A stretch of 64,000 nt of DNA, taken from positions 35,266,969 to 35,330,968 of the forward strand of contig CM038468.1 of the NCBI GenBank assembly GCA_021464415.1. Direction: 5' to 3'. Below are positions 1 to 64,000 of the stretch, one piece after another. The stretch comes from Lonicera japonica. Lineage: Eukaryota > Streptophyta > Magnoliopsida > Dipsacales > Caprifoliaceae. A program made the translations under genes and the position numbers. Numbering within the stretch: position 1 is the first letter of the stretch; each line of letters starts with the position of its first letter. The notes beneath the pieces were generated by a model. It saw nothing but the letters and a program-made list of their open reading frames with translations. It made no database searches and had not been told where the DNA came from.

Positions 1-2115
1 CCCTTAAACTTGGATGATGTGCTTGTATGGATGCATGTATATATGATGTTGAATATTGAAATAGAAATGTGCTTGTATCTATGTATTTATGTGATTGGGG
101 GTTTCGAGGTTGTTGTTGTGGGTTGGGGGTTTTGGTGGTTGGTGATTTCAGTGGTGGTTTGGAGGTTTCGGTGGTGGCACTTGGGTGGTGGTTTGGGGAT
201 TTTAGTCGTGGTTTGGGACTTTTCTCTATGTAAGGGTTTAGAAAGCGTTTGTATAGATTATGACGGTGTAGGTGTATGGCGGTGTAGCCATTTTGATGGC
301 GGCAGGGGGTGAAATTTATTTTGGAGCGAATTTTGGTTGTAGATCTGTATAACTTGTGAAATAGTGATATTTTATATAATTTTGAGCCAAAGTTTTAGTG
401 GTCCCTCGGTAATGATAAAATCTGTATGCTTTCAAAATTGCGTAAGGAAAAGAGGTCGGATGCTTTCTAGAATAAAATTCATATTAAAATCAACTGAACC
501 ATTTTAAAAGTAATAAAATTTTACATTTAAGCAATTGGTTCAGAATTTTTTTTTCCTTCAATCAGAGGTGTTTAGCATTGGTTTAGATATGATTTTTTAA
601 TTATTAAGAACATATTTTTAGTACATGTCTTAAATTTTGTTTACCTAAAATATATTATCATAAATTTATAATGAAGGGTGCCACCTGTATGAGTAGTTTT
701 GTACTTCAAATTGATGTGTTTTAATACTTAAATTGGGATATATTTCTAGGATTGTGTTGAAATGCTATAACAATAAAGTTTATAAACATGTTAATTTTTG
801 GATTATTATGTATTTTTTGGATTATAAACATGTTATACCCTATTGGACCCCTTTAAGTTTTTTCCTATAAATAAAATTTATAACTTTCTAGGTTTAAACA
901 TATAAATAAAACCTTAATTTTGCATACAATGAGATTTATCAGTATATAAATATGAAGAAAACAATACATAACAATTACGGGTCTTTATTAGTTAAGTTAT
1001 CTTGATTTCATTTTTATATTAATTATTTTTAAGTGAAAAAAAAATATAGATTTCTATTATGTTTCAAAACCCCAAATTTAAAATTATGAACCTTCCCTTG
1101 CATGTTCACGGGTTGGTATGCATTCAATACAAAATCAATTACCTTCCATTTCCCCAGATACATCCTCTAATAATTGAAGAGGAGAATTGGAGAATCTTTT
1201 TATAGATAAGGATGGGTGCTTAAATTATTAATTTTTGGGTGCTTCTACCAACACTCAAACAAAAGAACAGCTATATGGAATTTTTTTATTTTTTTCAATT
1301 ATTAGGGGAAAAAAAAGAACATTTTTTTTGTTTTAAATATTTTTGTTTGGTTTTCTATAACATCTATATGGAGTTTTTAATTTCTCTTAATTTTTCAAGA
1401 ATAATGTTTAAAAATCATATCAAACTAAAACCTTAATTAAGTATAGATGTAGTATTCACATTAACAAATTAAACCATTTTAGTAAGTATGCATTAATTTT
1501 TTTTAAATTATAAATTAGCCTTCATGTTTAAACGTAATATCAAATTGTATTTATGTTTTATTTTTCGTAGAAATGTCTTTAAACTTTGATTCCAATTCCG
1601 GAACATCATGATCATATGTCATCTATTTTTTGGAGAGGCTACTACAATTTGAGTGTCATGGACGTCGAAGATTCTTTTGTTGAAGGGCATAGACATGGAG
1701 AGGGAAAAAAATAGAAGAAATACCACTGCTAGTACAAGCACTGCGTGAAATTAATTAAGTGTGCAAGGAATAAAATATATTAGCATGTCTTTTTTACTTG
1801 TGAGAGTCAGTTTTATGTAATTTGTTTAATTAGGTGGTGTAGAATTGCCTCTAACATTGTTATGTATCTTTTTTGTATATGTACGGGTAAAATAACTTGT
1901 TTATTGACTATGTATGAATGCAAAATTAGTGATTACCCATAGAAAATGTAATGCGATAATATCTATCAATTTGTTTTATTAATGAATGGTTATCTATTTG
2001 CATTCTTAACATAGGTGTTGAAATGTTTTTCCTTTTTTTTTAAATTATGTACACATGTACTAGTAAATATGTAATTTTTGTTACATATTTTCTAATGAAC
2101 ACGTACATGAAACAG
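1..2115 (+). other. 5' UTR intron of the MULE PMD gene (3' part)
   Basis: There is no convincing coding sequence. The block is AT-rich, with a G/T-rich stretch at 90-330. In copy 2 the corresponding sequence starts at a donor CAG|GTAAAC (40201/40202) behind a C/T-rich leader. Here it ends at an acceptor GAAACAG (AG at 2114-2115), 10 bp before the first ATG of the PMD frame. I therefore read it as one ~2.1-kb leader intron. Small open frames inside it, such as 10-312, are unlikely to be genes. Confidence 0.6.
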
Positions 2116-2125
2116 GTTTTGCTCG

Positions 2126-4671
2126 ATGGATCCTGGTCCTGAGGATCGGCGTGTATTATATTTACAGGAGCATCATAGGTCGTCCGCTATATGGGACGGC
2201 CATGATCCTGCTTTGTTGGAGGCACGTAGGAGTGCTACTGAGTTTACTGGGCCTGATGGACAGCATATTATCCTTCCTGAGAGGGTACAGCGTGTATTAC
2301 TACGAGCTGGCTTTTACGGGTTGTACCGCATAGGTCACATCCAGTACGATCACGCACTCATTACGGCTATGGTAGAGCGATGGCGGCAAGAAACGCACAC
2401 GTTTCATCTACCAGTTGGGGAGTGCAGTATCACACTCCAGGATGTCGCCGTACTGATTGGATTACCAATCGATGGCCTTGCAGTTACTGGCCCTCCATTG
2501 GATGCCCCTCCGACCGATATTTGCGAGCGTGTACTGGGCATCTGACCACCAGACCACGCTTTTAGGAGATCGAAGTTGAAGCTTTCTTGGGTTGCCGATA
2601 CATTTGGAGAGGTACCTGCTCATGATGCCGACGACGTTGTTATTGAGCGATACGCACGTGCGTGGATTATTAAATCGCTCGGCGGTTCTGTTTTGGCTGA
2701 CAGGTCATCGGCATATGTCAAAGTTTCTTTACTCCCACTACTTCAAGATTTAAATACAGTGGGCCATTATAGCTGGGGTAGTGCCGCACTTGCCATGTTG
2801 TACAGGGAGATGTGTCGAGCCACGCATATAAAATCAAAGCAAGTTGCCGGTCCACTAGTGTTGTTACAGGTATATGTTTAGGCTAAATTTTGCAACTTTT
2901 TATCTTATATTTTGAATTTATATGTTCAATAATATATTGTGATTTAATTTTTGTTAGTTATGGTGTTGGGAGAGATTGACACATATTCGCCCTTGTCGGC
3001 TCGATATAGCTATTGTTGAGGACGAGCTCATTCATTCGATTGATAGACCACCACACGGAGCTAGGTTTGTTGATTTGTAACAAGACTATTCTCAATATAT
3101 TATACGCTTCGATATTTTTAATACCCTTCATTTATTTAATAAAGGTGGCGGACGAGGTTCTCACTAGACCGGACACCGATACATGTTTTGACTCATTATA
3201 GGGACCAGCTAGATCTTATGTGGGCGGAGCAGGTAAATCTAATTACTACGTATGATTTAATTACTCTCAGTGTGGTGTATATGGTATTGAAGAAGCTAGA
3301 CTGTTGTGTGACTATAAGATAAATAGCCATTGATTGATTGAGAAAACTATATTTGTCTTTTTGAATAAGTTTGAGATAATTATATATAAATTCCTTTTGG
3401 ATTGATTGGGAGATGAATTTGTTTGGAAACTTTTTATAAACTTGTTAAATAGGTCAATATGAAAAAAATGGATTGATCTAAAAACAGACGGAACTCTGCT
3501 GAAATTTCAAAAAATTATAAATTTATTGTTTAGACACATATAAATGTCTTGATATAATTTTTCAAACCTATTAGTTATACTTAATCATTTTACAGATGAT
3601 CTGGCAGCCGTATACTGCACATGTTATAGCTGGTTTGTCGCCTTATTGTCTAGCCGGTCAGGCTATATGGCGCAGCCGGTCACCCCTTATCTACTTTGAG
3701 ATTGTGGAGTGGCACCTCCCAGACAGAATGATGCGCCAGTTTGGTTTACAACAAAATATCCCTGCTGTTTTTGACATAAGTGAGCAGTTACACGATACGG
3801 ATATGAGGGGGAGGGGGCGCGGAGATCCCGTTGATTGGAGGCATCAGCACCACGATTTTATCGCTTTTTGGGATCGTAGACTCGAGCACGTAGTCACTGT
3901 GGATGTGTTACAGGGGCCGATTCAGTATGACCACCCGTATATGATTTGGTTTCACACTATCACTCGACGTTTCATACTTGCGGCACCGGAGCAGCCGCCC
4001 GAGTTTGGTCCTGAGCCAGTAGGAGTCATGTTGGAGATACTAGTAAGTTAGAATTGCATCCGTGAAATGTAATTTTGAAATTGTACATGAACTTTAATTT
4101 TAAATTTATATAATTTTTTTCTTCTCCACGGGGATGCACTTGCTAGGATATATACATTGGCTATGAACCATCCTTTGCGGTCGATCACAGGAGATTCTAC
4201 ATCCGAGGAGATATCTAACTTTGCTCATACAGCTCTTGTTACGGCGTGACAGGAGTTTCGATTATCTGTTGATCCATTTCAGGTCCATAACCCTATACCT
4301 GACCCAATCCCACGACTCTATCACCGTCGTCGTTAGAGGCGGCAAGCTACTGCTACTAGCAGTAGTACCAGTACGTCTTCAGCACAGCTCCCTACATTAG
4401 CACATGATGCTGGTCCGTCTACCTCTACACAGCATATCTCATCCCCCACCACCACCACCACTACTACTACTAGTACGTTACCCACCACTACTACTATGTT
4501 ATTTCCCTATGATCCCCTCAGCTTACCAGATAGCAGTACGTTACCCACCCCCACCAGCACGTTACCCACCCCCGCCACCATTACTATTACATCTGTGTTT
4601 TCTTCTCCATTGTCCCCCAGCATATCACAGTCAGATATTTTATCTTCCGCACCTGACCCCACCACTACTTG

Positions 4672-4708
<37 letters not shown>

Positions 4709-4845
4709 GCTACTACTACTACTACTAGTACGTTACCCACCTCTGCCATTACTACTACTACTACATCTGTGATTTCTTCTCCATTGCCCCCCGTCATATC
4801 ACAGTCAGATACGTTATCTTCCGCACCTGACCCCACCACTACTTG

Positions 4846-4882
<37 letters not shown>

Positions 4883-5405
4883 GCTGCTGCTGCTACTACT
4901 AGTACGTTACCCACCTCCACCATTACTACTACTACATCTGTGATTTCTTCTCCATTGCCCCCTGTCATATCACAGTCAGATACGTTATCTTCCCCACCAC
5001 CAGCCAGCTTACCGCAGCTGAGTACGACAGACTTCTCTTCACTCCCTACTATATACGAGGACTTTGACATATATAGGACAGTATGTGTCTATATTGACGA
5101 CAGACTCGTCATTTATTTCACCAGTTGTGTCGCATCAGCTTTCACTCGGACATTCGCAGTCGCCACCGACACTTACACCCACGTATCATGATGACATAGT
5201 GACACAGCTGGGCATACCAGATGTTGTAAATGTACCTGTGGTACCTATCGATATAGGTCGAGGGAGAGGGAGAGGTAGACCGAGGGGTAGGGGTAAGGGT
5301 AAGGACAGGGGCAGAGGTCAGGGTGTAGAGGCACACACCCATACAGAGATGGAGAGGGATGAGAGGCCGAAGAGGAAGAGGAAACAACGTAGTTGTGGTA
5401 CTTAG
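2126..5405 (+). pseudogene. Plant mobile domain (PMD, aminotransferase-like) gene carried by the MULE, damaged
   Basis: The exons I can place are 2116-2869, 2958-3064, 3145-3232, 3596-4042 and about 4130-5405, with GT-AG junctions for the first three introns. The joined frame has PMD hallmarks: GLYRIGHIQYD, then FHLPVGECSITLQDV and IGLPIDG, then ERYARAWI, LADRS, LLPLLQDL, ALAMLYREMCRAT and GPLVLLQ, followed by WERLTHIRPCRLD. The tail after about 4340 is very Thr/Ser/Pro-rich and ends in an Arg/Gly-rich, basic KRKRKQRS segment, plausibly nuclear. PMD proteins such as Arabidopsis MAIN/MAIL1 act in transcription and silencing; the role of transposon versions is unknown. Damage: in-frame stops at 2543-2545, about 4246 and about 4336, a frame change near 5000-5100, and no AG acceptor before 4130. 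Family call strong; activity doubtful. Confidence 0.85.
4601..5000 (+). repeat. In-frame tandem repeat with ACT microsatellites (Thr-rich tail)
   Basis: A unit beginning TCTTCTCCATTG recurs at 4601, 4775 and 4946 (periods of 174 and 171 bp, 58 and 57 codons). Each unit encodes roughly SSPLPPVISQSDTLSS followed by a poly-Thr run made of ACT triplets. Unit lengths are multiples of three, so the frame survives. The Thr runs differ slightly in copy 2, as expected for an unstable triplet repeat or for consensus error. Confidence 0.85.
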
Positions 5406-5455
5406 TAGGTTGATTATTAGTTATTAGACAAAAAATGTATTTTCATTACCCATAA

Positions 5456-5551
5456 ATGTTTTGGTTGTACATGTGTATTTATTTTGCTTACTTGTATGAT
5501 TTAATGTTTTGGTTGTACATGTGTATTTATTTTGCTTACTTGTATGATTTA
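5456..5551. repeat. 48-bp perfect tandem duplication between the convergent genes
   Basis: Two head-to-tail copies of a 48-bp unit (5456-5503 and 5504-5551), starting ATGTTTTGGTTGTACATG, lie just after the PMD stop codon in the ~420-bp spacer separating the 3' ends of the two MULE genes. It is probably in 3' UTR. The duplication is also in copy 2 (about 45593-45680) with small indels. Confidence 0.85.
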
Positions 5552-5823
5552 ATGTGTACATATCAAAGATAAAAATATAACTATGAGGGGGCAAAAAATG
5601 TGTCTATAAGAAACATTATACATTAAATTAATTAAACAAAGATCAAGGTTACAACATTGCGCATTAAGCAAAATAATATATTACAACTACTGTACAAAGT
5701 CAAGCATACAACTAGAAAATATTATACATTAAATAGTGTAAAAATAAACTAATAGCCAGAAATCTGCTACATTATCAAATAATAAAGTCATACTGCATAT
5801 CTAATTGTGGGCCAATGCAACAA

Positions 5824-8364
5824 TTATTTAACTTGATTTCGAGGACACTTGCGGCGATCATGTCCCACCTCTCCACAAGTCCCGCAATGGTTGTATCTTC
5901 GACGATCACTGACGTCCATCTCGTTATGAATGCACCTAGATGGACGACCCTTTTGACGCAATAAGTTTGGATTAGGAATCAAAACACCTGGAATTGTACT
6001 AACCAAAAGGGTATCCCAGTAATCTTTTGTCAAAGCAGGATGCAAAGTGGGAGAATATGTACCCACATACGCCTCAAGAGTCAAGTGTTGATGAATTAAG
6101 TATTTCGGTTCTAATCTTAATTCAGCACACACCGCCAATACATGTTTACAAGGATACTTATAAATTTGCCACCTCCCGCAGCTGCACGTGCCTTCCATAA
6201 TGTTTACATTCTTAACATTTCCTTTGGCTGATGTGACAGAGGCAAGTCCCTCTGAGTTGTTATGCCTAAAAACAATATACTTGCCGATATCCTTCATGCG
6301 ATTCGATAATTTCAGTGCCATGAATGGCGTGTGTTCCACCTCTGAATTGTCAAGCCTATCTTTACCCTGTTCGCCTCTTTCACAAAAGTACGTAACAAGG
6401 TGATAAAAAATGAGCTGCACCGACGCAGTAATAGGCAATGATCTCGCACCAATTAAAACTCCATTGAAAACCTCTGAGATATTTGTTGTCTTTATCCCAT
6501 AACGATGCTCTCCATCATGAACAAAAATCCACTTTTCTAGGGGAATTTGTTTTAGCCACCTCCATGGTTTTTTTCCTTCGCTCTCTTCTTCATTATCATA
6601 CTCTTTGATCCTGTCCATATACTTATTGAATTTTGGCAAGCAGTAAGTAGTTGCAGCCTTCCACATTAGTATCTTTAAAGTCTCGTCTGGTTTACATTTA
6701 CTTGTAAAGTTACTGCGGACATGTCGCATACAAAACCGATGGTCTGTCATTGGCTCTTGAAATTGTGGGTCAGAATTAATTACAGACAGTATGCCCTTGT
6801 GCCGATCAGAAATCAAGAAAATTCCATCTCGTCCCCTTACCACGTAATGCCAAAGACGCGTGAGAAAAAAGTTCCATGTGTCATGACTTTCCTCATCGCC
6901 GAATCCAAATGCAAGAGAAAATATTCCTTTATTTGCATCCATAGCCATTGCAACAAATAATTTTCCATTGTACTTGCCACGTAAATGTGTCGCGTCTACA
7001 CTTATAACAGGTTGGCAATGCATAAAGCCTTCAATGGGCGCACTAAAGGCCCAAAAGTTCTTATCAAAAATATGATAATGGCCATCATACATCTTGCTTC
7101 TATACTCGTGGACGGTGCGTTGATTGTTGTATTTAATTCCTGCCAAATATCTCGGCATAATAGCATAAGACTCTTTCCAATCGCCAAATAATATTTCAAT
7201 AGCCTTCTGCTTCGCACTCCATGCCTTCCAATAAGAAATCTTGTAACCATATTGATCCTTAACAAATGCGACGATAACACCAATCTTAAGGCCAGGGTCA
7301 ACCTTAACCATGTGCTTTACTCTGCTTGCAATGAATTTGCAGTCCAAATGTTTATGAGTTAGTTTCAAACGATTAAATGTGCATGTGTGAAGACCCTCGT
7401 ACTTGGTTATCTCAAACTGGCCATGTTTCTTCTTCCTCTTACAAGCACGCAGTCGCCATTTGCACCTTCTTTCTTGCAATTTACACTTTATTGCCCATGT
7501 ATCTGCCTTTGATTCATCAATAATAAATTCACATGAATTCTTAATTGCATATTGTTTCACGGCAATCTTCAACTTATCTTTAGTCTCGTAAATGGGCCCA
7601 TTCTGTAATTCATTTTGATCTACCAACTGTTCATTAATTGTCACCTCCTGATCCACATACGTAACAGGATATTGTGTGTACCATGATGGTATGTCTTCCG
7701 CAACCACCTCAATTTGGTTTGATTGTTCACATTCATCGCTTTCAGTGTCACTCCTTTCTGTACGACTGTTAGATTCCGAGTTCCAATCCGTATCCTCTCC
7801 AGTGGAGTCATCATATTCTATACCATCTCCGTACTCAAACATTGGGTGTTCCGGTATGTAATTCTTAGGGGTATGGCCGTGTGACTCAGGAGAAAATTCA
7901 AGCTTTTTTGATGGCCGTGAAGTAGAAGGCAAGTTAGAAACATTAGTGTATTGTGTAGGTGGTGGTGAAGTATATGACACCGAGGCTGGAAATTTTTCAG
8001 CAAGTGGGAGCACACCATAATTCAAATTAACTTTCTCCACATACAAATCGATTGCATTCATAGAGGGAACATTTAAAATTATTCCCATTACAAAATGTAA
8101 GCTTATGTCATCATTAATTTTATGGAGGAAGAAACTACAAACATTCATGGTCACAAACAGTGGACATCTACATACAATCTTTAAGGTGGACGGTGAGAGG
8201 TCGACATTCATAACAGAATAAATCATTCCAACTAATTCCGAGTACGTCGTACCTTCTTTAACGATAATTCCTGTTTTATGTTGCATATTGTAACATTGTC
8301 CATGCTCTCTATTAATAATTTCTCCGCCCCAGTATAAAAGCATAAATACTTGTCTGTTCGTCAT
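5824..8364 (-). CDS. MURA-like MULE transposase, intact (846 aa from the ATG at 8364)
   Basis: It catalyses cut-and-paste transposition of this MULE in the nucleus. The reading frame is uninterrupted. Order: a variable acidic N-terminus (~1-250); MuDR-type DNA-binding domain (~255-330, ending YEGLHTCTF); MULE DDE domain with D457 (ISVDATHLRG), D520 (LISDRHKGI), a Cys/His motif (FCMRHVRSNF) and candidate third acid E631 (NISEVFNG); SWIM zinc finger C727-C729-C739-H741 (CSCGRWQ...YPCKHV); C-terminal CCHC knuckle C827-C830-H835-C840 (CGTCGEVGHDRRKC). Length is typical of MURA proteins. I chose the ATG at 8364 because it lies 3 bp after a likely acceptor (GAAG|GTAATG); the frame runs 4 codons further upstream without an ATG. 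The gene is probably driven from the right terminal repeat. Confidence 0.95.
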   Translation of the reverse strand: MTNRQVFMLLYWGGEIINREHGQCYNMQHKTGIIVKEGTTYSELVGMIYSVMNVDLSPSTLKIVCRCPLFVTMNVCSFFLHKINDDISLHFVMGIILNVPSMNAIDLYVEKVNLNYGVLPLAEKFPASVSYTSPPPTQYTNVSNLPSTSRPSKKLEFSPESHGHTPKNYIPEHPMFEYGDGIEYDDSTGEDTDWNSESNSRTERSDTESDECEQSNQIEVVAEDIPSWYTQYPVTYVDQEVTINEQLVDQNELQNGPIYETKDKLKIAVKQYAIKNSCEFIIDESKADTWAIKCKLQERRCKWRLRACKRKKKHGQFEITKYEGLHTCTFNRLKLTHKHLDCKFIASRVKHMVKVDPGLKIGVIVAFVKDQYGYKISYWKAWSAKQKAIEILFGDWKESYAIMPRYLAGIKYNNQRTVHEYRSKMYDGHYHIFDKNFWAFSAPIEGFMHCQPVISVDATHLRGKYNGKLFVAMAMDANKGIFSLAFGFGDEESHDTWNFFLTRLWHYVVRGRDGIFLISDRHKGILSVINSDPQFQEPMTDHRFCMRHVRSNFTSKCKPDETLKILMWKAATTYCLPKFNKYMDRIKEYDNEEESEGKKPWRWLKQIPLEKWIFVHDGEHRYGIKTTNISEVFNGVLIGARSLPITASVQLIFYHLVTYFCERGEQGKDRLDNSEVEHTPFMALKLSNRMKDIGKYIVFRHNNSEGLASVTSAKGNVKNVNIMEGTCSCGRWQIYKYPCKHVLAVCAELRLEPKYLIHQHLTLEAYVGTYSPTLHPALTKDYWDTLLVSTIPGVLIPNPNLLRQKGRPSRCIHNEMDVSDRRRYNHCGTCGEVGHDRRKCPRNQVK

Positions 8365-8367
8365 TAC

Positions 8368-9530
8368 CTTCAACACAATTAAAGAAATTTATCATCAACT
8401 GATAATAAATACAATTTACTTAAACTAATCAAGCATGCCCTCCATTATGATGGTAAATAATACATTTTTTAAAATAAAATATAATTTCTCAAAAAATAAA
8501 TAAGTATATACATTCTTCAAAATAGGGGTATAATTATTGAAAAATCAAAATTACGTATCAACCCCTACGAAATATTAGATTAAAGTATTTACTTAAAATC
8601 ATAAAATCAATTTTTGCAAATAAAAAAATATGGTTAACCACTACGAATATAATTACTTGAACTTGGGCCCATTTTTTTCTTTGTTTAATTTATATTTTAC
8701 CCACCTGTTTTGAAAAAATAGGAAATGACCCAAAACTTCGGATAATCACTAATTTCTTGTTTTTATTTTTCCTAAAATACCCTTAGTTGACTTTACAAGT
8801 AAACAATTTAATTATCCCTAAGATTTAGATTATAGCTAACTTTTGAATTTTTAAATCTATTAATATCCAAAATTCCAAAATAAACATCCACTTATTTAGG
8901 GAACTTTCAAAAATATTATAACAAAAATCATAAATCGTATTACTTGGGCTAAACACATATTTTCTATATCACAATAATATGATAATAAATCTACAAATTT
9001 ACAATAATTCATACATTCGCAAATCTACAAATCTATATTTCAATCCTAGATCTAGAAACAATCTAACAAATCTATATCACAAATTTATAATAATATCCCA
9101 TTTATTTCATTCATATAATTATTATGCAAGTATAGATGTACAAATAATCAAAATATATAAATTTACAAATAAACAAAAATTATAGATCTAAGCATAATCA
9201 AAATACTATAAATGGACATACCTATTTTTGTTGAAGTAGAGAGAAATTCTTATGCATCAATGATCTTCTCAACTTTTTTTTTTTCGTATTTTAAATTGTG
9301 AAAAAGATGGAGAGAAGAAGGGGAAGAAAAGTAAGAAGAGCAAGAACAAGTATACATATGAAGTAATATACGATACAATAAAAATTATATAAGGAATTTA
9401 GAAGACTTCATCAACTTCACAGAAGAAGAGCAAGAAGAAAGAAGAAAAGCAACAAGAAACAGAAGAAGATGAAGATCAAGGAAAAATAAAGAGGAAGACG
9501 GCGCACTGAAATATTATGAGTAGGGTGTGG
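8368..9530 (-). other. 5' leader exon and 854-bp 5' UTR intron of the transposase gene
   Basis: On the minus strand a pyrimidine-rich leader (~9530-9222, GAAGAAGAG-type purine tracts on +) ends at the donor AATAG|GTATGTCC (intron from 9221). A GAAG acceptor at 8368 lies directly before the transposase ATG. The intron itself is very AT-rich. This mirrors the other MULE gene: C/T-rich leader next to the terminal repeat, then a 5' UTR intron. The exact transcription start cannot be seen. Confidence 0.5.
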
Positions 9531-9618
9531 TGGAAATTAACTAAAAAACGCGAAAAGCAATTGCGATTTCAAAAAAAAAACCTGCATTAAAAATGTGGTT
9601 TGTGATATCGATTTTAAG

Positions 9619-9848
9619 GGTAAAATTAATGTTCAGAGTAGCGTTTTTAGAGGTAAAAACGCAGTACCTAGTCGCGTTTTTACTGCAAATTTTTATTTTT
9701 TTTTGTAAAACCGCTACTATGAATTGTTTAAGGGAAAAACGCGACTTCAAACCTCGATTTTAAAACACCTCTATTTCCCCAATTAAGTTCAAAAGTCCCC
9801 TATTTAGCAAAATAAGTTTAAAAAGAATCATAGTTTGAAAAAAAAGTC
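9619..9848. repeat. Right terminal inverted repeat of MULE copy 1
   Basis: The reverse complement of this segment aligns with 39668-39860: both begin GACTTTTTTT, continue CAAACTATGATTCTT, share AATCGAGGTTTGAAGTCGCG, and end near GAACATTAATTTTACCC. The right repeat has an extra ~35 bp relative to the left. It contains inverted GCGTTTTT/AAAAACGC blocks able to fold into a short hairpin. Confidence 0.88.
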
Positions 9849-9857
9849 ACATTTTAT
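9849..9857. repeat. 9-bp target site duplication, right side (ACATTTTAT)
   Basis: ACATTTTAT follows the element end directly. The same nine bases precede the left end at 39659-39667 and follow the right end of copy 2 at 49945-49953. The left partner of copy 1 is outside the window. Confidence 0.85.
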
Positions 9858-10680
9858 CTTTTAAGAGAATCTGCAAATGATATCCTAAAGTTTACTCGTT
9901 ATATATTATATAAATTTAATTTTTATTTGTTATATTTCTTCGCTATAAGATTAGGTATTTTAAATTTGGCTATTTAGCAACCATTGTGAGTATGATAAAT
10001 TGTTAAATTTAACATATTAATTTAATACAGCAGAGAGAACTTAGCAAACAAATATAAGCCGGTATGGTAAAGAGTGGGCAAAATTACCATACAGCTAAAT
10101 TTTACTCTTACAACTCTTTTTCACTTGTATGGGTCATATGCTTGTCCTAAATTCGTATAAAAAAAAATATAAGTGTTGCTTACTCATATGACCCATATGA
10201 GTGAAACACACTCGTATGACCCATACTAGTATTTATCTTCAATTCTATCTCACAAAAAGTAAAAATAAAAATAAAAAAGGGAGAGAAATGCTCATATGCG
10301 TGAAGCACATTTGTATGGCTTATACGAGTGTGCCTCACTCGTATGAGGCATTTTATTTTATTTTAGCTCAAAATTAATATGAGTTTTGCACGCTTGTATG
10401 ATTATATTTTATGCCATACCCGTTGTATTTAATCTGAAAACTCAGTAACCAATTTGTAAATTTGGCTCTAAATTTTAGCATCATGATGTGGATGCTCTAA
10501 GAAAAATCCTTTTAATTATTGGGCCAATAGTATATTATGTTATATTTTCTTTATTTTAAAATATATCTATATGTATGTAAAAATAACTCGTACATATGCA
10601 TAACATGTATGTCAATTTGTAATGATATGAGAATACAAAGGTAATAGAGCCGGGAAAAAATATTAAGTGGTTATGGTGTC
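9858..10680. other. Flanking AT-rich DNA, no gene seen
   Basis: This is sequence into which the MULE inserted. I see no coding frame of note. It contains the palindrome cluster listed separately (10059-10431) and otherwise only AT-rich DNA. Confidence 0.5.
10059..10431. repeat. Cluster of short CTCATATGACCCATATGAG-like palindromes
   Basis: About 370 bp carry at least six versions of an NCTCRTATG word in both orientations, including CTCATATGACCCATATGAG and CTCGTATGACCCATACTAG. An inverted pair GGTATGGTAA/TTACCATAC lies at the left edge, and GCCATACCC at the right edge. It may be a small fold-back element or a decayed promoter array of an LTR. I found no target duplication. Confidence 0.5.
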
Positions 10681-11668
10681 TTATAATTTACATAGACAAT
10701 CAATGGTAGACCCAGGAATCCAACTAAAGGGGATTCAAACGACACAAAAACATATTTAAAAATGTAAAATTTTAACACAAGCATAATAACGTTAATAGTG
10801 ATACTTCATACAACTCAAATGGAGAATATGAATTGATAGAATATAATAACTACCAACTTCATCAACCATTCGCGAGAAGACACGCGGCTGCCTACATCAT
10901 CAGTCAAGTCCACCACAGCTAGGAGAGATTTGAGCACTATGTGGAGTTGGAGCTCCCAACGGTGTACTTATTTGGTCTGGATACTTTTGGAACTAAAGCC
11001 CCAGTATACTCTTTTAACGAGCTCTAGAGGTCTTTAACAAACCACTGTGTCAGAGTAGGCACAAACGGCATGGGTGACTGTTACCAACTCTGCCAGCATT
11101 ACAAAACCGCCTTCAACTTCATTAAATACACCGAGATTCTAGGAGAAGTAATTTCAGAATTTGAGATGATAAAGGATGGCTCAAGACCTGCTCGCTTCCT
11201 CCTTCAATATATAGGAAGAAGAATTTACTTCTCACAACAACCTAGTTTTTTGGGAGAAAATAGAGATAATTGTTCCCCCTGATACTATACACATCTCATC
11301 TATCCATGAATCTTCTGATAGGCTTAGTTAAGAAGAGATAATAAAGCTCTCATACTTAATGCAACATTGAAATTCATGATTATGGGATTTTATTACATGT
11401 AAATCTAGCTTATTAGACTGGCCCGACAATTATCCAGCTCTATATTCAGCTTATGTATATAAAAAATTACTGAGCTCTGTTCTCATTTCGTCAAAGGAAG
11501 ACTATTCCCTGCAAGGGTGACACTTTCTCTATAAACACTTGTCTTGCTATTTTAGTTTTTAACTTACATATTGCCACGTGTCTTTTAGCTCTGCCATGCC
11601 CATCACATAAAATATAAAAACTTTGACTAATAGGATAAAAAGGTCTATTCTAGATTTTCACACAAACA
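10681..11668 (+). other. Region upstream of gag A, probably containing its 5' LTR
   Basis: It sits directly before a primer-binding-like TGGCGCCG and gag A and ends ...CACAAACA (11668), as an LTR would. A TATAAA lies at 11530-11535. I could not find a matching 3' LTR or the LTR start. The small frame 11070-11282 has no recognisable domain. Substitutions between the two large copies become frequent from here. Confidence 0.4.
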
Positions 11669-11671
11669 GTT

Positions 11672-11689
11672 TGGCGCCGTATGTGGGAA
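11672..11689 (+). promoter_or_regulatory. Primer-binding-site-like motif of retroelement A
   Basis: TGGCGCCGTATGTGGGAA lies 3 bp after a CA terminus and immediately upstream of gag. TGGCGCCG is the start of the primer-binding region in many plant Ty3/gypsy elements; I do not assign the tRNA. The copy-2 equivalent starts at 51781. Confidence 0.6.
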
Positions 11690-13320
11690 GGACACTATTT
11701 TCGTAAAATCTTTACCTTTCCAAAAACAGCACAAGTGTCTAGTCTTGGAAAACAAATCAGTATTGTTAAAATTGAACAAACACAATTAGACCCTCTAATT
11801 GCTTTGGTAGCTCAGCGAGCTACTCCCTCTCCTAGTTCGGAAAAGAGGTTAATGTCTGCCTCTACCTCTACCCCGAAGAATCCAAGTTAACATATATTTT
11901 CCATGGAAAGACTAGGAAGGGGACATAGGAGACGACAAGCGAGCTGAAGCCATTCCAGGAGGATCACCAGTGGCAGAATTGATGAAGACAATGGGCTTTT
12001 TGATGAAGGGGAGTCGAGGAAGACTGTCATTTCCCCCTTCTTCGAGTCCCACAAATCAATGTGGCCCGAGTTGCTTGTTCTAGGGCCACTATCCAAAACA
12101 GAGTAAGGAAAGGGAAGGCTGACCTCCCTTCCCTTGCCAAGATGGAAATGAAGAACCAAATGGCTGAGCTCTTTAAGCAAGTCGGCAACACTGCTAGTGA
12201 AGGGAGCTCAGCTATGGTCCTATTGAAAAACTTAGAATCTCCTTTCGCCCAACACATTTAGACTTACTTGGTTTCGTAGAAATTCAAGCTCCCCACCATG
12301 GAATCTTATGATGGTACCACCGACCCGATAGACCATTGGCTGCAGTACAACAATATTATGAGCTTGCAAAATGTTCCAGATGGCCTCATGTGCAGAGCTT
12401 TTGTCACCATTCTTAAGGGCTCTGCTCGAATGTGGTACAATAGCCTATCACTAGGCTACATACAGAACTTCCAAGAGCTCAAAACAAAGTTCATAGCGCA
12501 TTTCCTCAGTACTATAAAGCAATCCAAACCATCTTCTCATTTCTTCATAATCAAATAGAGGTCCTCAAAAAGTTTGAAGGATTATGCCTGCAGGTTCAAT
12601 CAAGAAAGCCTTTTGATCAACAACCTTAACGACAAGGTAGCTGTTGTAGCATTCATGCAGGGAGTAACCTCCCCCTATGCTTAATGACCCTAGCCCGAAT
12701 GATTCCTAAGTCCATGGCAGAGCTCTTGGATGAGGTGAACAAGCAAATAGGGTTGAGAAGCCCTTCAAGGGAGAAATGTCTCTGCTTTCTTAGCTCTCCT
12801 ACCTTCCTCCAAGCGTCAAGGGAGCGATGACACACCTCCTGACCAAGAGAGATAAGGCAAGAAGAACATGCAAAACAAGGACAAGGCAGTTCCTTTTGAA
12901 GACAAGCTTAAATAACCATTCACTTCTTTCACAGTCTCCTTAGGAAAGTTCTACGCCTAAGTCAGGAAGAACCTCCCAAAACTAAAAAAGATGAAGACCT
13001 CCAACCAAAAGAGGGGGATAACTCCAACTATTGCAGGTAGTATAAAGACCACGGTCACCAGACAGATGACTGCTAGAAACTCAAAGAGGAGATTGAAAAG
13101 CTCTTTCAAAGAGTTCACCTCTAGTAATATATTGACTAGAAGAATGATGCTACCCCGAAGGTCAAAGGAAAGGACCATGCCAATGAAATTTTCATGATTG
13201 AGGGAGGCTCCTCCTTCTCTGGGAACAACAACAGGACTAGGAAAGCCTACATCAGGTAGGCTTAATCACCTAGCTCGAAGGTAGATTTCTTCAGCTTTAG
13301 ACACACAAAGATGATGAGGT
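11681..13320 (+). pseudogene. gag remnant of Ty3/gypsy element A
   Basis: Broken frames encode a plant Ty3/gypsy Gag. At 12298 the segment YDGTTDPIDHWLQY...GLMCRAFVTILKGSARMWYNSL...FQELKTKFIAHF matches the conserved retrotransposon gag core. It is followed, after a stop and frame changes, by DYACRFNQESLLINNLND. Around 12990-13200 there is a lysine-rich, nucleic-acid-binding-like part. The frame reaches KMMR near 13317 and is then interrupted by repeat B; protease coding resumes at about 30590. Several stops and frameshifts make it non-functional. The second copy (51790-53437) differs by many substitutions. Confidence 0.8.
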
Positions 13321-13322
13321 AT

Positions 13323-14305
13323 TGATGTACCAAGAAATTAGTATAATTCATCATGCTAATTTATACTTTAAAGAGTTTATATTATCACTAATTTTATATT
13401 TTTAATGCTTTCTCAGGTATTAGAAAAGAATTGGAAAAGATTGAGAAAAATAGAGAAACTAAAACTTGTGAAGACACCTAAAATTGCTCAATACTTTCGA
13501 AAATTCAATAGTTTTTCAAATTCAGTCATCTTGGGGTCCGAAATTGTGACACAAAATGCAATCATTAAAAATGGCAAAAATTCAAAGTGTATTCAAATTA
13601 ATGGGCCCAAGCTTAATTGCCAGCCACCAAATTTAATTAATGAGCATACCACTAACCTTTAAAGATGCAAAGCCCATAACCCATTCAATTTAGCCCCAAG
13701 ATTCCTAATGAAAGTAGAATGCTTCACCTTATAAATAACAGGGGAGCTGTGCACTCTCTTCTTGGTGGAGCCGACCACTTCCTCTTTTCCTTTTCAATTT
13801 ATTTTCTTTTATTTCTTATTTTTACTTTATTGAAGACCTTGAAGATTTGGAGTTATTTTATTCTATTTAATTAATGTCAAGTAAGTTTTCTTTTAATTTT
13901 ATTTATTATTTAATTTATTTTATGCTAGAGTAAATTTATGGTAGGGGTTAGGAAGAGTATTTAATTAATTCTCTTGCACATATTCATGCTGATTGACTCT
14001 ATCAATTTAATGCTTTAATGTTAAATACAATTTTTTTCTATTGGAGGCCTATTTTAATTGATAAAAAATAAAGTTGGATTCTCATTATTTTTTGTTAGAT
14101 TCAACTTATGATTTGTTAAGAGTGGATATAGAGTGTGTTTTGAAAGATATAGTGAGTGTTTTGATTTTATACGTATATAAGTTTGGTTGTGGAGGAATTA
14201 TAATTGGATTTTATTAATTAACTAAACTTTATTGATTTTATTTTCGGCAAATAGTAGAATCGAGAGACCAAATTATTGCAAGACCAAAGTAGAATTTATG
14301 CGCAT
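13323..14305 (+). repeat. LTR-like repeat B, left part (split by element C)
   Basis: The block starts TGATGTACC directly after gag A coding and continues at 30286-30588, giving about 1.29 kb. It has a TATA-like TATAAATAA at about 13731. A diverged inverted relative at 36862-38170 is continuous across the place where C sits. No internal gene is visible, so it looks like a solo LTR. Four bases (GTAT) before the left edge recur just beyond the right edge (13319-13322 and 30593-30596), only a weak candidate target duplication. Confidence 0.6.
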
Positions 14306-15606
14306 TGTGAACACCCCAATCCACGACTCTCGTGTGAATACTGGTTTTCTCATAAAACGAGCATTTTGCATTTAGTCCTTGGTCATCGTGCATATAGAAG
14401 ACTGATAGGAAAGACTCCAATTTCAGACTCGTTGGGAGTCTGATATGACCATTGTTGCCTCTTCGCTTACTAGGATGTGGATCGACCAGCCCGATTAGGT
14501 CGCGGGGTGCGGGGTAACGCCCCGTTAGAAAATTCGAGTTTTTTATGAGTGTTTCTGTACATTTTTGTGAGCCAACCGTAGCCCCTAACGGTACGGTTGG
14601 CACCCAGCTGTAGCCCCCAACCGCACGGCTACCTACCAGCTGTACGGCTGGACCGCACGTCCCAATCGCAGGTCCCAGCCGCACCTTGCGGCTGGCCTCT
14701 TTTGGAGCATTTTTGGTTGAAATTTTCCTATAAAGAGGACCTTTGGGCTCTCATTTGGGATCACCAACACTCACTAGTGTTTTTAGTAAGGTGAAATTAT
14801 GTCAAAATAATTAAAGAGTCTTTTCTTTTAGAGAATTTCTAGGGAGAGAGAGTTAGAGAGAGAAAGTTAGTGAGAAAAGGCTTTAGAAAGAGAAAGTCCT
14901 AGAGAGAGAAGGAAACAATCAAGGCAATCAAGGCAAGGTTCTCATTTCTTCTTCAAGCGCATCAGGTACGTCTTTCTACAAACTTTCTGAATTTCAATAC
15001 TGCATTTAAATATCAGTTTTAATTCAAAAAATTAGAGAACTTGCAAAGAAGTTCACTGTTTTCTGAATTAGTCCTTTCTAAGTTTTACAAGAAATCTAAA
15101 ATCCGTTTTGACACATTTTCAAAAATAAAACAAAAACACAAAAATAGTTTCCAAACAAATGGAACTACGAAACTCTGATTTCATTCTACGAATGAATACG
15201 TAGGTGCTCGCAAAGCTCGAGTCTGATTTCAAAATACAGTTTTAAACTAAATTTATCTAGAAAGGACTATGCTGAAAATAATTTAAACTACTTGCAAGAT
15301 ATTTAAAATAGGAATTAAATACATGATCCATTAAGAGACCGAAAGGGCGAATTAGGTGCCTAACACCTTCCCAATTCGTAACGTAGTTCCCGAAGCCTAG
15401 CAAAAATAATTTTCAATCAATATCTGGTTTCGAACATATGAAAGATAATTCGTTTTCGAATTGTCCTTCATACTATCTTTTGTTTGTTTTCTCGTAAAAT
15501 AAACTGGCAACTTTACAAAACACGTTTTCCTTCAAAACAAAGAAAACCGAGAGAACGAGGATTTCCCTCTCTCGGGGGTCGGAGGTCGGAGGTCCGGATT
15601 CTCACA
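14306..15606 (+). repeat. 5' LTR of element C
   Basis: 1301 bp, TG...CA, matching 28992-30285. It has a GTACGG palindrome array (14578-14695), a TATA box at 14729, a GA-rich stretch at 14835-14930 and a conserved GAGACCGAAAGGGCGAATT...CCTAACACCTTCC module (~15338-15375). That module recurs in the solo-LTR block at ~33488, showing the two LTR families are related. Confidence 0.95.
14578..14736 (+). promoter_or_regulatory. LTR promoter of C: palindrome array plus TATA box
   Basis: Repeated words AACGGTACGGTTGG, CCAACCGCACGGCTA, CCAGCTGTACGGCTGG and CCAGCCGCACC...GCGGCTGG fill 14578-14695. They are followed about 33 bp later by TTTTCCTATAAAGAGG (TATA 14729-14736). In the 3' LTR the box reads TTTTCCTATAAATAGG. 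The same arrangement stands before both antisense genes of the element. Confidence 0.75.
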
Positions 15607-15607
15607 G

Positions 15608-15625
15608 TGGCGACTCTGCTGGGGA
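15608..15625 (+). promoter_or_regulatory. Primer binding site of element C
   Basis: TGGCGACTCTGCTGGGGA begins one base after the LTR. It resembles the site used by Ogre/Tat elements, which from general knowledge pairs with tRNA-Arg. I could not check it against tRNA sequences. Confidence 0.8.
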
Positions 15626-16740
15626 GCTCGAGAACTAAGCTCTAATATGATGGATCATATATTTAATTCCTATTATTTATTAGGTATAGGATTGCAAGCC
15701 TTAGTTTTAGGATAACATAGAAGCGATATAGGTGGATACCTTGATGCCTTTATTTACTAATTATGTGAGGAAAATCTTTTTCATAATTAAAATTGTGTAA
15801 AATTCCATAACAAACCCTAAAAGAGTTGATTAATAATGAACTACCAGATTGTTATTTTGCACGCACTCACGTCTTATCATGCATTTTCACGAGTGTGAAT
15901 TTACCCTATCAACCTCGGGACCAGAGTCATGACTAGGCCGCGGACTTGCGAGTCTGCACTAGCCAAAAGCGCCTGAGACCACTCTCCATGGCCAAGTATC
16001 TACCGAGGTATATAGAGTGACGAGAACACTCACGTACCCAGGACGTATATAAAAAGGTCTTTACATGTGCCTGCGCTCTTAAGGTATATCGTAAGACCTG
16101 CCAAATAGGAGGGAACCTTAAACCTTACCCTATTCAACCACGCTAGCTCATAGGAAGGTCAGCTTAGAACACAAAGATTTTTTGCATTATTTTAATGACC
16201 AACAGTCGTGAGAATCTAACCAGCTAAGGCCCTGTCATTTATACCATCGCGATTCCGACAAGTATGGCCGGAGGCTGTCCAATCTTCGCCGTAAAAATTC
16301 ATGAAGAATGAAATCTTCGTAATTTTCTTAGTACTTGTTCCATGAATAAAGCAACTCATGAGGAGGGAACTTCCCATGTTTTCAAATAATTTTCTAAAAA
16401 TTATTTTCAAATGATTTTCCAAAAAAATTATAGATGGTCAGGGAACCCATGGAATTCTGTTCCTACCCTACCTCTATACGGGGCTCTCAAGTTGTTGCTG
16501 TTTGTTTGTTTTCGATCTCACCTAAAGAAAAAAAAAATTGTGTGCTTAGCGTCGTCCCGATCGATGTATTTTTGGAAAAGGTCCGGCAATTTTTAAATGA
16601 TATATTGTTTTTATTTTTCAAAAAATGCGTGTAATCGAATTTGTCCTTTTTTCGCATCAGATATTCATTCCATCCTGGCCTCTGCGTGGGCGGGAAGAGA
16701 TAGTACCGGGCGACTTGTCAGACTAGATTCTTCCGAAAAT
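15626..16740 (+). other. Untranslated leader of element C
   Basis: About 1.1 kb between primer site and gag. No open frame resembles the extra upstream gene (ORF1) of Ogre elements. A GC-richer part at 15895-16180 may hold packaging signals, but I cannot identify them. Confidence 0.5.
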
Positions 16741-18942
16741 ATGGATCAAAACACACCAAACCGGAATGTGAACAACCAATTCAATAATGCAGCGGATCCG
16801 CCGTCCGATCCTTTTTACCCGAACTAGGGGATACCTCAGAATAATACTATAGGGGGTCAACCACTACATCACACTCCGTCTCTGAATGCTGACCCAAATC
16901 TAGCCAGCTCAAGTGGAAATGGGAATGTTTTGTTACCTAACCCTGAGGATATGTACTGGATGCTGATGAATCTTAATCAAAGTATGGCCATGCTCTTCAC
17001 CGACAATCAAAATACTCGTGTCAAATTGGATGAGTTGACTAAGGGACGCATGACAGAACCGGCAAAAGAAGCCCCGGTCATTCCACTGCCACCACTACTC
17101 TCAGTTCACACCGAAGTACCACCTCCGTTTGAACAGCTAAACCAACCAAAGGCTATGCATGACCCGGTCAATAATTGGTTATAACAGGACCCAATCGATC
17201 AAGCTCCTCCACAGATGCAACCCATACATGAACCTTTTTGGGATCCATATTATGAACCGGTAAGAAGGCCAATGAGTATTCAAGGGGAAGGCTCGTCACC
17301 AATGGAAACCTATCGAGGGGATAAAGATCTGTCCGAACTCAAGGAACAGTTAAAGGTACTTACTCAAAAGGTGGCCGAAAGTTCGAATGACTTAACCCAA
17401 ATGCAAAGCTACAACTTGTACCATGAAGCTCGTTACTCGGTGGGTTTCAAAATGCCTTCCATCCTGAAATTCATGAGGACTACGCCACCGAAACTCCATC
17501 TGAAATCCTATGTCAGATCGATGAGGATTTACAATATCGGTGAGGCTGAATTAGCCAATTCTTTTCATCTCACTCTCGCAGGACCAGCCCAGAGTTGGTT
17601 TTTAAACCTTTAAAAGCACCGTGTCAGGTCGTGGTCCGCTATCGTTCAAGAGTTTGTGCCACAATATAAGACTAATGAAGAGCTCAAGGTTACGAGAAAA
17701 CACCTAGAAATGGCCAAGCAAAAGGAAGGTGAGAGCATCAGTGAGTTTGTTACAAGATGGAGGGAATTAGCGGCACAAATGGCGGAACGTCTCGATGAGG
17801 AAGAACAATTAGGAATAATTGTTAAGAATCTGAAGCCAAAAGTTCGAGCTCAAATGGGACACCAATTCTTCAGTAAGTTCAAGGCTTTGCTCCATGTTAG
17901 CAATGGGATTGAGGAAGAGCTAGCCAAGCAAGCTGAAACCAAGAAGTCCGCATCGCAATATGAAAAGACTTCTACTTCAGCCACCAATCAAGTCACCTCT
18001 TATGGATCCTATGGTAGGGGTTATTCCAACAATCCCTATGATCAAAACTCCACGAAGAATGTCGGGAATTATTCTGCATTGGGGTATCGTAACAACAACA
18101 GTAATCCCAGAGCATTTGACCAAAATCGCTCGCGAGATAGACACTTTTCACAACTGCCGGGGCCTCTAGGGAAGGTATTCGAACAGTTGAAAGAAGTTGG
18201 GATAATATATCCCATGAACCCGAGATTGTTACCACAGAAAATACCACCCCATTGGAATATGAATGAACATTGCAAGTACCATCAAGGGTTCGGACATACT
18301 ACTGACAGTTGCATGGCCCTGCGACATGCTATTCAAAACCTAATTGATAGAAAAAGAATTTGTGATCCATCAACACCGAATGTTGTAAGAAATCCTCTCC
18401 CCAATCACCGAATTAATGTCATCGAGGAAGATTCAGATTTGCCGAATCCCGTATCTTTTATTAAACCTGTCATGGATGTGGAAAAAGTTGAAGTGTTGAA
18501 ATTTGGCTATTCAAAGCCTTCGCCTGCTGTTATCAAACATAATCCTGGAAAATACCAGAAAATTGTCGAGGAGACTAAAGATGAAACCTTATTGGGATTA
18601 TGCGTCGATGAAACCTTTACCCTGCAATCGCGAGAAATAATTAGCCCGAAAATTATGGGGAGGATGGAACGAATGCAATTTATACCAGGACTTAGGCTCA
18701 AAAAGAAAAACCAGGGAATCGCTCACTTTCCTCAATTCAAAGACAACCCGAGGCGACAGGGGCTCGGGTATAGCCGTGGAAAAGCAATAAGGAAAGGCGT
18801 CTACGAAAGCAAGTACCCATCACAAGTAAATATGATTGCCTTCGACTGGGACAAAGTCTCTCAAGTTGAAAAGGAAGTACCTCCAACCTCAATGGAATCA
18901 CCTGAAGAAACAATTGATCCGGTAGTAACATGGGTCCAATAG
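16741..18942 (+). pseudogene. gag (to G-patch-like region) of element C
   Basis: One continuous frame of about 733 codons from the ATG at 16741, broken by stops at 16825-16827 (TAG), 17182-17184 (TAA) and 17611-17613 (TAA). The capsid core is visible: YVRSMRIYNIGEAELANSF, LTLAGPAQSWF, then KTNEELKVTRKHLEMAKQKE and SEFVTRWRELAAQM. A zinc-knuckle-like CKYHQGFGHTTDSC is at about 18271-18312. The end (GRMERMQFIPGLRL...RRQGLGY) resembles the G-patch-like segment known between gag/protease and RT in Ogre-type elements. Gag packages the element RNA. The same three stops are in copy 2. Confidence 0.88.
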
Positions 18943-18985
18943 TTGACTCAAACATGTTAGCCAACTCAAACATGTTAGCCAACTG
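18943..18985 (+). other. Scar of the reverse transcriptase deletion
   Basis: Between the stop of the gag frame and the RT thumb there are two tandem copies of AACTCAAACATGTTAGCCA (18949-18985). The same 19-mer occurs once in place at about 19071-19089. The fingers and palm of RT, including the YxDD site, are missing at this point in both large copies. Confidence 0.7.
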
Positions 18986-19605
18986 AGAAATGTCAGTCCC
19001 TAAAACTGAGAAAGAAATTCGGGGATTCCTTGGGAGATTACAGCTCATAAGCAGATTCATTTCGCAACTAACTCAAACATGTTAGCCAATTTTCAAGCTA
19101 CTTCAAAAGAACTCAGACAGGCAATGGAACGAGCAATGCCAAGAAGCATTTGATAAGATCAAATGATATTTGTCCAAACCGCCAGTCTTAGCACCTCCCA
19201 AAGTAGGCATTCCATTGATATTATATATGTCTATCAATGACTCGTTAATAGGGGCAATGTTAGCACAACATTTGCTGTAAACAAGAACTAAACAAGCAAT
19301 ATATTATCTCAGGAAAAAGCTTTCTCCGGGAGAACGAAATTACACGGCTTTAGAGAAATCATGTGCTTCATTGGTTTCGGCCACCCAAAAGTTACGGTAT
19401 TACGTGTTGATTTTTTCTGTAATCTTAATCTCTCGTCTGGATCCCCTGCGATACTTGTTCGAGAAGCCAGTGTTGACTAATAGAATGGCTAAATGGGTGT
19501 TTTTGCTATCGGAATTCGATATCTCGTACATAACCCAAAAAGCATTCAAAGGGCAAGTTATAGCAAATCACCTAGCAGGAAACCCTATTATTGATACTGA
19601 ACTAT
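18986..19605 (+). pseudogene. RT thumb/connection and first RNase H remnant of element C
   Basis: Decayed pol frame. KTEKEIRGFLGRLQLISRFISQL is the segment following the RT palm in Ty3/gypsy pol. QAIYYLRKKLSPGERNYTALEK and LRYYVLIFSVILISRLDPLRYLFEKP with MAKWVFLLSEFDISY are the connection and RNase H region. There are several stops (for example at 19086, 19155 and 19277) and no RT active site, so it cannot reverse transcribe. It has the frame of the downstream RNase H and integrase. Confidence 0.85.
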
Positions 19606-19649
19606 AGGAACTCGAATTTCCCGATGAAGGTATCATTGAGATTGCGGAA

Positions 19650-20070
19650 GATGATGAATGAAAAATTTACTTTGATGGTGCTTGCAATCGAAATGGAAAT
19701 GGAATCGGGATCCTATTGATTTTGCCAGATCAGACCCACGCCCCTATGTCTTTTCGCTTGGAATTTTCCTGTACTAACAACATCGTAGAATACGAGGCGT
19801 GTATCATCGGGTTAGAAATCGCTTTACAAAAAGGGATTCGCAAGATCCAGGTGTTTGGGGACTCCGCCCTCATTATTCATCAGATTCTGAAAAAGTGGAA
19901 GATCAAAGAAGAAAAACTTGTACCCTTTTTAGCCCAACTCGAAGAAACTTCCGAGAAATTTGATTGTATTGAATTTTTCTATATCCCAAGAACACAAAAC
20001 AATTTTGCTGATGCCTTGGCTATCTTGGCTTCGATGATTGAAATTCCAGGGAAAAAGGAAGAGATCCAGA
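19650..20070 (+). pseudogene. Second (archaeal-type) RNase H of element C
   Basis: IYFDGACNRNGNGIG, NNIVEYEACIIGLEIAL, VFGDSALIIHQI and FYIPRTQNNFADALA keep the four acidic positions (D, E, D, D) of an RNase H. This extra domain after the ordinary RNase H is diagnostic of the Tat lineage among plant Ty3/gypsy elements. A TGA lies just before it (19659-19661). It is part of the pol polyprotein; the domain itself reads cleanly. Confidence 0.88.
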
Positions 20071-21391
20071 TCCAAATTCAGAAGCGGGCAAACCCGGTAT
20101 TTTGTCTATCACTCGATGTCGAAAGTGGAAGCATGATTGACAAAAGTGTTTGGTATTATGATATCTGGCAACTACTTAAGCACAATGAATATCCACCCAA
20201 TACTGACAAAGCCACCCGAGTCACACTTCGCCGACTCGCATCTCGATTCATCATTTGTGCAGGAAAATTATATCGAAGGGATGACGATGGTATACACCTT
20301 CAGTGCCTCGACGACGAAAAGTCTCGAGGAATGATGGAACGAATCCATAGTGGAGAATGCAGACAACACATGAGCGGTCATACACTGGCACGTAAAATAG
20401 TTCGTCAAGGGTATTATTGGCTGATAATGCAAAAAGATTATTTTGAATACGTCAAAGGTTGTCATCAATGCCAAATATACGCCAAGGCACATAAATTTCC
20501 ACCAAAAGAATTGTATCATATGACATATCTTTGGCCATTTTTCATCTGGGGTATCGACATAATCGGTAAGATCGCACCAAAAGGAAGCAATGGGCACGAA
20601 TACATTCTGATGGCTATTGATTACTTCACCAAATGGGTTGAAGCCGAGTCTTAAAAAGATTTAAATGCTAAGAAAGTAGCTCGATTCCTCTGACACAACA
20701 TCATATGCCGATACGGGGTACCACATGAAATAATATCCGATAATGAGACGCACTATGAGGGTGAAGCCAACGAGATTATGGAGGAATATGGAATCAAACG
20801 CCACAAATCCTCTCCATACCGCCCACAGACTAATGGGGCTTTTAAGGCTGCTAACAAGAATTTAAAGAACATTATTAGCAAGATGGTGATATCCGGTAAA
20901 GATTGGCCCGAAAACTCCCATATGCACTCTGGGGGTATCGAACTACTAAGAGAGTTTCTACAAGATCGACACCTTTCTCCCTCACACACGGAATGGAAGC
21001 GGTTTTACCAGTGGAAATGAAAATATCCTTTTTAAGGGTTATTTTTGAAAACCAAGTCACTGAAAGTGATTGGATAAAGGCTTGGTACGAGGAATTGGCA
21101 ATGATCGATGAAAAACGATTGAAGGCTTCTTATCAACATCAAGGATATCAAAAGCGTATCGCAAAAGCCTTTAACAAGAAAATTCAAGCTAGAAGCATCA
21201 TAGTTGGAGACTTGGTACTCAAAGAAATTTGTGAACCGGCTCGAGACCCACGAGAAAAATTCTCGCCAAAATGGACATGCCCATACATTATCACTAAAAT
21301 ATTGACCGGGGGTGCTGTTCTCCTTATCGATATTGATGGCCAAGAATTAAACTCACCAGTCAACCTCGATTGATTGAAAAAGTATTATCAG
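20071..21391 (+). pseudogene. Integrase of element C, catalytic Glu replaced
   Basis: HHCC zinc-binding part (IHSGECRQHMSGH...CHQCQ), catalytic core with WGIDIIGKI (first Asp), IISDNETH (second Asp) and SPYRPQTNGAFKAANKNL. The last motif normally reads NGAxEAANKN; here the Glu codon is AAG (20844-20846), giving Lys. A TAA follows WVEAES, there is another stop before the second Asp, and a frameshift near 20910 moves the C-terminal part (YALWGYRTTKRVSTRSTPF...VGDLVLKEI) to another frame. The family call is firm. The protein must be inactive even without the stops. Confidence 0.92.
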
Positions 21392-21828
21392 TAAGATTGT
21401 ATACATGAACTACAAAGACCTGAGTCCCGAAAAAAAATTCGTCATCATCAAGGGAAACGTAGGCAACCTGAGTTAAAATTTCAGGCCCGGTCTATTCCTT
21501 ATAATAACATCCATTCATTTGGGGGCAAAAAAGGGACAGAAAGAGATTTTCCATATATGATCAAAGTTTTCATACAAATAAAAAACCTATATACTTACAT
21601 CCTTTACTACATACCTTCCATATACCTTTCACCTACCTAAACCCAAAACGCTTTCATAAAGAAGCCATCCATCAAACCTAGCCATCAACCATCAACCCAT
21701 CAGTCAGTCCCAGAATACAAGATCCTTTCTCGCTCCATGGCATGATATGAAGAAAGAACCGTCTCATCTGTCACTCGTGAATCCGCGAACCGAAATCATC
21801 TCATCATCATAGGCTCATGCTCAATGGT
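21392..21828. other. Spacer between integrase and the antisense gene
   Basis: C/A-rich sequence with no recognisable frame. It would be the 3' UTR for both convergent units: pol (+) and the DUF7745-like gene (-). Confidence 0.5.
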
Positions 21829-22932
21829 CTAACGAACCCGACGCGAAATGTGCAACACGACATCAAAGCGAGTCGCCTGGGTAAGACCAACCTCTCCTCC
21901 ATGGAACCGTCGGGTATAGCGGGTGGACCATAAACCTCGTAACGTAGTCTCCAATCTCGAGGTAATGAGAAGAGCCACTGAAGAGAAATCTCTCAATGGG
22001 ATGGGCACACTCAGAGGAACACTAAACTGTCTCGTCAGCCGCCCGAGTATATAAAATGATGTCTCCCTCAAACCTCGAAATCAAAGGTAGTTCTGCCCAC
22101 CCATGCTCGTAATCATAGTCCTCATACGCTACCACGGAATCTCCTAACGAATCGAACAAGAGGACTCAGAAAAACGGACAGCCCAATCAAATGATGATAG
22201 AAGGTGAATCAGGGCATAGTCAGGGCGAAGAAAGAAATCTCAAGAATCCCAGGGAAGACGGGGCTCTAAATATCGAAATCTCTCAGTAACCCACATATAT
22301 AGCAGATATAGGCTACCATAAAAATGTTCAACCCGAGACTGAACCAAGGCATCTAAACCATTCAGTGTCTCCGCCAACAAAATGGGAGTAACTAAATGAC
22401 CACATCTGGCCTCAGCTATGACCTGGATAATCAGGGGGTCTACCAGAATAGCATCACCAGTAACTAAAAGCATCTGAGAAAAAGCAAAAACCATACAAGC
22501 AGAAGTCCGACCTGAATAATAGGCCGGATCATCACCATGATGAATGAAAAAATCTGCCAAATGACGTAGATGGAGCCGTCCGTCTACTATCATAGGCCGG
22601 TACTTACTCTCCCGCAAACCCAACAGCTAGGCCAACATAACTCGAGGGCTCCTAGCATCTCGCAGGGATGCCAACGGCTATGAAACATCCTGTCGCATCA
22701 ATAGTGTGAACTCCTCAATCGTCGGGCATAGCTCATCTAACTCGATGCGAAAATAGTGGTCCTTAGGGTCCCAAAACTCAGCAAGACCAAGGAGGAAAGA
22801 CTAGTTGATCTCGTGAGAACACCAACGATGGAAATGGCTCAGGTCGCCCCAGTTGAGGCCGCAATCAACCTTGGCTAATGACACAAAATCGGACAAAAGG
22901 GAGAAGGCAGCACTAGTGCGAAAGGTAGACAT
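21829..22932 (-). pseudogene. Antisense DUF7745-like gene in element C
   Basis: From the ATG at 22932 (MSTFRTSAAFSLLSDF) a ~365-codon frame encodes FHRWCSHEI, AEFWDPKDHYF and ELCPTIEEF, then YRPMIVDGRLHLRHLADFF, FAFSQMLLVTGDAILVD, LVQSRVEHFYGSLYLLYMW and GRLTRQFSVPLS. The FWDP...LCPTIEEF pattern is that of plant DUF7745-type proteins, often found with retrotransposons; the function is unknown. Three early stops are TAG where CAG (Gln) is expected, and a frame shift lies near 22150-22075. A TATA box and palindrome array lie ~85-200 bp upstream, so it has its own promoter. The DUF number is from memory. Confidence 0.7.
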
Positions 22933-23016
22933 GATGACAGAGAAAGGAGAACTATTTTTAGGTTAAAAGATAGAATGAATAGTGACCTCAATAAGGAAAA
23001 AAGGACAAATTCGCGC

Positions 23017-23128
23017 TCTATTTATAGCAAAAAAGTACAGGCCAACCGCACGGCTGGACACCAACCGTACGGTTGGCTCCCAACTGTACGGCTACCCCTG
23101 CGGTTAGGGCCTGCGGTTGGCTCCTCCC
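23017..23128 (-). promoter_or_regulatory. Antisense promoter of the DUF7745-like gene
   Basis: Read on the minus strand: an array with CCAACCGTACGGTTGG (perfect palindrome, 23061-23076), CCAGCCGTGCGGTTGG and GCCGTACAGTTGG, then TTTGCTATAAATAGAGCG (TATA 23017-23026), then the ATG about 85 bp on. It is closely similar in words and order to the LTR promoter. Confidence 0.78.
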
Positions 23129-23642
23129 CTTCGTCAAAATTTTCATTTTTCTAAGCTTTCTTCACAATACATCATGGTGCAGATATTGCCAGACTTTATT
23201 CAGAAAGAACGATCCATCATTGCATGCATATAAATTTGATAATTACTTGCCAACATATGTACTTGACCATTTTTGCAATTAAAATTATAATATTGCCAAC
23301 AATCACACTTAACCATTTTTTTTCATACGTTCACTAACCATATTGTTAACCATTTTTCAATCAACTTTGTAATAATTTTGTCGACATATATCACGTAACC
23401 ATTTTTTCCAACTACATTCACAGTAATTTTGTAACATTCCCACATCATATCACACACAAGCATATTTTTTGTAAAAACATAAGTACTTTATTCATAATTA
23501 AAATCAGTCACACTAATAACTTAAATAAACGAACTTGTTTATAAAGACAAATACATTTAAATTAACCACTAAATTAAAAAAGTTTTTCTCAAAAACCAAA
23601 ATACATCTAAATTAAAGAGTTTTTAAACTAAAACCATCAACA
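23129..23642. other. AT-rich spacer between the two antisense genes
   Basis: No gene seen. Repeated AACCATTTTT and TAACCAT words between 23260 and 23410 look like low-complexity drift. It contains the 3' end of the antisense PMD transcript and sequence upstream of the DUF7745 promoter. Confidence 0.5.
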
Positions 23643-26600
23643 TTAACGCTGCGGGAAAGGGGGAGGATCCATAGTATGAGGCCGCTTCGCCTCCGTTTCA
23701 CCAACGCCCTCTGCTAGACTCTCCGAAACTGTGCAACCAAGACCGTGAAGAGGCAGAGCAAGCCTAGAAGTACGTCCCAACTGCTGAACGGACTGAAAAG
23801 GCGCCACCGATTGAGACTGCGAGCGAGATGGGTGATATGTAGCCGTCGTGTCACCCACCAAGCGCCTATTATATCTCCCCATGTACTCCATCGGGAAGGG
23901 GGCCGCGAACGTCAGCAACCCGTAGGCATTGAAGTAGCTCCTCAGCAGCTCAGCTACCTTTCGAAGTCGGATAAGCCCATTTGTCAAAACCAAGTCATGT
24001 CATCGGTTAATATTTAAAATCGCACATGTACTAAACTTTTTATACTTTTGAAAATACTCATACCTCTGCGTCCGACACGTGCGCCAGGGCTCCCATTTTC
24101 TCATCCTCCATCGGAACGTCCGGAATTCGATACTTCTTTAACCAACCAAAGTCCATATAGGGAATATCCCGCGGGTACTCCGGGATCGAGTAGGAAGTCG
24201 ACCCCCCGCCAGCCCGTGACGGACCTGCCTCATCTCCACCAACTCTGCCCGTCGAGGGGGTATCCCCATTGGTCCTCTCCGACTCTGGCGCCACTGCTTT
24301 CCCCTTTCCCTTGTCGCCGCCCTCACCTGTTGGAGCCTGACCTATGCCTGCTTCCGCCCCTAATCGCGACGCATACTCTCCTATTTCTCTAAAAACGATA
24401 CCGCGTGCAGAGCCTGACGATGGGGTAGATAAGGAATAAGGTCTCAGTCCCACAGACCCAGCACCTAGTGACCCAACAGGTGTATGCAGCAACTGGGGTG
24501 ACGACCCTGACACCGACTTGTGTCCCTCCGGTGTCTGCGCCGACTCTAGCATCTGCCTAATCCCCTTCGATGACAATTGGGGTGTCCTCCTTAATGTAAC
24601 CGGTACGATAGGTGGCCTCGACACCGGACTCCACCCCCCAACTGGGCTCCTCCCTCCCCTCGTTGCCCTACCTCATCCAGGCGAAATCGCAACAGCCGGC
24701 TCCTCCCCCACTCCTCCACCTGGCACAGACGGCGGCGTTCCCCCATTCCCTTCCCCCAACGGCACCTCCTCAAACCCTTTCTCATCATCCTCATCCACCT
24801 GCTGTGGGCCAGCATCCCTCTCACCATACGGATCCTCGTCATCCGAATCCGTAATCCCCTTAGCTCTCTGGTTCGGCGCAGGAACGGGTTGATGTGGGAC
24901 CCACTGCGAAATGTACAACTGTCCCCAAATGAACATCGAATCTCCTTCGATGGCAGCATACCTTGCGTAGATCACTCGTCCACACACACCCTTCATCTCC
25001 CTAATCAGATAGCGGTGAGCAAACGTCCCTTACTCACCCTCCATCAGCAAACCATCAATCGGAATGCCTGTCAAAAACAATGCCCGCTCCTATGAAGACA
25101 ACATACGTGGCCGCCTCATTGCTGCCGGAGGCCATGCCGGAACCCTAAAGCCTAATCCAGGAGTATGCTACCGCACTACACACTCTCCCAAGTAGAACGC
25201 CACGCTGTACTCATGCGAGAATAACCGTCTCAAGCAAGCAGCCGCTAACACATCGGCATACCCCCATTGCTGTATCACAAATGCAGGCCACAGGCTCCAC
25301 TGAACCTGCCACATCGATATATGCCATAAATAACTTTCTTTTTTCTCTAAAACTTATTTTAAATGCATTTACACAAACTGCATACCTGATCTAGCTGTAG
25401 ACCAGAGATGTCGCATGCACTAATATCTGGGGTCAGATATCGGTACACCCCAACTATGTTCCCGTTATAATACCGTCTGAAGAGCGAAAACTCATCTGCG
25501 AATGTTGGGTGCAAGTTGATCCGACCAACGCCCTGATGGGTATGCGCGATAAACCACATCTGTCATAAAAACGTTCTTTATTAAAACACGCATTTTTATC
25601 ATATTATATTTAAAAATAATGATAAATACTAAACTTTTTTACCTCCCAAAGTGTGACCAGCTCACGATGATTGAGCTCCATGTGACGGCATACTAGGTCC
25701 ATCGACTCGTACAACACTGCCAACACGTATCCTCCCCATGCGAATGCGTACAGCTGGTCGAAGAATCTCAGGTGGGGTAGCGCCACAGTCGCAAGTTATC
25801 CCCGCCGCATGTGTAGAAGAAATTGTACAGCACCAATAACAGAAAACACCAAGACAGTTGTTGCACCTCCTGCCGTGTCATCGGCCCATCCCCAAACCTC
25901 TCACTCTCTGCCTCGATGTGATGCACCATCGCCGTGTGGGATATCCCATCCGCCACTATCCGACTAGTCCTCCACCCCAATGCCGCTCCCATACCATCTA
26001 GGGTAATCTGCACCCGCGAGTTGGGTGCCAAAGCCTCTCCACCGAATGGCAATCCCATCAAAGAAAACACTTCCTCTAGGCTCAGTGTCATCTCTCCCCA
26101 ACCCCAGTGGAATTTGTGTGTCGTGTCCCACCATCTCTCCTCCAACATTGTCGACAAGCTCACCAATCTCTGGAACTCCCCGCCTGGCAATATCTCTATA
26201 AACCGCCCAAAGGGGATCGCGCTCAGATATGCCCTCACCAACGGGGGTAGCTGATCTCGGAGCTCGGTCGCAGCACGTGTGATACCACGACAACGACCAA
26301 TCCTCTGTTACATCATGTATTTTAATAAGTTTTATGGCTCACTCTTTAATGGTTTTAAATTAATACTGTGTAATAAATATTTTGAAAAATACACTATGGT
26401 AAGTATATCTACAATGGCAAATAATTATTAAATTTATCACACTTCATGCATATCATGGCATTGCATTTTTTTCAAAGATATCACTTAGTGTAAATACTGA
26501 AAATTATAGCATACCCGAGTCCGGCGACGAATCTCGTGTGCCGCGAGCTCCATCAGCAGCCACTCTCGCCCCTCTACCGGTGAGATCAACAGAACGTCCC

Positions 26601-26841
26601 AGTACATCGCTCGCTGTAGTGACCCGTCTACCCCCAGTAGCCCCTCCCATGCCATACCGTCACAATCATCATGATGTGGCGCACAGATCAGACGCCCATC
26701 CATCATAGCAGTAATAGCCTCCACCTCGTCCCCCGGGAGAAGCTCCGGCACCTCCTCGCCCTCCGGTGGGCCCCCATCATCATGTACACGAAAATCGATA
26801 AAAGCCTCGCAAATGCCATCACTCACGCTAGTAAAGAACAC
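23643..26841 (-). pseudogene. Antisense, intron-containing PMD gene in element C
   Basis: Exons inferred from GT-AG signals on the minus strand: 26841-26515, 26304-25643, 25559-25386, 25305 to ~24060, and ~23993-23643. Exon 1 contains GREWLLMELAAHEIRRRTR; exon 2 the PMD core RAYLSAIPFGRFIEI, HKFHWGWGEMTLSLEEV and MGLPFGGEAL; exon 3 WFIAHTHQGVGRINL and FRRYYNGNIVGVYRYL; exon 4 VQWSLWPAFVIQQWGYADVL then an acidic DSDDEDPYGERDAG tail and a Gly/Ser/Pro-rich linker. Damage: a frame shift near 25775, stops in exon 4 (several TAG), and no clear start ATG. It is a PMD protein of unknown role, different in sequence from the MULE one. Antisense introns would not be spliced from the genomic RNA, so they can persist through retrotransposition. 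Confidence 0.82.
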
Positions 26842-26925
26842 TTGCTAAAAATTTTGAAAAGCAAAAATTTGTATGCTAGAGAGAGAAACTTCAAGAGAAA
26901 GTGAAGAGAATGAGCAAAACATGCC

Positions 26926-26990
26926 TCTATTTATAGGAAACAGGAGCCAGCTGTACGGCAGGGGGTAGTACCCTGCGGTTACCCCTCATT
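26926..26990 (-). promoter_or_regulatory. Antisense promoter of the PMD gene in element C
   Basis: On the minus strand GGGTAACCGCAGGGT and CTGCCGTACAGCTGG precede TTTCCTATAAATAGAGGC (TATA 26926-26935), ~85 bp upstream of the first coding frame. The TATA context TTTCCTATAAATAG equals that in the 3' LTR of the same element. The palindrome array is shorter than at the other two promoters. Confidence 0.7.
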
Positions 26991-27829
26991 TTTAACTAGA
27001 TTTTTTTTTTAAAAAGAGGGAAATGACACACCATGAATCAACTTCTCCTGATACAAAAGGACCAAGATTCATACAGACGCACGAGAGAGCTGATCAAAAC
27101 CCAAAACTTGGCACTCTAAAGTCTGTGGAGCAATTGAAATTCAAAATGATGGATCTATTTTCTGAAAGGCTCGAATCTGATGGATAAACATAGGAGATGT
27201 AAAAGAAGAATCGGGTACCAGAAAAAATTGAAACAGTAAAAAAGGGGAAAATCCCGTTGGTCCAAGTGAGGAAAATGTGAGAAAAACATAAATGAATGAA
27301 AAATCGACAGGTAGAGCGACACTAAGAGTGACAGCTATGCCAAAAAGGCAGAGGGCTACATCTTAGGTGAGTAAGGCTCCTATTCTGGAAAAAGCAAAGA
27401 AAGAAAAAAGGAAGAAAAATCCGAAAGCCCAAGATAAAAGGCCGGATAAACAAAAGAGGGAGCAATAAGGGTATCGAAAAACAGAAAACGATACAGGACC
27501 AGCATCTTCCCTGTGAAAAGGTCAGAGGATAGCTTGAGGATGATTGATAATTTTAAACAAAATTCTATCCCCATGACCGAAGAGAGAAAAACTGAGGGTA
27601 GAGAGATGTCAGATCCCGAAAATTCATGCACAGCGGTCCGAAAGCTTCATGGAAAAGTTGATTCAAAAAGTCTGATTCCTAGTAACACCTAAAGGTCAAA
27701 ACTGAGGGTGAGAAAAAATGGAAAAAAAAAGCACTTCAGCCTGCAAGCAATTCTTTCTAGCATATCAATTTTGAAAAATTAATAAAGCAGTATTCAGTAT
27801 CAGTAGAATCTTCCGAATTCCTTAGAGAT
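26991..27829. other. Unassigned 3' region of element C
   Basis: Purine-rich on the plus strand (many GAAAAA and GAGAAA runs). No conserved frame was recognised. It lies between the antisense promoter and the tandem array and is typical of the variable 3' region of Tat elements. Confidence 0.5.
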
Positions 27830-28560
27830 AGGAATTCTTCGCATTTTCTACGATGGAAATTTCTCCGAAACCATTTTTCCCACGAAGGAAAATAACGACT
27901 CCACGTGTTCCCCACGAAGGAAATTTTTCAAATTCCTCAGAGGTAGGAATTTTTCGCATTCCCCATGATGGAAATTTCTACGAAATCACTTTTCCCATGA
28001 AGGAAAATAACGACTCCACGTGTTCCCCACGAAAGGAATTTTCTGAATTCCTCAAGAGATAGGGATTCTTCGAATTCCCCACGATGAGAATTTTCTCCGA
28101 TCCCCTTTCTCTATGAAGGGAAATAACAACCCCACGTGTTCCCCACGAAGGAAATTTTCTGAATTCCTCAAGAGATAGGAATTCTTCGCATTCCCCACGA
28201 TGAGAATTTTCTCTGGTCTCCTTTCCCCATGAAGGGAAATAACAACTCCACGTGTTCCCCACGAAGGGAATTTTCCCAATTCCTTAAGAGATAAGAATTA
28301 TTTGCATTCCCCATCATGCGAATTTTCTCCGATCCCCTTTTCCCACGAAGGGAAATAACCTTTACCGTGTGTTTCCCACGAAGGAATTTTTTGAATTCCT
28401 CAAGCGATAGGAATTCTTCGCATTCCCCACGATGGGAATTTTCTCTGATCCCCTTTTCCCACGAAGGGAAATAACCTTTACCGCACATTCTCCAAGAAAG
28501 GAATTTTTTGAATTCCTCAAAGATAGGAATTATTTATACTCCTCACGATGGGAATCTGGT
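27830..28560. repeat. Tandem array, about six units of ~116 bp, in the 3' region of element C
   Basis: The word CCACG (in CCACGTGTTCCCCACGAA and its variants) recurs near 27901, 28016, 28132, 28248 and 28364, then as ACCGCACATTCTCC near 28480. Periods are 115-116 bp. Each unit has two similar halves (CCCACGAAGGAAATTTTC and CCCACGATGGAAATTT), so the ancestral unit may be ~58 bp. Units differ by substitutions, so the array is not brand new. Confidence 0.92.
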
Positions 28561-28991
28561 TCACATTTCCCGAAGATGGAAATTTCTTCTTCTAGCACCA
28601 CTCCCCACGAAGGGATATGTCAAAACAAAAATCATCTTTTTACTTCTCCCCAGAAGATGGGAAACCTTTGAAGACACCTTTCTGTAATGATCATCTGGAC
28701 TCGGTGAAATGTTTAAACTCCCTACACGAATGACTGAAAATCCAGTATGCCGAGGGTGGGAATGCACCACTGAGGGTAGGCAAAAGAAGAGATTGATGTA
28801 TCGTGTCGCTTAGTCGAAAGGAAAGGGGCAGTCGTGGATTGCATTGCCCAAAACACAAGCTAAATTCATGTGCCAGAAGGGTATATTTTGGTTCAAATGT
28901 CAACGCATTGAGATTTACCCGAGAGTCGTGAATCGTAGTCTTCTTATCGTCCCAGAATTCTTACGGGCAAGAATCCCGGGACGAGAGGGTC
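28561..28991 (+). other. 3' end of the internal region with a weak polypurine tract
   Basis: No gene seen. The bases before the 3' LTR, GGGACGAGAGGG followed by TC, are purine-rich and are the best candidate for the plus-strand priming tract, though interrupted by a C. Confidence 0.5.
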
Positions 28992-30285
28992 TGTGAACAC
29001 CCCAATCCACGACTCTCATATGAATACTGGTTTTTTTATAAAACGAGCATCTTGCATCTAGTCCTGGGTCATCATGCATATGGAAGACTGATAGGAAAGC
29101 CTCCAATTTCGGACTCGTGGGAGTCTGATATGACCATTGTTGCCTCTTCACTTACTAGGACGGGGATCGACCTGCCTGGTTAGGTCGCGGGGTGCGGGGC
29201 AGCGCTCGGTTAGAAAATTCGAGTTTTTTTGTGTGTTTCTGGGCATTTTTGTGAGCCAACAGCAGCCCCTAACCATACGGTTGGCACCCAGCTATAGCCC
29301 CCAACCGCACGGCTACCTACCACCCGTACGGCTGGACCGCACGCCCCAACCGCAGGTCCCAGCCGCACCCTTGTGGCTGGCCTCTTTTGGAGCATTTTTT
29401 GCTGAAATTTTCCTATAAATAGGACCTTTGGGCTCTCATTTGGGATCATCAACACTCACTAATGTTTTTAGTAAGGTGAAATTCTATCAAAATAATTAAA
29501 GAGTCTTTTCTTTTAGTGAATTTCTAGGGAAAGAGAAAGTTAGTGAGAGAAGGCTTTAGAGAGAGAATTCTAGAGAGAGAAAGTCCTAGAGAGAGAAGGA
29601 AGCAAGCAAGGCAATCAAGGCAAGGTTCTCATTTCTTCTTCAAGCGCATTAGGTACGTCTTTCTACAACCTTTTTGAATTTTAATACTGCATTTAAATAT
29701 CAGTTTTAATTCAAAAAATTAGAGAACTTGCAAAGAAGTTCACTATTTTCTGAATTAGTCCTTTCTAAGTTTTACAAGAAATCTAAAATCCGTTTTGACA
29801 CGTTTTCAAAAATAAAACAAAAACACAAAAACAGTTTCCAAACAAATGGAACTACGAGACTCTGATTTCATTCTACGAATGAATACGTAGGCGCTCGCAA
29901 AGCTGGAGTCTAATTTTAAAATACTGTTTTAAACTAAATTTATCCAAAAGGACTATTCTGAAAGTAATTTAAACTACTTGCAAGATATCTAAAATAGGAA
30001 TTAAATACATAATCCATTAAGAGACCGAAAGGGCGAATTGGGTGCCTAACACCTTCCAAATTCGTAACGTAGTTCCCGAACCCTAGCAAAAATAATTTTC
30101 AACCAATCTCTGGTATCGAACGTATGAAAGATAATTTGTTTTCAAATTGTCCTTGGTACGATCTTTTATTTGTTTTCTCATAAAAAGAACTGGCAACTCT
30201 ACAAAACACGTTTTCCTTCAAAATAAAGAAAACCGAGAGAACGAGGATTTCCCTCTCTCGGGGATCAGAGGTCCGGATTCTCACA
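28992..30285 (+). repeat. 3' LTR of element C
   Basis: 1294 bp, TGTGAACACC...TTCTCACA, matching 14306-15606 with numerous substitutions and small indels. It has the GTACGG array (~29270-29395) and TTTTCCTATAAATAGG (TATA from 29414). CGCAT follows at 30286-30290. Confidence 0.95.
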
Positions 30286-30588
30286 CGCATGAATACTTAA
30301 GAATATGATATTAAATATATGACTCCAAAACCCTAGTCAATTAATTCATTGATTTTATTATCTTTCTTAATATTATTTAATTTTGTTCCATTCCTTTAGT
30401 TTACTTGGTTTGATTTATTTGATTTTATTTGTTTGATTCTTATAAAGTTTCTTAGCTAGGTTAAGAGTTTAATGAAAGATTAGTAAAATAATTATAAAAT
30501 ATACTGTTTGAGTCTTTGGGGATCGACCTCGCTTACATGCTACACTATAAACCGATTCGTGCACTTGCGAGTATTAAAATTTATCACA
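30286..30588 (+). repeat. LTR-like repeat B, right part
   Basis: It continues B after the insertion of C. Its end, GATCGACCTCGCTTACATG...GTGCACTTGCGAGTA...TCACA, matches the inverted relative (36862-37140) and looks like a plant Ty3/gypsy LTR end. It runs straight into protease coding of element A. Confidence 0.65.
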
Positions 30589-31263
30589 ATATGTATGAGG
30601 CTATGGAAATCACCTTTATTGATAAGGATATGGATGGAGTGGAGTATCCCTATGATGATCTGTTGGTGGTTACGGCAATGGTGGGCAATCTCAATGTCCA
30701 CCAAATCCTCATTGACAAAGGAGCCACCTCTAACCTTATGTATTATAGTGCTCTGAATGCTATGGGCCTCACTATCGAGCATCTGACCCCATCACCAGGC
30801 ACACTGGTTAGTTTCTTTAGAGAAAAGACCAGGTCCCTGAGGACTATCAAACTCTTAGTCACCCTGGGACAGCCCCAAAATAGGTTGCCACCATGGCAGA
30901 GTTCTTGTTCCTTGATAAAGCCCCCCACTACAATGTTATTTTAATGAGGGCACCCTCAATGAAATCAAAGCAGTTGTCTCTATCTGTAGCTTAACCATAA
31001 GGTTCCCAACCCTTCATGGCATTGGGGAGGTCATAGGAAATCATCCAAATACTATCACTTTAGAGCTCTGAAAGAGGCCAGGTGTACTGATATTGCCACA
31101 TTAGAGCTCGAGACTATGGCTATCCAAGAGCCCACTACCTCACGAGAACCTGCCAGCTCTGAAAAGCTAGAAATTGAACTTTAGCTCCTCGCGATGAAAA
31201 GAATGAGCTCAGAGGAAAGCCAATTGAGGATCTGGAAGACTTGCTCTTAGACCCCTCGCAACC
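30589..31263 (+). pseudogene. Protease region of element A
   Basis: MYEAMEITFIDKDMDGVEYPYDDLLVV is the segment before the aspartic protease in plant Ty3/gypsy pol. It is followed by VHQILIDKGATSNLMYYSAL, where the active-site D(T/S)G is altered to DKG. The frame breaks near 30940 and the remainder is a degenerate translation. It is a direct continuation of gag A, separated only by the B/C insertion. Confidence 0.75.
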
Positions 31264-33769
31264 TGTAGAGACCCAAATTTGTGACCCCCACAAGGACCCT
31301 TATATTATTACTAAGTTATTCTCCATTTTTAAGCTTAAATTTTGATTTTGGTAGTTTGGCCTTTTTTAGGCTTATTTTGCCTTTTCCTTTTCCTTGTTTT
31401 TGCATACTTTTTATCCCACATTGGTTGGGAGCCTAAAGTGAGGCCTTAGATTTCCTTATAAATAAGGGCCTAAGGCTTGTGTTTTAGGAGAAGGCCAAAT
31501 AAGAAGGATCATGTAAGAGCTTTTTTAGCTATTGAACTCATAATTCTCATTAGTATAAGATTCTCCTATTCTTTTATTAGAGATGTCGATAATTATGCTC
31601 TAATTAATTTTTTTAGGTTCTTAAAAAATAAGAATCTTTTCAGTATAAAGTTTATACCTGTAGTGTCAGTCTTTGCCAGCGCCGGAGGTCTGTCCGCTTC
31701 TTTCGTATTATTGTCGGGAAGGTAATTATCTGCCCCATTCTCTTAATTAAATTTATTATATGCATACTTGTCTTATTTTAATTAAGTTTATTATATATAC
31801 TTGTTTAATTTTAGTTTATGATATGCATGCTTGTCTTATTTTAATTAAGCTTATTATATGTGTACTTGTTTTAAGTTTATTATATATGTCTTTATTTTAT
31901 TATAGTTTATTATCCATAGACTTGTTTAATTAAGTTTAATACGTACTTGTTTATTTTCCCAGACGTATTATAAGTGAGTAAAGAGTTGGCTTGCTTGGGC
32001 CAACATAAAACGAAAGCATTTACCTCCATTATCATCTGACCCATTCTTTTAAATAAGTTTATTATATGCATACTTATTTATTGTTTTAATTAAATTTATT
32101 ACTTGCTTAACTTTAATTAAAGGTATATTTTCTATATTAGAAACTCCCATATAATTCACATCGAGTCTGGAACTCACCCACACACTAGAGCACCCTACTA
32201 GATGGATTTGTCGCACGACAAACCCATCTCTCACACGACAAACCTTAGTCATGTCACTCGACAATCCCCCCAAACACGAACCAACCACTTTATGACACAT
32301 CAGTCTGTCAGAACCATCACTTCAGCCATTTGTCGCGTGACAATCGTCCCACTGTTGCAGTATGTCGCGCAACAATCTTTCCCGAGTACTATAAATAGGC
32401 CAACACCCCCATAGGTTCTAGGCATCCATTCCCCACCACAAAGAACATGGTTCTGACACCAAAGATCCTTATTTCTCTCTCACATTTATAATCTTTAAGC
32501 CTTCTTCAAAAGCACCTTTGATAACATTTATTTTTGTAAGAGTCTTGAATCTAATCTTAGCATCCGGAGTGCCACCTTCTAGAATCAGACTGCTGGAAAT
32601 ATTTCAAAGAGGAAAGCTGATATCCGTCGGAGGTCTTTTCTGCCGTATTATATTTTCTCTCTTTCATTCTTATATATATCATCGGGAAGGTAACTAAAGT
32701 CTCTTATAGTAATCAAATAATATATATATGTATACTAGTTTTTATTGTACTTTATTTAGTAATTATAGATTTGTTTAATTCTTAATTAAGTTTATATACA
32801 TACTTGCTTAATTTCTCGAAAGTATTAGGGAGTTGGCTTGCTTAGGCCAACATAGACCGAAAGCATTTACGTCTACCCTCCTTGTTTTAATTTTAATTCT
32901 AATTAAAGTTTATTATTTGTAGACTCTTTTTATTCGTTGTTCTGTCCACTTTCTAGCTGGATAAACTTATTGAAATTCTATCATTTCCAAATAAAACAAC
33001 TTGATAAATCCTGATAAAATCATTTGTAAAACCAGAAGAAGTAAGACTATTTATTATTCGGACAAAACCAAGTTTTCAAAACCTAAATTGATAAAGCTTA
33101 TTTAGGAATTTACTTAGATATATTATGTCTTCCATATAGACTGTAATGTATCTGATATACACTCTCCTCAAGAGTTTAATTCAATATCAAATCAATTTCG
33201 ATAAGATCCGATATTTTCTAAATTAACTAAACGAGATAATTTATATTGTTATATGAGAAAATAATACAAAATCACTGTCTTTTCAAAAATAGATAAGATC
33301 AACTTTTGTCACTAGTAATCATATTTCGACAAAACCAAAACATCGAATCACGAAATACAAGGTTTTCATGCCTTTCCCTTTTTTTTTTTCCCAAAATCAG
33401 GTTTCCATGAGTTATTTCCATAAAACAGTAGAATATTAGTAAAAGCATCTAAATTTTCCAACATAGAATAAACATATAAGACCATTAGAGACTGAAAGGG
33501 CAGAACGGGTGCTTAACACCTTCCCAATTCGTAACATAGTTTCCAAACCCTATAGAATCCTGGTTTCGTAGACTAACGTGTACAAAAAGGCTTATCTGTA
33601 GCATTCTCTCTTACATAATTATTTTGTTCATTTTTTCGTAAAACGTACTAGCGACTCTGAACGAACCTTTTTTTGTCTAGAAATAGGATAGAAGGACACC
33701 CAATAGAACAATAGAATCCTTTCTGATGTTTTCGACTCCCAAACTAGAGGTTGAGACCCGGGGGTCACA
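31264..33769 (+). repeat. Solo-LTR-like block inside element A, with two internal modules
   Basis: It starts TGTAGAGACCC and ends GGGGGTCACA, between A's protease and integrase. It contains TATA boxes at ~31458 and 32390 and the Tat-type LTR module GAGACTGAAAGGGC...CTTAACACCTTCCC at ~33488. Two shared words occur twice: TCGGGAAGGTAA at 31714 and 32682, and GAGTTGGCTTGCTT with CGAAAGCATTTAC at 31984 and 32830, so part of it is duplicated. No 5-bp target duplication is present (CAACC left, TTTAC right), and A's RT is absent here. Confidence 0.6.
32208..32399 (+). promoter_or_regulatory. Palindrome array and TATA box of the solo-LTR block
   Basis: TTGTCGCACGACAAA (32208-32222), TCACACGACAAA, GTCACTCGACAAT, TTGTCGCGTGACAAT (~32330) and TATGTCGCGCAACAAT (~32361) precede CTATAAATAGG (32389-32399). 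The architecture is that of element C's promoters, but the palindrome is different. Confidence 0.65.
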
Positions 33770-34948
33770 TTTACGGATTCTTAAACAAGTACATCTTAAA
33801 CAGGTATGTCGTCATAGGGGCAACTCTATATAGGAGAAGGTATCTCATTCCTTTCCTGCTTGGCATGCAGCCCCATCAAGCTCAGGACGCTCTACTGGAA
33901 ATCTATGAGGGACTCTGTGGGGGGCATCCAATAGCCAGGTGTTTAGCTCTCAAAGTAGGAAGACATGGTTATTTTTGGCATACCATCCTACAAGATGCTA
34001 AGGAGCTAGTAAAGTGGTGCGATAAGTGTCAATGATTTGCCAATGTCCAGCATCCCCCATCATAGTTGATGACTCCTATTAGTAGTCCTTGGTCGTTCTT
34101 TTTTTGGGGTATCAACATAGTTGGTCCTTTCCTTCAAGGCAAGGGGCAGACAAAGTTTACAGTAGTAACAATCGACTACTTCACTAACTAGGCTGAAGCA
34201 GAAGCACTTTCCACCATCACCACCTTAAAAATCCAGAATTTTTTCTAGAAAAACATCATTTACCACTTTGGCTTACCAAAGGTGCTGATATCTGATAATG
34301 GAAGGCAGTTCGATTGTGATCTCTTTAGAGACTTCTGCAGAGGCCATAAAATTAAAAACCATTAAAGTTCACATGTTCATCCTCAAGCCAATGGTAAAGT
34401 CGCGGTCACCAACAAAACTCTTCTGAGCAAGCTAAAAAAAAAGACTTGATGAAAGAAAATTGGTCTGAAGAGCTACTATAAGTTCTTTGGGCCTACAGGA
34501 CTGCTATATGAGGACCAACCGGTGAAACCCCATTCTCTTTTACCTATATGGAACTGAAGTAGTGATTTCAGTAGAGATAGGACTACCAACATATAAAGTT
34601 AACCATCATGATCCAATTCAGAACAGTGAAGATTTACTGCACAACTTGGATCTTTTTGAAGAAAAAAGAGAACAAGCTCGAGTTAAGGAAGAAGCCTCCA
34701 AAAGGAGCATGGTTAAGAGCTATAACAAGATGGCCAAACATAAAAGTCTAAATGTAGGCGACTTAGTGCTACGAAAAGTTATCCTAGCTACCAAGATATC
34801 TGAACATGGATAGCTCGTTGCCAAATGGGAAGGTCCATATGTGGTTACCAGAGTCAGCAGACCTGGCACCTACTACCTAAGAACTTCAGATGGCAAGGAG
34901 CTCATCAGGTCATGGAACATAGAACACCTCAAGGGTTATTATCCTTGA
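33770..34948 (+). pseudogene. Integrase remnant of element A
   Basis: HHCC part (LCGGHPIARCLALKVGRHGYFWHTI...WCDKCQ), a stop (TGA) where Arg is usual, then core pieces WGINIVG, TIDYFTN, a stop at a usual Trp, LISDNGRQF and HPQANGK, and the C-terminal GDLVLRKVI...KWEGPYVVTRV and GTYYLR. The first catalytic Asp appears as Asn (GIN). RT and RNase H of this element are not found. Confidence 0.85.
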
Positions 34949-35767
34949 GAAAAATGCTTTGTATTTTTTATAAGGACCTTTTTTAAAGAGAAATATATGA
35001 AATTCTACTTTGGTATTTTCTAGCTCACAAAGCACATTTACACTTTGAAAAAAAATCATCTCACAAAGAGGTCAGTTTAGTAAGTGCACAGCTCCCAAAG
35101 CACACTTACACTCTGAAAAAGTTATCTCACAAAGAGTTCAGTTTACCCGACTCATATGATAGCAAAATTCAATAGCTATGCTACCAATCCCTCCTTTTTT
35201 TGCATTCTGAAGCATGCCCTCACTTAGAAGAGGTAGGGTTACCTCTGGTATGAAAAATCCTAAGCCGTCTTTCTTGGAGGACTCAAGGATGGTTGAGTTG
35301 GATCCACTCTCGAAAGCTTACTACTCATGAGCTGTAGTAGGGTCGATATCTCACATGTCATCATCATCATGACCACTTGCTTATAAGCATTCCGAATAGG
35401 AGAATCCCTTCCTTAAGAAGGTGATGGGAAGTCCGCGTCTTGGACCTCCTCAACCCCCTCTAGCCCCGTCTCACGCTAGTTTAAGGGTGGAAGATTGGTG
35501 AGAGAGCTCGTCTTCGGGTCGATATACGAGCTAACTATGCCATCTTTCTTCACCTCCTGGTCTCGGGCGGGTGCCATGTCTTCCTATGCTGGGGGTGTAG
35601 GGACCGTAATAGAGGTCCCCTATACTTGCCTTGGGACTTTTTACAGCTGAAGGACCTCGTTAGAGGGTCCTTCTCTTTCTACTCGCCTTTTCTAGATTGG
35701 GCACAAGATATCTATCTGTGATAAGCACCAAAAAAATGTCAAAAAAGGAAGGAAAGGGAAATTTACA
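34949..35767. other. 3' untranslated region of element A
   Basis: No conserved frame. It contains the 68-bp direct repeat listed next. A 3' LTR matching the sequence before gag A was not found. Confidence 0.45.
35022..35154. repeat. Two tandem copies of a ~68-bp unit
   Basis: Copies start AGCTCACAAAGCACATTTAC (35022) and AGCTCCCAAAGCACACTTAC (35090). Both continue with TCTCACAAAGAG and CAGTTTA. They lie just after the integrase of element A. Confidence 0.8.
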
Positions 35768-36046
35768 TTAATTAAAAAGAGGTATTGGTAAGACCTCATT
35801 GGATCTCCTTCTCTGAAGTCCTCTATCTTTTTCCTCCACTTCTTCGGTGGTGGGATGAGCTGTAGATCCACCCTTTGAGCTTTGAGTTATCGCAACATAA
35901 GGAGATCCCTTAGCAAATGCTACAAAGAGCATGACCTGCTCGAGCTTGTTCAAGGTCGGAATGGCTGGGTTTATGTCTTTAGACCTGGGACCTAACCCGT
36001 GGCACCAGAGCATGTCTGAGGCAATGAGCTTAGCATAGTTCTTCAC
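35768..36046 (-). CDS. Unrecognised antisense frame downstream of integrase A
   Basis: A 92-codon frame beginning MKNYAKLIASDMLWCHGLGP. I do not recognise a domain. Antisense frames between integrase and 3' LTR are common in Tat-lineage elements, so it may be the end of such a gene; it may also be chance. Confidence 0.25.
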   Translation of the reverse strand: MKNYAKLIASDMLWCHGLGPRSKDINPAIPTLNKLEQVMLFVAFAKGSPYVAITQSSKGGSTAHPTTEEVEEKDRGLQRRRSNEVLPIPLFN

Positions 36047-36730
36047 AAAGAATTTCTTGGAGTCCTCTATCCACTCACCTGCAATGGGGTTAGGTCTCCT
36101 CTCTATAAGGATCTAAACGAGTGATTGAGCAAAAACGTTGCATTTTTATACATATTTAGATGGCTTAATATGCATGAATTTGATTCTAATTATCCTAAAT
36201 TTTTAAGGTTTGAGTTTTAATCATGAAATATGATATTGTGTTTGTTTCTAATGCATTTTAACCTTTTTACAGGTTAAAAATGATCAAGAATGAATCCAGA
36301 AGCAAATTCCCCCAAAATTATTCATTCACGGTTAAATTCGAAACTAAATTGAGTTTAAAAAATGAGCCGGAAGCAAATCCCAAGCTCAATAATGAAATGA
36401 GAGGATAAAAGAGACTAAGAGAAGCCAATGGATCAATCCCAAGTGAAGAAAAAGTCATTTGACTCAATTTGAAAAAACAATTGGATAAAGAAGAGATTCA
36501 TTAAGCGCAACGCTTCTGTTCCAGTCAATACAGTATATATCCGTGCAAAATTTGAAGAAAAATTTAGAAATATAAGTTGTAGAGCTCTAAGTTAGCTACA
36601 CAAAGGTGAAAATATTGCATAAATCGGAGTTCAGAGTACAAATTTATGGAAAAAATACGATCAGTGTACCAGAGGATCGGATTTGAGCGCAACATAATGC
36701 ATAAATTCATTGTGCAGATATTAATTGAAT
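36047..36730. other. Repeat-like DNA without a gene
   Basis: AT-rich sequence. At 36130-36290 TGCATTTTAACC...TTACAGG resembles the start of LTR-like repeats such as B (compare ~13400). No coding frame is supported. Confidence 0.35.
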
Positions 36731-36800
36731 GGGGTCCTTAGCCTAGATAGTAAGTGGCTAGCTCTCTATTCATGTTCAAACTAGTGTTTGAATCCCGCAC
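36731..36800 (+). repeat. tRNA-derived SINE-like fragment
   Basis: GGGGTCCTTAGCCTAGATAG resembles the start of a tRNA with an A box, and GTGTTTGAATCCCGC about 45 bp on resembles a B box (GTTCGAATCC type). Both are degenerate and I cannot fold a full cloverleaf. A SINE head or tRNA pseudogene is possible. Confidence 0.3.
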
Positions 36801-36861
36801 CCAACAAGTTTTTGCTCCCTATTTTATTATCAGTCAAATCGACCTAAATTTGACCTAGAAA

Positions 36862-38170
36862 TGTTGTGAATGTTTTATATACTTGCAAGTGCATGAATCG
36901 GATATAGTATAGCTTAGGCAAGAGCGAGGTTGAACTCTAGGGACTTGATGGATGGAACGTATGTATTTCACTCACTAATTCTAATTAATTCCTAATCTAG
37001 CTTAAAAATTGATTAGGATTATTTATTAACAAAAAATATAAATAAAATAATAAAATACTAAAAATACTAATGAAATGACCAATTAATAAAATACTAGGGT
37101 GGCGGAATCATATATTTGATATCATATTCCTAATATTAACGCCCAACAAACTCTACTCTCTGTCTCGCACTAATTTGGTCTCTCGACTCTATTAGATCTG
37201 AAAAATAAATTCAATTAAGCCCAATTAAATTTTAAAATCCAATTATTAATTCTTTCACAGCTAAACGAATGTATAAAATCAAAACGCTCATTATATCCGT
37301 CAAAACACACCCTATATCCGCTTTTAACAAATCATAAAGTGAATCCAACAAAAAAAATAGTGAGAAACAAATTTTATTTTTATCAATTAAAATAAGCATT
37401 CAATAGGAAAAATTATTTTTAACATTAAAGCATTAAATTGGTAGAGTCCATATGCATGAACACGTGCAAGGAAATCAATTAAATATAATCATCATCAACC
37501 CTAGAAAATAACTTAGCCTAGCATGCTCATAATTGAAACACAAAACATAATTATGTAATGATTAAAAAATAAATTAAATACTTATTTGGGTATGCGCAGA
37601 TAAATTGAAGAAGAAAAATTCTGAATTAATTATATAAAGCAATCCGCTCTTAAACAAATAAAAGTGCTACTCCCATAATCCTCAGTAAAAAAAAACTATA
37701 AAATAAAAATTGTTTTGCTACTGTCGAATTTAAAGGAAAAAATTGAACCTTGCTCAATTGAGTTTACTTATACAATTATCGAGGAAAAAAAACTAAAAGT
37801 TGTAACTACTGTGTTGATGAATTGAAAAGGAGAAAAAAATATAAAGAGAAAGAAAAATAAAATAAAAGTTCCTATTTGGGTTTCTCGATAACTGTGCAAG
37901 GAGGAAGAGAGAAAAAAAGAAAAAAAACTTGCGGCTGCTCAATTCCAGGATTTATGCTACTACTTCTTTCTTTATATAATGGAGATAATTAATCAATGGG
38001 CTTTACTTGAGTGGGCTTTCACATGGGCCCAATGAATGGCTTTTATTTAATTGAGCAAGGAAGGGCAATGAAGGCAATGCTTGGGAGCTTGCTGGTTGTT
38101 ATTGGGCCGAATGGGCTTGGATTTAATTGGCCCGCTGGAATTAATTTTTTCAGCACACTGATTGTATTTC
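36862..38170 (-). repeat. Inverted diverged relative of repeat B without element C
   Basis: Its reverse complement matches 13730-14305 and then, without interruption, 30286-30588: TTTAATGCTTTAATGTTAAA, TCGAGAGACCAAATTA and AGGAATATGATATCAAA. The point where C sits in B corresponds to about 37139-37145 (GGGCGTTAATATT on the minus strand). It acts as an empty-site paralogue. A TATA-like TATATAAAG lies near 37970. Confidence 0.7.
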
Positions 38171-39392
38171 AGCCATAATTTCGCGCTCTGAATTCCGATT
38201 GATGCAAGATTTTTTCCGACGTGTAGTTAACTCAAAGATATAGAACTTTTTTCTCTGGAGTTTTCTTCAAATTTCTTATGGATTAATGCTAGAAATTTCT
38301 TGAACACAAATAATTTAAGGGGAATTTTTAAAAATAATTTATCGTTGCTTAATTCCAAGCTTAAATACAGTAAAACCCTACTTTTGTATAAAATAATTAA
38401 ACTAGTATAGCGAATAAGTAGGAGTTAATCCAAATCCAAGTTAATACCTTAAAAGTATGAGAGTTTGTTGAAATCCAATATTTTAGAAACCAAATTAAAA
38501 CAGTTTTTAAATTTTGATTTTGAAATTATTTAAACTAAGAAATTAAAAAAAAAAAAAAATAATTAAATAAACTAATTAAATTATATATTCACGCAAGTAA
38601 GTAATCAATAATAGGAAATCCCAAGGAAAAAGAATCCACCTCCATGGATATAAAAAAAGTATCTAATTGTATATTTTAATAATTAATCCCTACTATATAA
38701 ATAAATTTGAATTCACCGTCATTCTTTCTTTCAAAACTAATGTAAATAAAAATAGATATATCGCCTATATCCCCCAAATGGTGATAACAAAGAGATCCTT
38801 ACTTTATTTTTTAAAAACAATTAAAGTACTAGAAAAAAACACACGTTATAGAAATGGTAATTTCAAAATATATTTTAATTCGAGACGAATAATTAAAAAT
38901 CAATTAGAATTAAATTAAGCCCATTACATCCATGGCGGTTTCCATCCCACCTCTCTGGGAGATAATTTAGCCAAGTATATTAAATAAAGAACACATTAAA
39001 ATAAAATAATAATTCACCATTAAAATTAAAGTACGTAAATATAAACTATAGAAAATTAGAAGCTAAAAAGCGTCCCTGTTTGTGATGCTCGAACTAGCGT
39101 GTACCGTACGACTTTACGCCATCTACTTCTTCTCCTTTAATACTTCGACCGCACAACCAACTAATATATGGAGGATTTCTCTCTCTAGAACTCTCTAATA
39201 ATATCTATATTCTATCTGTAGGTCGAAAAATACCCTAGAGGGGGGTGAATAAGGTTTTTGAAAAATAAATGCAGAATTTAAAAACTTTTTGAAAATATTT
39301 AAGTTAAACAATTTACTAAACAAATTTATCAAGGAATGTAAGCAAATAAACAACAAGTACAAGAGCAAGTAATTAAGGCAATCTCAAACAAA
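38171..39392. other. AT-rich DNA up to the assembly gap
   Basis: No gene recognised. TGTAGGTCGAAAAATACCC followed by TAGAGGGGGGTGAATAAGG (39217-39257) resembles the start of a common plant LTR, cut by the gap. Confidence 0.4.
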
Positions 39393-39492
39393 NNNNNNNN
39401 NNNNNNNNNNNNNNNNNNNNNNNNNNNNNNNNNNNNNNNNNNNNNNNNNNNNNNNNNNNNNNNNNNNNNNNNNNNNNNNNNNNNNNNNNNNN
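39393..39492. other. Assembly gap of exactly 100 N
   Basis: 100 consecutive N, the usual placeholder for a scaffold join of unknown size. The duplicated sequence begins right after it. Confidence 0.99.
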
Positions 39493-39658
39493 ACACAATT
39501 AATATTTAATAACGATATGGTCCAAAAAGCCAATGGATATTTTCTAGCGGGAATCTCCTTTTCACACTTAGAACTGAGTAGTATGGATATAGACAATCAT
39601 GACCAGCCCACTACGGCTATGAGATGAAAAGCCAAGTCAGATTCAAGAAAGCTAATTA
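39493..39658. other. Left flank of the complete MULE
   Basis: Short unique stretch between the gap and the MULE target duplication. No feature seen. Confidence 0.5.
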
Positions 39659-39667
39659 ACATTTTAT
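39659..39667. repeat. 9-bp target site duplication, left side (ACATTTTAT)
   Basis: Identical to the nine bases after the right end at 49945-49953 and 9849-9857. Confidence 0.92.
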
Positions 39668-39860
39668 GACTTTTTTTTCAAACTATGATTCTTTAAAACT
39701 TATTTTGCTAAATAGGAACTTTTGATTGTAATTGGGAAAATAGAATGTTTTAAAATCGAGGTTTGAAGTCGCGTTTTTTCCCTTAAAAATTGCAAGAAAA
39801 ACACGACCAGGTACTGCGTTTTACCTCTAAAAACGCTGATCTGAACATTAATTTTACCCC
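39668..39860. repeat. Left terminal inverted repeat of the MULE
   Basis: Matches the reverse complement of 49717-49944 and 9619-9848 over about 193 bp, with a ~35-bp stretch missing relative to the right repeat. It includes AATCGAGGTTTGAAGTCGCG and GCGTTTT/AAAACGC inverted words. Confidence 0.9.
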
Positions 39861-39939
39861 TAAAAAAAAAATTCCTCATAAAACCGCAATCCAAGATGCG
39901 TTTTTACCTTCAAAACCGCACTCCCTTTTCTTGTTTTTA

Positions 39940-40201
39940 CAATTTTTCAAAATTCCCAAACCCATTTCAAGTCTCCATCTCCGGTGTGAATCACTTCCGC
40001 TATCCTTCCCGCTCCGTCTCCATATCTCCACAGCTCCATCTCATATTTCCACAGCTACACGCACCTCCTTCCTCCGCTATCCTCCATCTCCGCTATACAC
40101 GCTCTTCCTTCCTCTTATCCTCCATACACGACCCACCTTCCTCCATCTCGGCTATCCCCGTCGGCGTCGGCGTCGGCGTCAGCGTCGGCGCCGTCCTCCA
40201 G
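39940..40201 (+). other. C/T-rich 5' leader exon of the MULE PMD gene
   Basis: A pyrimidine-rich block (CTCCATCTCC-type) with a GTCGGC hexamer run at ~40160-40190, ending in the donor CTCCAG|GTAAAC. It lies just inside the left terminal repeat, as expected if that repeat supplies the promoter. Confidence 0.5.
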
Positions 40202-42297
40202 GTAAACAATACTCTCCCTTAAACTTGGATGATGTGCTTGTATGGATGCATGTATATATGATGTTGAATATTGAAATAGAAATGTGCTTGTATCTATGTA
40301 TTTATGTGATTGGGGGTTTCGAGGTTTTGTTGTGGGTGTTTTGGTGGTTGGTGATTTCATGTGGTGTTGGTGGGTTCGGTGTGGCACTGGGTGGTGTTTG
40401 GGGATTTTAGTCGTGGTTTGGACTTTTCTCTATGTAAGGTTTAGAAAGCGTTTGTATAGATTATGACGGTGTAGGTGTATGGCGGTGTAGCCATTTGATG
40501 GCGGCAGGGGTGAAATTTATTTTGGAGCGAATTTTGTTGTAATCTGTATAACTTGTGAAATAGTGATATTTTATATAATTTTGAGCCAAAGTTTTAGTGG
40601 TCCCTCGGTAAAGATAAAATCTGTATGCTTTCAAAATTGCGTAAGGAAAAGAGTCGATGCTTTCTAGAATAAAATTCATATTAAAATCAACTGAACCATT
40701 TTAAAAGTAATAAAATTTTACATTTAAGCAATTGGTTTCAGAATTTTTTTTTCCTTCAATCAGAGGTGTTTAGCATTGGTTTAGATATGATTTTTTTAAT
40801 TATTAAGAACTATTATTTAGTACATGTCTTAAATTTTGTTTACCTAAAATATATTATCATAAATTTATAATGAAGGGTGCCACCTGTATGAGTAGTTTTG
40901 TACTTCAAATTGATGTGTTTTAATACTTAAATTGGGATATATTTCTAGGATTGTGTTGAATGCTATAACAATAAAGTTTATAAACATGTTAATTTTTGGA
41001 TTATTATGTATTTTTTGGATTATAAACATGTTATACCTATTGGACCCCTTTAAGTTTTTTCCTATAAATAAAATTTATAACTTTCTAGGTTTAAAACATA
41101 TAAATAAAACCTTAATTTTGCATACAATGAATTTATCAGTATATAAATATGAAGAAAACAATACATAACAATTACGGGCTTTATTAGTTAAGTTATCTTG
41201 ATTTCATTTTTAATATTATTTATTTTTAAGTAAAAAAAATATAGATTTCTATTATGTTTCAAAACCCCAAATTTAAAATTATGAACCTCCCCTTGCATGT
41301 TCACGGGTTGTATGCATTCAATACAAAATCAATTACCTTCCATTTCCCAGATACATCCTCTTAATAATTGAAGAGGAGAATTGGAGAATCTTTTTATAGA
41401 TAAGGATGGGTGCTTAAATTATTAATTTTTGGGTGCTTCTACCACACTCAAACAAAAGAACAGCTATATGGAATTTTTTTATTTTTTTCAATTATTAGGG
41501 GAAAAAAAAGAACATTTTTTTTGTTTTAAATATTTTTGTTTGGTTTTCTATAACATCTATATGGAGTTTTTAATTTCTCTTAATTTTTCAAGAATAATGT
41601 TTAAAAATCATATCAAACTAAAACCTTAATTAAGTATAGATGTAGTATTCACATTAACAAATTAAACCATTTTAGTAAGTATGCATTAATTTTTTTTAAA
41701 TTATAAATTAGCCTTCATGTTTAAACGTAATATCAAATTGTATTTATGTTTTATTTTTCGTAGAAATGTCTTTAAACTTTGATTCCAATCCGGAACATCA
41801 TGATCATATGTCATCTATTTTTGGAGAGGCTACTACAATTTGAGTGTCATGGACGTCGAAGATTCTTTGTTGAAGGGCATAGACATGGAGAGGAAAAAAA
41901 TAGAAGAAATACCACTGCTAGTACAGCACTGCGTGAAATTATTTAAAGTGTGCAAGGAATAAAATATATTAGCATGTCTTTTTACTTGTGAGAGTCAGTT
42001 TTATGTAATTTGTTTAATTAGTGTTAGAATTGCTCTAACATTGTTATGTATCTTTTTGTATATGTACGGTAAAATAACTTGTTTATTGACTATGTATGAA
42101 TGCAAAATTAGTGATTACCCATAGAAAATGTAATGCGATAATATCTATCAATTTGTTTTATTAATGAATGGTTATCTATTTGCATTCTTAACATAGGTGT
42201 TGAAATGTTTTTCCTTTTTTTTTTAATTATGTACACATGTACTAGTAAATATGTAATTTTTGTTACATATTTTCTAATGAACACGTACATGAAACAG
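40202..42297 (+). other. 5' UTR intron of the MULE PMD gene, copy 2
   Basis: 2096 bp from GTAAAC (40202) to GAAACAG (42297), 10 bp before the first ATG. Not coding. Confidence 0.6.
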
Positions 42298-42307
42298 GTT
42301 TTGCTCG

Positions 42308-44808
42308 ATGGATCCTGGTCCTAGGATCGGCGTGTATTATATTTACAGGAGCATCATAGGTCGTCCGCTATTGGGACGGCCATGATCCTGCTTTGTTGGA
42401 GGCACGTAGAGTGCTACTGAGTTTACTGGGCCTGATGGACAGCATATTATCCTTCCTGAGAGGGTACAGCGTGTATTACTACGAGCTGGCTTTTACGGGT
42501 TGTACCGCATAGGTCACATCCAGTACGATCACGCACTCATTACGGCTATGGTAAGCGATGGCGGCAAGAAACGCACACGTTCATCTACCAGTTGCGGAGT
42601 GCAGTATCACACTCCAGGATGTCGCCGTACTGATTGGATTACCAATCGATGGCCTTGCAGTTACTGGCCCTCCATTGGATGCCCCTCCGACCGATATTTG
42701 CGAGCGTGTACTGGGCATCTGACCACCAGACCACGCTTTTAGGAGATCGAAGTTGAAGCTTTCTTGTTGCCGATACATTTGGAGAGGTACCTGCTCATGA
42801 TGCCGACGACGTTGTTATTGAGCGATACGCACGTGCGTTTATTAAATCGCTCGCGGTTCTGTTTGGCTGACAGGTCATCGGCATATGTCAAAGTTTCTTT
42901 ACTCCCACTACTTCAAGATTTAAATACAGTGGGCCATTATAGCTGTAGTGCCGCACTTGCCATGTTGTACAGGGAATGTGTCGAGCCACATATAAAATCA
43001 AAGCAAGTTTGCCGTCCACTAGTGTTGTTACAGGTATATTTTAGGCTAAATTTTGCAACTTTTATCTTATATTTTGAATTTATATGTTCAATAATATATT
43101 GTGATTTAATTTTTGTTAGTTATGGTGTTGGAGAGATTGACACATATTCGCCTTGTCGGCTCGATATAGCTATGTTGAGGACGAGCTCATTCATTCGATT
43201 GATAGACCACCACACGAGCTAGGTTTGTTGATTTGTAACAAGACTATCTCAATATATTATACGCTTCGATATTTTTAATACCCTTCATTTATTTAATAAA
43301 GGTGGCGGACGAGGTTCTCACTAGACCGACACCGATACATGTTTTGACTCATTATAGGGAACAGCTAGATCTTATGTGGGCGGAGCAGGTAAATCTAATT
43401 ACTACTATATAATTACTCTCAGTGGTGTATATGGTATTGAAGAAGCTAGACTGTTGTGACTATAAGATAAATAGCCATTGATTGATTGAGAAAACTATAT
43501 TTGTCTTTTGAATAAGTTTGAGATAATTATATATAAATTCCTTTTGGATTGATTGGGAATGAATTTGTTTGGAAACTTTATATACTTGTTAAATAGGTCA
43601 ATATGAAAAAAATGGATTGATCTAAAAACAGACGGAACTCTGCTGAAATTTCAAAAAATTATAAATTTATTGTTTAGACACATATAAATGTCTTGATATA
43701 ATTTTTCAAACCTATTAGTTATACTTAATCATTTTACAGATGATCTGGCAGCCGTATACTGCACATGTTATAGCTGGTTGTCGCCTTATTGTCTACCGGT
43801 CAGGCTATATGGCGCAGCCGGTCACCCTTATCTACTTTGAGATTGTGGAGTGGCCACCTCCCAGACAGAATGATGCGCCAGTTTGGTTTACAACAAAATA
43901 TCCCCTGCTGTTTTTGACATAAGTGAGCAGTTACACGATACGGATATGAGGGGAGGGGCGCGGAGATCCGTTGAATGGAGGCATCACACCACGATTTTTA
44001 TCGCTTTTTGGGATCGTAGACTCGAGCACGTAGTCACTGTGGATGTGTTACAGGGGCCGATTCAGTATGACCACCCGTATATGATTTGGTTTCACACTAT
44101 CACTCGACGTTTCATACTTGCGGCACCGGAGCAGCCGCCCGAGTTTGGTCCTGAGCCAGTAGGAGTCATGTTGGAGATACTATAAGTTAGAATTGCATCC
44201 GTGAAATGTAATTTTGAAATTGTACATGAACTTTAATTTTAAATTTATATAATTTTTTTCTTCTCCACGGGGATGCACTTGCTAGGATATATACATTGGC
44301 TATGAACCATCCTTTGCGGTCGATCACAGGAGATTCTACATCCGAGGAGATATCTAACTTTTGCTCATACTCTCTTGTTACGGCGTGACAGGAGTTTCGA
44401 TTATCTGTTGATCCATTTCAGGTCCATAACCCTATACCTGACCCAATCCCACGACTCATCACCGTCGTCGTTAGAGGCGGCAAGCTACTGCTACTAGCAG
44501 TAGTACCAGTACGTCTTCAGCACAGCTCCCTACATTAGCACATGATGCTGGTCCGTCTACCTCTACACAGCATATCTCATCCCCCACCACCACCACCACT
44601 ACTACTACTAGTACGTTACCCACCACTACTACTATGTTATTTCCCTATGATCCCCTCAGCTTACCAGATAGCAGTACGTTACCCACCCCCACCACACGTT
44701 ACCCACCCCCGCCACCATTACTATTACATCTGTGTTTTCTTCTCCATTGTCCCCCAGCATATCACAGTCAGATATTTTATCTTCCGCACCTGACCCCACC
44801 ACTACTTG

Positions 44809-44845
<37 letters not shown>

Positions 44846-44980
44846 GCTACAACTACTACTAAGTACGTTACCCACCTCTGCCATTACTACTACTACTACA
44901 TCTGTGATTTCTTCTCCATTGCCCCCCGTCATATCACAGTCAGATACGTTATCTTCCGCACCTGACCCCACCACTACTTG

Positions 44981-45017
<37 letters not shown>

Positions 45018-45534
45018 GCTGCTGCTGCTACTACTAGTACGTTACCCACCTCCACCATTACTACTACTACATCTGTGATTTCTTCTCCATTGCCCCCTGT
45101 CATATCACAGTCAGATACGTTATCTTCCCCACCACCAGCCAGCTTACCGCAGCTGAGTACGACAGACTTCTCTTCACTCCCTACTATATAGAGGACTTTG
45201 ACATATATAGGACAGTATGTGTCTATATTGACGACAGACTCGTCATTTTTTCACCAGTTGTGTCGCATCAGCTTTCACTCGGACATTCGCAGTCGCCACC
45301 GACACTTACACCCACGTATCATGATGACATAGTGACACAGCTGGGCATACCAATGTTGTAAATGTACCTGTGGTACCTATCGATATAGGTCGAGGGAGAG
45401 GGGAGAGTTAGACCGAGGGGTAGGTTAAGGGTAAGGACAGGGGCAGAGGTCAGGGTGTAGAGGCACACACCCATACAGAGATGGAGAGGGATGAGAGGCC
45501 GAAGAGAAAGAAACAACGTAGTTGTGGTACTTAG
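42308..45534 (+). pseudogene. MULE PMD gene, copy 2, frame-shifted
   Basis: Same exon order as 2126-5405. Extra 1-bp deletions break it further (for example CCTAGGATCGG for CCTGAGGATCGG near 42323, and GTTGGAGAG for GTTGGGAGAG near 43130). The stop at LGI and the lost acceptor before the last exon are shared with copy 1, so they are true features, whereas the private indels are doubtful. Function and domains as for copy 1. Confidence 0.8.
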
Positions 45535-45949
45535 TAGGTTGATTATTAGTTATTAGACAAAAAATGTATTTTCATTACCCATAAATGTTTGGTTTGTACA
45601 TGTGTATTTATTTTGCTTACTTGTATATTTAATGTTTTGGTTGTACATGTGTATTTATTTTGCTTACTTGTATGATTTATGTGTACATATCAAAGATAAA
45701 AAAAATATAACATGAGGGCAAAAAATGTGTCTATAAGAAACATTATACATTAAATTAATTAAACAAAGATCAAGGTTACAACATTGCGCATTAAGCAAAA
45801 TAATATATTACAACTACTGTACAAAGTCAAGCATACAACTAGAAAATATTATACATTATATAGTGTAAAAATAAACTAATAGCCAGAAATCTGCTACATT
45901 ATCAAATAATAAAGTCATACTGCATATCTAATTGTGGGCAATGCAACAA

Positions 45950-48476
45950 TTATTTAACTTGATTTCGAGGACACTTGCGGCGATCATGTCCCCCCTCTCC
46001 ACAAGTCCCCCAATGGTTTATCTTCGACGATCACTGACGTCCATCTCGTTATGAATGCACCTAGATGGACGACCCTTTTGACGCAATAAGTTTGGATTAG
46101 GAATCAAAACACCTGGAATTGTATTAACCAAAAGGGTATCCCAGTAATCTTTTGTCAAAGCAGGATGCAAAGTGGGAGAATATGTACCCACATACGCCTC
46201 AAGAGTCAAGTGTTGATGAATTAAGTATTTCGGTTCTAATCTTAATTCAGCACACACCGCCAATTACATGTTTACAAGGATACTTATAAATTTGCCACCT
46301 CCCGCAGCTGCACGTGCCTTCCATAATGTTTACATTCTTAACATTTCCTTTGGCTGATGTGACAGAGGCAAGTCCCTCTGAGTTTTTATGCCTAAAAACA
46401 ATATACTTGCCGATATCCTTCATGCGATTCGATAATTTCAGTGCCATGAATGGCGTGTGTTCCACTCTGAATTGTCAAGCTATCTTTACCCTGTTCGCCT
46501 CTTTCACAAAAGTACGTAACAAGTGATAAAAAATGAGCTGCACCGACGCAGTAATAGGCAATGATCTCGCACCAATTAAAACTCCATTGAAAACCTCTGA
46601 GATATTTGTTGTCTTTATCCCATAACGATGCTCTCCATCATGAACAAAAATCCACTTTTCTAGGGGAATTTGTTTTAGCCACCTCCATGGTTTTTTTCCT
46701 TCGCTCTCTTCTTCATTATCATACTCTTTGATCCTGTCCATATACTTATTGAATTTGGCAAGCAGTAAGTAGTTGCAGCCTTCCACATTAGTATCTTTAA
46801 AGTCTCGTCTGGTTTACATTTACTTGTAAAGTTACTGCGGAACATGTCGCATACAAAACCGATGGTCTGTCATTGGCTCTTGAAATTGTGGGTCAGAATT
46901 AATTACAGACAGTATGCCCTTGTGCCGATCAGAAATCAAGAAATTCCATCTCGTCCCTTACCACGTAATGCCAAAGACGCGTGAGAAAAAAGTTCCATGT
47001 GTCATGACTTCCTCATCGCCGAATCCAAATGCAAGAGAAAATATTCCTTTATTTGCATCCATAGCCATTGCAACAAATAATTTTCCATTGTACTTGCCAC
47101 GTAAATGTGTCGCGTCTACACTTATAACAGGTTGGCAATGCATAAAGCCTTCAATGGCGCACTAAAGGCCCAAAAGTTCTTATCAAAAAATGATAATGGC
47201 CATCATACATCTTGCTTCTATACTCGTGGACGGTGCGTTGATTGTTTGTATTTAATTCCTGCCAAATATCTCGGCATAATAGCATAAGACTCTTTCCAAT
47301 CGCCAAATAATATTTCAATAGCCTTCTGCTTCGCACTCCATGCCTTCCAATAAGAAATCTTGTAACCATATTGATCCTTAACAAATGCACGATAACACCA
47401 ATCTTAGGCCAGGTCAACCTTAACCATGTGCTTTACTCTGCTTGCAATGAATTTGCAGTCCAAATGTTTATGAGTTAGTTTCAAACGATTAAATGTGCAT
47501 GTGTGAAGACCCTCGTACTTGGTTATCTCAAACTGGCCATGTTTCTTCTTCCTCTTACAAGCACGCAGTCGCCATTTGCACCTTCTTTCTTGCAATTTAC
47601 ACTTTATTGCCCATGTATCTGCCTTTGATTCATCAATAATAAATTCACATGAATTCTTAATTGCATATTGTTTTCACGCAATCTTCAACTTATCTTTAGT
47701 CTCGTAAATGGCCCATTCTGTAATTCATTTTGATCTACCAACTGTTCATTAATTGTCACCTCCTGATCCACATACGTAACAGGAATATTGTGTGTACCAA
47801 TGGTATGTCTTCCGCAACCACCTCAATTTGGTTTGATTGTTCACATTCATCGCTTTCAGTGTCACTCCTTTCTGTACGACTGTTAGATTCCGAGTTCCAA
47901 TCCGTATCCTCTCCCAGTGGAGTCATCATATTCTATACCATCTCCGTACTCAAACATTGGGTGTTCCGGTATGTAATTCTTAGGGGTATGGCCGTGTGAC
48001 TCAGGAAAAATTCAAGCTTTTTTGATGGCCGTGAAGTAGAAGGCAAGTTAGAAACATTAGTGTATTGTGTAGGTGGTGGTGAAGTATATGACACCGAGGC
48101 TGGAAATTTTTCAGCAAGTGGGAGCACACCATAATTCAAATTAACTTTCTCCACATACAAATCGATTGCATTCATAGAGGAAATGTTAAATTAAAATTAA
48201 CCCTTACAAAATGTAAGCTATGTCATCATTAATTTTATGGAGGAAGAAACTACAACATTCATGGTCACAAACAGTGGACATCTACATACAATCTTTAAGG
48301 TGGACGGTGAGAGGTCGACATTCATAACAGAATAAATCATTCCAACTAATTCCGATACGTCGTACCTTCTTTAACGATAATTCCTGTTTTATGTTGCATA
48401 TTGTAACATTGTCCATGCTCTCTATTAATAATTTCTCCGCCCCAGTATAAAAGCATAAATACTTTCTGTTCGTCAT
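45950..48476 (-). pseudogene. MURA-like transposase, copy 2, frame-shifted
   Basis: Equivalent of the intact gene at 5824-8364, broken into pieces by single-base indels (for example near 46017, 46264, 46758, 47157, 47400 and 47690). The catalytic motifs and SWIM finger are recognisable. Because the intact version exists in the same window and the losses are mainly 1-bp deletions, I suspect assembly error more than decay. Confidence 0.85.
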
Positions 48477-49716
48477 TCCTTCAACACAATTAAAGAAATT
48501 TATCATCAACTGATAATAAATACAATTTACTTAAACTAATCAAGCATGCCCTCCATTATGATGGTAAATAATACATTTTTTAAAATAAAATATAATTTCT
48601 CAAAAAATAAATAAGTATATACATTCTTCAAAATAGGGGTATAATTATTGAAAAATCTAAATTACGTATCAACCCTACGAAATATTAGATTTAAGTATTT
48701 ACTTAAAATCATAAAATCAATTTTTGCAAATAAAAAAATATGTTAACCACTACGAATATAATTACTTGAACTTGGGCCCTTTTTTTCTTTGTTTAATTTA
48801 TATTTTCCCACCTGTTTTGAAAAAATAGGAAATGACCCAAAACTTCGGATAATCACTAATTTCTTGTTTTTATTTTTCCTAAAATACCCTTATTTGACTT
48901 TACAAGTAAACAATTTAATTATCCCTAAGATTTAGATTATAGCTAACTTTTGAATTTTTAAATCTATTAATATCCAAAATTCCAAAATAAACATCCACTT
49001 ATTTGGGAACTTTCAAAAATATTATAACAAAAATCATAAATCGTATTACTTGGCTAAACACATATTTTCTATATCACAATAATATGATAATAAATCTACA
49101 AATTTACAATAATTCATACATTCGCAAATCTACAAATCATATTTCAATCCTAGATCTAGAAACAATCTAACAAATCTATATCACAAATTTATAATAATAT
49201 CCCATTTATTTCATTCATAAAATTATTATGCAAGTATAGATGTACAAATAATCAAAATATATAAATTTACAAATAAACAAAAATTTATAGATTAAGCATA
49301 ATCAAAATACTATAAATGGACATACCTATTTTTGTTGAAGTAGAGAGAAATTCTTATGCATCAATGATCTTCTCAACTTTTTTTTTTTCGTATTTTTAAA
49401 TTGTGAAAAATGGAGAGAAGAAGGGAAGAAAAGTAAAAGAGCAAGAACAAGTATACATATGAAGTAATATACGATACAATAAAAATTATATAAGAATTTA
49501 GAAGACTTCATCAACTTCACAGAAGAAGAGCAAGAAGAAAGAAGAAAGCAACAAGAAACAGAAGAAGATGAAGATCAAGGAAAATAAAGAGGAAGACGGC
49601 GCACTGAAATTATTTGAGTAGGGTGTGGTGGAAATTAACTAAAAAACGCGAAAAGCAATTGCGATTTCAAAAAAAAAACCTGCATTAAAAATGTGGTTTG
49701 TGATATCGATTTTAAG

Positions 49717-49944
49717 GGTAAAATTAATGTTCAGAGTAGCGTTTTTAGAGGTAAAAACGCAGTACCTAGTCGCGTTTTTACTGCAAATTTTTATTTTTTT
49801 TTGTAAAACCGCTACTATGATTTGTTTAAGGGAAAAACGCGACTTCAAACCTCGATTTTAAAACACCTCTATTTCCCCAATTATTCAAAAGTCCCCTATT
49901 TAGCAAAATAAGTTTAAAAAGAATCATAGTTTGAAAAAAAAGTC
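49717..49944. repeat. Right terminal inverted repeat of MULE copy 2
   Basis: Nearly identical to 9619-9848 and inverted relative to 39668-39860. Confidence 0.9.
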
Positions 49945-49953
49945 ACATTTTAT
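49945..49953. repeat. 9-bp target site duplication, right side, copy 2
   Basis: ACATTTTAT, matching 39659-39667 exactly. Confidence 0.92.
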
Positions 49954-51780
49954 CTTTTAAGAGAATCTGCAAATGATATCCTAAAGTTTACTCGTTATAT
50001 ATTATATAAATTTAATTTTATTTGTTATATTTCTTCGCTATAAGATTAGGTATTTTAAATTTGGCTATTTAGCAACCATTGTGAGTATGATAAATTGTTA
50101 AATTTAACATATTAATTTAATACAGCAGAGAACTTAGCAAACAAATATAAGCCGGTATGGTAAAGAGTGGGCAAAATTACCATACAGCTAAATTTTACTC
50201 TTACAACTCTTTTCACTTGTAGGGGTCATATGCTTGTCCTAAATTCGTATAAAAAAAATAATAAGTGTTGCTTACTCATATGACCCATATGAGTGAAACA
50301 CACTCGTATGACCCATACTAGTATTTATCTTCAATTCTATCTCACAAAAAGTAAAAATAAAATAAAAAAGGAGAGAAATGCTCATATGCGTGAAGCACAT
50401 TTGTATGGCTTATACGAGTGTGCCTCACTCGTATGAGGCTTTTTATTTTATTTTAGCTCAAAATTAATATGAGTTTTGCACGCTTGTATGATTATATTTA
50501 TGCCATACCCGTTGTATTTAATCTGAAAACTCAGTAACCAATTTGTAAATTTGGCTCTAAATTTTAGCATCATGATGTGGATGCTCTAAGAAAAATCCTT
50601 TTAATTATTGGGCCAATAGTATATTATGTTATATTTTCTTTATTTTAAAATATATCTATATGTAGTATAAAATAACTCGTACATATGCATAACATGTATG
50701 TCAATTTGTAATGATATGAGAATACAAAGGTAATAGAGCCGGGAAAAAATATTAAGTGGTTATGGTGTCCTTATAATTTACATAGACAATCAATGGTAGA
50801 ACCCAGGAATCAAACTAAAGGGGATTCAAACGACACAAAAAACATAATAAAAATGTAAAATTTTAACAAAAGAATAATAATGTTAATAGTGATACTTCAT
50901 ACAACTCAAATGGAGAATATGAATTGATAGAATATAATAACTACCAACTTCATCAACCATTCGCGAGAAGACACGCGGCTGCCTACATCATCAGTCAAGT
51001 CCACCACAGCTAGGAGAGATTTGAGCACTATGTGGAGTCGGAGCTCCCAACGGTGTACTTATTTGGTCTGGATACTTTTGGAACTAAAGCCCCAGTATAC
51101 TCTTCTAACGAGCTCTAGAGGTCTCTAACAAACCACTATGTCAGAGTAGGCACAAACGGCATGGGTGACTGTTACCAACTCTGCCAGCACTACAAAACCG
51201 CCCTTAACTTCATTAAATGCGTATCAACTTCATTAAATGCACCAAGATACCAGGATAAGTAATTTCAGAATTTGAGATGACGAAGGATGGCTCAAGACCT
51301 GCTCGCTTCCTCCTTCAGTATATAGGAAGAAAATTTACTTCTCACAACAACCTAGTTTTTTGGGAGAAAATAGAGATAATTGTTCCCCCTGATACTATAC
51401 ACATCTCATCTATCCATGAATCTTCTGATAGGCTTAGTTAAGAAGAGATAATAAAGCTCTCATACTTTATGCAACATTGAAATTCATGATTATGGGATTT
51501 TATTACATGTAAATCTAGCTTATTAGACTGGCCCGACAATTATCCAGCTCTATATTCAGCTTATTTATATAAAAATTACTGAGCTCCGTTCTCATTTCGT
51601 CAAAGGAAGACTATTCCCTGCAAGGGTGACACTTCCTCTATAAACACTTGTCTTGCTATTTTAGTTTTTAACTTACATATTGCCACGTGTCTTTTAGCTC
51701 TGCCATTCCCATCACATAAAATATAAAAACTTTGACTAATAGGATAAAAAGGTCTATTCTAGATTTTCACACAAACAGTT
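49954..51780. other. Duplicate of 9858-11671: flank, palindrome cluster, region before gag A
   Basis: Contains the CATATGACCC palindrome cluster (~50150-50520). At 51190-51250 there is a local duplication absent from copy 1: AACTTCATTAAATGC occurs twice. No gene recognised. Confidence 0.55.
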
Positions 51781-51789
51781 TGGCGCCGT

Positions 51790-53437
51790 ATGTGGGAAGG
51801 ACACTATTTTCGTAAAATCTTTACCTTTCCAAAAATAGCACAAGTGTCCAGTCTTGGAAAACAAATCGGTATTGTTAAAACTGAACAAACACAATTAGAC
51901 CCTCTAATCGCTTTGGTAGCTCAGCGAGCTACTCCCCCTCCTAGTTCGAAAAATAGGTCAATGTCAGCCTTTGCCTCTACCTCGACGAATCCAAGTCAAC
52001 ATATTTTTGCCATGGAAAGACTAGGAGGGAGACATGGGAGACGACAAGCGAGCCAGAGCCATTCCAGGAGGACTGCCAGTGGCAGAATTGATGAAGACAA
52101 TAGGCTCTCTGATAAAGGGGAGTCGAGGATGACTGTCATTTCCCCCTCTTAGAGTCCCATAAATTAATATGGGCCGAGCTGCTTGTTTTGCGGCCACTAT
52201 CCAAAATAGAGTAAGGAAAGGGCAAGGCCGACCTCCTTTCCCTCGCCAAGATGGAAATGAAGAACCAAATGGCCGAGCTCCTTAAGCAAGTCGGCAACAC
52301 TACTGGTGAAGGGAGCTCAGCCATGGCCCTATTGAAAAACATAGAATCTTTTTTCGCCCAACACATCCATACTTACTTGGTTTCGTAGAAATTCAAGCTC
52401 CCCACCATGGAATCTTATGATGATACCACCGACCCAATAGACCATTGGCTACAGTACAACAGTATTATGAGCTTGCAAAATGTTCTATATGGCTTCATCT
52501 GCAGAGCTTTTGTCACCATTCTGAGGGCTCTGCTCGAATGTGGTACAATAGCCTATCACTAGGCTACATACAGAACTTCTAAGAGCTCAAAACAAAGTTC
52601 ATAGCGCACTTCCTCAGTACTATAAAGCAATCTAAACCATCTTCTCATTTCTTCATAATCAAATAGAGGTCCTCGGAAAGTTTGAAGGACTATGCCTGCA
52701 GGTTCAATCAAGAAAGCCTCTTGATCAACAACCTTAACGACAGGGTAGCTGTTGTAGCATTCATGCAGGGAGTGACCTCCCCCTTATGCTTAATGACCCT
52801 AGCCCGAATGATTCCTAAGTCCATGGCAGAGCTTTTGGATGAGGTGAACAAGCAAATAGGGTTTGAGAAGCCCTTCAAGGGAGAAATGTCTCTGCTTTCT
52901 CAGCTCTCCAGCCTTCCTCCAAGCATCAAGGGGGCGATGACACACCTCCTGACCAAGAGATATAAGGCAAGAAGAACATGCAAAACAAGGACAAGGCAGT
53001 TCCCTTAGAAGACAAGCTTAAACAACCATTCACTCCTTCTCACAGTCTCCTTAGGAGAGTTCTACGCCCAAGTCAGAAGGACCTCCCAAAACTAAGAAAG
53101 ATGAAGACCTCCGACAAAAAAAGGGGGATAACTCTAACTATTGCAGGTAGCATAAAGACCACAGTCATGCACAAGACAAATGACTGCTAGAAACTCAGGG
53201 AGTAGATTGAAAAGCTCTTTTAAAGAGTTCAGCTCTAGTAATATATTGACTAGAAGAATGATGCTACCACCGAAGGTCAAAGGAAAGGACCATGCCAATG
53301 AAATTTTCATGATTGAGGGAGACTCCTCCTTCTCTGGGAACAACAACAGGACTAGGAAAGCCTACATTAGGTATGCTCAATCACTTAGCTCGAATGTAGA
53401 TTTCTTCAGCTTTAGACCCACAAAGATGATGAGGTAT
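51790..53437 (+). pseudogene. gag A remnant, copy 2
   Basis: Counterpart of 11681-13320 with a longer open stretch in the middle (52682-53008: DYACRFNQESLLINNLND, VVAFMQGVTSPLCLMTLARMIPKSMAELLDEV). It has other stops elsewhere. Substitutions relative to copy 1 are dense here, in contrast to the flanks. Decayed Ty3/gypsy Gag. Confidence 0.8.
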
Positions 53438-54419
53438 TGATGTACCAAGAAATTAGTATAATTCATCATGCTAATTTATACTTTAGAAAGTGTATATTAT
53501 CACTAATTTTATATTTTTAATGCTTTCTCAGGTATTAGAAAAGAATTGGAAAAGATTGAGAAAAATAGAGAAACTAAAACTTGTGAAGACACCTAAAATT
53601 GCTTAATACTTTCGAAAATTCAATAGTTTTTCAAATTCAATCATCTTGGGGCCCGAAATTGTGACGCAAAATGCAGTCATTAAAAATGGCAAAAATTCAA
53701 AGTGTATTCAAATTAATGGGCCCAAGCTTAAATGCCAGCCACCAAATTTAATTAATGAGCATACCACTAACCTTTAAAGATGCAAAGCCCATAACCCATT
53801 CAATTTAGCCCCAAGATTCCTAATGAAAGTAGAATGCTTCACCTTATAAATAACAGGGGAGTTGGGCACTCTCTTCTTGGTGGAGCCGACCACTTCCTCT
53901 TTTCCTTTTCAATTTATTTTCTTTTATTTCTTATTTTTACTTTATTAAAGACCTTGAAGATTTGGAGTTATTTTATTCTATTTAATTAATGTCAAGTAAG
54001 TTTTATTTTAATTTTATTTATTATTTAATTTATTCTATGCTAGAGTAATTTATGGTAGGGGTTAGGAAGAGTATTTAATTAATTCTCTTGCACATATTCA
54101 TGCTGATTGACTCTATCAATTTAATGCTTTAATGTTAAATACAATTTTTTTCTATTGGAGGCCTATTTTAATTGATAAAAAATAAAGTTGGATTCTCATT
54201 ATTTTTTGTTAGATTCAACTTATGATTTGTTAAGAGTGGATATAGAGTGTGTTTTGATGGATATAATGAGTGTTTTGATTTTATACGTACATAAGTTTGG
54301 CTGTGGAGGAATTATAATTGGATTTTATTAATTAACTAAACTTTATTGATTTTATTTTCGGCAAATAGTAGAATCGAGAGACCAAATTATTGCAAGACCA
54401 AAGTAGAATTTATGCGCAT
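53438..54419 (+). repeat. LTR-like repeat B, left part, copy 2
   Basis: TGATGTACC... to ...CGCAT, matching 13323-14305 with scattered substitutions. It ends at the insertion point of element C; the right part lies beyond the window. Confidence 0.65.
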
Positions 54420-55716
54420 TGTGAACACCCCAATCCACGACTCTCGTGTGAATACTGGTTTTCTCATAAAACGAGCATTTTGCATTTAGTCCTTGGTCAT
54501 CGTGCATATAGAAGACTGATAGGAAAGACTCCAATTTCAGACTCGTTGGGAGTCTGATATGACCATTGTTGCCTCTTCGCTTACTAGGATGTGGATCGAC
54601 CAGCGATTAGGTCGCGGGGTGCGGGGTAACGCCCCGTTAGAAAATTCGAGTTTTTTATGAGTGTTTCTGTACATTTTTGTGAGCCAACCGTAGCCCCTAA
54701 CGGTACGGTTGGCACCCAGCTGTAGCCCCCAACCGCACGGCTACCAGCTAGCTGTACGGCTGGACCGCACGTCCCAATCGCAGGTCCCAGCCGCACCTTG
54801 CGGCTGGCCTCTTTTGGAGCATTTTTGGTTGAAATTTTCCTATAAAGAGAGACCTTTGGGCTCTCATTTGGGATCACCAACACTCACTAGTGTTTTTAGT
54901 AAGGTGAAATTATGTCAAATAATTAAAGAGTCTTTTCTTTTAGAGAATTTCTAGGAGAGAGAGTTAGAGAGAGAAAGTTAGTGAGAAAAGGCTTTAGAAA
55001 GAGAAAGTCCTAGAGAGAGAAGGAAACAATCAAGGCAATCAAGGCAAGGTTCTCATTTCTTCTTCAAGCGCATCAGGTACGTCTTTCTACAAACTTTCTG
55101 AATTTCAATACTGCATTTAAATATCAGTTTTAATTCAAAAAATTAGAGAACTTGCAAAGAAGTTCACTGTTTTCTGAATTAGTCCTTTCTAAGTTTTACA
55201 AGAAATCTAAAATCCGTTTTGACACATTTTCAAAAATAAAACAAAAACACAAAAATAGTTTCCAAACAAATGGAACTACGAAACTCTGATTTCATTCTAC
55301 GAATGAATACGTAGGTGCTCGCAAAGCTCGAGTCTGATTTCAAAATACAGTTTTAAACTAAATTTATCTAGAAAGGACTATGCTGAAAATAATTTAAACT
55401 ACTTGCAAGATATTTAAAATAGGAATTAAATACATGATCCATTAAGAGACCGAAAGGGCGAATTAGGTGCCTAACACCTTCCCAATTCGTAACGTAGTTC
55501 CCGAAGCCTAGCAAAAATAATTTTCAATCAATATCTGGTTTCGAACATATGAAAGATAATTCGTTTTCGAATTGTCCTTCATACTATCTTTTGTTTGTTT
55601 TCTCGTAAAATAAACTGGCAACTTTACAAAACACGTTTTCCTTCAAAACAAAGAAAACCGAGAGAACGAGGATTTCCTCTCTCGGGGGTCGGAGGTCGGA
55701 GGTCCGGATTCTCACA
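54420..55716 (+). repeat. 5' LTR of element C, copy 2
   Basis: Almost identical to 14306-15606 and far closer to it than either is to the 3' LTR at 28992-30285. It is followed by the primer site TGGCGACTCTGCTGGGGA at 55718-55735. The GTACGG array lies at ~54690-54805. Confidence 0.95.
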
Positions 55717-56851
55717 GTGGCGACTCTGCTGGGGAGCTCGAGAACTAAGCTCTAATATGATGGATCATATATTTAATTCCTATTATTTATTAGGTATAGG
55801 ATTGCAAGCCTTAGTTTTAGGATAACATAGAAGCGATATAGGTGGATACCTTGATGCCTTTATTTACTAATTATGTGAGGAAAATCTTTTTCATAATTAA
55901 AATTGTGTAAAATTCCATAACAAACCCTAAAAGAGTTGATTAATAATGAACTACCAGATTGTTATTTTGCACGCACTCACGTCTTATCATGCATTTTCAC
56001 GAGTGTGAATTTACCCTATCAACCTCGGGACCAGAGTCATGACTAGGCCGCGGACTTGCGAGTCTGCACTAGCCAAAAGCGCCTGAGACCACTCTCCATG
56101 GCCAAGTATCTACCGAGGTATATAGAGTGACGAGAACACTCACGTACCCAGGACGTATATAAAAAGGTCTTTACATGTGCCTGCGCTCTTAAGGTATATC
56201 GTAAGACCTGCCAAATAGGAGGGAACCTTAAACCTTACCCTATTCAACCACGCTAGCTCATAGGAAGGTCAGCTTAGAACACAAAGATTTTTTGCATTAT
56301 TTTAATGACCAACAGTCGTGAGAATCTAACCAGCTAAGGCCCTGTCATTTATACCATCGCGATTCCGACAAGTATGGCCGGAGGCTGTCCAATCTTCGCC
56401 GTAAAAATTCATGAAGAATGAAATCTTCGTAATTTTCTTAGTACTTGTTCCATGAATAAAGCAACTCATGAGGAGGGAACTTCCCATGTTTTCAAATAAT
56501 TTTCTAAAAATTATTTTCAAATGATTTTCCAAAAAAATTATAGATGGTCAGGGAACCCATGGAATTCTGTTCCTACCCTACCTCTATACGGGGCTCTCAA
56601 GTTGTTGCTGTTTGTTTGTTTTCGATCTCACCTAAAGAAAAAAAAAATTGTGTGCTTAGCGTCGTCCCGATCGATGTATTTTTGGAAAAGGTCCGGCAAT
56701 TTTTAAATGATATATTGTTTTTATTTTTCAAAAAATGCGTGTAATCGAATTTGTCCTTTTTTCGCATCAGATATTCATTCCATCCTGGCCTCTGCGTGGG
56801 CGGGAAGAGATAGTACCGGGGCGACTTGTCAGACTAGATTCTTCCGAAAAT

Positions 56852-59053
56852 ATGGATCAAAACACACCAAACCGGAATGTGAACAACCAATTCAATAATG
56901 CAGCGGATCCGCCGTCCGATCCTTTTTACCCGAACTAGGGGATACCTCAGAATAATACTATAGGGGGTCAACCACTACATCACACTCCGTCTCTGAATGC
57001 TGACCCAAATCTAGCCAGCTCAAGTGGAAATGGGAATGTTTTGTTACCTAACCCTGAGGATATGTACTGGATGCTGATGAATCTTAATCAAAGTATGGCC
57101 ATGCTCTTCACCGACAATCAAAATACTCGTGTCAAATTGGATGAGTTGACTAAGGGACGCATGACAGAACCGGCAAAAGAAGCCCCGGTCATTCCACTGC
57201 CACCACTACTCTCAGTTCACACCGAAGTACCACCTCCGTTTGAACAGCTAAACCAACCAAAGGCTATGCATGACCCGGTCAATAATTGGTTATAACAGGA
57301 CCCAATCGATCAAGCTCCTCCACAGATGCAACCCATACATGAACCTTTTTGGGATCCATATTATGAACCGGTAAGAAGGCCAATGAGTATTCAAGGGGAA
57401 GGCTCGTCACCAATGGAAACCTATCGAGGGGATAAAGATCTGTCCGAACTCAAGGAACAGTTAAAGGTACTTACTCAAAAGGTGGCCGAAAGTTCGAATG
57501 ACTTAACCCAAATGCAAAGCTACAACTTGTACCATGAAGCTCGTTACTCGGTGGGTTTCAAAATGCCTTCCATCCTGAAATTCATGAGGACTACGCCACC
57601 GAAACTCCATCTGAAATCCTATGTCAGATCGATGAGGATTTACAATATCGGTGAGGCTGAATTAGCCAATTCTTTTCATCTCACTCTCGCAGGACCAGCC
57701 CAGAGTTGGTTTTTAAACCTTTAAAAGCACCGTGTCAGGTCGTGGTCCGCTATCGTTCAAGAGTTTGTGCCACAATATAAGACTAATGAAGAGCTCAAGG
57801 TTACGAGAAAACACCTAGAAATGGCCAAGCAAAAGGAAGGTGAGAGCATCAGTGAGTTTGTTACAAGATGGAGGGAATTAGCGGCACAAATGGCGGAACG
57901 TCTCGATGAGGAAGAACAATTAGGAATAATTGTTAAGAATCTGAAGCCAAAAGTTCGAGCTCAAATGGGACACCAATTCTTCAGTAAGTTCAAGGCTTTG
58001 CTCCATGTTAGCAATGGGATTGAGGAAGAGCTAGCCAAGCAAGCTGAAACCAAGAAGTCCGCATCGCAATATGAAAAGACTTCTACTTCAGCCACCAATC
58101 AAGTCACCTCTTATGGATCCTATGGTAGGGGTTATTCCAACAATCCCTATGATCAAAACTCCACGAAGAATGTCGGGAATTATTCTGCATTGGGGTATCG
58201 TAACAACAACAGTAATCCCAGAGCATTTGACCAAAATCGCTCGCGAGATAGACACTTTTCACAACTGCCGGGGCCTCTAGGGAAGGTATTCGAACAGTTG
58301 AAAGAAGTTGGGATAATATATCCCATGAACCCGAGATTGTTACCACAGAAAATACCACCCCATTGGAATATGAATGAACATTGCAAGTACCATCAAGGGT
58401 TCGGACATACTACTGACAGTTGCATGGCCCTGCGACATGCTATTCAAAACCTAATTGATAGAAAAAGAATTTGTGATCCATCAACACCGAATGTTGTAAG
58501 AAATCCTCTCCCCAATCACCGAATTAATGTCATCGAGGAAGATTCAGATTTGCCGAATCCCGTATCTTTTATTAAACCTGTCATGGATGTGGAAAAAGTT
58601 GAAGTGTTGAAATTTGGCTATTCAAAGCCTTCGCCTGCTGTTATCAAACATAATCCTGGAAAATACCAGAAAATTGTCGAGGAGACTAAAGATGAAACCT
58701 TATTGGGATTATGCGTCGATGAAACCTTTACCCTGCAATCGCGAGAAATAATTAGCCCGAAAATTATGGGGAGGATGGAACGAATGCAATTTATACCAGG
58801 ACTTAGGCTCAAAAAAAAAACCAGGGAATCGCTCACTTTCCTCAATTCAAAGACAACCCGAGGCGACAGGGGCTCGGGTATAGCCGTGGAAAAGCAATAA
58901 GGAAAGGCGTCTACGAAAGCAAGTACCCATCACAAGTAAATATGATTGCCTTCGACTGGGACAAAGTCTCTCAAGTTGAAAAGGAAGTACCTCCAACCTC
59001 AATGGAATCACCTGAAGAAACAATTGATCCGGTAGTAACATGGGTCCAATAGT
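56852..59053 (+). pseudogene. gag of element C, copy 2
   Basis: Same frame and same three stops as 16741-18942. A 1-bp change in an A run near 58812 shifts the final part, so the frame ends early at 58900. Domains as described for copy 1. Confidence 0.87.
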
Positions 59054-61500
59054 TGACTCAAACATGTTAGCCAACTCAAACATGTTAGCCAACTGAGAAA
59101 TGTCAGTCCCTAAAACTGAGAAAGAAATTCGGGGATTCCTTGGGAGATTACAGCTCATAAGCAGATTCATTTCGCAACTAACTCAAACATGTTAGCCAAT
59201 TTTCAAGCTACTTCAAAAGAACTCAGACAGGCAATGGAACGAGCAATGCCAAGAAGCATTTGATAAGATCAAATGATATTTGTCCAAACCGCCAGTCTTA
59301 GCACCTCCCAAAGTAGGCATTCCATTGATATTATATATGTCTATCAATGACTCGTTAATAGGGCAATGTTAGCACAACATTTGCTGTAAACAAGAACTAA
59401 ACAAGCAATATATTATCTCAGGAAAAAGCTTTCTCCGGGAGAACGAAATTACACGGCTTTAGAGAAATCATGTGCTTCATTGGTTTCGGCCACCCAAAAG
59501 TTACGGTATTACGTGTTGATTTTTTCTGTAATCTTAATCTCTCGTCTGGATCCCCTGCGATACTTGTTCGAGAAGCCAGTGTTGACTAATAGAATGGCTA
59601 AATGGGTGTTTTTGCTATCGGAATTCGATATCTCGTACATAACCCAAAAAGCATTCAAAGGGCAAGTTATAGCAAATCACCTAGCAGGAAACCCTATTAT
59701 TGATACTGAACTATAGGAACTCGAATTTCCCGATGAAGGTATCATTGAGATTGCGGAAGATGATGAATGAAAAATTTACTTTGATGGTGCTTGCAATCGA
59801 AATGGAAATGGAATCGGGATCCTATTGATTTTGCCAGATCAGACCCACGCCCCTATGTCTTTTCGCTTGGAATTTTCCTGTACTAACAACATCGTAGAAT
59901 ACGAGGCGTGTATCATCGGGTTAGAAATCGCTTTACAAAAAGGGATTCGCAAGATCCAGGTGTTTGGGGACTCCGCCCTCATTATTCATCAGATTCTGAA
60001 AAAGTGGAAGATCAAAGAAGAAAAACTTGTACCCTTTTTAGCCCAACTCGAAGAAACTTCCGAGAAATTTGATTGTATTGAATTTTTCTATATCCCAAGA
60101 ACACAAAACAATTTTGCTGATGCCTTGGCTATCTTGGCTTCGATGATTGAAATTCCAGGGAAAAAGGAAGAGATCCAGATCCAAATTCAGAAGCGGGCAA
60201 ACCCGGTATTTTGTCTATCACTCGATGTCGAAAGTGGAAGCATGATTGACAAAAGTGTTTGGTATTATGATATCTGGCAACTACTTAAGCACAATGAATA
60301 TCCACCCAATACTGACAAAGCCACCCGAGTCACACTTCGCCGACTCGCATCTCGATTCATCATTTGTGCAGGAAAATTATATCGAAGGGATGACGATGGT
60401 ATACACCTTCAGTGCCTCGACGACGAAAAGTCTCGAGGAATGATGGAACGAATCCATAGTGGAGAATGCAGACAACACATGAGCGGTCATACACTGGCAC
60501 GTAAAATAGTTCGTCAAGGGTATTATTGGCTGATAATGCAAAAAGATTATTTTGAATACGTCAAAGGTTGTCATCAATGCCAAATATACGCCAAGGCACA
60601 TAAATTTCCACCAAAAGAATTGTATCATATGACATATCTTTGGCCATTTTTCATCTGGGGTATCGACATAATCGGTAAGATCGCACCAAAAGGAAGCAAT
60701 GGGCACGAATACATTCTGATGGCTATTGATTACTTCACCAAATGGGTTGAAGCCGAGTCTTAAAAAGATTTAAATGCTAAGAAAGTAGCTCGATTCCTCT
60801 GACACAACATCATATGCCGATACGGGGTACCACATGAAATAATATCCGATAATGAGACGCACTATGAGGGTGAAGCCAACGAGATTATGGAGGAATATGG
60901 AATCAAACGCCACAAATCCTCTCCATACCGCCCACAGACTAATGGGGCTTTTAAGGCTGCTAACAAGAATTTAAAGAACATTATTAGCAAGATGGTGATA
61001 TCCGGTAAAGATTGGCCCGAAAACTCCCATATGCACTCTGGGGGTATCGAACTACTAAGAGAGTTTCTACAAGATCGACACCTTTCTCCCTCACACACGG
61101 AATGGAAGCGGTTTTACCAGTGGAAATGAAAATATCCTTTTTAAGGGTTATTTTTGAAAACCAAGTCACTGAAAGTGATTGGATAAAGGCTTGGTACGAG
61201 GAATTGGCAATGATCGATGAAAAACGATTGAAGGCTTCTTATCAACATCAAGGATATCAAAGCGTATCGCAAAAGCCTTTAACAAGAAAATTCAAGCTAG
61301 AAGCATCATAGTTGGAGACTTGGTACTCAAAGAAATTTGTGAACCGGCTCGAGACCCACGAGAAAAATTCTCGCCAAAATGGACATGCCCATACATTATC
61401 ACTAAAATATTGACCGGGGGTGCTGTTCTCCTTATCGATATTGATGGCCAAGAATTAAACTCACCAGTCAACCTCGATTGATTGAAAAAGTATTATCAGT
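59054..61500 (+). pseudogene. pol remnant of element C, copy 2 (RT-deleted; RNase H, second RNase H, integrase)
   Basis: Carries the same RT deletion scar (59060-59096), the same aRNH acids and the same Glu-to-Lys change in the integrase as 18943-21391. A 1-bp loss in an A run near 61260 adds a frameshift in the integrase C-terminal part. Confidence 0.88.
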
Positions 61501-61913
61501 AAGATTGTATACATGAACTACAAAGACCTGAGTCCCGAAAAAAATTCGTCATCATCAAGGGAAACGTAGGCAACCTGAGTTAAAATTTCAGGCCCGGTCT
61601 ATTCCTTATAATAACATCCATTCATTTGGGGGCAAAAAAGGGACAGAAAGAGATTTTCCATATATGATCAAAGTTTTCATACAAATAAAAAACCTATATA
61701 CTTACATCCTTTACTACATACCTTCCATATACCTTTCACCTACCTAAACCCAAAACGCTTTCATAAAGAAGCCATCCATCAAACCTAGCCATCAACCATC
61801 AACCCATCAGTCAGTCCCAGAATACAAGATCCTTTCTCGCTCCATGGCATGATATGAAGAAAGAACCGTCTCATCTGTCACTCGTGAATCCGCGAACCGA
61901 AATCATCTCATCA

Positions 61914-63036
61914 TCATAGGCTCATGCTCAATGGTCTAACGAACCCGACGCGAAATGTGCAACACGACATCAAAGCGAGTCGCCTGGGTAAGACCAACCT
62001 CTCCTCCATGGAACCGTCGGGTATAGGGGTGGACCATAAACCTCGTAACGTAGTCTCCAATCTCGAGGTAATGAGAAGAGCCACTGAAGAGAAATCTCTC
62101 AATGGGATGGGCACACTCAGAGGAACACTAAACTGTCTCGTCAGCCGCCCGAGTATATAAAATGATGTCTCCCTCAACCTCGAAATCAAAGGTAGTTCTG
62201 CCCACCCATGCTCGTAATCATAGTCCTCATACGCTACCACGGAATCTCCTAACGAATCGAACAAGAGGACTCAGAAAAACGGACAGCCCAATCAAATGAT
62301 GATAGAAGGTGAATCAGGGCATAGTCAGGGCGAAGAAAGAAATCTCAAGAATCCCAGGGAAGACGGGGCTCTAAATATCGAAATCTCTCAGTAACCCACA
62401 TATATAGCAGATATAGGCTACCATAAAAATGTTCAACCCGAGACTGAACCAAGGCATCTAAACCATTCAGTGTCTCCGCCAACAAAATGGGAGTAACTAA
62501 ATGACCACATCTGGCCTCAGCTATGACCTGGATAATCAGGGGGTCTACCAGAATAGCATCACCAGTAACTAAAAGCATCTGAGAAAAAGCAAAAACCATA
62601 CAAGCAGAAGTCCGACCTGAATATAGGCCGGATCATCACCATGATGAATGAAAAAATCTGCCAAATGACGTAGATGGAGCCGTCCGTCTACTATCATAGG
62701 CCGGTACTTACTCTCCCGCAAACCCAACAGCTAGGCCAACATAACTCGAGGGCTCCTAGCATCTCGCAGGGATGCCAACGGCTATGAAACATCCTGTCGC
62801 ATCAATAGTGTGAACTCCTCAATCGTCGGGCATAGCTCATCTAACTCGATGCGAAAATAGTGGTCCTTAGGGTCCCAAAACTCAGCAAGACCAAGGAGGA
62901 AAGACTAGTTGATCTCGTGAGAACACCAACGATGGAAATGGCTCAGGTCGCCCCAGTTGAGGCCGCAATCAACCTTGGCTAATGACACAAAATCGGACAA
63001 AAGGGAGAAGGCAGCACTAGTGCGAAAGGTAGACAT
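61914..63036 (-). pseudogene. Antisense DUF7745-like gene, copy 2
   Basis: Counterpart of 21829-22932. One base fewer near 62175 keeps a longer sensible stretch (FDSLGDSVVAYEDYDYEHGW then LPLISRLRETSFYILGR), so the copy-1 reading between 22075 and 22150 contains an error or a shift. The three TAG stops in the N-terminal half are shared. Confidence 0.7.
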
Positions 63037-63120
63037 GATGACAGAGAAAGGAGAACTATTTTTAGGTTAAAAGATAGAATGAATAGTGACCTCAATAAGG
63101 AAAAAAGGACAAATTCGCGC

Positions 63121-63233
63121 TCTATTTATAGCAAAAAAGTACAGGCCAACCGCACGGCTGGACACCAACCGTACGGTTGGCTCCCAACTGTACGGCTACC
63201 CCTGCGGTTAGGGCCTGCGGTTGGCTCCTCCCC
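63121..63233 (-). promoter_or_regulatory. Antisense promoter of the DUF7745-like gene, copy 2
   Basis: TATA at 63121-63130 (minus strand TATAAATAGA) and the GTACGG palindrome array 63144-63233, including CCAACCGTACGGTTGG. Identical in design to 23017-23128. Confidence 0.75.
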
Positions 63234-63745
63234 TTCGTCAAAATTTTCATTTTTCTAAGCTTTCTTCACAATACATCATGGTGCAGATATTGCCAGACTT
63301 TATTCAGAAGAACGATCCATCATTGCATGCATATAAATTTGATAATTACTTGCCAACATATGTACTTGACCATTTTTGCAATTAAAATTATAATATTGCC
63401 AACAATCACACTTAACCATTTTTTTTCATACGTTCACTAACCATATTGTTAACCATTTTTCAATCAACTTTGTAATAATTTTGTCGACATATATCACGTA
63501 ACCATTTTTTCCAACTACATTCACAGTAATTTTGTAACATTCCCACATCATATCACACACAAGCATATTTTTTGTAAAAACATAAGTACTTTATTCATAA
63601 TTAAAATCAGTCACACTAATAACTTAAATAAACGAACTTGTTTATAAAGACAAATACATTTAAATTAACCACTAAATTAAAAAAGTTTTTCTCAAAAACC
63701 AAAATACATCTAAATTAAAGAGTTTTTAAACTAAAACCATCAACA

Positions 63746-64000
63746 TTAACGCTGCGGGAAAGGGGGAGGATCCATAGTATGAGGCCGCTTCGCCTCCGTT
63801 TCACCAACGCCCTCTGCTAGACTCTCCGAAACTGTGCAACCAAGACCGTGAAGAGGCAGAGCAAGCCTAGAAGTACGTCCCAACTGCTGAACGGACTGAA
63901 AAGGCGCCACCGATTGAGACTGCGAGCGAGATGGGTGATATGTAGCCGTCGTGTCACCCACCAAGCGCCTATTATATCTCCCCATGTACTCCATCGGGAA
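63746..64000 (-). pseudogene. 3' exon of the antisense PMD gene, copy 2, cut by the window end
   Basis: Same as 23643-23897 and upstream: MEYMGRYNRRLVGDTTATYH to the end HTMDPPPFPQR. Only the last exon is inside the window. Confidence 0.75.

What the first reader, a model, noticed from the sequence alone, without database searches (positions are those of the whole stretch)
39668..49944. MULE with a PMD gene in the place of the second MuDR gene
The element has perfect 9-bp target duplications, ~200-bp terminal repeats and two convergent genes: a MURA-like transposase and a PMD protein. In maize MuDR the second convergent gene is mudrB, needed for somatic behaviour of the element. Here a PMD gene with a Thr-rich and RG-rich tail holds that position. 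PMD host proteins (MAIN/MAIL1) act in silencing and gene expression, so a transposon-borne version could be an anti-silencing or helper factor. Structure is read from sequence; role is inference.
Basis: partly seen in the sequence, partly recalled or inferred. Interest (0 to 1): 0.85.

Follow-up and report, generated by a model that had tools for sequence, protein, structure and literature searches.

The report
Plant transposon carrying VANC-like PMD gene
A plant jumping gene carries, besides its transposase, a second conserved gene whose predicted relatives fold like a known anti-silencing protein of other jumping genes, and its ends hold neat arrays of one short DNA word that such a protein could bind.

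The parts
39668..49944 (+). MULE, the finding's copy (copy B): error-rich contig-end copy of the same insertion as window 1-9848
   Evidence: TSDs and ends; 195 private changes, 119 of them 1-5 bp indels; contig overlap
39659..39667 (.). left target-site duplication acattttat
   Evidence: read
49945..49953 (.). right target-site duplication acattttat
   Evidence: read
39668..39865 (+). left terminal inverted repeat
49709..49944 (-). right terminal inverted repeat
39771..39905 (.). left AAAAACGC/GCGTTTTT motif cluster (exact copies at 39771-, 39829+, 39898-)
   Evidence: enrichment in the other copies; spacing
49642..49840 (.). right AAAAACGC/GCGTTTTT motif cluster (exact copies at 49642+, 49739-, 49753+, 49772-, 49833+)
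42308..43033 (+). PMD exon 1 of copy B (frame broken mainly by changes private to B)
   Evidence: Pfam PMD E 2e-6 on a fragment
43120..43222 (+). PMD exon 2 of copy B
43302..43388 (+). PMD exon 3 of copy B
43740..44182 (+). PMD exon 4 of copy B
44269..45534 (+). PMD exon 5 of copy B: Thr-rich, RG-rich tail ending in a basic RPKRKRK-like stretch
45953..48476 (-). MURA-like transposase of copy B (25 broken codons, 1 stop)
1..9848 (+). copy A of the same insertion (first 558 bp lie left of the window); right target duplication at 9849-9857
5827..8364 (-). open 846-aa transposase of copy A: MULE, SWIM and DBD_Tnp_Mut domains, C-terminal CCHC-like knuckle (by eye)
2126..5405 (+). PMD gene of copy A, exons 2126-2869, 2958-3064, 3145-3232, 3596-4042, 4130-5405 (1 stop in exons 1-4, 2 in the part of the tail compared, AG before exon 5 lost)
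9544..9742 (.). right motif array of copy A (9544+, 9641-, 9655+, 9674-, 9735+)
39393..39492 (.). 100-N gap: the scaffold join that creates the false duplication

Best explanation
The element belongs to a TIR-bearing MULE lineage, with recently active sister families, that encodes two conserved proteins from convergent genes: a MURA-type transposase and a PMD protein. The PMD protein most likely works like VANC of VANDAL MULEs: a sequence-specific DNA-binding protein that reads a short word in the element's own non-coding ends, here most likely the AAAAACGC dyad array, and there opposes silencing so that the element's genes are expressed. Shown here by computation: the two-gene structure, purifying selection on PMD between related loci, co-occurrence with transposase, the VANC21-like fold of two PMD relatives, the ordered motif arrays. 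Inferred: that this PMD binds DNA, that AAAAACGC is its site, that the outcome is loss of methylation. The four copies of this very family that I read are decayed (each PMD has a stop).
Confidence: 0.5

Rival explanations
1. The AAAAACGC dyads are transposase sites, and the PMD protein acts on the host side: it joins or poisons the MAIN/MAIL1/PP7L complex, weakening host silencing genome-wide.
For: Host PMD proteins form a silencing complex with PP7L (passages) and TE-borne PMDs have been proposed as counter-silencing factors. Transposases bind TIRs (general knowledge). Motif and transposase are conserved together too.
Against: The VANC21 match points to direct DNA contact. Dyads at 14/19 bp, with 15 copies of the word in one sister-family end, look more like a regulatory array than a transposase end. 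Element PMDs form their own clade (100/100) and are 22-24% identical to the intron-free PMD loci L033-L036, but I did not establish which loci are this host's MAIN and MAIL1.
Confidence: 0.25
2. PMD is a MURB-like helper needed for integration or germinal transposition, unrelated to silencing.
For: Same convergent position as mudrB in MuDR; MURB is reported as needed for insertion (passage). PMD is kept by selection like the transposase.
Against: No comparison with MURB was made. The fold match is to an anti-silencing DNA-binding protein.
Confidence: 0.15
3. PMD is a captured passenger gene without function (Pack-MULE-like transduplication).
For: MULEs capture genes; within the family PMD dN/dS does not exclude 1 (0.44-1.35) and every copy read has a stop.
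Against: dN/dS 0.12-0.16 against 12 of 13 related loci, 0 indels in exons 1-4, 32 of 32 listed pairs convergent, 15 of them without a stop in either searched stretch.
Confidence: 0.03

Closest known systems
MUDR / MUDRAVI2 / MDR / MULE-Monocots groups of MULEs with a PMD ORF (Dupeyron et al. 2019, PMC6446971, Table 1 rows seen as a passage)
   Same: 9-bp TSD, long TIRs, SWIM-type MULE transposase, PMD gene often in antisense to it
   Different: I did not place this family in that tree; the table rows seen give no selection test, motif or mechanism for PMD
VANDAL21 (Hiun) and its anti-silencing protein VANC21 (Hosaka 2017, PMC5735166, passages; PDB 9LNJ)
   Same: MULE with transposase plus a second protein; two PMD relatives share the fold of the DNA-bound VANC21 domain; short words repeated in non-coding parts
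   Different: Most VANDALs lack clear TIRs; VANCs carry DUF1985, which the element's PMD does not show; the word differs; function not shown here
Maize MuDR (mudrA and mudrB)
   Same: Two genes in opposite directions, long TIRs, 9-bp TSDs (partly recalled; passages)
   Different: Second gene is PMD; MURB was not compared
MULE transposase-PMD fusions in grasses and Amborella (Ikeda 2017, PMC5418596, passages)
   Same: PMD carried by MULEs; anti-silencing suggested there
   Different: Here separate convergent genes; the same genome also has a co-oriented transposase-then-PMD family
Host MAIN / MAIL1 / MAIL3 (PMD-C proteins)
   Same: PMD domain; a protein named MAIN-LIKE 1-like also models onto VANC21
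   Different: Host genes; MAIN and MAIL1 promote silencing with PP7L; not in a transposon

Membership tests
MUDR-type MULE | 9-bp target-site duplication | tested here: met
   0 mismatches in 10 of 14 two-ended rows as clipped, this element included; the other four have 3, 5, 5 and 8, of which C1:15.49 becomes perfect if its end is moved by one base (by eye)
MUDR-type MULE | long terminal inverted repeats | tested here: met
   about 200-240 bp
MUDR-type MULE | MULE transposase with SWIM finger | tested here: met
   PF10551 E 7.7e-15, PF04434 E 3.6e-11, PF03108 E 4.7e-7, all over cut-off, in copy A
Maize MuDR in the narrow sense | second gene homologous to mudrB | not tested
   no MURB sequence was compared
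PMD (PF10536) | Pfam profile over cut-off | tested here: met
   291 bits against 34.9, full profile 1-347, for the spliced C1:8.47 copy
VANC / VANDAL | DUF1985 over the Pfam cut-off | tested here: not met
   element exons 1-4: none at E<=0.1; exon 1: none at E<=10; P0103 15.1 bits against 35.1
VANC / VANDAL | fold of the VANC21 DNA-bound domain | tested here: met
VANC / VANDAL | short motif repeated in the element's own non-coding parts | tested here: met
   AAAAACGC arrays; that it is the protein's target is inferred
VANC / VANDAL | sequence-specific hypomethylation of own copies | not testable with these tools
   needs methylome data
VANC / VANDAL | absent or short degenerate TIRs (typical of VANDALs, not of every group member) | tested here: not met
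   clear TIRs, so not filed as a VANDAL
Pack-MULE (captured host gene fragment) | carried gene derived recently from a host gene of the same genome | tested here: inconclusive
   PMD loci L033-L036 only 22-24% identical and L037 33-38%; host genes were not identified and the PMD list is incomplete

The most novel reading that the evidence does not exclude
The plant mobile domain as a whole is a VANC-type DNA-reading domain. PMD-MULEs of flowering plants then carry motif-specific anti-silencing proteins like VANDALs, and the host silencing factors MAIN and MAIL1 are tamed or cousin versions of the same DNA-binding fold, which would explain their promoter 'DOWN' motif. In this element the word read is AAAAACGC in 19/14-bp dyads.
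Probability: 0.4. Interest if true: 0.88.

Novelty: new member of a known kind. Interest (0 to 1): 0.72.

Why it matters
[quoted passage not shown] The VANC21 match turns this into one concrete, testable claim, direct DNA reading by the PMD, and the element supplies a candidate target word with a fixed geometry, while related families supply copies without stops in the stretches searched. If right, motif-specific anti-silencing would reach beyond VANDALs to PMD-bearing MULEs, and a host silencing factor and a transposon anti-silencer would share one fold.

Tried and rejected

Dropped before counts: of 17 places fetched and oriented, three (C4:20.9, C1:17.5, C1:114.1) showed one end only in the stretch read and are not among the 14 two-ended rows. 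Copy B was left out of dN/dS and indel counts; codons with gaps, insertions or stops were left out of dN/dS. Contig C399 and copy B are not counted as separate sites. In the 32 pairs, rows on unplaced contigs (C155, C425, C724, C848) may be haplotigs of placed ones. From the range 0.12-0.16 is for 12 of the 13 loci L044-L048, L050, L052, L053, L055, L056, L058, L059, L061 (L045: 0.27); against the eight loci L039-L043, L049, L054, L057 PMD gives 0.09-0.17 at dS 1.3-2.0, near saturation; L037 is saturated. A transposase was seen or listed for 9 of the 13, and several of the 13 are near copies of each other. One S1 and one S2 element supplied the sister-family ends.

Full report
OBSERVATION. The finding's element spans 39668-49944, 10,277 bp, with the same 9 bp (acattttat) on either side. 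Its ends are inverted repeats of about 200 bp (left) and 236 bp (right), 77% alike over 237 columns. A PMD gene runs on the + strand and a MURA-type transposase on the - strand, meeting near 45.5-46 kb.

THE COPY IN HAND IS AN ASSEMBLY DUPLICATE. Window 1-23897 matches 40216-64000 at 98.2%. A 100-N gap sits at 39393-39492. The sequence after the gap begins inside the first copy (39493 equals C6:35266229), and the sequence before the gap ends where its own downstream copy ends (39391 equals position 79435 counted on past the window). So two contigs that overlap by about 40 kb were joined without merging. The two copies share target duplication and flanks. Where the three other full-length copies agree, the finding's copy (B) has 195 private changes and the other (A) 8; 119 of B's are indels of 1-5 bp, and 28 differences could not be assigned. 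Beyond the element the differences fade: 170 substitutions and 34 indels in 14 kb, with no substitution and 9 indels in the last 8 kb or so. B's frameshifts are thus mostly errors of a contig end. Copy A is window 1-9848, with 558 bp outside.

GENE MODELS. Copy A's transposase is one open frame of 846 aa (window 5827-8364, minus) with MULE, SWIM and DBD_Tnp_Mut domains over their cut-offs. The transposases of the three other full-length insertions have 2-4 stops. The PMD gene has five exons; splice sites were read by eye from the alignment of copies. Exons 1-4 give 462 aa that match the whole Pfam PMD profile (291 bits); exon 5 encodes the Thr-rich, RG-rich tail with a basic end. Each of the four independent copies has exactly one stop in exons 1-4, and the tails have 2, 1, 1 and 0; some splice sites are lost. 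So none of the four copies read of this very family has an unbroken PMD gene.

FAMILY. A search of the 886-Mb genome with 334 bp of the left end gave 50 matches (40 of 192 candidates scored). From these I examined 14 two-ended copies at 12 insertion sites (A and B are one site, C3:45.77 and contig C399 another). Four sites are long, 9.7-10.4 kb, with both genes and 92-94% alike over most of their length: this one, C3:83.64 Mb, C1:15.49 Mb and C1:8.47 Mb. Eight are shorter (0.6-4.9 kb) and hold neither gene complete. No site has a complete transposase gene without PMD. A further copy at C1:114.10 Mb is seen by position: terminal repeat, PMD and transposase.

LINKAGE IN THE GENOME. PF10536 gave 162 matches (117 of 4,838 candidates scored). 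The transposase gave 53 loci (53 of 3,191 candidates scored). Of these, 32 have a listed PMD within 12 kb, all 32 convergent, none divergent or co-oriented; 21 have none listed, which the incomplete PMD list does not settle. In 15 of the 32 pairs neither searched stretch holds a stop; these lie in related families (transposase 73-87% identical), not in this one. A search with the Lonicera macranthoides relative P0122 added 11 loci: 8 have PMD downstream on the same strand, 3 none listed. In a tree of 49 PMDs the convergent ones (with L. macranthoides P0001) and the co-oriented ones each form a clade (100/98 and 98/93) and together one clade (100/100). Two copies of sister family S2 (C1:114.06 and C9:72.60) are 99.8% identical over 1.1 kb at one end, hence recent; the S1 and S2 ends also show 9-bp target duplications (by eye).

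SELECTION. Within the family dN/dS is 0.54 (0.40-0.74) for transposase, 0.73 (0.44-1.35) for PMD exons 1-4 and 0.90 (0.63-1.35) for the tail: shallow, and for PMD compatible with neutrality. Indels speak more clearly: 0 in 1,386 bp of PMD exons 1-4 across four copies, against 6.8/kb in PMD introns (4 events), 10.6/kb in its leader (9) and 2.0/kb in the transposase (5). Against 13 related PMD loci (9 of them with a transposase seen or listed) dN/dS is 0.12-0.16 in 12 and 0.27 in one (L045, whose exon 4 aligns badly), at dS 0.66-0.86; the transposase gives 0.10 against L056 and 0.18-0.39 against eight loci of the co-oriented kind, the three highest (0.30, 0.39, 0.39) being those where only separate parts of the transposase were matched. 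PMD is a constrained gene of this lineage.

MECHANISM: TARGET. The ends hold AAAAACGC far above chance: 9, 11, 11 and 9 in the four copies, from which the word was picked, and 21 and 5 in one element each of sister families S1 and S2; dinucleotide shuffles average 0.17-0.44 with a maximum of 4 in 500. It occurs 0 times in the four interiors and 0 times in 29 kb of window sequence outside the element, nor in the 14 kb that repeat part of it. All 8 deletion derivatives tested keep 4-9 copies. Neighbouring copies form dyads: + to - at 19 bp 18 times and - to + at 14 bp 13 times among 54 gaps, at most 4 such gaps in any of 2,000 random placements. By family: own 13 of 32 gaps, S1 15 of 19, S2 3 of 3. 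Caveats: the spacing was noted before it was tested, the own ends share descent, and an S1 end holds an internal duplication. The outer ends of the three families differ, so the array is kept while much of the rest changes. VANC21 and VANC6 bind 8-9 bp words that are repeated in non-coding parts of their elements (Hosaka 2017, passages).

READING. The PMD gene most likely makes a VANC-like protein that reads the dyad array and opposes silencing there. Shown: structure, constraint, linkage, fold of relatives, arrays. Inferred: binding, the identity of the site, demethylation. The main rival is that the transposase reads the dyads and PMD acts on the host MAIN/MAIL1/PP7L complex. In tea, PMD genes are themselves sources and targets of phased small RNAs (abstract and passages), which fits an arms race but says nothing about this element.

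KNOWN AND NEW. Dupeyron 2019 (Table 1 rows as a passage; abstract; first part of the section) lists PMD in antisense for most of the MUDR group and PMD in several other plant groups. Ikeda 2017 (passages) reports MULE-borne PMDs as fusions, cites Babu 2006 for the first one, and suggests anti-silencing; the 2021 Cells review repeats that (passages). So the arrangement and the guess are in print. A kinship of PMD with VANC is not, as far as my searches show: of the papers held, VANC21 and 'plant mobile domain' occur together only in PMC6419827 and PMC8616336, and DUF1985 and 'plant mobile domain' in none. The review names VANC21 and PMDs as separate examples in one paragraph; of the meeting report I saw only the PMD passage. 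A 2025 talk on unpublished VANC-DNA structures is noted in another meeting report; the paper behind 9LNJ was not seen and may say more.

HOST. The record is unnamed. The nearest PMD and transposase proteins are from Lonicera macranthoides (79% and 60%), and one locus here is 95% identical to the latter over 621 residues, so a honeysuckle is likely (inference).

Noticed in passing
window 1-39392 and 39493-64000 (on to about 79435): Unmerged contig overlap of about 40 kb across an N gap: anything in 40216-64000 is a second, partly error-rich reading of 1-23897, so other findings in this window may be counted twice.
   Followed up: yes
L039-L043, L054, L057 (e.g. C2:630190-633845): A sister MULE family has transposase then PMD on the same strand; in the seven loci read, about 0.3 kb with stops lies between them.
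   Followed up: partly
L049; protein P0011 (Bauhinia variegata): Transposase N-terminus runs directly into PMD in L049, and P0011 has a PB1 match (just under cut-off) before its PMD: possible transposase-PMD fusions.
   Followed up: partly
C9:72.60 Mb and C1:114.06 Mb (L065-L068): Two copies of a sister PMD-MULE are 99.8% identical over 1.1 kb at one end and have no stops in the searched stretches: recent, perhaps current, transposition.
   Followed up: partly
C8:2656690-2673737 (L034-L036, L051) and C1:76.30 Mb (L033): PMD loci, four of them in tandem on C8, most with intron-free PMD matches, 22-24% identical to the element's PMD where compared (L033-L036); host genes or another TE-derived lineage.
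   Followed up: no
window 27806-28555: Tandem repeat with a period of about 115 bp (self-matches offset by about 115 and its multiples).
   Followed up: no
window 14306-15606 and 28992-30285: A 1.3-kb dispersed repeat, 92% identical between the two places.
   Followed up: no
C3:45.77 Mb and contig C399 (L023, L024): Same short element in opposite orientation with the same target duplication: C399 looks like a leftover haplotig.
   Followed up: no
PMD exon 5, window 4130-5405 and 44269-45534: The Thr-rich tail is built of fast-changing repeats (15 indel events among four copies, 14 of them in whole codons), unlike the rigid PMD core.
   Followed up: partly
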